39,906 bases of DNA from an uncultured Clostridia bacterium (GTDB lineage: Bacteria > Bacillota > Clostridia > Christensenellales > Borkfalkiaceae), in the NCBI GenBank assembly GCA_947631195.1, contig CANRKK010000023.1, positions 1-39,906 on the forward strand, given 5' to 3'. The translations under genes were made by a program, and so were the position numbers. The first letter of the stretch is position 1, and each line of letters starts with the position of its first letter. Positions 1 to 39,906 of this stretch are shown piece by piece. The notes under the pieces were generated by a model. It saw only the letters and a list, made by a program, of their open reading frames with translations, did no database searches and was not told where the DNA came from.

Positions 1-82
1 TTGTAACAATAACTTCTATTTCTCGTTTGTAAGACTAACTTCCTATCACTCGATAGAACTTACTTTTTCAATTGAGTGTGGC

Positions 83-844
83 TCAATATGGGCTGTCGTC
101 GAAGTAAAGCCCGTCGTAGAGGTCGCCCTCAAACCTGCCGTAGCGTTCCTGTTGCCGAAGGGTGGTATTCTTAACAAGAGAGAAGCTCTCGCCGCGGACT
201 GCTCCATATTTTTTAGATACTTTCATATAGAAATCTTCCTGCAAGTCCGAATAAGAAGTCAACCCACCCCACGCTTTCCAAAACTCCGAATGAGAAAGCA
301 ATGGTTCGTCTATTTCAATGCGTTGCCTATATATAGGCATATCGTACTCATCGCGCATTTGAAGTCTATTGCCTGCTTCGCTTCTGTCATTGCTCATGAT
401 CTTTTCTTGCCACACTTCGGTGACGGGAAGATAATAGACAAAGAGATTTCGCCTGTTCGGCTCTGTTATTATTACTGCACAGATGATGTTCTCATGTGTG
501 TGCAGAAAGCCCACTTTGTCAATAGCGTATTGGTAGCAAACTTTGAAATAGCTTCGTATATCCTGTTCGGAATTGAAGCCGTCCCAAAACTCCCGATTGC
601 CGCCGAATTGCAGACATTCCAAGACAATGTTCTTGCCTCGGTTGTTGAATGTTGCGTTCGTAGACTTCATTACTTTGTTCCACGCCTGTTCGGTCGTGGA
701 CATCTTTTTGAAGTATTCTACCTTGAACCGCTGTTCGCAGTCTTTGAGGTATTCGTCTACACTTTGGAAGTCTTGTGCCTTATGCGATATGACGGAAATG
801 GTCGCGTGCTTGTCTCGCGGATACTTTGGCTTGGGCATTCCCAT
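83..844 (-). CDS. MobV/Pre-like plasmid recombination (relaxase) relative, catalytic histidines missing
   Basis: The C-terminal half resembles the MobV (Pre/Mob) relaxase family: an ENIICAV stretch at residues 118-124, and near residues 183-218 a region like the family's S-x-FW-x-x-x-GG-x-x-SY-x-x-LQ-x-x-FY...KKYG-x-RGE block. Canonical MobV proteins nick plasmid or element DNA using a motif of the type HxDExTPHxH. Here the equivalent segment reads ITEPNRRNLFVYY, so the metal-binding histidines are gone. The 253-residue length is short for a relaxase. The protein may be a degenerate or repurposed DNA-binding relative. It lies downstream of the six-gene operon, separated by a terminator. The ATG at 844 is 31 bases from the only good ribosome site; an in-frame ATT at 868 is better placed. 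Family moderately sure, activity doubtful. Confidence 0.6.
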   Translation of the reverse strand: MGMPKPKYPRDKHATISVISHKAQDFQSVDEYLKDCEQRFKVEYFKKMSTTEQAWNKVMKSTNATFNNRGKNIVLECLQFGGNREFWDGFNSEQDIRSYFKVCYQYAIDKVGFLHTHENIICAVIITEPNRRNLFVYYLPVTEVWQEKIMSNDRSEAGNRLQMRDEYDMPIYRQRIEIDEPLLSHSEFWKAWGGLTSYSDLQEDFYMKVSKKYGAVRGESFSLVKNTTLRQQERYGRFEGDLYDGLYFDDSPY

Positions 845-875
845 TTTGTTCTTGTAATACTTGTAAATCTTGTTT

Positions 876-883
876 CACCTCCT
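876..883 (-). promoter_or_regulatory. Strong Shine-Dalgarno site that points to an ATT start at 868
   Basis: On the minus strand AGGAGGTG ends 7 bases before an in-frame ATT (866-868), eight codons upstream of the ATG at 844. No ATG, GTG or TTG lies at a normal distance. Either the rare ATT codon is used or the site is a leftover of a lost start. Confidence 0.45.
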
Positions 884-894
884 TTTGAGGGCAG

Positions 895-920
895 AAAAAA
901 CAGCCCTTTTTCAAGGACTG
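895..920 (-). terminator. Intrinsic terminator, probably of the six-gene operon
   Basis: Read on the minus strand, CAGTCCTT pairs with AAGGGCTG (one G-U pair) around a GAAA tetraloop and is followed by six T. It lies about 300 bases after the stop of the alpha-CTD/sigma-4 gene and just before the ribosome site of the MobV-like gene, so it could end the operon or attenuate read-through into that gene. Confidence 0.7.
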
Positions 921-1220
921 CTTTATGTGTATAGTTTTCCCCTCCATATATAAGCCACGGGAACGCCGAAATTATTAGTCGATTACAAAAAAATTTTTTT
1001 ATTTCTTAAAACTTTTCCCGTATAGGCATATATTAAAAATTTTTTAACAAATTTTGAACTGAACTTCTTATTTTCTTATGCAACAAAAGTGGGCATTTTT
1101 TTGATGCCTAAGCAGGATAAGGAAGGTGGTACTTTTCCACCTTCGGAGGCAAATTGCGGGAAACCCGCGTTTGTGTTTAAATCACTCTTTTTTTACTCAC
1201 CACCGTAAAATTTAAACACC
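921..1220. other. AT-rich intergenic region with several hairpins
   Basis: This 300-base gap has no convincing gene. It contains an 8-bp hairpin (GAAGGTGG at 1122-1129 with CCACCTTC at 1137-1144), a 5-bp GCGGG/CCCGC hairpin at 1156-1168, and a 10-bp inverted repeat (GTGTTTAAAT at 1173-1182 with ATTTAAACAC at 1210-1219) right after the stop of the upstream gene. The rest is A/T runs. The hairpins may be 3'-end structures of the operon mRNA; no known RNA family was recognised. Confidence 0.5.
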
Positions 1221-3956
1221 CTATAACGAAGAAATTATTTCATCTATAGGATTATAATTCAAAATATTGCTATCCGTAACAGTTTTAAATATATCGTCGC
1301 GCAGCACAACAAGACCATAGCGATTTTCAAGCAATTTTTGCAATTCCGTTACAGATATACAATTCAAATTTTTTATTATAAACTCCAAAAAATCCTTTCT
1401 TGTAAACTTGCTGTCGCCCTTTAAAAATACAATATCTCCGTTCATTTTCCTAAAAGAAAATCTACTGTCCGCACGCAATAACGAAGAATAAAAAAGATTT
1501 CCATATTCAAGACTCTCATATCTATCAATAGTTCCGCGATCAAACAATATTTTTAACGTAAAATACTCATCCTGCGGTGCGCACTCAAACACTTTATCAC
1601 AGAACGATTGAATATCGGAATCTGTAATTCCGAGGTTGTTGATTCTACGTTTATTTACATATTTATCGGGTTCAAACTCAATAATCTCTCTTGTATCTTT
1701 CAGATCAGTCATACAAGTATAAAATGCGCTGATACCCGAATATCTATCGCTTATTTCACTTAAAATTATGATATCATCTGCTGTTAAACATTTTTTGAAA
1801 TATTCATCGGCAGACATCGTATTTTTTATAACGTAATTACAGTAAGGCGTAAACCCAAGCCTCTTTAAATTATATGTAGATATCAAAGCCTCGTCATAAT
1901 GTTTACTTATGGATTTGTACTTCTCTTTTATCTCGTCAATATAATAAAATTCATCTTGCAAAGCACGCTTGAAGACGACAAATTCTTCTTTGGGTAATTC
2001 CTTATTGTCAACAGAATATATGCCGTTATTATAGTAAAGATTAATATTGCCTTCGGTAAACCAGTTTGACTTTATAAACTCGACCTTAAATCCATATTCT
2101 TCACTCAAAAAGTTTGCCAAAGCATCTGCGGATACAGGCGACAAAAGATAAATTGCATCCAACACTGCTTTGCTTCTGCTGAATTCTCCAAATTTTATTG
2201 TCGGATTGCGAGAAAAATTCACATACTCGTCTTCCCCATAAATCTTCCGCAGCAAATTATGTAACTCATATTCGTCCCGCAAATCGTAAGCTTCCATAAG
2301 CTTGGGGTATTCTTTTACAAATTTTTCCGCAGATAGTTCTATATTGCGAAATCTTTTCAAATTGAGCGTTTGCAAAAGCTCGGAAAAATCCATCCCGTCA
2401 ACATCATAATAACGTAAACGACGATTTGGTTTCCAAAGAACTTTATTCGATGAACTTAAATGATTTTCAAAGCTACGCAAATTGCCCGTAATTTGAAACT
2501 TTTTATTATTTGACAGATTGTACTCTTCCAAAAATTCATTATACAGTTTAACAAAATCCTCAAACTTGGTGTCTTCCAGACAATACGTTGAAAGCACGTA
2601 CTCTTGCAACGCTGATTTATTCAGATGAATTTTTTGGCTACCGATAATCAAAAAATCTTTATTCAAAAATTTTTGAACGCCATAGCGCAAATGCAACGAT
2701 AATTTTTCGTCGGAAACCGCGTCGGATAATTCCTTGTCTCCGTTTTTATAGCGCGCAACCAAATAATTCCAAACATATTCGCCTTCTGACGTAATCTCAC
2801 AAAAATCATCACATTCAAGAAAGTAGGTTTCGTAAAAATATTTATACCTATCTTCTTTAACGCAATCTATGGTTTGAGCACGTTTATTTTTTATAAATAT
2901 CTTGTCGTAACCACTTTCTACAATCTGACGGATACGCTCCCTTGTAAGACCATATACTTTGCCTATCTCTTCGAGATTTTCACCGTTTAAACGCCGTGTA
3001 ATTATCTCTATATCCTGTTCGGGCAGAACTTTTACCGCATCTATAATTGAGGGAAAGTTGAAGAAATACCTGTAATCATCCTTATATACTACACCACTCT
3101 CAACTATATTGCCGATATATTTCTCTATCAAAGGTAAATCAATTTTACATTGGAACGCTTCGGCAACTTCTTCTTTTGTAATACCGTCGGCAAGTTTACT
3201 TTTTATCAAATCTTCGATTTTTGCCTCAATCAAATCGCAGAAATTCGGCTCCGATGTTATAGAGGCTATAGCGGTATCCTGCGACCGCTCCTCACCGAGA
3301 TTCAATATACAGCCCAAAATCAGCGAATTTAATTCTTTTTCATTGCTTTCGGTGTATAAAAAAGACATCTGTGCTTTTGCCTCGGCAAAAAGCTTTGCAA
3401 CAAGATTTGCTTCCTCTTCGCTACCCGTTATCGCACATTCCAAAAGTTGATTTCTGAGGGTGGCAAGCTCCGTCAAACTTTTTGCACCCAATCCGGTTAT
3501 TGAAGAAATGTCACCTAATGAAAGAAACTGCCTTGCCGTCATTGCCCGGCACGCCGTCATACGGTTTAAAGAGCGTACAGAAAGCGAAAATTCCGTTATT
3601 GGAATATCCTCAAGCACTTTCCCTTGCCAACGAAAAGCGATAATTTGCATCTTTTTAAGTGGCTTGTCCTTAACTTCATCGCAACCTTTGTTTTCAATCG
3701 CCGCCAATTTCTTTAATATGTCGCTCAGCGTTCCCGCGCCCATATTGCGATAATTCATAATTGTTGCGGTATTTGTCCCTACAAAATCTGAAAGATTTTT
3801 TATACCTTCACGCTTTAAAACATTATACGCCCTAACACTTAACTGTAAATCTTCGATTGGACAATTAGGTATGGAAGCTCCTGTTTCGGCATTTACCAAT
3901 CTGTCTCCCACAAGAGAATAGCCTTCAAATAATACTCTTCCTAAAATTTCATCCAT
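1221..3956 (-). CDS. Protein with two RNA polymerase alpha-CTD domains and a sigma region 4 domain
   Basis: A 911-residue protein. Residues about 33-88 and 117-172 each match the C-terminal domain of RNA polymerase alpha. The first (VRAYN at 41-45) keeps the equivalents of E. coli R265 and N268. The second keeps R265, N268, G296 and K298 equivalents (R128, N131, G157, K159), the residues that grip UP-element DNA. Residues about 310-355 look like sigma region 4, with LTRERIRQI at 337-345 matching the -35-reading helix of sigma70 (R584, E585, R588). There is no sigma region 2 and no alpha N-terminal domain, so it is not a normal polymerase subunit. Residues 360-911 are unrecognised. The ribosome site GAGGAG supports this ATG. 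It is the last gene of the operon; I infer a promoter- or polymerase-directed DNA-binding output protein. Confidence 0.8.
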   Translation of the reverse strand: MDEILGRVLFEGYSLVGDRLVNAETGASIPNCPIEDLQLSVRAYNVLKREGIKNLSDFVGTNTATIMNYRNMGAGTLSDILKKLAAIENKGCDEVKDKPLKKMQIIAFRWQGKVLEDIPITEFSLSVRSLNRMTACRAMTARQFLSLGDISSITGLGAKSLTELATLRNQLLECAITGSEEEANLVAKLFAEAKAQMSFLYTESNEKELNSLILGCILNLGEERSQDTAIASITSEPNFCDLIEAKIEDLIKSKLADGITKEEVAEAFQCKIDLPLIEKYIGNIVESGVVYKDDYRYFFNFPSIIDAVKVLPEQDIEIITRRLNGENLEEIGKVYGLTRERIRQIVESGYDKIFIKNKRAQTIDCVKEDRYKYFYETYFLECDDFCEITSEGEYVWNYLVARYKNGDKELSDAVSDEKLSLHLRYGVQKFLNKDFLIIGSQKIHLNKSALQEYVLSTYCLEDTKFEDFVKLYNEFLEEYNLSNNKKFQITGNLRSFENHLSSSNKVLWKPNRRLRYYDVDGMDFSELLQTLNLKRFRNIELSAEKFVKEYPKLMEAYDLRDEYELHNLLRKIYGEDEYVNFSRNPTIKFGEFSRSKAVLDAIYLLSPVSADALANFLSEEYGFKVEFIKSNWFTEGNINLYYNNGIYSVDNKELPKEEFVVFKRALQDEFYYIDEIKEKYKSISKHYDEALISTYNLKRLGFTPYCNYVIKNTMSADEYFKKCLTADDIIILSEISDRYSGISAFYTCMTDLKDTREIIEFEPDKYVNKRRINNLGITDSDIQSFCDKVFECAPQDEYFTLKILFDRGTIDRYESLEYGNLFYSSLLRADSRFSFRKMNGDIVFLKGDSKFTRKDFLEFIIKNLNCISVTELQKLLENRYGLVVLRDDIFKTVTDSNILNYNPIDEIISSL

Positions 3957-4001
3957 TTACATTCTCCTCGTTTTTCTGTTGAACTAATGACGGCAGACTT
4001 T

Positions 4002-4181
4002 CTACCTGATTTGATATTTATCAAGATTAAGCCCAAACTTTTTTGCATACTGTAAAAGTTGATTTTTGTCGGCCTTTTCAATTTGCGTCAAATCGACTAT
4101 GGCAACAGGTAGTCCGCTGAACATTGCCGCAAGGCATTCATCCACCAAATCTATACGCAATTTTTCTAAATTATAGGTCAT
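4002..4181 (-). CDS. Small hypothetical protein (59 aa)
   Basis: No family recognised. The product is a small, mixed-charge soluble protein with a hydrophobic centre (AAMFSGLPVAIVDL) and no signal peptide. I chose the ATG at 4181 because AAGGAGG sits directly in front of it. An in-frame ATG at 4202 overlaps the stop of the LRR gene in an ATGA arrangement and would add seven residues. The tight packing between the LRR gene and the alpha-CTD/sigma-4 gene (45-base gap) makes it part of the operon and suggests a partner or accessory role for one of them. Confidence 0.65.
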   Translation of the reverse strand: MTYNLEKLRIDLVDECLAAMFSGLPVAIVDLTQIEKADKNQLLQYAKKFGLNLDKYQIR

Positions 4182-4198
4182 CTCCGCCTCCTTATCAA

Positions 4199-6856
4199 TC
4201 ACTCGCTGTCGCCCTTATATCCCCAAACGACTTTGGCTTTGATGCCGTCTGAATCTATATCATCCCAATCTTCATCCCATTCGGGTGGACGCTTTTCGAT
4301 CTTGCAATATATTGTTATATCGGAACAATCTTCAAACACACCGTACTTGATTTTTTTAACTGATGCGGGAATTATTATTTTTTTAAGAGATTTACACCCA
4401 CTAAAAGCTAACAACCCTATCGACTCCAATTCATCAGATAAATTAACTTGCTTCAACGATTCGCAATTTTCAAACGCGCTGTCCCCGATTTCCTTAACTG
4501 CTTCAGGAATTTTAATTGTTTTAAGAGACCTACACATTTCAAAAACACGATGACCCATATTATCTAATCTTTCGGGTAAAACAACCTGCTCCAACGATTC
4601 ACACCATCTAAATGCACTACTTCCTATCGTCTCCACTCCTCCGGGAAGAATAATCCTCTCCAATGATTGACAATATTCCAATGCGGATGCACCAATTTCC
4701 TTAACTGAAGCAGGAATAACTATTGTTTCAAGCGAACTACAGCAATAAAACACATTGTCACCTATTCTCGTCAATCCTTTAGGTAAATTTATATGTTCCA
4801 ATGATTCACAATTTTCAAACGCGCTGTCCCCGATTTCCTTAACATCTTTAGGAATTTTAATTGTTTTAAGTGATTTACAATCCTTAAATGCACCGTTGCC
4901 TATTAAATTTACTGTATCGTGAATCACGACTTCCGTTGCACTTCCCGTATAAGCCACTAACAATGATTTGATAAATATCAAACCATTTTCGTCTTTCAAA
5001 TTTTTGCATCCTTCAAATGCAGATACTGAAATTTCTTCTACAGATTCGGGAACCGTGATTGTTTTAAGAGCATTACAACCGGCAAAAGCTTTTGCACCTA
5101 TCTTTTTTAAACCTTCGGGCAAAACTACCTGCTCCAGCGATTTGTGGTCTTTAAAAACACCATCACCTATTTCGGTGACTTGGATTTTTTTTATCGTGCC
5201 CGGCACACTCACATGGGCACTTCTATCCTTGTAATCGGTAATTTTATAAGTGCCGTCATCCTTTTTAACAAACGACCAAATCTTCCTCAATTCGGTTAAA
5301 GTAGGCTCTTTTATCTCAAATTGTTTATTGAATTGCCGCTCTTTTTGCTTCTCGGTAAAATTCTTTTCTTTATAATCAAGCAAAGCAGCAACACGGACTA
5401 CGTTCTTTTCTTCGTTGAATTTGGCAATTAACTCATCCACATCCTTCAATGAAATCAATTCGTTTTGTAGCATATATAAAAATAGTGCTTCGTTCTTTGT
5501 ATCAATTAGTGCTTTTATGTTTTGCTTTATATATCTTTTATTTGTTTCAATAATGGCACTATTTATTCCCACCCCTTTGTTGATAAGTTCAACAACCCCG
5601 ATAAGATATGCTTGTTGTTGATTATAACCATTAAATTCCGTAACGCTTGATTTTTCCGAATAAATAACTTCTATCCCTTCAAGAGCTCCCGGTTCCATTT
5701 GGGGTATTACCTCTTTAAAAACAACTGATTTACAGTCATCAAATGCATAGCCGCCTATTTCTTTTACCGAAGTTGGAATTGTAACACATTTAACGGATTT
5801 GCAACCTTTAAAAGCTCCCCACTCAATCGTCTCCAACCCTTCAGATAAATTAACCTGCTCCAGTGCTTCACAGCTATCAAAAGCCCATCTTCCTATTTCC
5901 ATTACAGAGGCGGGAAGAATGATTGAATTTAGCAACTTACAACTTTCAAACGCGTATTCACCTATAGTTTTTAACCCGTCCGAAAAAGTAATTTGTTTTA
6001 TATTCTTATTTTTAAACGCGCCGCTCCCTATAACTGTCGTCTCTTGGGGTATAGACACTTCCGTTGCTTCGCCTGTATAAGCGACCAACAATGTCCCGAT
6101 AGATATAAAACCGTCCTCAGCTATCAATCCCGTGCAACCTTCAAATGCCGATGAATCAATTTTTGGTTTTGCGCCGTCGGAAAGAATAACTTGCTCTAAT
6201 GCAGTGCAATTTTTAAATGCTTTTGCCTTGATTTCTTTGACCGAGGAAGGAATAGTAACAGTTTTAAGATTAGACCTGTTGGCAAATGCTTCTTCGCCTA
6301 TTATTTCGATACTTTCGGGGACCATGGCACTTTTGGCACTGCTTGAAAATACAATTAAATATGTATCAGCAACATAAAATCCATCTTGAACTTTAAGACT
6401 GCTGCACCCCGCAAAAGCCGACTTCGGACAACTTGTTACGGAATCGGGGATTTTGATAAATTTTAATGATTTGCACGCATTAAAAGCTTTATGTCCTATC
6501 GTTTTTAAACCTTCGGCAAGATTTACACTTTCCAAAGACTCACAATTGTCAAAGGCAAACTCTCCAATCGTCTTAACCGCAGATGGAATACTGATTGTTT
6601 CTAACGCCGTACACCCACGAAAAGCGAAGTTACCAATGGATAGCAGACCATCCGGTAAAACTATACTTTTCATTTTAGACCTTTCAAACGCTGCATGAAA
6701 AATCGCATTCACAGAAGGCGGCAGTATAATTCGTTTAGCATTGCTACCCCAAAATGCAGATCTCCCTATCTTTTCCACACCATCGGGAACTATTACTTCT
6801 TCCGCATTCCCGTTATATTTAACAAGCGTTGTCTTATTGATTTCAAATTCTGCCAT
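4199..6856 (-). CDS. Cytoplasmic BspA-type leucine-rich repeat protein
   Basis: An 885-residue protein made of two LRR_5 (BspA/TpLRR-like) arrays, about residues 10-400 and 525-865, with repeats of the form L-x-x-I-x-I-P-x-S-V-K-x-I-G-x-x-A-F-x-x-C. Between them lies a helical, charged segment (about 410-520) with some ankyrin-like character. BspA-type LRRs usually mediate protein binding at the cell surface, but this one has no signal peptide, lipobox, membrane segment or wall anchor, so it should be cytoplasmic. Repeats close to each other are strongly similar even at DNA level, for example around 4440-4500 and 4795-4850, which allows repeat exchange. It lies 44 bases downstream of the MoxR gene in the operon. 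I infer a ligand-binding or sensing role. Confidence 0.88.
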   Translation of the reverse strand: MAEFEINKTTLVKYNGNAEEVIVPDGVEKIGRSAFWGSNAKRIILPPSVNAIFHAAFERSKMKSIVLPDGLLSIGNFAFRGCTALETISIPSAVKTIGEFAFDNCESLESVNLAEGLKTIGHKAFNACKSLKFIKIPDSVTSCPKSAFAGCSSLKVQDGFYVADTYLIVFSSSAKSAMVPESIEIIGEEAFANRSNLKTVTIPSSVKEIKAKAFKNCTALEQVILSDGAKPKIDSSAFEGCTGLIAEDGFISIGTLLVAYTGEATEVSIPQETTVIGSGAFKNKNIKQITFSDGLKTIGEYAFESCKLLNSIILPASVMEIGRWAFDSCEALEQVNLSEGLETIEWGAFKGCKSVKCVTIPTSVKEIGGYAFDDCKSVVFKEVIPQMEPGALEGIEVIYSEKSSVTEFNGYNQQQAYLIGVVELINKGVGINSAIIETNKRYIKQNIKALIDTKNEALFLYMLQNELISLKDVDELIAKFNEEKNVVRVAALLDYKEKNFTEKQKERQFNKQFEIKEPTLTELRKIWSFVKKDDGTYKITDYKDRSAHVSVPGTIKKIQVTEIGDGVFKDHKSLEQVVLPEGLKKIGAKAFAGCNALKTITVPESVEEISVSAFEGCKNLKDENGLIFIKSLLVAYTGSATEVVIHDTVNLIGNGAFKDCKSLKTIKIPKDVKEIGDSAFENCESLEHINLPKGLTRIGDNVFYCCSSLETIVIPASVKEIGASALEYCQSLERIILPGGVETIGSSAFRWCESLEQVVLPERLDNMGHRVFEMCRSLKTIKIPEAVKEIGDSAFENCESLKQVNLSDELESIGLLAFSGCKSLKKIIIPASVKKIKYGVFEDCSDITIYCKIEKRPPEWDEDWDDIDSDGIKAKVVWGYKGDSE

Positions 6857-6900
6857 TGTAATTTTCTCCTTAAATTATAAATATAGAAAACTGTACAGGT

Positions 6901-8403
6901 TTAATCGTCGTCGTAAAGCTGTTCGAGTTGGGCTATTATATCCAAACCGCGCTCGTATATCAAAAGACTTTTATTGTGCGCAAAGTACTCGGGACATCCG
7001 TACTTGCCGAGGAACTCCGCACAGTTTGCGTTGGCAGTGAGCTCTACGATGAAAATGGAAAGCTCTTGCTCGCTGAAAACTTTATCGCAGAAATTTATTG
7101 CGTTTGAAAGAGCCTTACTGACAGTCGAAGCGCGTTTTTTAAGTTTTGCAACTTCCTCATCAATGCCGCTTTTTATTTGCTTTGCCGCTTCCTTGCGGTC
7201 CGACTTGTTTTCTATCTGCGAAGCTATTTTGCGGAGATTTGCGGCCGCTTTTAATATTGCCCACTCCCTGTCGGAGGAAAGCGCACCCGAGGCTTTTAAG
7301 TTTGCGGCCTTTTGCTCCATTTCACCGAGAGCCTCAGAAAGCATTTTGCTCGGTTCTCCGCTTATCGGCATAAACATAAACGTCCGCAAAACTTCGGCCT
7401 GTGCGCCCAAGATTTTTTCTTCGCCTATTACTTCCCTCATTCCCGAGGCATTTGCTTCAAGCAACAGTCCGATGAGCGAATACTTTTCGTCGAACTTACC
7501 GCTCTTTGCCCTTTCACAGAGGTCGTCGCCCGCCTTGCCTTCCAAAATATCCTGTATGCGATAATCTTTTTTGTAGGCGTTGTACAGCTCATAGTAGTTG
7601 GCAAAATCGGCGGCTATACCTTTATCCTGAAGGTATTGGGCGATAAGCCTGTAGTCCACCTTGATATTGTTTATCTCGTAGAGGTCAATCATCTTGCCCA
7701 AATCGTCCCAGCCCCTTGCGGTGACAAACGTTTTGCCGTCAACCGTCGTTGAAATATTGTAAAAATTGTTGCGCTTTATGCCCAAATATGTAGTTATGGC
7801 GGGGTGGACGCCCGTCTTATATGCAAACTCCTTCCATACCTCGAAGTCGGGCTCAACATCTATTCGCTTGAGCCTGTCCCATGTGGCGACGTCGAACTCC
7901 CGCACAGAGTCGTTATACTCCGCGGGGTTGCCCGCCGTGACAACAATCCAGCCGTCAGGAACTTTATGCTTGCCAAACACCTTATATTGCAAAAACTGCA
8001 ACATTACGGGGGCGAGCGTTTCGGAGACGCAGTTTATCTCGTCGATAAACAAAATGCCCTCTTTAACACCAGTTCCCTCCATCAAATCGTAGACCGAGGC
8101 TATAATTTCGCTCATGGTGTACTCGGAAATATTGTACTCCTTGCCGCCGTAAGTTTTATGCTCGATGAACGGCAGGCCCAAAACGCTCTGCCTCGTGTGG
8201 TGCGTCATAGAATATGACAACAGCCCCACGCCTATTTCTTCGGCAATCTGCTTCATTATCGCCGTTTTTCCTATGCCGGGCGCGCCCATCAAAAATATGG
8301 GGCGCTGTTTTTCGGGCGGAATGCAGTATCTCCCCAATTCGTCCTTCGTGAGGTATGCCGTTATCGTGTTTTTGATCTGTTCTTTGGCGTCTTTTATATT
8401 CAT
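6901..8403 (-). CDS. MoxR-type AAA+ ATPase
   Basis: About 500 residues. An N-terminal AAA+ module has Walker A GAPGIGKT (about 40-47), Walker B ILFIDE (about 117-122) and a sensor-1 region VVTAGNP. The fold and context are those of MoxR ATPases, which use ATP to remodel partner complexes together with VWA proteins (E. coli RavA-ViaA is an example). The C-terminal half is helical with a coiled-coil-like stretch near 360-430 and matches no domain I know. The start at 8403 follows GGAGAAG; a GTG four codons upstream is less likely. It begins 24 bases after the VWA-protein stop, which supports co-expression of the pair. Confidence 0.88.
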   Translation of the reverse strand: MNIKDAKEQIKNTITAYLTKDELGRYCIPPEKQRPIFLMGAPGIGKTAIMKQIAEEIGVGLLSYSMTHHTRQSVLGLPFIEHKTYGGKEYNISEYTMSEIIASVYDLMEGTGVKEGILFIDEINCVSETLAPVMLQFLQYKVFGKHKVPDGWIVVTAGNPAEYNDSVREFDVATWDRLKRIDVEPDFEVWKEFAYKTGVHPAITTYLGIKRNNFYNISTTVDGKTFVTARGWDDLGKMIDLYEINNIKVDYRLIAQYLQDKGIAADFANYYELYNAYKKDYRIQDILEGKAGDDLCERAKSGKFDEKYSLIGLLLEANASGMREVIGEEKILGAQAEVLRTFMFMPISGEPSKMLSEALGEMEQKAANLKASGALSSDREWAILKAAANLRKIASQIENKSDRKEAAKQIKSGIDEEVAKLKKRASTVSKALSNAINFCDKVFSEQELSIFIVELTANANCAEFLGKYGCPEYFAHNKSLLIYERGLDIIAQLEQLYDDD

Positions 8404-8427
8404 AATCTTCTCCACTTTGTTTTTCTT

Positions 8428-9816
8428 TCATATGTCCTCGGGCTCGAGAATAAGTTTTATTGCCCACGGGGGAACTTCGTAATTGTTGTAATCGCTGTCT
8501 ATAAACACAAACGCCGTGTTGTACTGCGGTTTGCGTTCGGGGAATGTGCCATAGCCGTCCGTAAAGTAGATGAGGCCTTTCAGATTTATAAATTCGCCCA
8601 TATCAATCAGTTGGGTTACATACTGAAAGACGGGTCTGAAATCCGTTCCCCCTAAGCCGTACAGCTTCATATCCGCAAAATAGGTTTCAAGCTCGGAAAG
8701 GTTTGTGATTTTAGTATCTTTTTGAATTTTGGCGTCGCATTGAATGATGTGAATGTTGATCTTCCGGCTGTAACTCTCCTGTTGTTTCAAAATGTTATAG
8801 GTCTTATGGATGAACGCCTGCACCTTTTCGCCGGCAACCGACCCCGACGTGTCTATCGCAATAACAAACTCCCTGATTTGCTTTACGTCCTTATATTCCA
8901 ACGGCTCGACAAGCGGCATATTGCCGTACAGCTTAAGCCCCAACGTGTAAAAGACATAGTCGAACTCGTCCTGATTTATTTTCATTGCCTCGTTCATAAC
9001 GGCAAACTTTTTAAGGAAGGCCTCGTAGTTGTATTTTTCGCGGTTGACCTCTTTTAAGGCCATAGCCATACTGCCCGATTTTCGACCCCACTCGGCGGAA
9101 AACGTTTCCAGATCGGTCTGTACCCGCTCGGCAAGCTCTTTCCATGCGCGGCTGATTTTCTCCGCCTCTGCAAAGGTGATTTTACCCACAGAGCCGCCGT
9201 TTTCCGAAAAAACACCTCCCGCCGAATAAGTGTTCATCTCACCGGCTTCGGTTTTTCCTGTGGAAACGGTAATCTCGGCAGTAAGGCTATAGCCCCAAGC
9301 CGAGTGGTCGTCGCAGACAAAAAGTTTCTCCCACGATTGTAAAGTTTCTTCGGGGATTTTTTCGGATTTTAGATAGGCATATATCTTTTCGGCCGTCAAA
9401 AATTTGGTCTTGTCCTTTATTTCTTCGGCGCACATACTGCGGCTCTGCCCCGATTTGACTGAAGTACACGGCAGTCCCCACTCGCATATTATCGACTCAA
9501 CCGCAATATCGCAAGCGAGGTTCCAATACCTTGCGTCGGCAAGCGAAAACGGATGCCGAAACAGGCAATGCAACAAAATGTGCAGGTATGCCCTTACCGT
9601 TTCTTCCTTGCCAGACTTATATAGCCCTATTATGTGGTCGGGGTTGAAATATACCGTCCGCGCGTTGGTGGCAATCGTTCCGTCGTAATGCTCAAAATCA
9701 AGCATTGTAAATGCTGCGTTCAAAAAGCGCATATTTACCAAAAGCGTACTTTCGGCAATATGCAATATCTCCGCCGCAATCCTTGCTTTTCTGTTTTGTA
9801 ATTCTGTTTTATACAT
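8428..9816 (-). CDS. DUF2201-type metallopeptidase-like and VWA domain protein
   Basis: A 462-residue protein. The N-terminal part matches the DUF2201 putative metallopeptidase: HILLHCLFRHPF at 79-90 followed by WNLACDIAV. The usual HExxH-like site reads HILLH, so the catalytic glutamate is replaced by isoleucine. The C-terminal VWA domain has an intact MIDAS metal site: DTSGS at 322-326, the threonine of GGTDF near 391, and TDG at 419-421. Such proteins pair with MoxR ATPases, and the MoxR gene follows directly. An upstream ATG at 9954 would overlap most of the preceding gene, so the ATG at 9816, just after that gene's stop, is preferred although its ribosome site is weak. Translation may be coupled to the preceding gene. 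Confidence 0.83.
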   Translation of the reverse strand: MYKTELQNRKARIAAEILHIAESTLLVNMRFLNAAFTMLDFEHYDGTIATNARTVYFNPDHIIGLYKSGKEETVRAYLHILLHCLFRHPFSLADARYWNLACDIAVESIICEWGLPCTSVKSGQSRSMCAEEIKDKTKFLTAEKIYAYLKSEKIPEETLQSWEKLFVCDDHSAWGYSLTAEITVSTGKTEAGEMNTYSAGGVFSENGGSVGKITFAEAEKISRAWKELAERVQTDLETFSAEWGRKSGSMAMALKEVNREKYNYEAFLKKFAVMNEAMKINQDEFDYVFYTLGLKLYGNMPLVEPLEYKDVKQIREFVIAIDTSGSVAGEKVQAFIHKTYNILKQQESYSRKINIHIIQCDAKIQKDTKITNLSELETYFADMKLYGLGGTDFRPVFQYVTQLIDMGEFINLKGLIYFTDGYGTFPERKPQYNTAFVFIDSDYNNYEVPPWAIKLILEPEDI

Positions 9817-9830
9817 ATTTTTGCTACCAA

Positions 9831-10322
9831 TCAGATTACTGCTTTCATAATTTGCCCAAAAAATATCCCCGAAGCTTCGGCAATTAACTTTATCGCTCGG
9901 CAAATTTTTTCGGTTTTTTGGTTCTCTGCAATTTCTAAACCTTTCAAAGTGCAAATATAGGCGTTGGCGCCATATGAATTTCCCAAATTTTGTTCTTCAA
10001 TCAATCCCATCTTCACCAAATTGTCTATCATCTTATCGAACGCTTCTTGGTAAAGTCCAAGCATAGCGTTATCAATGAATTTTCTTTTAAAAATAGCCAA
10101 CAACAATATTGCCATTCTTTTGTAATCATCTAAATTTTTAAACCTTTTTACAGAAAACGGGTATCTTGACCCATAAGGTACATAATACCTCCCTTTACGC
10201 TGAATAATGCCAGGTATTTCATTGCGACGACGTTTGATTTGGTTTTCGCTGATTTTGCACAATCCCGAAAAATTTTCTATGTCTATGTATCTTTTGCCGT
10301 CAATTTCATATGTCTGTTCCAT
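9831..10322 (-). CDS. Small HTH-like protein, first gene of the operon
   Basis: A 163-residue protein with no family I can name. Residues about 13-50 (YIDIENFSGLCKIS, a basic RRR segment, then KGRYYVPYG) look like a winged or MerR-type helix-turn-helix with a wing. The remainder is helical (LLLAIFKRKFIDNAMLGLYQ, residues about 93-112). AAAGGAGAT in front of the ATG fixes the start. It is the promoter-proximal gene, and an inverted repeat overlaps the promoter just upstream, so autoregulation of the operon is a reasonable inference. It could equally be a structural subunit working with the VWA protein. Confidence 0.65.
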   Translation of the reverse strand: MEQTYEIDGKRYIDIENFSGLCKISENQIKRRRNEIPGIIQRKGRYYVPYGSRYPFSVKRFKNLDDYKRMAILLLAIFKRKFIDNAMLGLYQEAFDKMIDNLVKMGLIEEQNLGNSYGANAYICTLKGLEIAENQKTEKICRAIKLIAEASGIFFGQIMKAVI

Positions 10323-10365
10323 TCCGTAAATCTCCTTTCATTTAATTCTTACTTTTTTCACAGAC

Positions 10366-10400
10366 ATTATAACATACTAAATATGACACAAACAGTCATA
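10366..10400 (-). promoter_or_regulatory. Extended -10 promoter with inverted repeat, six-gene operon
   Basis: On the minus strand TGTTATAAT is an extended -10 element (TATAAT at 10366-10371). No good -35 is seen; at that position lies the inverted repeat TATGAC (10382-10387) / GTCATA (10395-10400) with a 7-base spacer, a plausible operator. The ATG is about 43 bases downstream of the -10. Confidence 0.6.
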
Positions 10401-10518
10401 ATTTCAAAAATTTTTTTCAAAAAAATTTCCTTATATAGAATAACATTATTCCTCGGTAAAATCAATAGCATGCCGTGATTTGTTTTTATAATCAGGTTGT
10501 TTTGTCGTCTGTATCTTT

Positions 10519-10592
10519 TCTTTACTTTTCCCAGATTTCATAGCAAAAATCTTTACTTTTTGTGAGTGGTATGCTATAATAAGTAAAGATTT
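10519..10592 (+). promoter_or_regulatory. Fic gene promoter embedded in three operator-like repeats
   Basis: TTTACT (10552-10557), a 17-base spacer and extended -10 TGCTATAAT (TATAAT 10575-10580) form the promoter. A perfect 12-bp inverted repeat, AAATCTTTACTT (10547-10558) and AAGTAAAGATTT (10581-10592), overlaps the -35 and abuts the -10. TCTTTACTTTT also occurs as a direct repeat at 10519-10529 and 10550-10560, 31 bases apart (about three helical turns). Confidence 0.75.
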
Positions 10593-10604
10593 GAGAGGTA
10601 AATT

Positions 10605-11516
10605 ATGATTTCCTATGCGGGGCTTTTGGAAATTTTAAAGAAAAACGGTCTGAAAAAGTCCGATTTGACGGCGAAAGCCGGTATATCTTCGCGCACGATT
10701 GCCAAGATTTCAAAGGGCGAAAAGATCGCCGACAACGTCATAAAACGGCTATGCGAATTTTTCGACTGTAACAGCGAGGATATTTGCCGCGAGATAAGCG
10801 ACAATCCCGTTTTGCAGGTGTTGCGCGACGAAAAGAGCGCAAAGTTAAGCGGTGGGCTGTACCACGAAACGCAGATTCGCTTGACGTACAACTCCAACCG
10901 CATAGAGGGCAGCCGCCTTTCCGAGGACCAGACCCGCCTGATATTCGAGACAAACACGATAGGCGCAGAGGAAGGCGTACCCGTGGACGACATCATCGAA
11001 ACCGCCAACCACTTCCGCGCGGTGGACTATGTTATAGACTGCGCCGAACAGCCCCTCACCGAAGAGATAATCAAAACTCTTCATAAAATAATAAAGACGG
11101 GCACGAAGGATTCATATTTAACTTGGTTCAACGTTGGCGAACACAAAAAACGCGCCAACGTGGTGGGCGGAATTGAAACGGTTGCACCATCAAAAGTCGC
11201 AGAAAAAATGAAGGGGCTGTTGCAAAACTATAACAGCAAAACGGAAATAAAAATTGAGGACATAGTTGAATTTCACTATAATTTTGAGCGCATCCACCCC
11301 TTCCAGGACGGAAACGGCAGGGTGGGCAGGCTGATATGTTTTAAGGAGTGTTTGCGGCATAAAATAATCCCTTTCATCATCGAGGATAGAAAGAAAATGT
11401 TTTACTACCGCGGCTTGCGTGAATGGGGAAACGAGAGAGTTTATTTGATTGACACCTGCCTTGACGGGCAGGACACCTACAAGGCGTTGTTGAAATATTT
11501 CGGGATAGATGAATAA
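10605..11516 (+). CDS. HTH-Fic protein, class II autoinhibited AMP-transferase type
   Basis: A 303-residue protein. Residues 1-63 are an XRE-type helix-turn-helix. SNRIEG at 97-102 matches the inhibitory motif (S/T)xxxE(G/N), whose glutamate blocks ATP binding; its position before the Fic core defines class II. HPFQDGNGRVGR at 231-242 is an intact Fic motif, so the enzyme should transfer AMP or a related group to a target protein. GAGAGG before the ATG supports the start. The fused DNA-binding domain and the repeats spanning its promoter suggest it represses its own gene. No separate antitoxin is present, consistent with built-in inhibition. The target is unknown. Confidence 0.9.
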   Translation: MISYAGLLEILKKNGLKKSDLTAKAGISSRTIAKISKGEKIADNVIKRLCEFFDCNSEDICREISDNPVLQVLRDEKSAKLSGGLYHETQIRLTYNSNRIEGSRLSEDQTRLIFETNTIGAEEGVPVDDIIETANHFRAVDYVIDCAEQPLTEEIIKTLHKIIKTGTKDSYLTWFNVGEHKKRANVVGGIETVAPSKVAEKMKGLLQNYNSKTEIKIEDIVEFHYNFERIHPFQDGNGRVGRLICFKECLRHKIIPFIIEDRKKMFYYRGLREWGNERVYLIDTCLDGQDTYKALLKYFGIDE

Positions 11517-11523
11517 TAAAATT

Positions 11524-11561
11524 AAAGGCAGAACCGCGGATTTACAAGCGATTCTGCCTTT
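11524..11561. terminator. Bidirectional terminator between convergent genes
   Basis: AAAGGCAGAA (11524-11533) pairs with TTCTGCCTTT (11552-11561), with three further inner pairs after one mismatch. On the minus strand it is followed by TTTAATTTTATT-like T-rich sequence outside the stem, so it best serves the gene at 11582, while also lying just after the fic stop. Confidence 0.7.
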
Positions 11562-11581
11562 GGTAAATGTATAATTATTCC

Positions 11582-12196
11582 CTATCCGTTCCAGCAGGAG
11601 GAGGTTACGGGGTTGTCGGCTATAAGCGTTCTCAGATCATTCAGCTCCTTTCTCAGCGTTTGCAGGTCAAAACTGATCCTTGTCCCTCTGCCATTAAAAG
11701 TATAATAGACAAAATTCTGTTTGTCGTACGTCCTCAAATGATAATTGTCGTTGATTGCGTCTCTGATAAACGAATCGGTGTTTTCGTCAAGCAGATTGTA
11801 GTCCCCCACAACATATCCAGCCGCGTCATATCTTTCGTCAAAGTGCGTATTGGTGTTCCTCGCCTCCTTGTTGAATATCGTAGGGAAACGCCGCTTGTCC
11901 ACGCCGAACGTCTGTCTCATCTGCAGGCTGCGTATGCCGGGGTCTGCATGGGGCCAAAACCTGACATTGCGGTTCAAATTATAAAATATGTCGTACAGGT
12001 TGCCGCAGGCATTCAATATGCTCTGTATGTAAAAAAAATAAAAGGTATGCTCGTCGTGATAAATCCCCCAATCAAAATCGCTGTGGTTAAAAATATAGTC
12101 CAACGAGACCAGCGCAAAATCGATATTTTTTAACGCCATATTGGCAAATATAAATTCTTTGTTGGTTCCGTCAATTTTAATGTATTTGTTTAACAT
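11582..12196 (-). CDS. Hypothetical protein with a HEPN-like R-x4-H motif
   Basis: A 204-residue soluble protein, mainly helical by inspection, which I do not recognise. It contains RNTNTHFDERYD near residues 113-124. RN-x3-H fits the R-x4-6-H signature of HEPN ribonucleases, where the residue after R is often polar, but a short motif alone cannot prove membership. The segment NACGNLYDIFYNLN upstream resembles helices of HEPN-type proteins of unknown function. The start follows GGGGAT with an ATG at a normal distance. It is convergent with the fic gene and flanked upstream by dispersed repeats. Confidence 0.6.
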   Translation of the reverse strand: MLNKYIKIDGTNKEFIFANMALKNIDFALVSLDYIFNHSDFDWGIYHDEHTFYFFYIQSILNACGNLYDIFYNLNRNVRFWPHADPGIRSLQMRQTFGVDKRRFPTIFNKEARNTNTHFDERYDAAGYVVGDYNLLDENTDSFIRDAINDNYHLRTYDKQNFVYYTFNGRGTRISFDLQTLRKELNDLRTLIADNPVTSSCWNG

Positions 12197-12231
12197 ATCG
12201 TATCCCCTTTTTTATACCTGTTGCCGCCAAA

Positions 12232-12648
12232 TTTAACAGCGCCCGCCGCAAGCGTTCCGCTTGACGGCTCCGCCGCCGCGGCCGGGTATCTTTATTGCGT
12301 TGGCGGTAAACAGAGTTTTTCGCACGTCAAACTTGAAACAATCCCCTCAGTCACCTATCGGTGACAGCTCCCCCTACTACGGGGAGCCACGGCAGAAAGA
12401 AAGGCCCCGCCTCCCCTTATGTTTTAACAATATTGGGGGGGGGTGGGTGGGACAAAATATAAAAAGCAACGTGACGTTGCATTCGGGTTTCTTTATAGCG
12501 TTAACGCTTGATTGGGATTCCCGCACGTCAAACTTTAATGACAATCCCCTCAGTCACCTATCGGTGACAGCTCCCCCTACTACGGGGAGCCACGGGGGGG
12601 GGAGCGTCAGCCAGCACTCACTTACTAAGGGAAGCCAAGGGAGGCGCG
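12232..12648. repeat. Dispersed structured repeats, family A (one full, one partial copy)
   Basis: No gene. The full copy (12421-12593) has, in order, TTTTAACAATATT plus a G-rich run, the palindrome GCAACGTGACGTTGC, AGCGTTAACGCT, the hairpin GTCACC-TATC-GGTGAC and CTCCCC/GGGGAG. A tail-only copy lies at 12320-12395. Nearly identical sequence recurs at 28598-28767, and the first part recurs at the window end. Small open frames here are repeat by-products. Confidence 0.85.
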
Positions 12649-13401
12649 TTAGGGGAGTTTGTTATATTCCTCGTCGGGGACGGGTTCAAGCCACTCGTTG
12701 GAGGCGTTTTCGCCAGGCACTTCTATCGCTAAGTGGGAAAACCAGCTGTCCTTCGCCGCGCCGTGCCAGTGCTTTACTCCCGCAGGAATGTTGACGCAGT
12801 CGCCCGGCTTCATTTCCACGGCCTCTTTGCCCCACTCCATATACCAGCCTCTGCCCGCAACGCAGATTAAAATTTGCCCGCCTCCCTTTGAGGCGCGGTG
12901 AACGTGCCAGTTGTTGCGGCAGGAAGGTTCGAACGTGACGTTAAAAATGCCGACCTGTTCTTTGGATACGGGCGCAAGGTAGCTTTTGCCGCTGAAATAT
13001 TGCTTAAAGCCGTCGTTGGGCGCGCCTATGGGGAACGCCATAGAATTTGCGTGCGCGGCCATTGCCGTTTCTGCGCTTTCCTCCGCCCACACTTCCTTTG
13101 CCATGTTGAACACCGCCCACGCCTTGGGCCAGCCCGCATAAAAGGCTACGTGGGTGACTACCGCGGCTATCTCGCTCTTGGTTACGCCCGCCCTTTTTGC
13201 GTTTTCCAGATGGTACTTTAAGGAGCTGTCGGTAATGCCCGACGACATCAGCGCAACCACCGTTATTATGCAGCGAGTCTTGTGGTCTATATCCCCGTTG
13301 TTCCAGTTTTCGCCGAACAGAATATCGTCGTTATAGTGCGCAAATTCGGGAGCGAACTCCCCCAGCGATTTTCTGCCCGCGTCCTGCGTTATCTTTTTCA
13401 T
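12649..13401 (-). CDS. Carboxymuconolactone decarboxylase-like and cupin fusion protein
   Basis: A 250-residue protein. Residues about 1-95 match the CMD/AhpD-like helical family (tail KSEIAAVVTHVAFYAGWPKA). It lacks the CxxC of true AhpD, so a peroxidase role is doubtful. Residues about 125-225 are a cupin barrel with metal-ligand candidates in NWHVHRASKGGGQ and PAGVKHWHG. CMD-cupin pairs and fusions are common in Bacillota redox operons, but their substrate is generally unknown. AAAGGAGAT before the ATG fixes the start. It is the last gene of the MarR-led operon, 13 bases after the cyclophilin-like gene. Confidence 0.88.
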   Translation of the reverse strand: MKKITQDAGRKSLGEFAPEFAHYNDDILFGENWNNGDIDHKTRCIITVVALMSSGITDSSLKYHLENAKRAGVTKSEIAAVVTHVAFYAGWPKAWAVFNMAKEVWAEESAETAMAAHANSMAFPIGAPNDGFKQYFSGKSYLAPVSKEQVGIFNVTFEPSCRNNWHVHRASKGGGQILICVAGRGWYMEWGKEAVEMKPGDCVNIPAGVKHWHGAAKDSWFSHLAIEVPGENASNEWLEPVPDEEYNKLP

Positions 13402-13414
13402 AATTTATCTCCTT

Positions 13415-13918
13415 TTAATTTAAACTTATCGTTATCGTGATGCTGCCCTCACCCGCGGCGAGCAGGGTTTTGAGTTCTTCCGCCGAATATCCCGTTATTT
13501 TTCCGAGTTTGGTGTACGCCCACGAGTTGCTCCCGTAAAAAATAACTATCTGGTTGCCCGAATATAGCATGACGTCCCCCGCTTTTGCGGTTATTTGCGA
13601 ATCGCTGTGCGGAAGGGACCGCCCCAAGCTGCCCACCTTTTCAAAACCGCCGTAGTCGTCGGCGGTATAGGTTATGTCTCCCTCTTTCAGAAGTCCGGCG
13701 AGCGCCCGTGCCGCCGCGTTGTTTTCGGGCGCAACCGCAATTTTGTTTCCGTTTACCGTAAAATAAATATTTTCAACCATTTGCTCCTCCCCGCTCTGTT
13801 GTCCGCCGACGTTCGCGCTGTTATTTCCGCCCGTTTCTTCTCCGTCCGTGCATGCGGCGAAGAGCGCCAAACATACAGCGAGCAAAACCGGCGTTATCAA
13901 CATAAAAAACTTTTTCAT
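13415..13918 (-). CDS. Lipoprotein with cyclophilin-like fold domain
   Basis: A 167-residue predicted lipoprotein: MKKFFMLITP signal, lipobox LFAAC with Cys23, a short Gly/Asn linker, then a cyclophilin-like domain at about 50-167. Diagnostic features are the conserved ARALAGLLKEG, DYGGFEKVGSLGRSLP, GDVMLYSGNQIVIFYGSNSW and YTKLGKI segments. The domain resembles cyclophilin in fold, but prolyl-isomerase activity is not established for this family. Members commonly neighbour flavodoxins and CMD/cupin proteins, as here. AAGGAA precedes the ATG. Membrane-anchored on the outside of the cell. Confidence 0.87.
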   Translation of the reverse strand: MKKFFMLITPVLLAVCLALFAACTDGEETGGNNSANVGGQQSGEEQMVENIYFTVNGNKIAVAPENNAAARALAGLLKEGDITYTADDYGGFEKVGSLGRSLPHSDSQITAKAGDVMLYSGNQIVIFYGSNSWAYTKLGKITGYSAEELKTLLAAGEGSITITISLN

Positions 13919-13944
13919 GATTTATTCCTTAATTATGCGCGCCG

Positions 13945-15285
13945 TTAAAGGTTTAAGCCGTCTATCCACGATTGTACGTCGTCTTTTGCAGAGGACGAGA
14001 AAAACCGTCTGCCCGCTTTCCAATCGCCCGCGCCCGCTAAATTTTTAAGTTGGTCGTCGCTGTTGCCCACGTCCGAACTTGCTGCGGTGCAGAAGGGCAC
14101 TACCGTCTTTCCCGTGAAATCGTTGGCCTTAATAAAGCCGTTTACGGGCCACGCCGCCTCTCCCCACCAAATGGGATAGCCGACGAAAACCGTAGTATAA
14201 TCTTCCCAATTGTCGGGCGCGGATTTTACCAGCGGAATATCCCGCAGGCTTTGGTCGCCGTGTTCCTTTGACACGCGGCTGTTGCCGTCCCCGTATTTCA
14301 AATCGTCGGCGGTATAGGGGTTTTGCGGCACGAGTTCAAAAGTGGTTGCCCCCGTGATATCCGCGATATAACCCGCAATCTTTTCGGTGTTGCCCGTCGC
14401 CGAAAAGTAGACGACGAGAATATGACTTGTTTGCGCGTCCGAGCAGACGATCTCCGCATTTTCGTTGCCCATATTCCAATATTTCGACGACGCCGCCATG
14501 AGCGTATCCCACTCTTCGGAAGTGCCTTTATAGACGACTTTTGTAATTGCGCTGTCGGAGATCGCGTATTTTTCAATGGAGGTGACGGACTTAGGAATAG
14601 TGAGCGTCGTCATTGTAGCTCTGCGGAACGCCGCCGCGCCGATTTTTGTAACCGTTTCGGGAATGACGCTTTGATTGCTTCCGCGGATGAGCGTGTTCGT
14701 TTCAAGGTCGATGAGGCAATTCCCCGCGCCCGAATAGCGGGTGTTCCCCGCCGCAACGGTGATCGTGTCAAGTGCGCCGCAGTTGTTGAAAACGTCGTCG
14801 CCAAGTTCCGAAAGTCCTGCGGGAAGATATATGGATTGGAGCGAACTGTTGCCCGAAAAGGCGTTGTTGCCGATTTTTTTAAGTTTGCTGTTTGTGCCGA
14901 TATTCACCGACGCGAGCGCGCTTTGATTGTGGAAGGCGTTTTTGCCGATCTCCGTCACGCTGTCGGGAATGAGCACGGAAAGGATAGCCGACGTGTGTTG
15001 CGCATAGCCGAATGCGCTGTCCGCGATGCCGACGACGGGTTCGCCCTCGTGTTCGGCGGGAATGACGATATTTGCCGTCTGCCCCTCATCGCCCGTGACG
15101 ATATAGCCTTCTTGCGCCGCGCTTTTTTCAAACGTGAGCGTATCTGTGGCCTCATGGTTTGCGTCACCGCCGCCGTTCGCGCTGTTATTTCCGCCCGTTT
15201 CCCCTCCGCAGGCGGAGAACACGAAAGCGGAAATCAGGCAAAGCGCCGTTGCAATCATTATAAATAATTTTACAGTTTTTTTCAT
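13945..15285 (-). CDS. Lipoprotein fusing BspA-type LRRs to a flavodoxin domain
   Basis: A 446-residue protein with a signal peptide and lipobox ending in Cys26 (FSACGG), BspA-type LRR_5 repeats at about 50-280, and a flavodoxin domain at about 288-446. ILVVYFSATGNTEKIAG at 289-305 is the FMN phosphate-binding loop, and GYPIWWGEAAWP is the second FMN-binding region. Flavodoxins carry electrons through bound FMN and are normally cytoplasmic; here the domain should sit outside the membrane. The reading frame runs through both parts without a stop. The neighbouring cyclophilin-like lipoprotein shares the N-terminal linker style (GGNNSAN), which suggests duplication of the signal module. Confidence 0.88.
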   Translation of the reverse strand: MKKTVKLFIMIATALCLISAFVFSACGGETGGNNSANGGGDANHEATDTLTFEKSAAQEGYIVTGDEGQTANIVIPAEHEGEPVVGIADSAFGYAQHTSAILSVLIPDSVTEIGKNAFHNQSALASVNIGTNSKLKKIGNNAFSGNSSLQSIYLPAGLSELGDDVFNNCGALDTITVAAGNTRYSGAGNCLIDLETNTLIRGSNQSVIPETVTKIGAAAFRRATMTTLTIPKSVTSIEKYAISDSAITKVVYKGTSEEWDTLMAASSKYWNMGNENAEIVCSDAQTSHILVVYFSATGNTEKIAGYIADITGATTFELVPQNPYTADDLKYGDGNSRVSKEHGDQSLRDIPLVKSAPDNWEDYTTVFVGYPIWWGEAAWPVNGFIKANDFTGKTVVPFCTAASSDVGNSDDQLKNLAGAGDWKAGRRFFSSSAKDDVQSWIDGLNL

Positions 15286-15295
15286 GATATTTCCC

Positions 15296-15589
15296 CTATT
15301 TTATTTGCTTGAATTTTTGCACACGCATTTTCAGGCGATATTTTTCCCGCATGGCGGCGATTTTTCGCATCTCCGGGCTTTTGTGGTGGAAGTCGAGGGC
15401 TTCCTCGTTTTCCCATTCGTCGATTAAAAGAACCGTTTCGGGGTCGTCCATCGGCAGAAAATACTCATAGCGCAGATTGCCCTTTTCGGCGCGGATTCTT
15501 TCAACGAGCCCGCTTTTTGTCATTTCTTCGGCAAACTTTTTTGCGCTGCCGTCCTGCCCCGTATAGTAAATATTTATTGTAAACGCCAT
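15296..15589 (-). CDS. Antibiotic biosynthesis monooxygenase (ABM) family protein
   Basis: About 97 residues, the size of single-domain ABM proteins such as YgiN-type quinol monooxygenases. Typical features are the early FTINIYYTGQ strand, RAEKGNLRYEYFLPMDDPETVLLIDEWEN, then FHHKSPEM. The family uses no cofactor, or sometimes haem, to oxidise quinol-type substrates; the substrate here is unknown. I chose the ATG at 15589 because GGGGGACGG lies directly before it; the upstream ATG at 15601 overlaps that ribosome site. It lies in the MarR-led redox operon with 11- to 17-base gaps on each side. Confidence 0.83.
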   Translation of the reverse strand: MAFTINIYYTGQDGSAKKFAEEMTKSGLVERIRAEKGNLRYEYFLPMDDPETVLLIDEWENEEALDFHHKSPEMRKIAAMREKYRLKMRVQKFKQIK

Positions 15590-15606
15590 ACCGTCCCCCA
15601 AAAAAA

Positions 15607-16152
15607 TTATTTGTTCATAAAGGACTTACATTCGCCCAGAGTTTCGCCCGTTTTTAAAAATGTGTAGCCCGGCATCTCAAACAGAACGGGCTTGAACTTC
15701 CGATAGTCGGGCTTGCCGCCGTCCGTCAAAATACTTTCCTCGGCATACGTGTTTACAACTCTGACGATAAAATTTTCAAACGTCCCCACCTCGTAAACGT
15801 CCTCTACGGCGCACTCCATGGAGAGTTTTGCGCTGTCAATGAGGGGCGCGCCCGCACCGCCCAAAGCGTAGCCGAACAGAGCCGATTTGTCTGCGTTCCG
15901 CCCCGAAACGCTGCCCGCAGCGGCGGCCTGTTCAAGCCAGCTATCGTCTACAATGTTGACCGACAAAACTTTGTTTTTCTTAATGCCGCCGTTTATGTAG
16001 TGGGCTTTGTTAAGACTGACAAGCGCCCTGTCGTGCGAGACGATACCCATGTGCGCAACCAGCGTGAAGTCGGGCTTGCCGTCCACAAACGCCCCCGCCA
16101 CCATCACGGGCGTGGGATAAAACGCAAATTTATTGCCGATATTTTTTTTCAT
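15607..16152 (-). CDS. Flavin reductase-like (FMN-binding split barrel) protein
   Basis: A 181-residue protein of the flavin reductase-like family, recognised from its start (FAFYPTPVMVAGAFVDGKPDFTLVAH), the NKAHYINGGI/NKVLSVNIVDDSW middle and the VRVVNTYAEE segment. Such proteins bind FMN and either reduce flavin with NAD(P)H or carry electrons. The ATG overlaps the MarR stop by four bases (ATGA) and has AAAGGGGGCGAC in front, so translation is coupled. It probably works with the flavodoxin and ABM proteins encoded downstream. Confidence 0.86.
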   Translation of the reverse strand: MKKNIGNKFAFYPTPVMVAGAFVDGKPDFTLVAHMGIVSHDRALVSLNKAHYINGGIKKNKVLSVNIVDDSWLEQAAAAGSVSGRNADKSALFGYALGGAGAPLIDSAKLSMECAVEDVYEVGTFENFIVRVVNTYAEESILTDGGKPDYRKFKPVLFEMPGYTFLKTGETLGECKSFMNK

Positions 16153-16595
16153 CTTGTCGCCCCCTTTAAATTCGCCGCAATCCTCTGCATTTTAGCCGCC
16201 AAATTTTGCAGAGCGTCAAGAAGCTCTTCGGGGGATTCTATCTCCGAATAAATTTCCCTTTCACGTCTGTAGAGGTCGGACAAAATCCCGTCGGCATATT
16301 CCTTGCCGCTTTGGGTGAGGGACACCAGAAGTTCCCGCCGCTCCCCTTTGATTTGGGAAAGTTCGATATATTTTTTGTTTTCCAAATCCTTTATTATCGT
16401 GTTGGCCGTGCTTCTGGGGATTGCCCAGTCGTCGCAGATCTGCTTTTGGCTGTGCCGCTCGCCGTCGTTTAAGGCGTACAATATCCAAAGAAGATTGGGA
16501 GAGCCTATTTTAAAACTCCGCCCGTATTCCTCGTACACGCCGTCTATTCCGTAAACAAGTTTTCCAAGTTCATAAAAAAATGCTCTTTGGTCCAT
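16149..16595 (-). CDS. MarR-family transcriptional regulator
   Basis: A 148-residue winged-helix regulator. The recognition region is SQKQICDDWAIPRSTANTIIKDLENKKYIEL, and the wing region IKGERRELLVSLTQSGKEYA follows, as in MarR proteins that respond to phenolic or oxidative signals. CAGGAG before the ATG at 16595 fixes the start; an upstream in-frame start would lie inside the promoter. It is the first gene of the redox operon. A short palindrome AATTATAATT covers the -10, so autorepression is plausible but not shown. Confidence 0.9.
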   Translation of the reverse strand: MDQRAFFYELGKLVYGIDGVYEEYGRSFKIGSPNLLWILYALNDGERHSQKQICDDWAIPRSTANTIIKDLENKKYIELSQIKGERRELLVSLTQSGKEYADGILSDLYRREREIYSEIESPEELLDALQNLAAKMQRIAANLKGATR

Positions 16596-16626
16596 AACTT
16601 CTCCTGAAATCCCAATTCGTATTTTA

Positions 16627-16655
16627 ATTATAATTCGACTTCGGATTTCTGTCAA
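16627..16655 (-). promoter_or_regulatory. Consensus promoter of the MarR-led operon
   Basis: On the minus strand TTGACA (16650-16655), a 17-base spacer and TATAAT (16627-16632) match both consensus boxes exactly. The -10 sits inside AATTATAATT. A promoter this strong would need a repressor, which fits the MarR gene just downstream. Confidence 0.85.
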
Positions 16656-17240
16656 GAGATTTTTACTGTTTTACCGAATATAATTTTACCGCAACGCTAT
16701 ACGGTTGTAAAATACCGATTTTGCAATGCGCTATAACTTACGCACATACCGTTGACAAAAATTTTTGCCGGACGAAAGCGGCGCGGACGATTTTCGTCCG
16801 CGCCGCTCTGCCCCGAGCACGGCCTGCTTGGGATTTTTTGTGAACCGAGTTTGAAACGGCATTGTAGCGCTCAGCGGAATGTATGGCTAACGCAATTTGA
16901 GGAACTAACGCCCGTTTCGCCCAAAAAAATTTTTTTATTGCCGTGTTATCCTGCCTCGACCAATCCACGGGGGGATTATCTCGGACTCCGTCCTCTGCCG
17001 TTTCCCAAAGGGAACCCTCGGCAGGGCAGCGGCGGCGAAGCCGCCTCGCGCGAAATGACAAGCCTTAACTTGCGTGGTTAATTTTTATAATTGCGGGAGC
17101 TGAAGTTACGAAGTTAGAAGCGGTTAGAAGCAAGCAGAACGAGGCGCGCGAGGAAAACTTGAAGGAGCGTACACTGACGTACGTGACTGAAAGTTGCCGC
17201 AGCGCAACAAAGTTATGCGCCGCTTATAATCCGCTTGCGG
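16656..17240. repeat. Intergenic block of dispersed repeats (families B, C and F)
   Basis: No gene. A 14-bp GC-rich hairpin with a TTT loop lies at 16777-16807. Family B (16839-16922) recurs inverted at 39208-39290. Family C (about 16954-17080, starting near CCTCGACCAATCCACGGGGGG and ending CGCGAAATGACA) recurs inverted at 39421-39560 and in shorter form at 28484-28555 and 39601-39650. Another complex segment (17098-17240) includes GCGTACACTGACGTACGTGA. Confidence 0.8.
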
Positions 17241-17245
17241 GAGCA

Positions 17246-17277
17246 AAAAACCAGACATCGTCGAACGTCTGGTTTTT
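17246..17277 (-). terminator. Intrinsic terminator of the flavin reductase-like gene
   Basis: AAAAACCAGAC (17246-17256) pairs with GTCTGGTTTTT (17267-17277). On the minus strand the stem ends in a run of six T, nine bases after the stop codon. Confidence 0.88.
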
Positions 17278-17286
17278 GTGAACATG

Positions 17287-17841
17287 TCAGATTAGTTTTT
17301 TCCCGTCCGAAAAGGCGTTGCCCACCTTTTCGCCCACGCGCCTGTATGCGGCGGCGATGGGGTCGAAGATAATCAAATCGAGCTTGCCGAGGTCGATATT
17401 GCCCTGTTCGTCAAGCACTTCTTGGTCCGCGCTAACGTTTACGATTTTGCCGACAAGGTTGCCGTCCTCGTTGAATTTTTCCAGCTCGCACTCCAAGGTC
17501 ACGGGGAATTCCTCTATGACGGGCGCATACACATTTTCGGCCCTGTGGGTGTGCAGGCCCGCCTTCTGCAGTTTGTCGGGCGTTTTGTCGGCCGAAACTA
17601 TGCCCACGTAGTCGGAAGCGAGCAGGTTTTTGACGTCGCCGAAACTTATCGTAAACGCCTTGTTTGCTTTAATGTTTTTTGTCGTTTTATGCGGCGAAAG
17701 GGAAATGACTATCTTGTTATAGTCGTACACCCCTCCCCACGCCGCGTTCATCGCGTCGGGATTGCCGTCCTTGTCGTACGTGCCGATAATCAGCACGGGC
17801 TGGGGCAAAACCCAAGTCTGTTTTCCGAAATTTTTTCTCAT
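17287..17841 (-). CDS. Flavin reductase family protein
   Basis: A 184-residue FMN-binding split-barrel protein, recognised by LPQPVLIIGTYDKDGNPDAMNAAWGG, ISLSPHKTTKNIKANKAFTISF and SADKTPDKLQKAGL. It belongs to the FMN reductase/flavoredoxin-like group common in anaerobes, thought to move electrons via FMN. GGAGG lies 9 bases before the ATG at 17841 and fixes the start. It stands alone between a strong promoter (17972-18000) and its own terminator. It is distinct in sequence from the flavin reductase-like gene in the MarR operon. Confidence 0.88.
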   Translation of the reverse strand: MRKNFGKQTWVLPQPVLIIGTYDKDGNPDAMNAAWGGVYDYNKIVISLSPHKTTKNIKANKAFTISFGDVKNLLASDYVGIVSADKTPDKLQKAGLHTHRAENVYAPVIEEFPVTLECELEKFNEDGNLVGKIVNVSADQEVLDEQGNIDLGKLDLIIFDPIAAAYRRVGEKVGNAFSDGKKLI

Positions 17842-17971
17842 ATATTTAACCTCCAAACGGATATTTAATAATTTTTGGGCGCCGAAAGCCGTTTACTCTT
17901 TGGCCTTTATGACGTTTGCCGGCTTGAACGTAAAGTTTTTTTCGCCGCCGAAAAAATTTTTATTGGAAATA

Positions 17972-18000
17972 ATTATATCATCTTATGGGTTGCAGGTCAA
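17972..18000 (-). promoter_or_regulatory. Promoter of the solo flavin reductase gene
   Basis: On the minus strand TTGACC (17995-18000), 17 bases, TATAAT (17972-17977). Transcription would start near 17965, leaving a leader of about 120 bases before the ATG; no known riboswitch was recognised in it. Confidence 0.75.
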
Positions 18001-18018
18001 TACCCCGACGCGCGCAAA

Positions 18019-18053
18019 ACAATACCCCCGCGCAAAAATCGGCGGGGGATATT
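18019..18053 (-). terminator. Terminator of the maltodextrin operon
   Basis: CCCCCGC (18025-18031) pairs with GCGGGGG (18042-18048), extended outward by AAT/ATT pairs with one bulge. On the minus strand it is followed by TTTTG. It lies about 30 bases after the stop of the ATPase gene. Confidence 0.7.
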
Positions 18054-18081
18054 GCTTTTTGGAAGAAAAAATGAACAGTGT

Positions 18082-20043
18082 TCAAACTATCTTTATGTTG
18101 CGTTCGCGCTCTATCACGCTGACTTTGGAGGGGTCGGGCGCAATGTGCACCGTGCCTTGCGGGGCGCCCTCGCACTTAACGTACAGGGTTGCGCCGCCCG
18201 CGCTGCATTGGGCGAACTTTTCGCCGCCGTAGTCCAAAACCTTTACAACCTGCGCCTCCACGCCGCTGTCCGAAAGCGCGACGTCGTAGGGGCTCCACTC
18301 GTAGCGGTAGACCGAATTATACACCTTTCTGCCCGTTGTGGCCGCAAACATTTTTTGATATACGGCCTCGGGGGCCTCTAACTTTACGCCGTTTATTTCC
18401 AGATAATAGCGGGTGACTTTTTTTGTTTTGCCGTCAATATTTTCTGTGATTTTTTCGGATACGAACCTGCCGTCCAGCCCGTTTACGAGGGGCATGGGGT
18501 CTGTTTGCCCGCCGCCCGTCTTAACTATAAGTTTTTTGTAGTCCAGACCTATCTTTACGCTGCCCGTCCTTTTCTCGTCGCCGAGGGCGTACAGCCTGTT
18601 GCCGTTTACGTTGAGCAGCACGAGCTTTTTGCCGTTTACGTCCTCGCAACTCTCCGCAACGGCCTCTATGTCGCCGCCGAAGTTTATCGCGTCCACGGGG
18701 ATCAGCATCTCGCCCTGTCCGTCCGCGCACTCCATTGCGGGCGGGAGCTTTATTTTATTGCCCGCAAAGGTTATCGTGCCGTTCTCCGCCGAACAATCCA
18801 GATAATTGTATTCGGGGATTTGCGGCATTATGCTCTCCTCCGTTTGGCAATCGAAAAGGTGCGCCGCGCCGAAGTTCAGGGCCGCCTCCACTATCTCGCC
18901 CGTCTTATAGTCCTTAAAGCCCGCCGCCTTTATGATAATCTTCGTGTCGCTCTCTCCGATGCCGTCATAACCGAGGTTTATGTCGCCGTACACCAGCGTT
19001 TCGGTGCCCAACTCCTCGAGGTGGGAGACTCTGACCTTTATCGTAGTGCCGCTGTTTTTAACGGCTTCGGGCTCGAGGGAGATATCCTCCGCCCTGAGAC
19101 CTATGCACACGGGCAAATCTCCGCCCAGGTATCGGGGAGAGACCTTTTGCAGCAGGGCGCAGGGAACGCGCAGCGCCGCCCCCGATTTTGCGAACTCCGC
19201 GCGCACGATGTCCCCCTCCTTCTTTAACGTCCCCTCAAAAAAGTTCATCTGCGGGGTGCCTATAAAGCCCGCCACAAACTTGTTTGCGGGGTGCATATAC
19301 AGGTTTTTGGGGGTGTCAATCTGCTGGATATAGCCGTCCTTCATTACGACTATCCTCGTGCCCATCGTCATCGCCTCAACCTGGTCGTGGGTGACGTATA
19401 TGAAGGTTGTGTTGAGTTTGTTGTGGAGCTTTACTATTTCCGAGCGCATCTGCGTGCGGAGTTTCGCGTCGAGGTTGGAGAGCGGCTCGTCCAAAAGCAT
19501 CACTTTGGGCTGCCTGACTATCGCCCTGCCGAGCGCAACCCTCTGCCGCTGCCCGCCCGACATCTCCTTGGGCTTGCGCTTTAAGTATTCGGTTATGCCC
19601 AAAATTTCCGCCGCCTCGTTCACCTTCCGGTCGAGCTCCTCTCTGTTGTATTTCCGCATGACGGGGATCTCGTTTCCGTTTTTATCGGGGACGGGGTTGC
19701 CCTCTTTGTCCCGCTTTACGTCGGGTACCTTTCTCATTCTCAGCCCGAAAGCTATGTTCTCGTATATAGTCATGTGGGGATAGAGGGCGTAGTTCTGGAA
19801 AACCATGGCTATGTCCCTGTCCTTGGGCTCCATTCCGTTCACCACGACGTCCCCTATTTTAAGCTCGCCCGCGGAAATTTCCTCTAGCCCTGCTATCATG
19901 CGCAGCGTAGTTGATTTTCCGCAGCCCGACGGCCCCACGAACACTATGAACTCCTTGTCCTCTATCTGCATATTGAAGTCGTTTACGGCCTTGGCGCCGT
20001 TGGGATAGACCTTGTATATGTGTTTTAAACTTACGTTAGCCAT
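18082..20043 (-). CDS. MsmK/UgpC-type sugar ABC transporter ATPase with a long C-terminal extension
   Basis: A 653-residue ATPase that powers carbohydrate import. Walker A GPSGCGKST is at 37-45, signature MSGGQRQR at 161-168, Walker B VMLLDEP at 181-187, followed by the regulatory segment typical of the MalK/MsmK group. Members are usually about 360-380 residues. This one has an insertion of about 25 residues at 106-131 (RDKEGNPVPDKNGNEIPV) and about 280 extra residues at the C-terminus that look like further small beta domains. TAAGGAGG before the ATG fixes the start. It follows the permeases by 9 bases. The extension has no known function; regulation by sugar or protein binding is a guess. 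Confidence 0.9.
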   Translation of the reverse strand: MANVSLKHIYKVYPNGAKAVNDFNMQIEDKEFIVFVGPSGCGKSTTLRMIAGLEEISAGELKIGDVVVNGMEPKDRDIAMVFQNYALYPHMTIYENIAFGLRMRKVPDVKRDKEGNPVPDKNGNEIPVMRKYNREELDRKVNEAAEILGITEYLKRKPKEMSGGQRQRVALGRAIVRQPKVMLLDEPLSNLDAKLRTQMRSEIVKLHNKLNTTFIYVTHDQVEAMTMGTRIVVMKDGYIQQIDTPKNLYMHPANKFVAGFIGTPQMNFFEGTLKKEGDIVRAEFAKSGAALRVPCALLQKVSPRYLGGDLPVCIGLRAEDISLEPEAVKNSGTTIKVRVSHLEELGTETLVYGDINLGYDGIGESDTKIIIKAAGFKDYKTGEIVEAALNFGAAHLFDCQTEESIMPQIPEYNYLDCSAENGTITFAGNKIKLPPAMECADGQGEMLIPVDAINFGGDIEAVAESCEDVNGKKLVLLNVNGNRLYALGDEKRTGSVKIGLDYKKLIVKTGGGQTDPMPLVNGLDGRFVSEKITENIDGKTKKVTRYYLEINGVKLEAPEAVYQKMFAATTGRKVYNSVYRYEWSPYDVALSDSGVEAQVVKVLDYGGEKFAQCSAGGATLYVKCEGAPQGTVHIAPDPSKVSVIERERNIKIV

Positions 20044-20052
20044 ATTTCCTCC

Positions 20053-20907
20053 TTACTGCTTGACCGCGCCCGCCGACAGACCGTTTATCAAAAATTTGGA
20101 GAGCGCAAAATAGAATACTATTATCGGAATAGCTATAAATACCGAGCCCGCGGCAAAGCGCGAAAATTCGGTGTTGTCCAACGACATAAGCCCCACCGCA
20201 ACCGTGTACAGGTCCTTGTTTTTCAAAAGAAGTTTGGGCAGAATGAAGTCCGACCACGGCCACACGAAGGACGAAAGCAGGGTGTAGACTATCATCGGCG
20301 CCGCGAGCGGCAGGGTTATCTTTACAAAGATTTTGAAGTTGGAGGCCCCGTCTATCCTCGCCGCCTCGTCTATGGAGACGGAGATGGTGTCGAAAAAGCC
20401 CTTCTGCGTGAGATAGCCCATGGGCGCGCCCGCCGAATATATCATTATAAGCCCCCACTGCTGGTTTATGAGGTTGAACTGCGTCATTAAAATATAAACC
20501 GCCGTCATCGTCATAAAGGAGGGGAACATTCCCAAAACCAAAGTTGTTTTCATCATCGCCTTGCGGCTTTTGAAGCGGAAGCGGGACATGCAGTACGCCG
20601 TCAAAATGGTGAGCGCGGTGCCGATGAGGCTGGACATAAGCGATATGAACAGCGTGTTCCCGAACCAACGCGGATAGTTGTACATCTCCGTGTCGGTGAA
20701 CAGCTTTACAAAGCTGTCGAAGCTGTACGCCGTGGGGAAAAATCCCTTGAACGAATATATAGAGCCCGTCTTGGAAAAGGACGCCAGCACAAGCCACAGT
20801 ATGGGGAACAGAAATATGAAACATACGGCTAAAATTATTAAATAGGTCAACGCCGCGCCGAACAGTTTTTTGGGCTTTATTTTGAGTTTTCCTGTCTGTT
20901 TGCTCAT
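20053..20907 (-). CDS. Sugar ABC transporter permease, MalG type
   Basis: A 284-residue inner-membrane permease with about six membrane segments. The EAA loop that contacts the ATPase reads SIDEAARIDGASNFKIFVKITLPLAAP, as in MalG proteins. The ATG overlaps the stop of the upstream MalF-type gene by four bases (ATGA), so the two permeases are made together. With the binding protein and the GH13 enzyme in the same operon, malto-oligosaccharides are the likely cargo. Confidence 0.92.
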   Translation of the reverse strand: MSKQTGKLKIKPKKLFGAALTYLIILAVCFIFLFPILWLVLASFSKTGSIYSFKGFFPTAYSFDSFVKLFTDTEMYNYPRWFGNTLFISLMSSLIGTALTILTAYCMSRFRFKSRKAMMKTTLVLGMFPSFMTMTAVYILMTQFNLINQQWGLIMIYSAGAPMGYLTQKGFFDTISVSIDEAARIDGASNFKIFVKITLPLAAPMIVYTLLSSFVWPWSDFILPKLLLKNKDLYTVAVGLMSLDNTEFSRFAAGSVFIAIPIIVFYFALSKFLINGLSAGAVKQ

Positions 20908-22325
20908 TGATACGTTTCCTCCTGTTTATACGAGGGCGACATTACATAGACGGCAAGCGAAATTATGGAAGTGACTATAAATATGATTATGCTTATCGCC
21001 GCGCCTATCGAATAGTAGTTGTTGTCTATGGACATGTTGTACAGCCAGTTTATCAGAAGGTCGGTGTCGCTTGCGAGGAAGTAGCCGTCCATGTACAGCC
21101 CGCCGCGCAAAAAGTAGAATATGCCGAAGTTGTTGAAGTTGGCTATAAACTGCGAAATCAGCACGGGCATCGTGGCGAACAGCACGTAGGGCAGGGTTAT
21201 CTTTACAAACTGCTTCCACGCGCTCGCGCCGTCCACCCTCGCCGCCTCGTACAGGTCGGTGTTTACGTTGGACAGGATTCCCGTCGCCAACAGCATGCCG
21301 CTCGGGATATTCAGCCACGCGTTCACCATAAGGCCGATGAGCCGCGCCGTCCACTTTGCGTCGATATCCAAAAATCCTATCGCCGTGCCGCCCGCGGAGG
21401 TTATCATCTGGTTTATGGGTCCGCCGTAGGAGAACATGAACTTGAAGGCTATGAGTGTTATAAAGCCCGGCACCGCGTAGGCGAGTATGGGGAAGAGCCG
21501 CCAGAAAGTTTTGCCCTTTACGCACTTTCTGTTCAAAAGCAGGGCGAGCCCCAGCCCCGCAAAGTAGTTTATAAAGGTGGAAAGTATCGCCCACAGTATG
21601 TTCCAGCCGAAAATTTTGAAGAACGTGGGCGCGAATTGCCCGAGAGTCAATATCTTTGCAAAGTTTTCAAAGCCCACCCAATCCACCAAAGCGGGGGGAA
21701 CCACCGTTCCGCCGTAGTTGGTAAAGGCTATGAGTATCATGAATATGATTGGCAGAATACTGAACACGCACACCCCCACTATCGGCAACGCGAGGGCCGT
21801 CTTGTGGAAGTTTTTGTCGAGCAGGGAGGAGAGCTCCTTTTTGAAGCTCACGGGCTGTTTTAAGGTGTCCGCCGCGCACTGTATCCTGTATGCGTCCCTG
21901 ATATTCGAAATATAAATCACAACGTAAAAGATTATGGCGATTATGGACAGTATGCCCATCAAAAGCATAATCACCGAGTTGTCGCCCTCTATGCCGTACC
22001 ACGCGTTGCCCTGTTTTACGCCGAGGGTGAAAAAGCCGATAAAGTCGCCCGCGCCCTTCATTATAAAGTACGCCAGAAAGGCTATCTGCGCCAGAAGATA
22101 GGTTATGCCCTTGCCCCACTGCCTGTAAAGGAGCTGCCCCAGCCCCATTATGCACATCGAGGCGCTCACCTTGCCGTTGCCCTGCGTGAGTATTTCCTTT
22201 GCGCCCGCAAATTTGTTTTTTATTCTTTGGGGCAGGGTTGCAAAAAAGTTTTTTACGGCCTTGGCCTTTGCGGCAAAAAAGGCGCGGATTTTATTGGTAA
22301 TGCCGTTATATGTTGAGTTTTCCAT
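20904..22325 (-). CDS. Sugar ABC transporter permease, MalF type
   Basis: A 473-residue permease. The C-terminal 290 residues carry the six-helix core and the EAA loop DLYEAARVDGASAWKQFVKITLP. The N-terminal part adds an amphipathic start and two or three further membrane segments (GLGQLLYRQWGKGITYLLAQIAFL region, then IMLLMGILSIIAIIFYVVIYI), an arrangement seen in MalF proteins of Bacillota. The start follows a G-rich ribosome site 16 bases after the binding-protein gene. It forms the membrane channel with the MalG-type protein. Confidence 0.92.
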   Translation of the reverse strand: MENSTYNGITNKIRAFFAAKAKAVKNFFATLPQRIKNKFAGAKEILTQGNGKVSASMCIMGLGQLLYRQWGKGITYLLAQIAFLAYFIMKGAGDFIGFFTLGVKQGNAWYGIEGDNSVIMLLMGILSIIAIIFYVVIYISNIRDAYRIQCAADTLKQPVSFKKELSSLLDKNFHKTALALPIVGVCVFSILPIIFMILIAFTNYGGTVVPPALVDWVGFENFAKILTLGQFAPTFFKIFGWNILWAILSTFINYFAGLGLALLLNRKCVKGKTFWRLFPILAYAVPGFITLIAFKFMFSYGGPINQMITSAGGTAIGFLDIDAKWTARLIGLMVNAWLNIPSGMLLATGILSNVNTDLYEAARVDGASAWKQFVKITLPYVLFATMPVLISQFIANFNNFGIFYFLRGGLYMDGYFLASDTDLLINWLYNMSIDNNYYSIGAAISIIIFIVTSIISLAVYVMSPSYKQEETYQ

Positions 22326-22340
22326 ACTTTATCCCCCCCC

Positions 22341-23774
22341 TCACTGCAAGGTGAATATACTGTCGTATATCTGCCCGTCCACCTTTACGAGGGCCGCCTT
22401 TATGCTCTCCAAACTGTCGTACTTCACGTCGGCGCCCGTTCTGAAAGCGTCCTTCGCCAAATCCTGAAACAGAGTCTGCAGGGGCGTCCATATCTGCGCG
22501 CTCTCCTTTATGGAGGGCATCACCGTGATATTTCCCTTTTCGAGGTTGCCGTTTATAACCACCGAGAGCCCGCCCGCCTCGTCCGCGACGTCCTTGCGCG
22601 CGGGGACTATGCCCAACAGCTCGTTTCTTCTTTTAATCATGTCGTAGCTTGTGGCAAAATCCACGAACGCGAGCGCGGCGTTGGGGCACTTGGTGTAGGA
22701 ACTTATGGCGTAGCCCTGTATGCCGCCCATCATGTTGCTCTCGATAAAGCCTTGGCTCTCGTCCTCCAAATCGCCGCTTGCGGGCAGTTTGGGGATATAC
22801 GTGGCCACCAAATTTTCGGAAATCTCCCCGTCGGAATAGCCCGCCGCCTTCATCTCGTCCACGAACATTGTGTACACGTCGGGCGTGGTTATCGTGGCAA
22901 AAAATTCACCCGAGGCTATGGCGGCGTATGCGCCCGTCGTCACCGAGTCGTCTATGCACCGCTCGTCCATGACCGAGGCTAACTGCCTTATTATCCTGCC
23001 GCCCAGTTCCGCGTTGCCCGCGCTGTGGCCTATGTCGGAGGGGTCGGTGTTGTTGTTTCCGAAAGTATATCCGCCGTAGCTGTAGAGATATCCCACCGAA
23101 AAATAGGGCTCCAAAAAGGATCTCATATAGCCGAATTTGCTGCCGCCGCTGTTGTTTTTAACCTGCTTGGAATAGCGGTATAAATCCGTCCAATATTCAA
23201 TCATGTCTGGCACGCCGTTTTTATCGTCGTCCCACTCCGTCTGCCAGTTTTCGGGCAGCAAGTCCTTTCTGTAATACAGGAGGGGGCCCTGCACGTTTAC
23301 GGGCACGCCGAACACATAGCTCTGCCCCTCTACCGTCTGCGTGTAGGCCTGCCAGCCCTTTTGGCTTATCTGTCCGTAGCACTCCAGCTCCTCCACGGGC
23401 AGGGGCAGAATGTGCTTGCCCTCGGGATAGCGCATTATCCTGTCGTTGGCCTGATACAATACGTCGGGACCGTAGCCGTAGGGGCCGTCATTTTCGAGGT
23501 CGGTGTATTGGTCCATGTTGGCGTCCACCGCCGTTATGCCGTACTCCTTATACTCCTCGTTGAAGGCGGAAATCAGCTCCGAAAGATAGCCCTGCTTTAT
23601 GGCGGTGTCGTTTTCAAGCACGCGCAGGGTGACGTTGCGCTCTATCTCGCCCGTAAACTTTTCCCCGCCCGCGCTCTCCGAAGCCGCCGCTATGCTGCCG
23701 AGTATGCCGATGACTATTATCACCGCCAACAAAAGCGCGGCGTGGGCGACGACCGCAGTCAGATTTTTTGCCAT
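22341..23774 (-). CDS. Extracellular maltodextrin-type solute-binding protein
   Basis: A 477-residue family 1 solute-binding protein, recognised from the MalE-like pattern YGPDVLYQANDRIMRYPEGKHILPLP, YVFGVPVNVQGPLLYYRKDLLPENW and SSYTKCPNAALAFVDFATSY. It should capture malto-oligosaccharides for the permease pair. The N-terminus has one hydrophobic segment (about 9-31) ending in SIAAASES, without the lipobox cysteine usual in Gram-positive binding proteins, so it is either released by signal peptidase I or held by an uncleaved anchor. GGAGGATAAA at the end of the GH13 gene is its ribosome site. Confidence 0.9.
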   Translation of the reverse strand: MAKNLTAVVAHAALLLAVIIVIGILGSIAAASESAGGEKFTGEIERNVTLRVLENDTAIKQGYLSELISAFNEEYKEYGITAVDANMDQYTDLENDGPYGYGPDVLYQANDRIMRYPEGKHILPLPVEELECYGQISQKGWQAYTQTVEGQSYVFGVPVNVQGPLLYYRKDLLPENWQTEWDDDKNGVPDMIEYWTDLYRYSKQVKNNSGGSKFGYMRSFLEPYFSVGYLYSYGGYTFGNNNTDPSDIGHSAGNAELGGRIIRQLASVMDERCIDDSVTTGAYAAIASGEFFATITTPDVYTMFVDEMKAAGYSDGEISENLVATYIPKLPASGDLEDESQGFIESNMMGGIQGYAISSYTKCPNAALAFVDFATSYDMIKRRNELLGIVPARKDVADEAGGLSVVINGNLEKGNITVMPSIKESAQIWTPLQTLFQDLAKDAFRTGADVKYDSLESIKAALVKVDGQIYDSIFTLQ

Positions 23775-23775
23775 T

Positions 23776-25473
23776 TTATCCTCCTTTTACGGCCTCTATA
23801 ACAAACCCTCCGCGCGCCAATATCCCGTCCGCGAAGTTGTGGGAGAGCAAAACTTTCCCCTCCGCGGCAAACGGTGCGCCCGCACGGTTGTTTACGGTCA
23901 GCCGTATTTTGTTTTTTAACGTCCGCTCCAAAACGAACATTCCGTCCCTCTCGCCGAAGGAGATCTTCCCCGCGGCTATCTCTTTTTTCTTTCTTATCGC
24001 GCCGAGACGGGCGATGATTCTTTTCAAAAGGGCGCTCTTTTTGCCCTCCCACACCATCGTCCTGCGGCAGTCGGGGTCGTAGCCGCCCTCCAGCGGGACT
24101 TCGGTGCCGTAGTACACGCAGGGCGCGCCCGTGTGCATATAAATGACCGCGAGGGCGCATATAAGTTTGTTTATGTCCCCGTGCGCCAAAGTATAAAACC
24201 TGTGCGTGTCGTGGTTGTCCAAAAGATTGAGCATCATAAAATTCGTCTGCTCGGTGTTGCGGACGTACAGCCCGCCCAGCCTGTCAGCAAAACCGCGCGC
24301 GTCGAGCGTGCCGCCGATAAAGTAGTCCGTACAGGCCTTTGTGAGGGCGTAGTTCATAATCCCGTCAAACTGGTCGCCGCACAGATAGGGGCGGGCGTCG
24401 TGCCAGTTTTCGCCGAGGATAACGCAGTCGGGCTTTGCCGCCTTTACGGCTTTTCGGAAGGACCGCCAATAGTCGTGCGACACCTCGTCGGCGACGTCCA
24501 GCCGCCAGCCGTCTATGTCGAATTCCCTTATCCAATAGGTCGCTATTTCGTTCAAAAAATTCTGCACTTCGGGGTTGGAGGTGTTGAATTTGGGCATGTA
24601 TTTGCACAGACTGAAGTACTCGTAGTTTGCCCTGTCCTCCCCTATCTCGTCGCCGTCGATGATGAACCAGCCGAAGTAAGGCGATTTTTTCCCGTTTTTT
24701 AAAACGTCTTTGAACTGCGCCAGGTTTTCGCTGCAATGGTTGAACACGGCGTCCAGCACTATCTTTATCCCGCGCGCGTGCGCCTCCTTTATAAGCCGCG
24801 CGAGCGCCTCTTTGCCGCCGAACATTTCGTCCACCTCGAAGTAGTCGCTTATGTCGTACTTATGGTTGGAGACGGACTTAAACACGGGCGTTAAATACAG
24901 CGCGTTCACGCCCAATTTTTTCAAATAGTCCAATTTTGAAGTCACGCCGCAGAGGTCGCCGCCCGCAAAGCTCCCGGGGTTGGGGATATCCCCCCACTTT
25001 AAATTTATATACCCGCCGTCCTTTGCAAAATCGGCGCGGCAGAAGCGGTCGATAAAAATCTCGTAAAATACGGCGCTCTTCATCCAGTCCACCGTCTCTA
25101 TTATATCCGCATAATTTATATAGGGCAACTGGAAAGAATTGTAGTACGCGAGCTTGTAGTTGTACGTTTTGGTGAGGCCGTCCTCAGAAAAGTACCAAAC
25201 TTCGCCGTTTATTACCAACTTGAATATGTAGACAAACCTGACGTCCTTTATCTTTAAGCGGGCGGTATAGTAAACGTAGCCGCCGTCGCAAAATTCGGGC
25301 GCCATGCTTGATTTTTTGCGCTTTTTGTAATAGTCGTACTTGTTGCCGTAAATAACCGATACGGAGTCGAACGTATCTCCGGCCGCGCACCTTATCATAA
25401 GCTGCACGGTATGGGGGCTTACGGCGTAGCAATATTGGCTGTCCTGTATGTGCAAAATAGCCTGTTTGTTCAT
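23776..25473 (-). CDS. GH13 alpha-amylase family enzyme, neopullulanase/cyclomaltodextrinase type
   Basis: A 565-residue enzyme without a signal peptide. The first 120 residues look like the N-terminal beta domain of cyclomaltodextrinases and neopullulanases. The TIM barrel has DAVFNH at 241-246, DGWRLDVAD with nucleophile Asp326, GENW with acid/base Glu355, and NHDTHR with Asp422, so the catalytic triad is complete. It should cut alpha-1,4 (and possibly alpha-1,6) bonds of imported maltodextrins in the cytoplasm. AAGGAG before the ATG at 25473 fixes the start; a longer open frame would run into the divergent LacI gene. It is the first gene of the operon. Confidence 0.92.
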   Translation of the reverse strand: MNKQAILHIQDSQYCYAVSPHTVQLMIRCAAGDTFDSVSVIYGNKYDYYKKRKKSSMAPEFCDGGYVYYTARLKIKDVRFVYIFKLVINGEVWYFSEDGLTKTYNYKLAYYNSFQLPYINYADIIETVDWMKSAVFYEIFIDRFCRADFAKDGGYINLKWGDIPNPGSFAGGDLCGVTSKLDYLKKLGVNALYLTPVFKSVSNHKYDISDYFEVDEMFGGKEALARLIKEAHARGIKIVLDAVFNHCSENLAQFKDVLKNGKKSPYFGWFIIDGDEIGEDRANYEYFSLCKYMPKFNTSNPEVQNFLNEIATYWIREFDIDGWRLDVADEVSHDYWRSFRKAVKAAKPDCVILGENWHDARPYLCGDQFDGIMNYALTKACTDYFIGGTLDARGFADRLGGLYVRNTEQTNFMMLNLLDNHDTHRFYTLAHGDINKLICALAVIYMHTGAPCVYYGTEVPLEGGYDPDCRRTMVWEGKKSALLKRIIARLGAIRKKKEIAAGKISFGERDGMFVLERTLKNKIRLTVNNRAGAPFAAEGKVLLSHNFADGILARGGFVIEAVKGG

Positions 25474-25489
25474 ATAGGCTCCTTTTAAA

Positions 25490-25518
25490 TTGACAAAAAT
25501 AATTAATTCTGTTATACT
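25490..25518 (+). promoter_or_regulatory. Promoter of the LacI-type gene in the shared divergent region
   Basis: TTGACA (25490-25495), a 17-base spacer and TATACT (25513-25518). The ATG is only 10 bases downstream, giving a near-leaderless mRNA. The whole space between the two divergent ATGs is 55 bases, so the GH13 operon promoter must overlap this one; TATAAC on the minus strand is its best -10 candidate. Confidence 0.8.
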
Positions 25519-25528
25519 GAACGGCGCT

Positions 25529-26365
25529 ATGAAAGACGACGGCGTTAAGAATAACAAAGCAAAAAAACCGACCAACCGCGACGTGGCCCGCCTTGCGGGC
25601 GTTTCGGTTGCAACCGTTTCGTACATAATAAACGGCAGGGAAGATATGCGCATCTCCGAGGCGACAAAGAAAAAGGTGTATCAGGCGATAAACTTTTTGA
25701 ACTATACGCCCAACCCCTACGCCGTGGGGCTGAACACCAACCAGCTGCGCAGCATCGTGGTGCGCTCCCCCAAGGGCGTGTCCCCTCTCACCGAGGCCGA
25801 GATTTTGCGCTTTATGCACACATTTAACCCCGTGTGCGAGGAGAACGGCTACACCCTGAACTATTCCATGGACAAGCGCGCCGCCAAAATCGCCGCAAGC
25901 GCCTGCATCTGCTTCGGCATGCCCAACGAGGAATTTTACGCCCTGTGCGGGGAAAATTTTATACCCGTCGTGGCCCTGAATTCGCTGATTAACGACCCGA
26001 TATTCTATCAGATAACCTGCGACTATTCCAAAGTGCGCGCCGCCGCGGAGGAACGCTTCAAGGGCGAAAACTTCACATATGTATGCATTTTGCCCCAAAA
26101 CGACCGCCTGAAAGAGGAGATCCTTTCGGCCTTTAAAGAGGTGCGCTTCGTCTCCTCCGTCGCCGACATAAACGATATTATGGGCGGCGCCGGAAACGTG
26201 GTTTTATCCCAGCCGTCGCTGTATGAGCTCTTCGCCCGCCCCGACGTCAACCTGTTTATGTACGACGGTTACTCTGAGCGGCTTGCCCGCGCCGTTATGG
26301 ACTGCATAACAAAGGCCCTGGACCGCCTGAACATTATGGACGAAGAACACTTTATAACTCTTTAA
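25529..26365 (+). CDS. LacI-family transcriptional regulator
   Basis: A 278-residue regulator. The DNA-binding domain NRDVARLAGVSVATVSYIINGRE is followed by the hinge-type segment VYQAINFLNYTPNPYAVGL with LNTNQLRSIVV leading into the sugar-binding core. The core is about 60 residues shorter than usual and lacks several canonical PBP-like motifs, so effector binding may be altered. It is divergent from the GH13/ABC operon and convergent with the carbohydrate-binding lipoprotein gene, making it the likely regulator of the maltodextrin locus. No Shine-Dalgarno sequence precedes the ATG. Confidence 0.88.
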   Translation: MKDDGVKNNKAKKPTNRDVARLAGVSVATVSYIINGREDMRISEATKKKVYQAINFLNYTPNPYAVGLNTNQLRSIVVRSPKGVSPLTEAEILRFMHTFNPVCEENGYTLNYSMDKRAAKIAASACICFGMPNEEFYALCGENFIPVVALNSLINDPIFYQITCDYSKVRAAAEERFKGENFTYVCILPQNDRLKEEILSAFKEVRFVSSVADINDIMGGAGNVVLSQPSLYELFARPDVNLFMYDGYSERLARAVMDCITKALDRLNIMDEEHFITL

Positions 26366-26375
26366 AAATAATTCC

Positions 26376-26407
26376 CCCCGCCGCCGTGTGGCGGCGGGGA
26401 TTTTTTT
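26376..26407 (+). terminator. Strong intrinsic terminator after the LacI-type gene
   Basis: CCCCGCCGCC (26376-26385), loop GTGT, GGCGGCGGGG (26390-26399), then A and seven T. It separates two convergent genes; the reverse strand has a less regular T run. Confidence 0.92.
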
Positions 26408-26412
26408 GCCGT

Positions 26413-28242
26413 TTACTCCTGCACTTCGTAGATATCAACCGTGCCCGCCGCAATATTGTAAACCACTTTATATGTGCCGGGTGTGATGCACTTGATATTG
26501 TTGGTATCTTCTTTAAACTTGTCGTTGGCATCGCCCGCCGTGCCGAGTTTGGAAACATTTATATATTCGCCATAACCCTCATGGGAACCCTTTGCATACT
26601 TTGCAATGCCGAATTCAACAGAATCGGTCACCGTAATAGTATACTCGTAGCTCTCGCCGTCCGCAGAAAGGGTCATTCTGAATTTTTCCTGAAAATTGGG
26701 ATCCCACGTGAGACCTGCCCCCGTACCCTTTATCCAAAGGTCGAGCGTATCCGCCGAATCGGTGTGAACGGTTATGGTTATTATCTTGGAATAGCTGTCG
26801 AACGAGATGTCGTAGACGCCTTCGGTCTTAACCTTGATATTGTTGTTGGTTGCGCTTGCCGCTTCAAACGCGGAATTCGCGGCGAGGTTGGAGTACTGGT
26901 AGTCCTTATGCGTGTGGTCCCAGTCGGCTTTTTCGCCCGCCGCGTAGGCCCTCAAAAGCAGCTCGCTGTCTGCGGTGAGCTTTACGTTCTTTACCGCGTA
27001 CACGCCCGAACCCGAAGCCGTTTCGGTGAGTTTTAGCCCCGTATCGGTCATAAAGTCGCCGTATTTGTGCCCGTCGAAGTTGCCGTCGAGATAGTAATCC
27101 TGCGCCGCGGGAGTTTCGTCTTTAAAGGTTACCGCAAGGGTCTTTGCCGTGCCGTCGTAAGTAAAGGTGTACATGCCCGAGGCAACCGCAGTCATATTTC
27201 CGCCCGCCTCGGTGTAGCCGTTCACCAGCGTGCGGCTCTCCGCGGTGAGCGCGTTGGACTTGATGTATTCGGAACCAACGGAAGAAGTCTGGCCGCCCGT
27301 CTCGATTTTGGTCACTTGGGACGTGAACATGAAGTTGTCGCCCTCTTTGAGGTAGACGGTTAAAGTGTATGTTCCGCCGTTATTTATCATCTTTGTGTCG
27401 GCGTTGTACATATCCGCCCAGCCGGTTATCTTTTCACCCTTGATATAGAAGTCGGTCACCGTAACGCTGTCGTTTATAACGTCGCCGTTGCGCACCCACT
27501 CTATCGTGTCATACAGGCCCAGATTGTAAATTTCCTTTCTCTCCTCGGTGTAGCCCGTGCCCGAAGTGTTGTAGTAGTCCTCGTTGGGATAGGTCTTTAA
27601 GGTCAGGGTGTAGTTGCCCGAATATTCGCACTTAATGTTGCTGCCCTTTGCAGAGTCGTCGTAAACGCTGCCCTGTCCGCTGAACGCCGCGGTGCCATCG
27701 GGAAGATTTAGCGTGGCGAGATAGCCGAACCCGCGCTTGTTTGCCCAGTCGGAATTGAGCGCAAACTGGAATTCGTCGCCCTCCTTTAAATCGCAGGTTA
27801 TGGAATACTCGTTTTTGCCGCTTGCCTTGGTGAGCTTGTGGTCGTCCGTTATGACCTTGCCCCAGTTGGAGGTGAACAGCAATTCGCTCGTGCCCGAGCC
27901 GAGTATGTAGAATTCGCGCGTATCTTCAGTATAAAGGGTGAAGCCCGCATACACGGTAACGTCCCCCGTTATTGCAGCGTTCATATCGTATTTATGATTT
28001 TTGCTGGGGGTTGCAAACCAATCGACGAACTCGTAGCCGCCGTCCTTCGTGGGGGTGTAAGCCGCGGGCTTTTCGCCCTCCTTTACCCTCTCAGTCTTTA
28101 AAACGGTTGTGCCGTCCATGTAGGTGACGGTGTAGTAGGTTCCGTCCCCCTCGGGGTTCTGCCCGCCGCCGCACGCCGCAAACGCCGCGGACATAGTAAG
28201 CGCCGCGCATATTGCCGCCAACGCCATGATTTTCTTTTTCAT
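26413..28242 (-). CDS. Large surface lipoprotein with probable starch-binding modules
   Basis: A 609-residue lipoprotein: signal peptide and lipobox FAACGGG with Cys24, one Listeria-Bacteroides (InlB B-type/Flg_new) repeat at about 37-102 (TVTYMDGTTVLKTERVKEGE...WFATP), then several beta-sandwich modules of about 100-120 residues. These have repeated phrases such as FYILGSG, FYIKGEKITGW, YYLDGNFDG and LWIKGTGAG followed by aromatic strands and a GTYKVVYN-type ending. They resemble carbohydrate-binding modules of the SusE/F or CBM26-like type, which fits starch or glycogen capture at the cell surface. GAGGAGG precedes the ATG. It has its own promoter with two operators. Confidence 0.8.
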   Translation of the reverse strand: MKKKIMALAAICAALTMSAAFAACGGGQNPEGDGTYYTVTYMDGTTVLKTERVKEGEKPAAYTPTKDGGYEFVDWFATPSKNHKYDMNAAITGDVTVYAGFTLYTEDTREFYILGSGTSELLFTSNWGKVITDDHKLTKASGKNEYSITCDLKEGDEFQFALNSDWANKRGFGYLATLNLPDGTAAFSGQGSVYDDSAKGSNIKCEYSGNYTLTLKTYPNEDYYNTSGTGYTEERKEIYNLGLYDTIEWVRNGDVINDSVTVTDFYIKGEKITGWADMYNADTKMINNGGTYTLTVYLKEGDNFMFTSQVTKIETGGQTSSVGSEYIKSNALTAESRTLVNGYTEAGGNMTAVASGMYTFTYDGTAKTLAVTFKDETPAAQDYYLDGNFDGHKYGDFMTDTGLKLTETASGSGVYAVKNVKLTADSELLLRAYAAGEKADWDHTHKDYQYSNLAANSAFEAASATNNNIKVKTEGVYDISFDSYSKIITITVHTDSADTLDLWIKGTGAGLTWDPNFQEKFRMTLSADGESYEYTITVTDSVEFGIAKYAKGSHEGYGEYINVSKLGTAGDANDKFKEDTNNIKCITPGTYKVVYNIAAGTVDIYEVQE

Positions 28243-28262
28243 GTAATTCCTCCTCTAATTTG

Positions 28263-28350
28263 TTGCTTAACCTGTTAACCAATGCGCTAAAAAATAGTGC
28301 TTAACTTGTTAAGCACATTAATTATATCAGCCCCCGCCCCGATTTGTCAA
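28263..28350 (-). promoter_or_regulatory. Promoter with two palindromic operators, carbohydrate-binding lipoprotein
   Basis: On the minus strand TTGACA (28345-28350), 18 bases, TATAAT (28321-28326). Downstream lie two related palindromes: GTGCTTAAC-TT-GTTAAGCAC (28297-28316), which covers the predicted start site, and TTGCTTAAC-CT-GTTAACCAA (28263-28282). Their centres are 34 bases apart. They look like LacI-family operators. Confidence 0.8.
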
Positions 28351-28359
28351 TACCTTTTT

Positions 28360-29031
28360 TAAAAAAAAGTTTAAAAATTTTCATTTTTTATTAATTATTA
28401 ACAAAATAGTTGGTTCACAATATTGGGGGGCGGGACAAAATATACAAGGAATTATTATTTAATATGTTGTGTATGTTTCAACCAGCCTCGACCAGCCCAC
28501 GGGGGGATTATTTCGCTTACCGCTTCGCTCACGCTCAAAATGACACGGCTTAATGGGCTTTGCAATTATTTTAATACTGCGGTAGACGTACCTTTATTTT
28601 TTAACAATATTGGGGGGGTGGGCGGGACAAAATATAAAAAGCAACGTGACGTTGCATTCGGGTATCTTTATAGCGTTAACGCTTGATTGGGATTCCCGCA
28701 CGTCAAACTTTAATGACAATCCCCTCAGTCACCTATCGGTGACAGCTCCCCTTACTAAAGGGAGCCAAGAGTTCCCCCTGCCTTTACGAAGTCTGCAAGC
28801 GCGCAGAAACGAGCAAGACAAGGAGCATATAATTTTTTAAAATAATTATGTTGCAAGCAAAACCACGCTTTTGCGCCGCAAGACACAATTTGCGCATACC
28901 TGCGCCTCAGCGGTGGGAATTTGCGCCATTATATAATATGTGCGCCCTTAAAATGGCGCAAAGCTCGGCTGGCCGCCCAAACTCACGAAAAATCGCAGCG
29001 CCCGCAACGGCGCGAGATTTTTGTGAACAAT
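28360..29031. repeat. Gene-free region of dispersed repeats (families A, C, D)
   Basis: A partial family A piece (28415-28445), a family C copy (28484-28555), a full family A copy (28598-28767) and a family D element (ATGTTGCAAGCAAAACCACG at 28848 onward) that recurs inverted at 39377-39401. The last 160 bases show several TTGCGCC/GGCGCA motifs that could pair. Short open frames here were not accepted as genes. Confidence 0.8.
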
Positions 29032-30141
29032 TCACCCCCTCTCTACGGTGACCGAAAGCGTATATTCCTCCGGCAAATCCAATACAGTCTGCAGTTTTTG
29101 GCGGATTTCGCCGTCGGAAAGTTTCAGCGCGTAGGGCGCGACCACGTCGAACACTATGTTGGTTTTTGCGCCGCGCACCAGCCGTATGTCGTGCGCCTCC
29201 AACCCGCAGCCGAGTGACTTTGCCGCCTCCTTTACCCTTTCGCCGAGGGCGACGGCCTCCCCGTCGTTTAAGTCCACGGGGTCAAGGTGGACGGTTAAAT
29301 TTACTCCGAATTTTTCATACACGCCGTGCTCCAAACCGTCCAAAACGGCGTGAGCCTCCAGCGAGGGAATCCCGCCGTCCATCTCGGCGTGGGCGGTGGC
29401 GTAGTACACTCCCCTGCCGTAGTTTATCACCCGCAAATCGTGCACGCCCAGCACGTTTTTGCCCGCCAGAAGATAGTCCTTTATGCCCTTTACCAGCGCG
29501 GGGTCGGGCGCCTGCCCCAACAGCTCGGATACGGCCCCTTTCAACACGGTTATCCCCTGCCAGAGCACGAACAGCGCGACGGCCGCCCCCGCATACCCGT
29601 CGGCGGGAAATCCCGCGCAGTCTGAGCAGAGCATGCCCGCAATGACCGCGAGCGTGGCGGCGCAGTCGCATGCGCTGTCTATGGCCGAGGCGCGCAGAGT
29701 TTGGGACTGCAGCTTTGCCGAGGCGGCAAACAGATACACCGCCATGCCGCACTTTACCGCAACGGACGCGCCCGCAACCGCGTAGGCTAAAACGCTGCCC
29801 GCGGAGCTGCCACCGTTGAATATTTTAAGTAAGGATTCCTGCAAGAATTCGGCCGCGAGAATGAGTATTATAAAGCCTATTATCATGGAGGCGATGTACT
29901 CCGCCCGCCTGTGGCCGTAGGGGTGCTCCTTGTCGGCGGGTTTTTCGGCAGCGCGGAACGCGACGAGCGACACCGCCGAACTTCCGCAGTCGCTGACGTT
30001 GTTAAAGCCGTCGGCCGTGAGGGAGATCAGCCCGCCGCAAAGCCCCGAGGCGATCTTCGCCCCCGCCAATAAAATATTGAGTACTATGCACACCGCGGCG
30101 CAGGTTATGCCCGCGCGCATGCGCCTCTTGCCGTTATCCAT
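29032..30141 (-). CDS. Cation diffusion facilitator (CDF) family metal exporter
   Basis: A 369-residue membrane transporter that exports divalent metals such as zinc, iron or manganese in exchange for protons. The CDF signature SLTADGFNNVSDCGSSAVSLVAF lies in the second membrane segment with the usual aspartates, followed by EHPYGHRRAEYIASMIIGFI. A cytoplasmic C-terminal domain (HDLRVINYGRGVYYATAHAEMDG) follows about six helices. It is followed by a second, less conserved C-terminal segment. The ATG at 30141 lies only six bases from a -10 box and lacks a ribosome site; an internal ATG at 30120 with a weak AGAGG is an alternative. It is divergent from the Nudix-YraN gene. Confidence 0.9.
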   Translation of the reverse strand: MDNGKRRMRAGITCAAVCIVLNILLAGAKIASGLCGGLISLTADGFNNVSDCGSSAVSLVAFRAAEKPADKEHPYGHRRAEYIASMIIGFIILILAAEFLQESLLKIFNGGSSAGSVLAYAVAGASVAVKCGMAVYLFAASAKLQSQTLRASAIDSACDCAATLAVIAGMLCSDCAGFPADGYAGAAVALFVLWQGITVLKGAVSELLGQAPDPALVKGIKDYLLAGKNVLGVHDLRVINYGRGVYYATAHAEMDGGIPSLEAHAVLDGLEHGVYEKFGVNLTVHLDPVDLNDGEAVALGERVKEAAKSLGCGLEAHDIRLVRGAKTNIVFDVVAPYALKLSDGEIRQKLQTVLDLPEEYTLSVTVERG

Positions 30142-30147
30142 ATAATC

Positions 30148-30176
30148 ATTATACGGAAAACGCGCAAAAAAGTCAA
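30148..30176 (-). promoter_or_regulatory. Promoter of the CDF gene
   Basis: On the minus strand TTGACT (30171-30176), 17 bases, TATAAT (30148-30153), then six bases to the ATG, so the mRNA should begin at or within a base or two of the start codon. Confidence 0.78.
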
Positions 30177-30200
30177 TACGCGCTTTTTGCCCCCATTTGA

Positions 30201-30229
30201 TTGAAAAACAGAGCGATATGTGATACAAT
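30201..30229 (+). promoter_or_regulatory. Promoter of the Nudix-YraN gene
   Basis: TTGAAA (30201-30206), 17 bases, extended -10 TGATACAAT (TACAAT 30224-30229), then seven bases to the ATG at 30237. No Shine-Dalgarno sequence; a leaderless mRNA is predicted. Confidence 0.75.
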
Positions 30230-30236
30230 CTGTGCT

Positions 30237-30992
30237 ATGGAAGTCGTAGCGGCGTATATAACGGACGGCACGGGCAGGTTTTTGATCTGCCAGCGGCCGA
30301 AAAACAAGGCCCGCGGGCTCTTTTGGGAGTTTGCGGGCGGCAAGATCGAGGATGGCGAAACCCCGCAGCAGGCTCTGGCGCGGGAGTGCCGCGAGGAGCT
30401 GGGGATTGAGATAGAGACGGGCGGACTGCTCGGCGAAGTCACGCACAGATATCCCGACGCGTGCGTGCACCTCTCCGTTTACCGCGCAACGATAACCGCG
30501 GGCACGCCGCAGCTGTTGGAACACGAGGCTCTGCGCTGGATTTATCCGTCGGAAATAAAGTACTACTCGTTCTGCCCCGCGGACACAAAAATTTTGAACA
30601 TAATAGCCGGCGAACACGACGGAAAGCGCAACAAAAAGTTGGGCGACAAGGGCGAAAAGCGGGCGGTGAGATACCTCAAAAAACAGGGCTACAAAATTTT
30701 GGAGCGCAACTACAAGGACCCCTTCGGCGAGGCGGACATAATAGCCCTGCGCGGGGACGTCTTGGTGTTTTGCGAGGTTAAAACGCGCCTGTTCGACAGC
30801 TACGGCGCACCGTCCGAGGCGGTGGGCCCCGCCAAACAGCGCCGCTACGCCCAGATTGCGCAGCGCTACGACCAAAGCGGCGAACACATACTGCGCTTTG
30901 ACGTCATAGAGGTGTTCAAGGGCAAGATAAACCACATAGAAAACGCCTTTGAAGGCGGCGGCATAGACGGAAAAGGGGGCGCGCGGCAGTAA
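30237..30992 (+). CDS. Nudix (MutT-like) hydrolase fused to a YraN/UPF0102 nuclease-like domain
   Basis: A 251-residue two-domain protein. The Nudix box (35-57: G-x5-E-x7-RE-x-REELG) is complete, and the surrounding sequence resembles 8-oxo-dGTP diphosphatases that clean the nucleotide pool. Residues about 135-240 form a YraN/UPF0102 domain: GDKGEKRAVRYLKKQGYKILERN, GEADIIA with Glu165 and Asp167, and CEVKTR with Glu180 and Lys182, a restriction-nuclease-like active-site pattern. The two domains are normally separate genes; the frame is open through a linker of about 10 residues. The start at 30237 follows directly after the promoter. Confidence 0.9.
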   Translation: MEVVAAYITDGTGRFLICQRPKNKARGLFWEFAGGKIEDGETPQQALARECREELGIEIETGGLLGEVTHRYPDACVHLSVYRATITAGTPQLLEHEALRWIYPSEIKYYSFCPADTKILNIIAGEHDGKRNKKLGDKGEKRAVRYLKKQGYKILERNYKDPFGEADIIALRGDVLVFCEVKTRLFDSYGAPSEAVGPAKQRRYAQIAQRYDQSGEHILRFDVIEVFKGKINHIENAFEGGGIDGKGGARQ

Positions 30993-31017
30993 GCCGCGCG
31001 CCCCGTATAATTTTTTT
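30976..31017. terminator. Bidirectional hairpin overlapping the nudix-yraN stop
   Basis: A perfect 12-bp stem, GGGGCGCGCGGC (30976-30987) with GCCGCGCGCCCC (30993-31004), encloses the TAA stop in its loop. A T run at 31011-31017 follows six bases later; the opposite strand has CCTTTT. It separates two convergent genes. Confidence 0.75.
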
Positions 31018-31019
31018 GT

Positions 31020-32324
31020 TTAAACGAACATAAGCGAAAGATACAGTCCGCCGAGCGCCGCCAAGAGCGCGGGCAGGGCGACGCATACTCCCATCTTCAA
31101 AAATTCGGGATAGCCGAATTTTAGGCCGTTGTGGGTGAGTATGGAGCTGAACATTATCCCCGCCAGCGCGCCCACGGGGGTGAAATACGCGCCGAGGTTA
31201 GAGCCTATCACCGTTGCGAACACGGCGGGCAACCCCGCGCCCGCACCCGCTATCACCGAGGAATACAGCACGCTCATCGGGATATTGTTTATTACGTTTG
31301 CCGCAAAAAAGGAGGATATGCCGTACACGAGCACGGGCGGGCCGTGCCCCAGCAATTTGCCTATCTCGCCCGTCACTCCCTTTTGCCCCGCAATCACTAT
31401 CAGAACGAACATGGACAGCACGAAGGGGACAAGCTCGTACGGGGCGCGCTTTAAGCAGCCGATGAGTTCGGCCGGCTTTTTTTTGCGCACTATCGCGGTG
31501 ACCCCCGATATTATGAACAGGCTGCCCGCGGCGCACAGCGCGACTATCCACATTTCCAGCCCTATGTAGGAGCCTATGGCAAGCAGCACCGTGCACACCC
31601 CGAGATGCGCCACCCCCACCCACAGCTGGAATTTATCCGGGACATGCTCCGCCTCCTCCTCGCCCGAGAGCGGCTCCGAGAGCTTTTTGCGGAACATAAG
31701 ATACAGGCACAAAAAGGAGACCGCGCCCGCGAACAGGGTGGGCAGCGCGCTTATTTTGAGATAGGTGACAAAGTCCGTCCCGTACGCCGTGGCCAAATAT
31801 ATGTTGGTGGGGTTGCCTATTATCAGGGCCATGCTCCACGTGTTGGCCGCCGCAAACTCCGCGGCGAGATAGGGCATGGGATTCACCTTTGCGTGCTTGG
31901 CAAAATAGCAGATAAAGGGCGTAAAGGACAGGATTATTACGTCGTTGGAGGTGAACACGGTGAGCGCCGCCACCGTCACGTATAAATACACGAACAGCTT
32001 TTTTTGGCCGTGGTGCGCCATCTTCAGGGCCGCCCCCGCGAGATATCTGAAAAAGCCCAGCTCGTCCAGAAATACCGACAATACGGTCATGGACAAAAAC
32101 AGCACGAGTATTTTTAAGGGGTTTACCGCCGTGTTTTGCACCAGCGCGCCGCCGAGGGCGGCAAAATCGGGCCTGCATACGGCCATGGCGACGAGCGCGC
32201 CCGCAAGGGCTATCACCCAATAGCTTGAAATATGCACCCTGCCCAACTTTATTTTGGGGAAAAACAGTATGCCGCAAATCATCGCAACCACGGTTGCGGC
32301 GCAGATTACTATAATCGAAGTCAT
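31020..32324 (-). CDS. ArsB/SLC13-type ion permease
   Basis: A 434-residue membrane protein with about 11-12 helices in two halves. It belongs to the ion transporter superfamily (ArsB, NhaD, SLC13): TSNDVIILSFTPFICYF in the first half and FFAANVINNIPMSVLYSSV in the second are the paired helical hairpins carrying the conserved Asn-Asp/Asn-Asn-Pro residues. Members export arsenite or take up dicarboxylates or other anions; no arsenic-resistance regulator or arsC lies nearby, so the substrate is open. GGAAGAG precedes the ATG. Divergent from the MATE gene. Confidence 0.85.
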   Translation of the reverse strand: MTSIIVICAATVVAMICGILFFPKIKLGRVHISSYWVIALAGALVAMAVCRPDFAALGGALVQNTAVNPLKILVLFLSMTVLSVFLDELGFFRYLAGAALKMAHHGQKKLFVYLYVTVAALTVFTSNDVIILSFTPFICYFAKHAKVNPMPYLAAEFAAANTWSMALIIGNPTNIYLATAYGTDFVTYLKISALPTLFAGAVSFLCLYLMFRKKLSEPLSGEEEAEHVPDKFQLWVGVAHLGVCTVLLAIGSYIGLEMWIVALCAAGSLFIISGVTAIVRKKKPAELIGCLKRAPYELVPFVLSMFVLIVIAGQKGVTGEIGKLLGHGPPVLVYGISSFFAANVINNIPMSVLYSSVIAGAGAGLPAVFATVIGSNLGAYFTPVGALAGIMFSSILTHNGLKFGYPEFLKMGVCVALPALLAALGGLYLSLMFV

Positions 32325-32357
32325 ATTCTCTTCCGCGAAAAATCAAATGCAGAAAAA

Positions 32358-32437
32358 ATTTTATCACCCGCAAGCCAAAAAAGCAAACAAAATGGCCTTG
32401 CAAATAGCTTGCATACCTTAAAAACGGGTGATATAAT
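32358..32437. promoter_or_regulatory. Divergent promoters with mirrored CGGGTGATAWAAT motifs
   Basis: Minus strand (permease): TTGCTT (32381-32386), 17 bases, TAAAAT (32358-32363). Plus strand (MATE): TTGCAT (32409-32414), 17 bases, TATAAT (32432-32437). Each -10 lies in the same 13-base motif (32358-32370 and 32425-32437, 12 of 13 identical, inverted), suggesting shared control. Confidence 0.65.
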
Positions 32438-32447
32438 ACATAGCCGT

Positions 32448-33818
32448 ATGAAAAAGTCCGCCAATATGACGCAGCGCAAAGGGCTTTTTAAAAACCTGTG
32501 CCTGTTTATAGCCCCGCTTATGTTCACGGGCATATTACAGCTTTTATACACCGCGAGCGACCTGATAATCTGCGGTTCGTTCGGCCCCTCCAACTCCACC
32601 GCCGCCATTTCGGAGACAAATCCCCTCGTAAACCTTATAGTAAATACCTTTTTGGGGCTCGCCACGGGCTCGAACGTGCTTATGGCGCAGTGCTTCGGCG
32701 CGGGCAACGCCGAAAAAGGGCAAAGGGTGGTTTATACCTCGATGGCGCTTTCCGTTGTGCTGGGGATATGCGTGGGAGTGTTCGGCGCGATATGTTCGCG
32801 GTATTTTTTGGCGTGGATGCAGACGCCCGCCGACGTTATAGATCTCTCCACCGAATATCTCGCCATCTACTTTATAGGCGTGCCCTTTACAATGATATAC
32901 AACTTCGGCTCCTCGTTGCTGAGGGCGACGGGCGACACAAAAATGCCCTTCTGCTTTTTGACCGCGTCGGGCATTATAAACGTTGCGCTCAACCTGCTGT
33001 TTGTTATAGTTTTCGGGCTGGGCGTGGCGGGCGTGGCGATATGCACCGCCATCTCCCAATTCTGCGCCGCCGCGATGGTGGTTGTTTATATGGTTAAAAA
33101 GAGGGCGGGGTTCTTTATCTTCCGTATAACAAAAATAAAATTTTACAAAACGGAAACGCTGGAAATAACCAAAATCGGCCTGCCCGCGGGCATACAGAGT
33201 TTTATATTCTCCCTTTCAAATATAATGATTATGTCCAGCATAAATTCCCTCGGCACCGAAGTTTTGGGCGGCAACGGCGCCGCCTCCTCGCTGGAAGGGT
33301 TTGTGTACACTTCGATGGAGAGCTGCGCGCAGGGGGCTATGACCTTTGCCTCGGCTAACTACGGCGCGGGCAAAAAATCCAATATATCCCTTGCAATCGC
33401 TTACTCGCTCGTGCTTATTTTAATAATCTGGGCGGCGCTGAGCTCGGTGATTTTGCTCCTTTCGGAACCGCTTTTAAAGCTGTATGTCTCCACGCCGGGG
33501 GCGATACAGGCAGGCAAAGAGAGGCTTTTGGCAATTCTTCTCACCTACTTTTTGTGCGGCTTTATGGACACTTTCGCCTATTCGCTGCGCGCCATCGGAT
33601 ATTCCCTGCTGCCTGCGGCGATAAGCGCGGCGGGCGCATGCGGTTTCCGCTTAATATGGGTGTTTTTTGTGTTCCCCATCCCCTATTTCAACAACCTTCT
33701 GTGGCTTTCGCTCTCCTATCCAATCTCGTGGATGCTTACGCTCGCGGCGCAATTCGTTTGTTTTGCAATACTGTTTAAGCGGCTGGATTTCAGCGGCCGT
33801 AAAAAACAGGCGGAATGA
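32448..33818 (+). CDS. MATE-family efflux transporter
   Basis: A 456-residue membrane exporter with about 12 helices in two homologous halves. The N-terminal pattern GILQLLYTASDLIICGSFGPSNSTAAISETNPLVNLIVNTFLGLATGSNVLMAQCFGAGN is that of Na+- or H+-driven MATE multidrug exporters, with a second matching bundle starting near GLPAGIQSFIFSLSNIMIMSSINSLG. Substrates are likely cationic drugs or metabolites. The ATG at 32448 is 10 bases from the -10 box and has no ribosome site; an ATG at 32466 is an alternative start. Confidence 0.92.
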   Translation: MKKSANMTQRKGLFKNLCLFIAPLMFTGILQLLYTASDLIICGSFGPSNSTAAISETNPLVNLIVNTFLGLATGSNVLMAQCFGAGNAEKGQRVVYTSMALSVVLGICVGVFGAICSRYFLAWMQTPADVIDLSTEYLAIYFIGVPFTMIYNFGSSLLRATGDTKMPFCFLTASGIINVALNLLFVIVFGLGVAGVAICTAISQFCAAAMVVVYMVKKRAGFFIFRITKIKFYKTETLEITKIGLPAGIQSFIFSLSNIMIMSSINSLGTEVLGGNGAASSLEGFVYTSMESCAQGAMTFASANYGAGKKSNISLAIAYSLVLILIIWAALSSVILLLSEPLLKLYVSTPGAIQAGKERLLAILLTYFLCGFMDTFAYSLRAIGYSLLPAAISAAGACGFRLIWVFFVFPIPYFNNLLWLSLSYPISWMLTLAAQFVCFAILFKRLDFSGRKKQAE

Positions 33819-33856
33819 TGTTTAGATTTTACAAATCCGAAATATCGCGGTTTTCG

Positions 33857-33886
33857 TTGCTTTTTTTGAAAAGTCTGTGATATAAT
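33857..33886 (+). promoter_or_regulatory. Promoter of the ECF S-component gene
   Basis: TTGCTT (33857-33862), 18 bases, extended -10 TGATATAAT (TATAAT 33881-33886). Unlike several neighbours this gene has a normal leader and a CGGAG ribosome site before the ATG at 33917. Confidence 0.7.
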
Positions 33887-33916
33887 GAAAAAAATATTTT
33901 TCTTCGGAGTTTTTTT

Positions 33917-34486
33917 ATGTTAGATACGGCTCTGCAAAAACAAAAACTGTCCGTACGGCTCACGGTAAAGGCCACAATAGCCATATTCCTCGCCGTGCTG
34001 GCCGTCGCCCTGCCCCAGCTCACCCACACGATAGGGGGCGCGCAGGCGGGGGCAATCTATATGCCGATGTATATGCCCGCGCTGCTTGCGGGGCTGCTTT
34101 TGGGTCCGCTGTGGGGGCTCGGCGTGGGGATAGCTTCGCCCTTGGTGAGCTACGCCTTTACCGCGCTTGCCCTTAACGCCGCCATGCCCGCCCTTGAAAG
34201 GCTGCCCTATATGATAATCGAGGTCGGCATTTTCGGGCTGGTTCCCGGGCTGTTTTGCAAGCGGGCGCAAAAATCCCCCCTTGTCGCTTTTCCCGCCGTG
34301 CTCGCCGCACAGGCTTCGGGCAGGCTGGCATACGTCGTGTACAACCTGATCGCGGGGAAAACGGCGTCATACGTATTTAATTCCGTCGCCACAAGTTTTA
34401 CGGGGCTGTGGCTGCAGGCGGCAATCGTTCCCGTTATAGCTATACTTCTCTTTGCGGTGCTTAAACATGAACAGAAATCTGAGTAA
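33917..34486 (+). CDS. ECF transporter S component
   Basis: A 189-residue membrane protein with five or six helices, typical in size and pattern for substrate-binding S components of energy-coupling-factor transporters: a soluble N-terminal start, Ala/Gly-rich helices, and PMYMPALLAGLLLGPLWGLGVGIASPLVSYAF with a small-residue helix expected to dock on EcfT. It should import a vitamin or similar micronutrient using a shared EcfAA'T module, which is not in this window. The substrate cannot be told; no riboswitch is seen upstream. The DUF1893 gene overlaps its 3' end by 20 bases. Confidence 0.82.
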   Translation: MLDTALQKQKLSVRLTVKATIAIFLAVLAVALPQLTHTIGGAQAGAIYMPMYMPALLAGLLLGPLWGLGVGIASPLVSYAFTALALNAAMPALERLPYMIIEVGIFGLVPGLFCKRAQKSPLVAFPAVLAAQASGRLAYVVYNLIAGKTASYVFNSVATSFTGLWLQAAIVPVIAILLFAVLKHEQKSE

Positions 34487-34880
34487 AGCCAAACAACAGC
34501 TGGCCGAGGGCGCGTCCCTCGCAATCGTAAACGGCGGCGGGGTTTTGACCTACGCCGAACACGGAATAAAGACTCTTTTATCCCTGCAATGCGGCTCGCT
34601 GACGGGCGCATTCGTCGCCGACAAAATAGTCGGCAAGGCGGCGGCAATGATGCTGGTGCGGGGCGGAGCCATCGAGGTTTACGCCGAGATAATCTCGGAA
34701 CCCGCCCTCGAAGTGTTTAAAAAACACAGGGTGATATGCCTATACGGCACTTTGGTGCCCAACATTATAAACCGCGACAAGACGGGGATCTGCCCGATGG
34801 AAGAGGCCGTTTTGGGCGTGGACGACATTAAAAAGGCGTATGAAATTTTGATTGAAAAGACGGGCGGCGCGGACAGATAA
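34467..34880 (+). CDS. DUF1893 domain protein
   Basis: A 137-residue protein that matches DUF1893 along its whole length: SLAIVNGGGVLTYAEHGIKTLL, VADKIVGKAAAMMLVRGGAIEVYAEIISEPALE and NIINRDKTGICPMEEAVLG. The fold is cytidine-deaminase-like, but the canonical zinc-ligand motif HxE...PCxxC is not evident; the single conserved ICPMEE segment may replace it. Function unknown. I chose the ATG at 34467, inside the end of the ECF gene, because it gives the expected domain start; an in-frame ATG at 34452 is also possible. Overlap implies co-translation with the S component. Confidence 0.83.
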   Translation: MNRNLSKAKQQLAEGASLAIVNGGGVLTYAEHGIKTLLSLQCGSLTGAFVADKIVGKAAAMMLVRGGAIEVYAEIISEPALEVFKKHRVICLYGTLVPNIINRDKTGICPMEEAVLGVDDIKKAYEILIEKTGGADR

Positions 34881-34930
34881 ACCGCGCCACTCTTGCGTTT
34901 ATAAATAAAAATAGGGGGAATAAACCTGAT

Positions 34931-35854
34931 ATGTGTACCGCAATCGGCCTTAAAACTTCAAACAACTACTACTTCGGGCGCACGCTGGACGTGTGCTCCA
35001 CCCACGGCGAAACCACCGTCACCGCGCCGAGAAATTTCCCCCTCGTTTTCAGGGAGGCAGGCGTTTTAAAGACCCACCGCGCCATTATCGGCACGGCGCA
35101 CGTCGCGGGCGGCATGCCCCTGTACTACGAGGCGATGAACGAGGACGGGCTGTGCATGGCGGGGCTGAACTTTCCGCAAAACGCCGTGTATCACCCCGTG
35201 CAGAAGGGCAAAACCAACGTGGCGCCCTTTGAAATAATACCCTATATCCTCGGCAGCTGCAAAACCCTCGCGGAAGCGAAAGAGGCCTTAAAAAACATAA
35301 ACGTGGCCGACATTTCCTTTTCGGCAGAGCTTCCCCATACGCCGCTGCACTGGATGATAGGCGACGGGACGGGCGAGATTGTCGCGGAGAGCGTGGCGGA
35401 CGGGCTGAAAGTTTACGACAACCCCGCGGGCGTTTTAACCAACAACCCCACCTTCGACATGCAGCTGTTCAACCTTAAAAACTACGCGGCCCTCTCCCCC
35501 TACAATCCCGGAACGGCCTTTGCGCAGGGGCCCGACCTGACCCCCTACAGCCGCGGCATGGGCGCGCTCGGGCTGCCCGGAGACTGGTCCTCACCCTCCC
35601 GCTTTGTCAGGGCGACCTTTGTTAAATTCAACATACTCCCCGAAAAGGAGCAATTTGGCGGCGCGGACTTTTTCAACGTTTTAGAATCGGTGAAGGTCCC
35701 CAACGGCTGCGTGGAGGGCGAAAGCGGCTTTCAATACACCGTGTATTCCTGCTGCTGCGACACGAAAAACTTAACATATACCCGCAAAAGTTATTCGGGC
35801 GAGCTCTCCGTCGCCACCCTCGTCCCCGACGGCAGCGAACTGAAAAGCAATTGA
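34931..35854 (+). CDS. Choloylglycine hydrolase family enzyme (bile salt hydrolase/penicillin acylase type)
   Basis: A 307-residue Ntn-type amide hydrolase. Cys2 becomes the N-terminal nucleophile once Met1 is removed. Arg17 and Asp20 (FGRTLD), Asn80 (AGLN), Asn171 or Asn172 (TNN) and Arg224 (SSPSRFVR) match the active-site residues of bile salt hydrolases and penicillin V acylases. Length and sequence fit the Gram-positive group. It could remove glycine or taurine from bile acids or cleave N-acyl signals; sequence alone does not decide. No signal peptide, as usual for bile salt hydrolases. AGGGGG precedes the ATG. Confidence 0.9.
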   Translation: MCTAIGLKTSNNYYFGRTLDVCSTHGETTVTAPRNFPLVFREAGVLKTHRAIIGTAHVAGGMPLYYEAMNEDGLCMAGLNFPQNAVYHPVQKGKTNVAPFEIIPYILGSCKTLAEAKEALKNINVADISFSAELPHTPLHWMIGDGTGEIVAESVADGLKVYDNPAGVLTNNPTFDMQLFNLKNYAALSPYNPGTAFAQGPDLTPYSRGMGALGLPGDWSSPSRFVRATFVKFNILPEKEQFGGADFFNVLESVKVPNGCVEGESGFQYTVYSCCCDTKNLTYTRKSYSGELSVATLVPDGSELKSN

Positions 35855-36116
35855 GTTCACAAAAATTTTCGTGCGGCGGACCGTCGCTACCCTTGCCCTC
35901 TTCCGTCACCTAGGCACAGGGCTCCCAAAAATTGCAGCATAGCGCAATTTTTGGGAAGAGGAGCCGCAACATGGCAAATTTGCCGTTTACGCGAAGTGTA
36001 AATCGGCTTAAAGCCAATGTTTGCGGCGACGAGGGGCAGGGTGCCCTGAAAGGGCGGGTGGGAGTAACACACATACCCCCAAATATTGTCAATAATTAAG
36101 GCGTTTTGAAACGCTG
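35855..36116. repeat. Dispersed repeat family E with a long hairpin
   Basis: No gene. A 12-bp hairpin (CCCAAAAATTGC 35924-35935 with GCAATTTTTGGG 35944-35955) is nested in a larger structure with CTTGCCCTCTTCCGTC at its left side, which recurs at 39736 onward. GTGCCCTGAAAGGGC lies near the right side. A short hairpin GCGTTT-TG-AAACGC is at 36101-36114. Confidence 0.7.
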
Positions 36117-36153
36117 AAAGTCCGCCCGCGGCATTGTGCCGCGGGCGGACTTT
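36117..36153. terminator. Perfect 16-bp hairpin, terminator of the XRE gene
   Basis: AAAGTCCGCCCGCGGC (36117-36132) pairs with GCCGCGGGCGGACTTT (36138-36153), loop ATTGT. It is 14 bases after the XRE stop on the minus strand, with a short T run; the same hairpin can end transcripts from the left. Confidence 0.8.
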
Positions 36154-36167
36154 GTCATATTGCGTCT

Positions 36168-36470
36168 TTAATCTTCAAGTAAATTGATTATGGCCTTCTT
36201 CTTTTTGTCGGGCAATTTGCGGAATTGCCCTATCAAAACTTTTTCCTGCGCGTTTACAAGTTCGCTGTCCTCGTCCTCGGCAAAAAATTGCGCGAGCGTT
36301 ATGCCGAACGCCCCGCAAAGCCGCATAAGAGTGTCAAGGCTCGGCAGCGCGTTTGGTTTTGTCAAAAGCGTGGACACGGTCGATTGCGTAAGCTCGGCTT
36401 CCAAAGCAAGCTGGTTTGTGCTCCAGCCCCGCTCGTCCCTCAGATGCTTTATCTTTTCTATGATATCCAT
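36168..36470 (-). CDS. XRE-family helix-turn-helix regulator
   Basis: A 100-residue protein. Residues about 5-65 are a Cro/CI-type domain (RDERGWSTNQLALEAELTQSTVSTLLTK...PSLDTLMRLCGAFGITLAQFF), followed by an acidic linker and a basic C-terminal helix (FRKLPDKKKKAIINLLED). This layout is common for stand-alone regulators in Clostridia. The ATG lies six bases from a -10 box (TATAAT, 36477-36482 on the minus strand), so it is probably leaderless. It is divergent from the zinc-ribbon membrane protein and may control it. Confidence 0.88.
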   Translation of the reverse strand: MDIIEKIKHLRDERGWSTNQLALEAELTQSTVSTLLTKPNALPSLDTLMRLCGAFGITLAQFFAEDEDSELVNAQEKVLIGQFRKLPDKKKKAIINLLED

Positions 36471-36516
36471 AGCTATATTATAATCAAAGCACCGTTAAAA
36501 ATTTAGCGGCATACCG

Positions 36517-36545
36517 TTGACAAATTATCGTACATTCGTTATAAT
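36517..36545 (+). promoter_or_regulatory. Promoter of the zinc-ribbon membrane protein gene
   Basis: TTGACA (36517-36522), 17 bases, TATAAT (36540-36545): both boxes match consensus. AGGAGC lies before the ATG at 36584. Confidence 0.85.
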
Positions 36546-36583
36546 ATTGTCGTTATTTCGATAAACACAGGAGCAATCAAGAG

Positions 36584-38551
36584 ATGAACAAATGTCCCAA
36601 CTGCGGCACGGAATTCGAGGGCAAGTTTTGTCCCGAGTGCGGCGAAAGCATTTCAAACACCAAAATCTGTCCCCGTTGCGGCGCGGAGTGTGCAAGCGGA
36701 GCTAAATTCTGCAATATGTGCGGCTATTCTTTTGCGGGAACGGCCTCGCAATCCGCAGGGGACAAGCCGCAGACGGCGAAACCGCCAAAACCGGAGGCAG
36801 TCTATAAAAAGGCGCACAAAGTATTGGGCGTTCTCCCCGTAGTTACGGCCCTTTTGTTTGCCGTGCTGGCGTTTGTGTGCATGGCTCTGCCCGCCGTTGC
36901 TACGCCCGCCTTTGAAATCATGGGAGAAAAGATCCCTTCGGAAAATTTAGGCAGTTTGTTTGCGGCTTACGCAGGCAAGATTGAGGACGTGCCCATAAGG
37001 GGCCATGCTATAGCCGCGGTCGCGGCGGCCGCTTTTGCCGCGGCGTTTGCCCTTGTATTGGCCGTATGTAACAAGAACAAACGGCTGAAAACATATGCCT
37101 CGGGCTTTTTATCGGCGCTTAAATTTTTATGTTCGGCGGCTTACATTGCCCTTATTGTTATAAGCTCGGTTATAATGGGCACAATTTCCGCAACGGACGA
37201 GGGCACGGGGCTTATAACCGCGGGAGCGGGAGTTATACTGCTGCTTGTTTTTTCCTGCCTCGCCTTTGCCGTAACCCTTGCCTGCGCCGTCGCGGACAGG
37301 TTTATCGTTTTAAAAAACTTTCCGCAGTTTGGTGAGATTCCCGAAAAAAAACCGATAGCACCGCCTGCAGAACTTGGTGAACCCGCTAAGCCTATACCGG
37401 TAGCTCCTCCGCCGCAGATTCCCCTTTCAAAAAGAGATTATTTAGCTATAAGAAGATTTTACGCGCACCGTAAAGCCGTAGCCGTTTTAAATGTTTTTTT
37501 AATATTGATTACAACTACGTTAATTGGGTTTTGTATTTTTCCTATTTCTTGGGGTATTGATAAGAAATTATATAACTTTAGAATAATTTTGGGATACGGA
37601 GGAATTGAAGCCGTTGCGGTAGGGTTTTTTATATATCTATCGACATATTTGATTTCGTTTGTCCGCAACGGTCAAAAGATAATCGATATCAGCATATGCT
37701 ACAATAAAAGAACGGCAATTTGTTTAGCCGTATCGGTTTTATTTACAGCATTGTCTATAATTGCGGTTACTTATTGCATTTCAGATGTGGACAATGTGAT
37801 GTACGAATGGTTGCTTCGTCTAAACAGTATAGTGTTGGGGCTTTCCTTTCTTTTTATAAATATTGGGATTATCTCATTAATAACAACAAAAAAATATTAT
37901 TTATTAGTATATGGCGCCAAAAATCCCGGTAAAAATCCACAATTAAATAAATACGGTCAAAAGTTTATATGCGAGCAACAGGATTATGTTTTACGCAATA
38001 ATCAATATAAAAATTATTTAGAAAAGTTGTCTGCCTATAAAGCCGGGCTGCAACAATACAACCTTGCAAAAGAAATGTGCCGGACGGGATATGACTATGA
38101 TAACAGCACCGACAGAAAGCTGTTTTGGGCGCGCACTCACAAGTTTTTGTTAGTGCTCATTGCCATATTGATAGCCGCTTTAATTGCTTTGGCGGTGGTT
38201 TTGCCCGTCACTCTGCCCGCACCCGAGCCTCACGATTTGGACGGCACATACTATGTTTACCGCAATAACGGATACGAAAAGGACAACTATATAGTGATAA
38301 CGGGCAACCATTGGGAGGACGACGACGGCGTAAACGGGTGGCTGGAACGCAGCGACGGCAATCTGTCCTTCAGAAGCATAGTTTTCGGTGTAGAGGATGA
38401 GGTATATAGCGGCGAACGGGTCAGCGAGGGCGTACTGAAACTGAACGTTTTAGGCTGGGATATGTATTTTTGCGTGGACGGCAAAACTCCGCCCGACGAA
38501 AAAGCGGCCATCGTAAAATTTGCGCCGCGGACGGTTTTTGAAATTCCTTGA
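36584..38551 (+). CDS. Multi-pass membrane protein with double zinc ribbon
   Basis: A 655-residue protein. The N-terminus has two zinc-ribbon units with cysteines at 4, 7, 16, 19 and 29, 32, 43, 46. Four hydrophobic segments follow (about 82-234), then a proline-rich linker, four more (about 300-435), a charged helical stretch, one last membrane segment (KFLLVLIAILIAALIALAVVL) and an outside C-terminal beta domain of about 110 residues (DLDGTYYVYRNNGYEKDNYIVI...). Function unknown; the ribbons likely bind protein or RNA on the inside. By eye, the stretch 37430-38070 is much AT-richer than the gene's ends, which suggests a mosaic origin. Confidence 0.8.
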   Translation: MNKCPNCGTEFEGKFCPECGESISNTKICPRCGAECASGAKFCNMCGYSFAGTASQSAGDKPQTAKPPKPEAVYKKAHKVLGVLPVVTALLFAVLAFVCMALPAVATPAFEIMGEKIPSENLGSLFAAYAGKIEDVPIRGHAIAAVAAAAFAAAFALVLAVCNKNKRLKTYASGFLSALKFLCSAAYIALIVISSVIMGTISATDEGTGLITAGAGVILLLVFSCLAFAVTLACAVADRFIVLKNFPQFGEIPEKKPIAPPAELGEPAKPIPVAPPPQIPLSKRDYLAIRRFYAHRKAVAVLNVFLILITTTLIGFCIFPISWGIDKKLYNFRIILGYGGIEAVAVGFFIYLSTYLISFVRNGQKIIDISICYNKRTAICLAVSVLFTALSIIAVTYCISDVDNVMYEWLLRLNSIVLGLSFLFINIGIISLITTKKYYLLVYGAKNPGKNPQLNKYGQKFICEQQDYVLRNNQYKNYLEKLSAYKAGLQQYNLAKEMCRTGYDYDNSTDRKLFWARTHKFLLVLIAILIAALIALAVVLPVTLPAPEPHDLDGTYYVYRNNGYEKDNYIVITGNHWEDDDGVNGWLERSDGNLSFRSIVFGVEDEVYSGERVSEGVLKLNVLGWDMYFCVDGKTPPDEKAAIVKFAPRTVFEIP

Positions 38552-38576
38552 CTTTTTTATGCTGTAATGATATAGT
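38548..38576 (+). promoter_or_regulatory. Promoter of the TerY-C gene
   Basis: TTGACT (38548-38553, overlapping the upstream stop codon), 17 bases, TATAGT (38571-38576). AAGGTGG before the ATG is the ribosome site. Confidence 0.68.
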
Positions 38577-38608
38577 TTAAGTAATGATTTATTTAATAAG
38601 GTGGCATT

Positions 38609-39058
38609 ATGGGACGCGTGATAAATTTGGTTATATATTGCCAAAACGGCAGAGGACGTTACAGGGCATATTTTGAAGAACAACAACCCAAACAATGGTA
38701 CGGCATCCGTGCGGAGCAAATGCCCGATTTATCTATTTTTGAACGCTCGCTGAAAAATCAAAACAGCAAGAATTTCGGCGATTCTCTTGCGGTTAAATAC
38801 CCCGCTGCCGGCAACACTTCGGCAGAAGAGAGTTATTCGGGCGCGTTTTATTCGGGATGTTTAAAATGTCCCACGTGCGGCAACACCGGTTTTGTAAAGT
38901 GCGGCCGCTGCGGAGAATTAACCTGCTGGAACGAAGGTCATTTTGTGTGCGCGGCGTGCGGCAATTCGGGAGAAGTAACAGGGACAATCTCCGATGTTAA
39001 CGCAAATTCGGGCGGCGGCGCAACGGGGCCAAAGTTAAACATAAGAGACGGTAAATAG
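38609..39058 (+). CDS. Stand-alone TerY-C zinc-binding domain protein
   Basis: A 149-residue protein. The C-terminal part (about 78-125) matches the TerY-C metal-binding domain: YSGAFYSGC-x2-CPTCGNTGFVKC-x2-CGELTCWNEGHFVCAACGNSG, with eight or more cysteines for zinc. TerY-C is known as the tail of VWA proteins in tellurite-resistance (Ter) systems, but here there is no VWA domain, only an unrecognised N-terminal segment of about 75 residues. The neighbour upstream is the zinc-ribbon membrane protein. It has its own promoter and terminator. I infer a partner-binding zinc protein; no other Ter gene lies in the window. Confidence 0.8.
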   Translation: MGRVINLVIYCQNGRGRYRAYFEEQQPKQWYGIRAEQMPDLSIFERSLKNQNSKNFGDSLAVKYPAAGNTSAEESYSGAFYSGCLKCPTCGNTGFVKCGRCGELTCWNEGHFVCAACGNSGEVTGTISDVNANSGGGATGPKLNIRDGK

Positions 39059-39073
39059 TTTTTAAAGCATTAT

Positions 39074-39100
39074 AAAAGGCGCGGTTTTGGCGCCTTTTTT
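39074..39100 (+). terminator. Intrinsic terminator of the TerY-C gene
   Basis: AAAAGGCGC (39074-39082), 7-base loop, GCGCCTTTT (39090-39098), continuing into six T in all. Confidence 0.9.
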
Positions 39101-39906
39101 GTTTTGTCATTTTATCCGCCAAGCGTTCCGCTTGACCTTGGTGTCTTTATTGCGATAACGCTTGATTGGGGTTGTCTCAAGTCAAACGATTTTTTTAATA
39201 TATTAATGGGCGAAACGGGCGTTAATTCCTCAAATTACGTTAGCCATACATTCCGCTGAACGCTACAACACCGTTTTCAACAGGGTTCACGAAAATTTTC
39301 GTGTGATTGCGCACACTCACGCGAGCGAAGCGACGCTTTGCGCACCGCATTATAAAAATTTCTATAATAAGGTACAAAAAGCGTGGTTTTGCTTGCAACA
39401 TTATTATTTAATATAATAGCAACGTAAATTAAGGTTTGTCATTTCGCGCGAGGCGGCTCCGCCGCCGCTGCCCTGCCGAGGGCTCCCGCCTTGCGGGAAG
39501 CGGCAGAGCGATATGAGACCCGCTGTAAGCGGGCGACCGAGCGAGAGAATCCCCCCGTGGCTGCTTTTGGCCGTTTGGAATAGTAACCTTAACTTACACC
39601 GACCAGCCCACCGTGGGATTACCTCGCGCTCCGCGACTCGGAATGACACGTTCCATCAAACCGCATACATATTATAAATTGCGGCGGGCGCGAAAATTCG
39701 CGCCCGCCGCTAAAATTATGTACACGGCACCCCAACCTTGCCCTCTTCCGTCGCCGACGGGGGAAGAAGCCACGGTAGGAGCCGTTCCTTTATTTTAACA
39801 ATATTGGGGGGGTGGGCGGGACAAAATTAAAAAAGAAAAAGCAACGTGACGTTGCATCCGAGTTTCTTTATTGCGATAACGTGTTACTTGCTTTTTCGCT
39901 CGTCAA
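39101..39906. repeat. Terminal array of dispersed repeats, several inverted relative to earlier copies
   Basis: No gene in 800 bases. In order: a partial family A piece (39118-39190), family B inverted (39208-39290), the 16-bp palindrome CACGAAAATTTTCGTG (39288-39303), family D inverted (39377-39401), family C inverted (39421-39560), a shorter family C copy in direct orientation (39601-39650), a 14-bp GC-rich hairpin (39681-39710), a family E piece (39733-39784), and family A running off the window end (39793-39906). Confidence 0.82.

Follow-up and report, generated by a model that had tools for sequence, protein, structure and literature searches.

A recurrent trio of LRR, DUF2201-VWA and MoxR genes in an uncultured Clostridia bacterium and its relatives

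Within a 39,906-nucleotide stretch of DNA from an uncultured Clostridia bacterium (the window), we describe a locus part of which resembles a protein-remodelling machine that occurs in many gut bacteria. The recognition parts of this machine change fast and seem to dock via a common small domain. Three adjacent genes, encoding an LRR_5 protein, a DUF2201-type VWA protein and a MoxR ATPase, apparently form a conserved, undescribed system; no paper on this trio was found among the matches listed from the open-licence literature. We lean towards the view that this core uses ATP to drive remodelling and works with recognition subunits that are cytoplasmic and exchangeable.

A recurrent trio within a six-gene cluster

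The first-pass annotation had proposed a single system of six tightly packed minus-strand genes, and the open reading frame list bears out six closely spaced frames on that strand, with gaps of 14, 24, 44, -4 and 45 bases if the VWA and MoxR genes start, as is probable, at 9816 and 8403. Pfam upheld its names for the DUF2201-VWA, MoxR-like AAA, LRR_5 and alpha-CTD plus sigma region 4 proteins, but left the HTH call for the first gene below threshold. The single promoter and terminator that it had assigned remain candidates: the scans gave 43 promoter-like sites (shuffled sequences 30.7 ± 5.0) and 14 terminator sites (shuffled sequences 11.7 ± 3.7), and the best three minus-strand promoter-like sites lie within the operon. 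The DNA, described as AT-rich, is so across the last gene (SIG), the small gene and the LRR gene (32-40% GC) but not across MoxR and VWA (45-48%), GC elsewhere in the window being mostly 46-60%, and the reported relaxase-like neighbour is a weak call (MobV 18.3 of 100 bits, no Pfam match).

As had been supposed, the set is accessory and not constant core DNA: a full-length MoxR occurs in one of 93 genus genomes. A search for the same gene order elsewhere found MoxR, VWA and cytoplasmic LRR genes recurring together, but not the six genes as one unit. We reject the six-gene system as such, because most SIG relatives lie at other sites and a search of 92 fetched stretches gave no relative for the first gene.

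The recurrence of the trio was assessed in the closest 80 of at least 520 matches in named collections, which are not a random sample; all 80 loci have a MoxR at least 50% identical, and at least 440 further stretches matched at a lax threshold. A VWA gene is present in 72 of these loci and an LRR gene in 54, the latter counted on repeat parts alone, so that the DUF6273 proteins of L105, L106, L110 and L116, which matched LRR references solely via the helical domain described below, were left out. The LRR gene lies on the same strand within 2.5 kb of MoxR at 49 loci, and an LRR or helical-domain protein is equally close at 62. Over successive 2.5 kb steps, LRR coverage on the MoxR strand drops from 26% to 15%, then 9% and 5%, with 0-2% on the opposite strand. 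No LRR gene was found at the other 26 loci, several of which are on short contigs and some of which carry DUF6273 or ankyrin proteins. The trio is common where sampled, this MoxR occurring in 19 of 341 class genomes, with no LRR-like gene in four of the 18 MoxR regions examined in that sample.

The large assembly (2.34 Mb) and its 4.3% contamination led us to consider a contaminant contig. The contig fits its genus instead, since a binding-protein gene in the flank shares 93% identity with G006, a genome of the same genus, and positions 18080-28400 of the window are largely syntenic with G006.

A MoxR ATPase and a DUF2201-type VWA protein

The MoxR-like AAA+ ATPase (6901..8403, minus strand) matches AAA_5 at 28.5 bits (Pfam cut-off 22). 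Its open reading frame opens at a GTG at 8415, but the ATG at 8403 is the start shared by the family, all three relatives in the alignment beginning MNIxxAK, and the P-loop and Walker B stretches are almost invariant in a four-sequence alignment. The VWA protein (8428..9816, minus strand) passes the Pfam cut-offs for both DUF2201_N (4e-09; 36.9 against 23.2 bits) and DUF2201 (8.9e-14; 52.1 against 26.4 bits). Its MIDAS motif is intact: all 70 aligned sequences keep DxSxS, T and D. A zincin-type HxxxH keeps both histidines in 69 of the 70 (one row is gapped), but its second position holds M 19, I 10, T 9, V 9, S 8, L 7, A 6 and C 1 times and Glu in none of the 69; the catalytic Glu that marks an active zincin metallopeptidase (HExxH) is absent. 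The VWA domain stops seven residues short of the C-terminus in the window protein, and Pfam gave no match above cut-off to a fused effector domain.

The arrangement recalls RavA-ViaA and NorQ-NorD, each of which also joins a MoxR AAA+ protein to a VWA partner and where a ring-and-plug mechanism would be expected; for NorQ-NorD this likeness is one of general architecture. By analogy with NorQD, which serves as our model as described in PMC9976466, the MoxR ring would be plugged by the VWA protein, which may pass force to a target via its MIDAS metal site. However, E. coli RavA carries a LARA, a RavA_C and a lid domain, none of which is present in the window MoxR, and the two proteins align over 119 residues with an hhalign probability of 67%. 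In the E. coli yeh locus, a MoxR-VWA pair (yehL, yehP) lies near a DUF4132 gene (yehI), as at three of the 80 loci; YehL, however, aligns with the MoxR profile over only 29 residues, YehP is a VWA_CoxE and not a DUF2201 protein (93 columns of the VWA profile, 26% probability), and an LRR gene is absent among the genes listed there. On these comparisons we reject membership of the window proteins in the RavA, YehL or YehP families.

LRR proteins and a private helical domain

The third member of the trio is an 885-residue LRR_5 protein (4199..6856, minus strand; 592.9 bits), a putative recognition subunit. It shares its LRR_5 repeats with BspA-type surface proteins, but not their export signal: as the first-pass annotation had stated, its N-terminus is not hydrophobic in a simple hydropathy test (0.62, against 2.46 for an LRR lipoprotein of the same window). 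Residues 441-500 (5357..5536, minus strand) form a helical domain of about 60 residues (predicted model pLDDT 87; no Pfam match), a putative dock for MoxR-VWA whose profile is found in 63 of the 80 loci. There, 105 proteins carry it, 98 of them encoded on the MoxR strand and only two with a hydrophobic N-terminus by the same test, and the domain is also joined to DUF6273, ankyrin or, at three loci (L059, L060 and L117), DUF4132 parts. A protein of L087 lacks it although included in one scanned domain alignment.

The domain is confined to sampled genomes that have this MoxR, with the proviso that its profile was built from MoxR-flanking proteins and could miss versions elsewhere. In the class sample it occurs in eight of 341 genomes, every one of which belongs to the 19 that have MoxR (Fisher p = 1.8e-11), and 11 of 12 matches share a contig with MoxR and lie no more than about 8 kb from it; the remaining 11 MoxR genomes have no detectable copy. 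In the phylum sample it occurs in two of 299 genomes, both among the four with full-length MoxR. The domain offers a direct handle for predicting machine-associated proteins.

The recognition part also diverges faster than the machine. In 11 of 12 non-overlapping pairs of loci (L059-L060 is the exception), conservation of the best-matching LRR protein is lower than that of VWA; in all 12, VWA in turn is less conserved than MoxR, and two DUF6273 pairs outside the 12 (L106-L110 and L105-L116) follow the same trend. Copy number varies too: L059 and L060, whose MoxR proteins are 97% identical, have four and six LRR genes respectively in the first-named case and the second over an equal 10 kb downstream of MoxR, and up to nine surround one MoxR-VWA pair (L060). 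The faster change of the LRR could also reflect relaxed constraint or repeat shuffling.

The earlier suggestion that the LRR protein could be the sensor fits its faster divergence and private domain. We infer a complex in which the recognition subunit (LRR_5 here; DUF6273, DUF4132 or ankyrin elsewhere) would dock via the helical domain and bring to MoxR-VWA a target found, in this copy, by the LRR. Its likeliest biological role would be to survey the cytoplasm for something variable, which may be proteins of phages or mobile elements.

Another way to view the domain-bearing proteins, LRR proteins included, is as clients of MoxR-VWA and not its adaptors, the pair acting as an assembly chaperone that would mature or disassemble them. 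The characterised NorQD pair does act on a dedicated client (PMC9976466), the common domain could equally be the chaperone's grip, and the yeh locus places a DUF4132 gene near a different MoxR-VWA pair. However, the proteins concerned have different folds with only the small helical domain in common, the LRR genes around one pair are many, and these diverge more quickly than the machine does. Recognition fits these three observations better, and we consider dedicated clients unlikely. More speculatively, recognition by docked subunits would suggest a platform comparable to a ubiquitin ligase with swappable adaptors, or to an NLR repertoire, in which one MoxR-VWA motor serves fast-changing cytoplasmic plug-ins through the common helical domain; that gut Clostridia and relatives, bacteria not known as multicellular, have here an LRR-based kind of MoxR-VWA system that serves immunity is a proposal we advance only tentatively.

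Occasional partners: SIG, the small protein and the first gene

SIG (911 residues; 1221..3956, minus strand) joins an alpha-CTD-like domain and sigma region 4 to a long C-terminal part. The domain names behind the earlier impression of a protein able to read promoters hold in Pfam (3.8e-20 and 3.8e-08) and in a nine-row family profile, which matches a solved alpha-CTD at E 7e-16 and SigA region 4 at E 3e-10; a predicted model from three sequences is poor (pLDDT 47.8). SIG does not hold up as a fixed operon member. It lies near MoxR in three loci, namely the window, L054 (second gene after MoxR, same strand) and L086 (about 7 kb away, other strand); further relatives come from L135 and Enterococcus plasmids. 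In the phylum sample it occurs in three of 299 genomes (about 1%), the window's own included, and the two others have no full-length MoxR. The plasmid proteins listed, annotated as sigma factor-like helix-turn-helix DNA-binding proteins, align with 65-80% of SIG, and in the three plasmid regions inspected the SIG relative is followed by a protein of about 400 residues and a DEAD/DEAH helicase, not MoxR.

The 66-residue small protein (4002..4202, minus strand) has one relative at E 2.5e-5 in the MoxR locus L058 and a weak one at E 0.011 in L061, likewise a MoxR locus; SIG and the small protein are thus occasional partners of MoxR loci. The first gene (163 residues; 9831..10322, minus strand) is weakly winged-helix-like (HTH_45 E 0.0097, 16.3 of 25.5 bits, under the Pfam cut-off); together with SIG it probably controls expression of this copy.

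The six genes might then be partly chance neighbours, the LRR-VWA-MoxR trio having come to lie, in a plastic stretch of DNA, beside a SIG gene and a regulator to which it is unrelated. The scattered occurrence of SIG, the relative-less first gene and the higher AT content of SIG, the small gene and the LRR gene than of MoxR and VWA all favour this reading, as does the operon side of the window (positions 1-18080), for which the fetched G006 stretch, although syntenic further right, offers no DNA match. Yet the genes are closely spaced on one strand, and SIG near MoxR at L054 and L086 compares with a chance expectation of about 0.006 such loci in 80, a rough estimate from its presence in about 1% of genomes. 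We regard chance neighbourhood as possible, though the less probable outcome.

SIG is itself a module found also at defence loci: one relative adjoins BREX type 4 genes, that of L054 adjoins a HEPN_Swt1 gene, and the plasmid relatives have type I restriction and Fic genes nearby. Because it turns up repeatedly next to defence genes that are unrelated to one another, the family is a lead in its own right. PglW of BREX type 2, which has an alpha-CTD-like domain followed by wHTH modules (PMC12839542), shares that domain with SIG, but Pfam finds no kinase match in SIG.

Relation to conflict systems and defence

The MoxR-vWA ternary conflict systems with VMAP, iSTAND or FtsH (PMC7159879) likewise comprise MoxR, vWA and a lineage-specific third component, with variable modules. 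In the present system the third component is instead an LRR_5, DUF6273, DUF4132 or ankyrin protein, many of them with the private helical domain; the VWA protein is of DUF2201 type and has no fused effector, and the window MoxR scores below the cut-off of the bpMoxR subfamily model (18.4 of 27 bits). No scanned window protein matched the Pfam models for VMAP, iSTAND and FtsH, of which the fast-evolving iSTAND could escape Pfam. The words 'leucine', 'DUF2201' and 'DUF4132' do not occur in the main text of that paper, and 'LRR' occurs once, in a reference title. If the LRR proteins are sensors, they would add cytoplasmic LRR recognition to MoxR-VWA conflict systems.

A defence role is a plausible prediction for the operon. 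In its specific form, the LRR protein would sense an intracellular invader protein, MoxR-VWA would trigger a response and SIG would switch the operon on, against phage or plasmid. The accessory distribution, the fast LRR divergence and the company kept by SIG relatives point this way. On the other hand, PADLOC gave the MoxR-VWA-LRR core only weak matches, all of them to MoxR, the best (IetA, 26 bits, E 1.2e-6) covering residues 7-66, the P-loop region; Pfam finds no evident killing domain in the window set; IMG/VR has no credible MoxR relative, its one match (20%) being rejected; and the full-length INPHARED matches lie on the short contigs described below. We regard anti-phage or anti-plasmid defence as a minority possibility.

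IMG/VR does hold one SIG relative, and the window SIG has no match in INPHARED. INPHARED gave six MoxR matches over 80% of the query (44-49% identity) plus one partial match at 62%, all on short unannotated human-fecal contigs labelled Bacteriophage sp., which we take, without proof, to be bacterial DNA. Divergent from the operon, and not counted in the system, lies an HTH-Fic gene (10605..11516, plus strand; Fic 1.7e-17) that matches PADLOC PDC-S04 at 6e-108.

Structure and distribution of the operon

Six minus-strand ORFs occupy 1221-10322 of the window. In reading order, Pfam gave a weak winged-helix-like match for the first (9831..10322), DUF2201_N and DUF2201 for the second, the VWA protein (8428..9816), a MoxR-like AAA ATPase for the third (6901..8403), a long LRR_5 protein for the fourth (4199..6856), no family above cut-off for the fifth (66 residues; 4002..4202), and alpha-CTD and sigma region 4 matches for the sixth (911 residues; 1221..3956), here called SIG. 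The names in the first-pass annotation therefore stand for DUF2201-VWA, MoxR, LRR and alpha-CTD/sigma-4, with the HTH of the first gene only a weak match. The single promoter and terminator it had proposed were not singled out by promoter and terminator scans, and the neighbour it had called a relaxase relative gave a weak match. Divergent from the operon, upstream, lies an HTH-Fic gene (10605-11516, plus strand) with a strong PADLOC PDC-S04 match.

Compared with a stretch of another genome of the genus (G006), the window is largely syntenic across 18080-28400, and no DNA match to that stretch was found for 1-18080, a plastic region. We also noticed at 13945-15285 (minus strand) a lipoprotein-like protein, resembling LRR_5 plus flavodoxin by eye, whose N-terminus is hydrophobic, unlike that of the operon LRR protein.

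Full-length MoxR occurred in 4 of 299 phylum genomes, the window's own counted, and MoxR at E up to 1e-60 in 19 of 341 class genomes, a count that includes partial matches (310 residues in G759, 218 in G724). Among 93 genomes of the genus it was full-length solely in the window's own, with a 28% relative over ~250 residues in two others. From this single genus occurrence we conclude that the operon is accessory.

Conservation of the MoxR, VWA and LRR core

Named genomes were scanned at a lax threshold with an alignment of four MoxR sequences, which gave at least 520 relatives. The best 80, each at least 50% identical, were kept; most came from Clostridia bins of gut and rumen origin, and three of the genomes bore the name Aveggerthella or Paraeggerthella. 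Within these best 80 of at least 520, a VWA relative was present at 72 loci, and LRR genes (counting repeat parts alone) at 54; at 49 they shared the MoxR strand and were no more than 2.5 kb away. An LRR or helical-domain protein (the helical domain being a ~60-residue domain without a Pfam model, residues 441-500 of the window LRR) was equally near at 62. The trio of MoxR, VWA and LRR genes forms a conserved core. At six of the eight loci without VWA, less than 5 kb of sequence lies upstream; at L077 and L091 the sequence is long enough to hold a VWA gene, yet none is there. Same-strand LRR coverage fell with each further 2.5 kb away from MoxR (26, 15, 9 and 5%), and on the opposite strand it was 0-2% throughout. 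Gene order varies, with LRR genes, zero to nine per locus, ahead of, inside or behind the pair.

In 18 of the 19 class genomes (G600 left out), VWA adjoined MoxR in every region inspected, as a two-ORF split in G714 and, in G724, as a gene that runs off the contig. In 11 of the 18 a gene similar to the LRR lay directly beside the pair; in three (G659, G291, G618) it was one to three genes away, and in four (G371, G714, G724, G759) none was seen.

Evolutionary rates were compared in 12 non-overlapping locus pairs with MoxR above 70%, picked by identity order from 43 eligible; one more was left out, as no LRR pair aligned across half its length. VWA was less conserved than MoxR in 12/12 pairs, and the best-matching LRR less than VWA in 11/12, as for the window against locus L049 (MoxR 75%, VWA 64%, LRR 32%). 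The two DUF6273 pairs followed the LRR trend. The exception was L059 against L060 (MoxR 97%, VWA 94%, best LRR 94%), with four and six LRR genes respectively in the same 10 kb downstream. This pattern fits a recognition role, and relaxed constraint as well.

Partners and possible mechanism

MoxR-VWA ternary systems are a class described in PMC7159879, and the present core is in concept such a system, whose third component appears to be of a new kind. No paper on an LRR/VWA/MoxR trio was among the matches listed in the open-licence literature; the core is widespread.

The MIDAS residues are invariant in 70/70 aligned VWA proteins. Both histidines of their zincin-like HxxxH are retained in 69/70, the remaining row being gapped; peptidase activity appears unlikely, since Glu follows the first His in 0/69. 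A simple hydropathy test found a hydrophobic N-terminus in only 2/105 helical-domain proteins, so these proteins are probably cytoplasmic, which agrees with the LRR protein having been annotated as lacking an export signal.

In NorQ-NorD, according to PMC9976466, the VWA domain inserts a finger that plugs the MoxR ring, and target contact via the MIDAS site is proposed. By analogy, the VWA protein here would plug the MoxR ring and reach its target through the MIDAS site, and the recognition protein, docked via the helical domain, would find that target. Alternatively, the recognition protein may be a client of MoxR-VWA and not an adaptor. The proposed mechanism is plausible.

At several MoxR-VWA loci (e.g. 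L105, L106, L110, L116), DUF6273 proteins that occur in tandem and carry the helical domain replace the LRR. DUF4132 proteins at MoxR loci also have this domain (L059:10787-12307, L060:13490-15010, L117:3763-5832); E. coli YehI, encoded near yehL-yehP, belongs to the DUF4132 family too. In the yeh locus, yehI likewise lies close to a MoxR-VWA pair. That pair differs in family from the window pair, so one kind of partnership seems to have arisen twice.

Other neighbours of MoxR were judged by eye: small HEPN-like helical proteins (L051:1324-1860, L058:16980-17453 and L086:6421-6933, the last alone having a HEPN match, sub-threshold) and SbcD-nuclease-like genes in 4/80 loci (L057, L059, L062, L086). 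Beside MoxR-VWA at L058 (13867-16863) is a 998 aa LRR_5 protein with a C-terminal BRCT domain.

Relatives of the SIG protein

A nine-row SIG family profile matches solved alpha-CTD and sigma region 4 structures. The DNA-contacting residues of E. coli alpha-CTD are partly retained: the window protein keeps the Arg and Asn, and in the alignment L054 keeps the GKKS-type loop too. At L054 the SIG relative is the second gene after MoxR, separated from it by a HEPN_Swt1 gene, and a HIRAN gene comes next. At L086 it is encoded ~7 kb away from MoxR, on the opposite strand, and the gene behind it specifies a small protein resembling by eye the L054 HIRAN protein. SIG relatives also occur in two genomes without full-length MoxR (G152, G175), and a partial one in G050.

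On a viral contig (L135:9974-22694), a longer relative (1449 aa frame) is directly followed by BrxP, BrxC and PglZ of BREX type 4; genes upstream of it look phage-like by eye. The BREX protein PglW has an alpha-CTD-like domain too (PMC12839542). Since relatives lie at MoxR, BREX type 4 and plasmid loci, SIG moves among loci, several of them defence-like. Plasmid relatives numbered 62 records (Enterococcus 48, Streptomyces 12, Exiguobacterium 2). In all three Enterococcus plasmids inspected (L148, L149, L150), SIG heads a three-gene set in which a protein of ~400 aa comes second and a DEAD/DEAH helicase third. Genes for type I restriction, Fic or MazF are present in the plasmid stretches examined, and the set resembles a defence cassette that has not been described.
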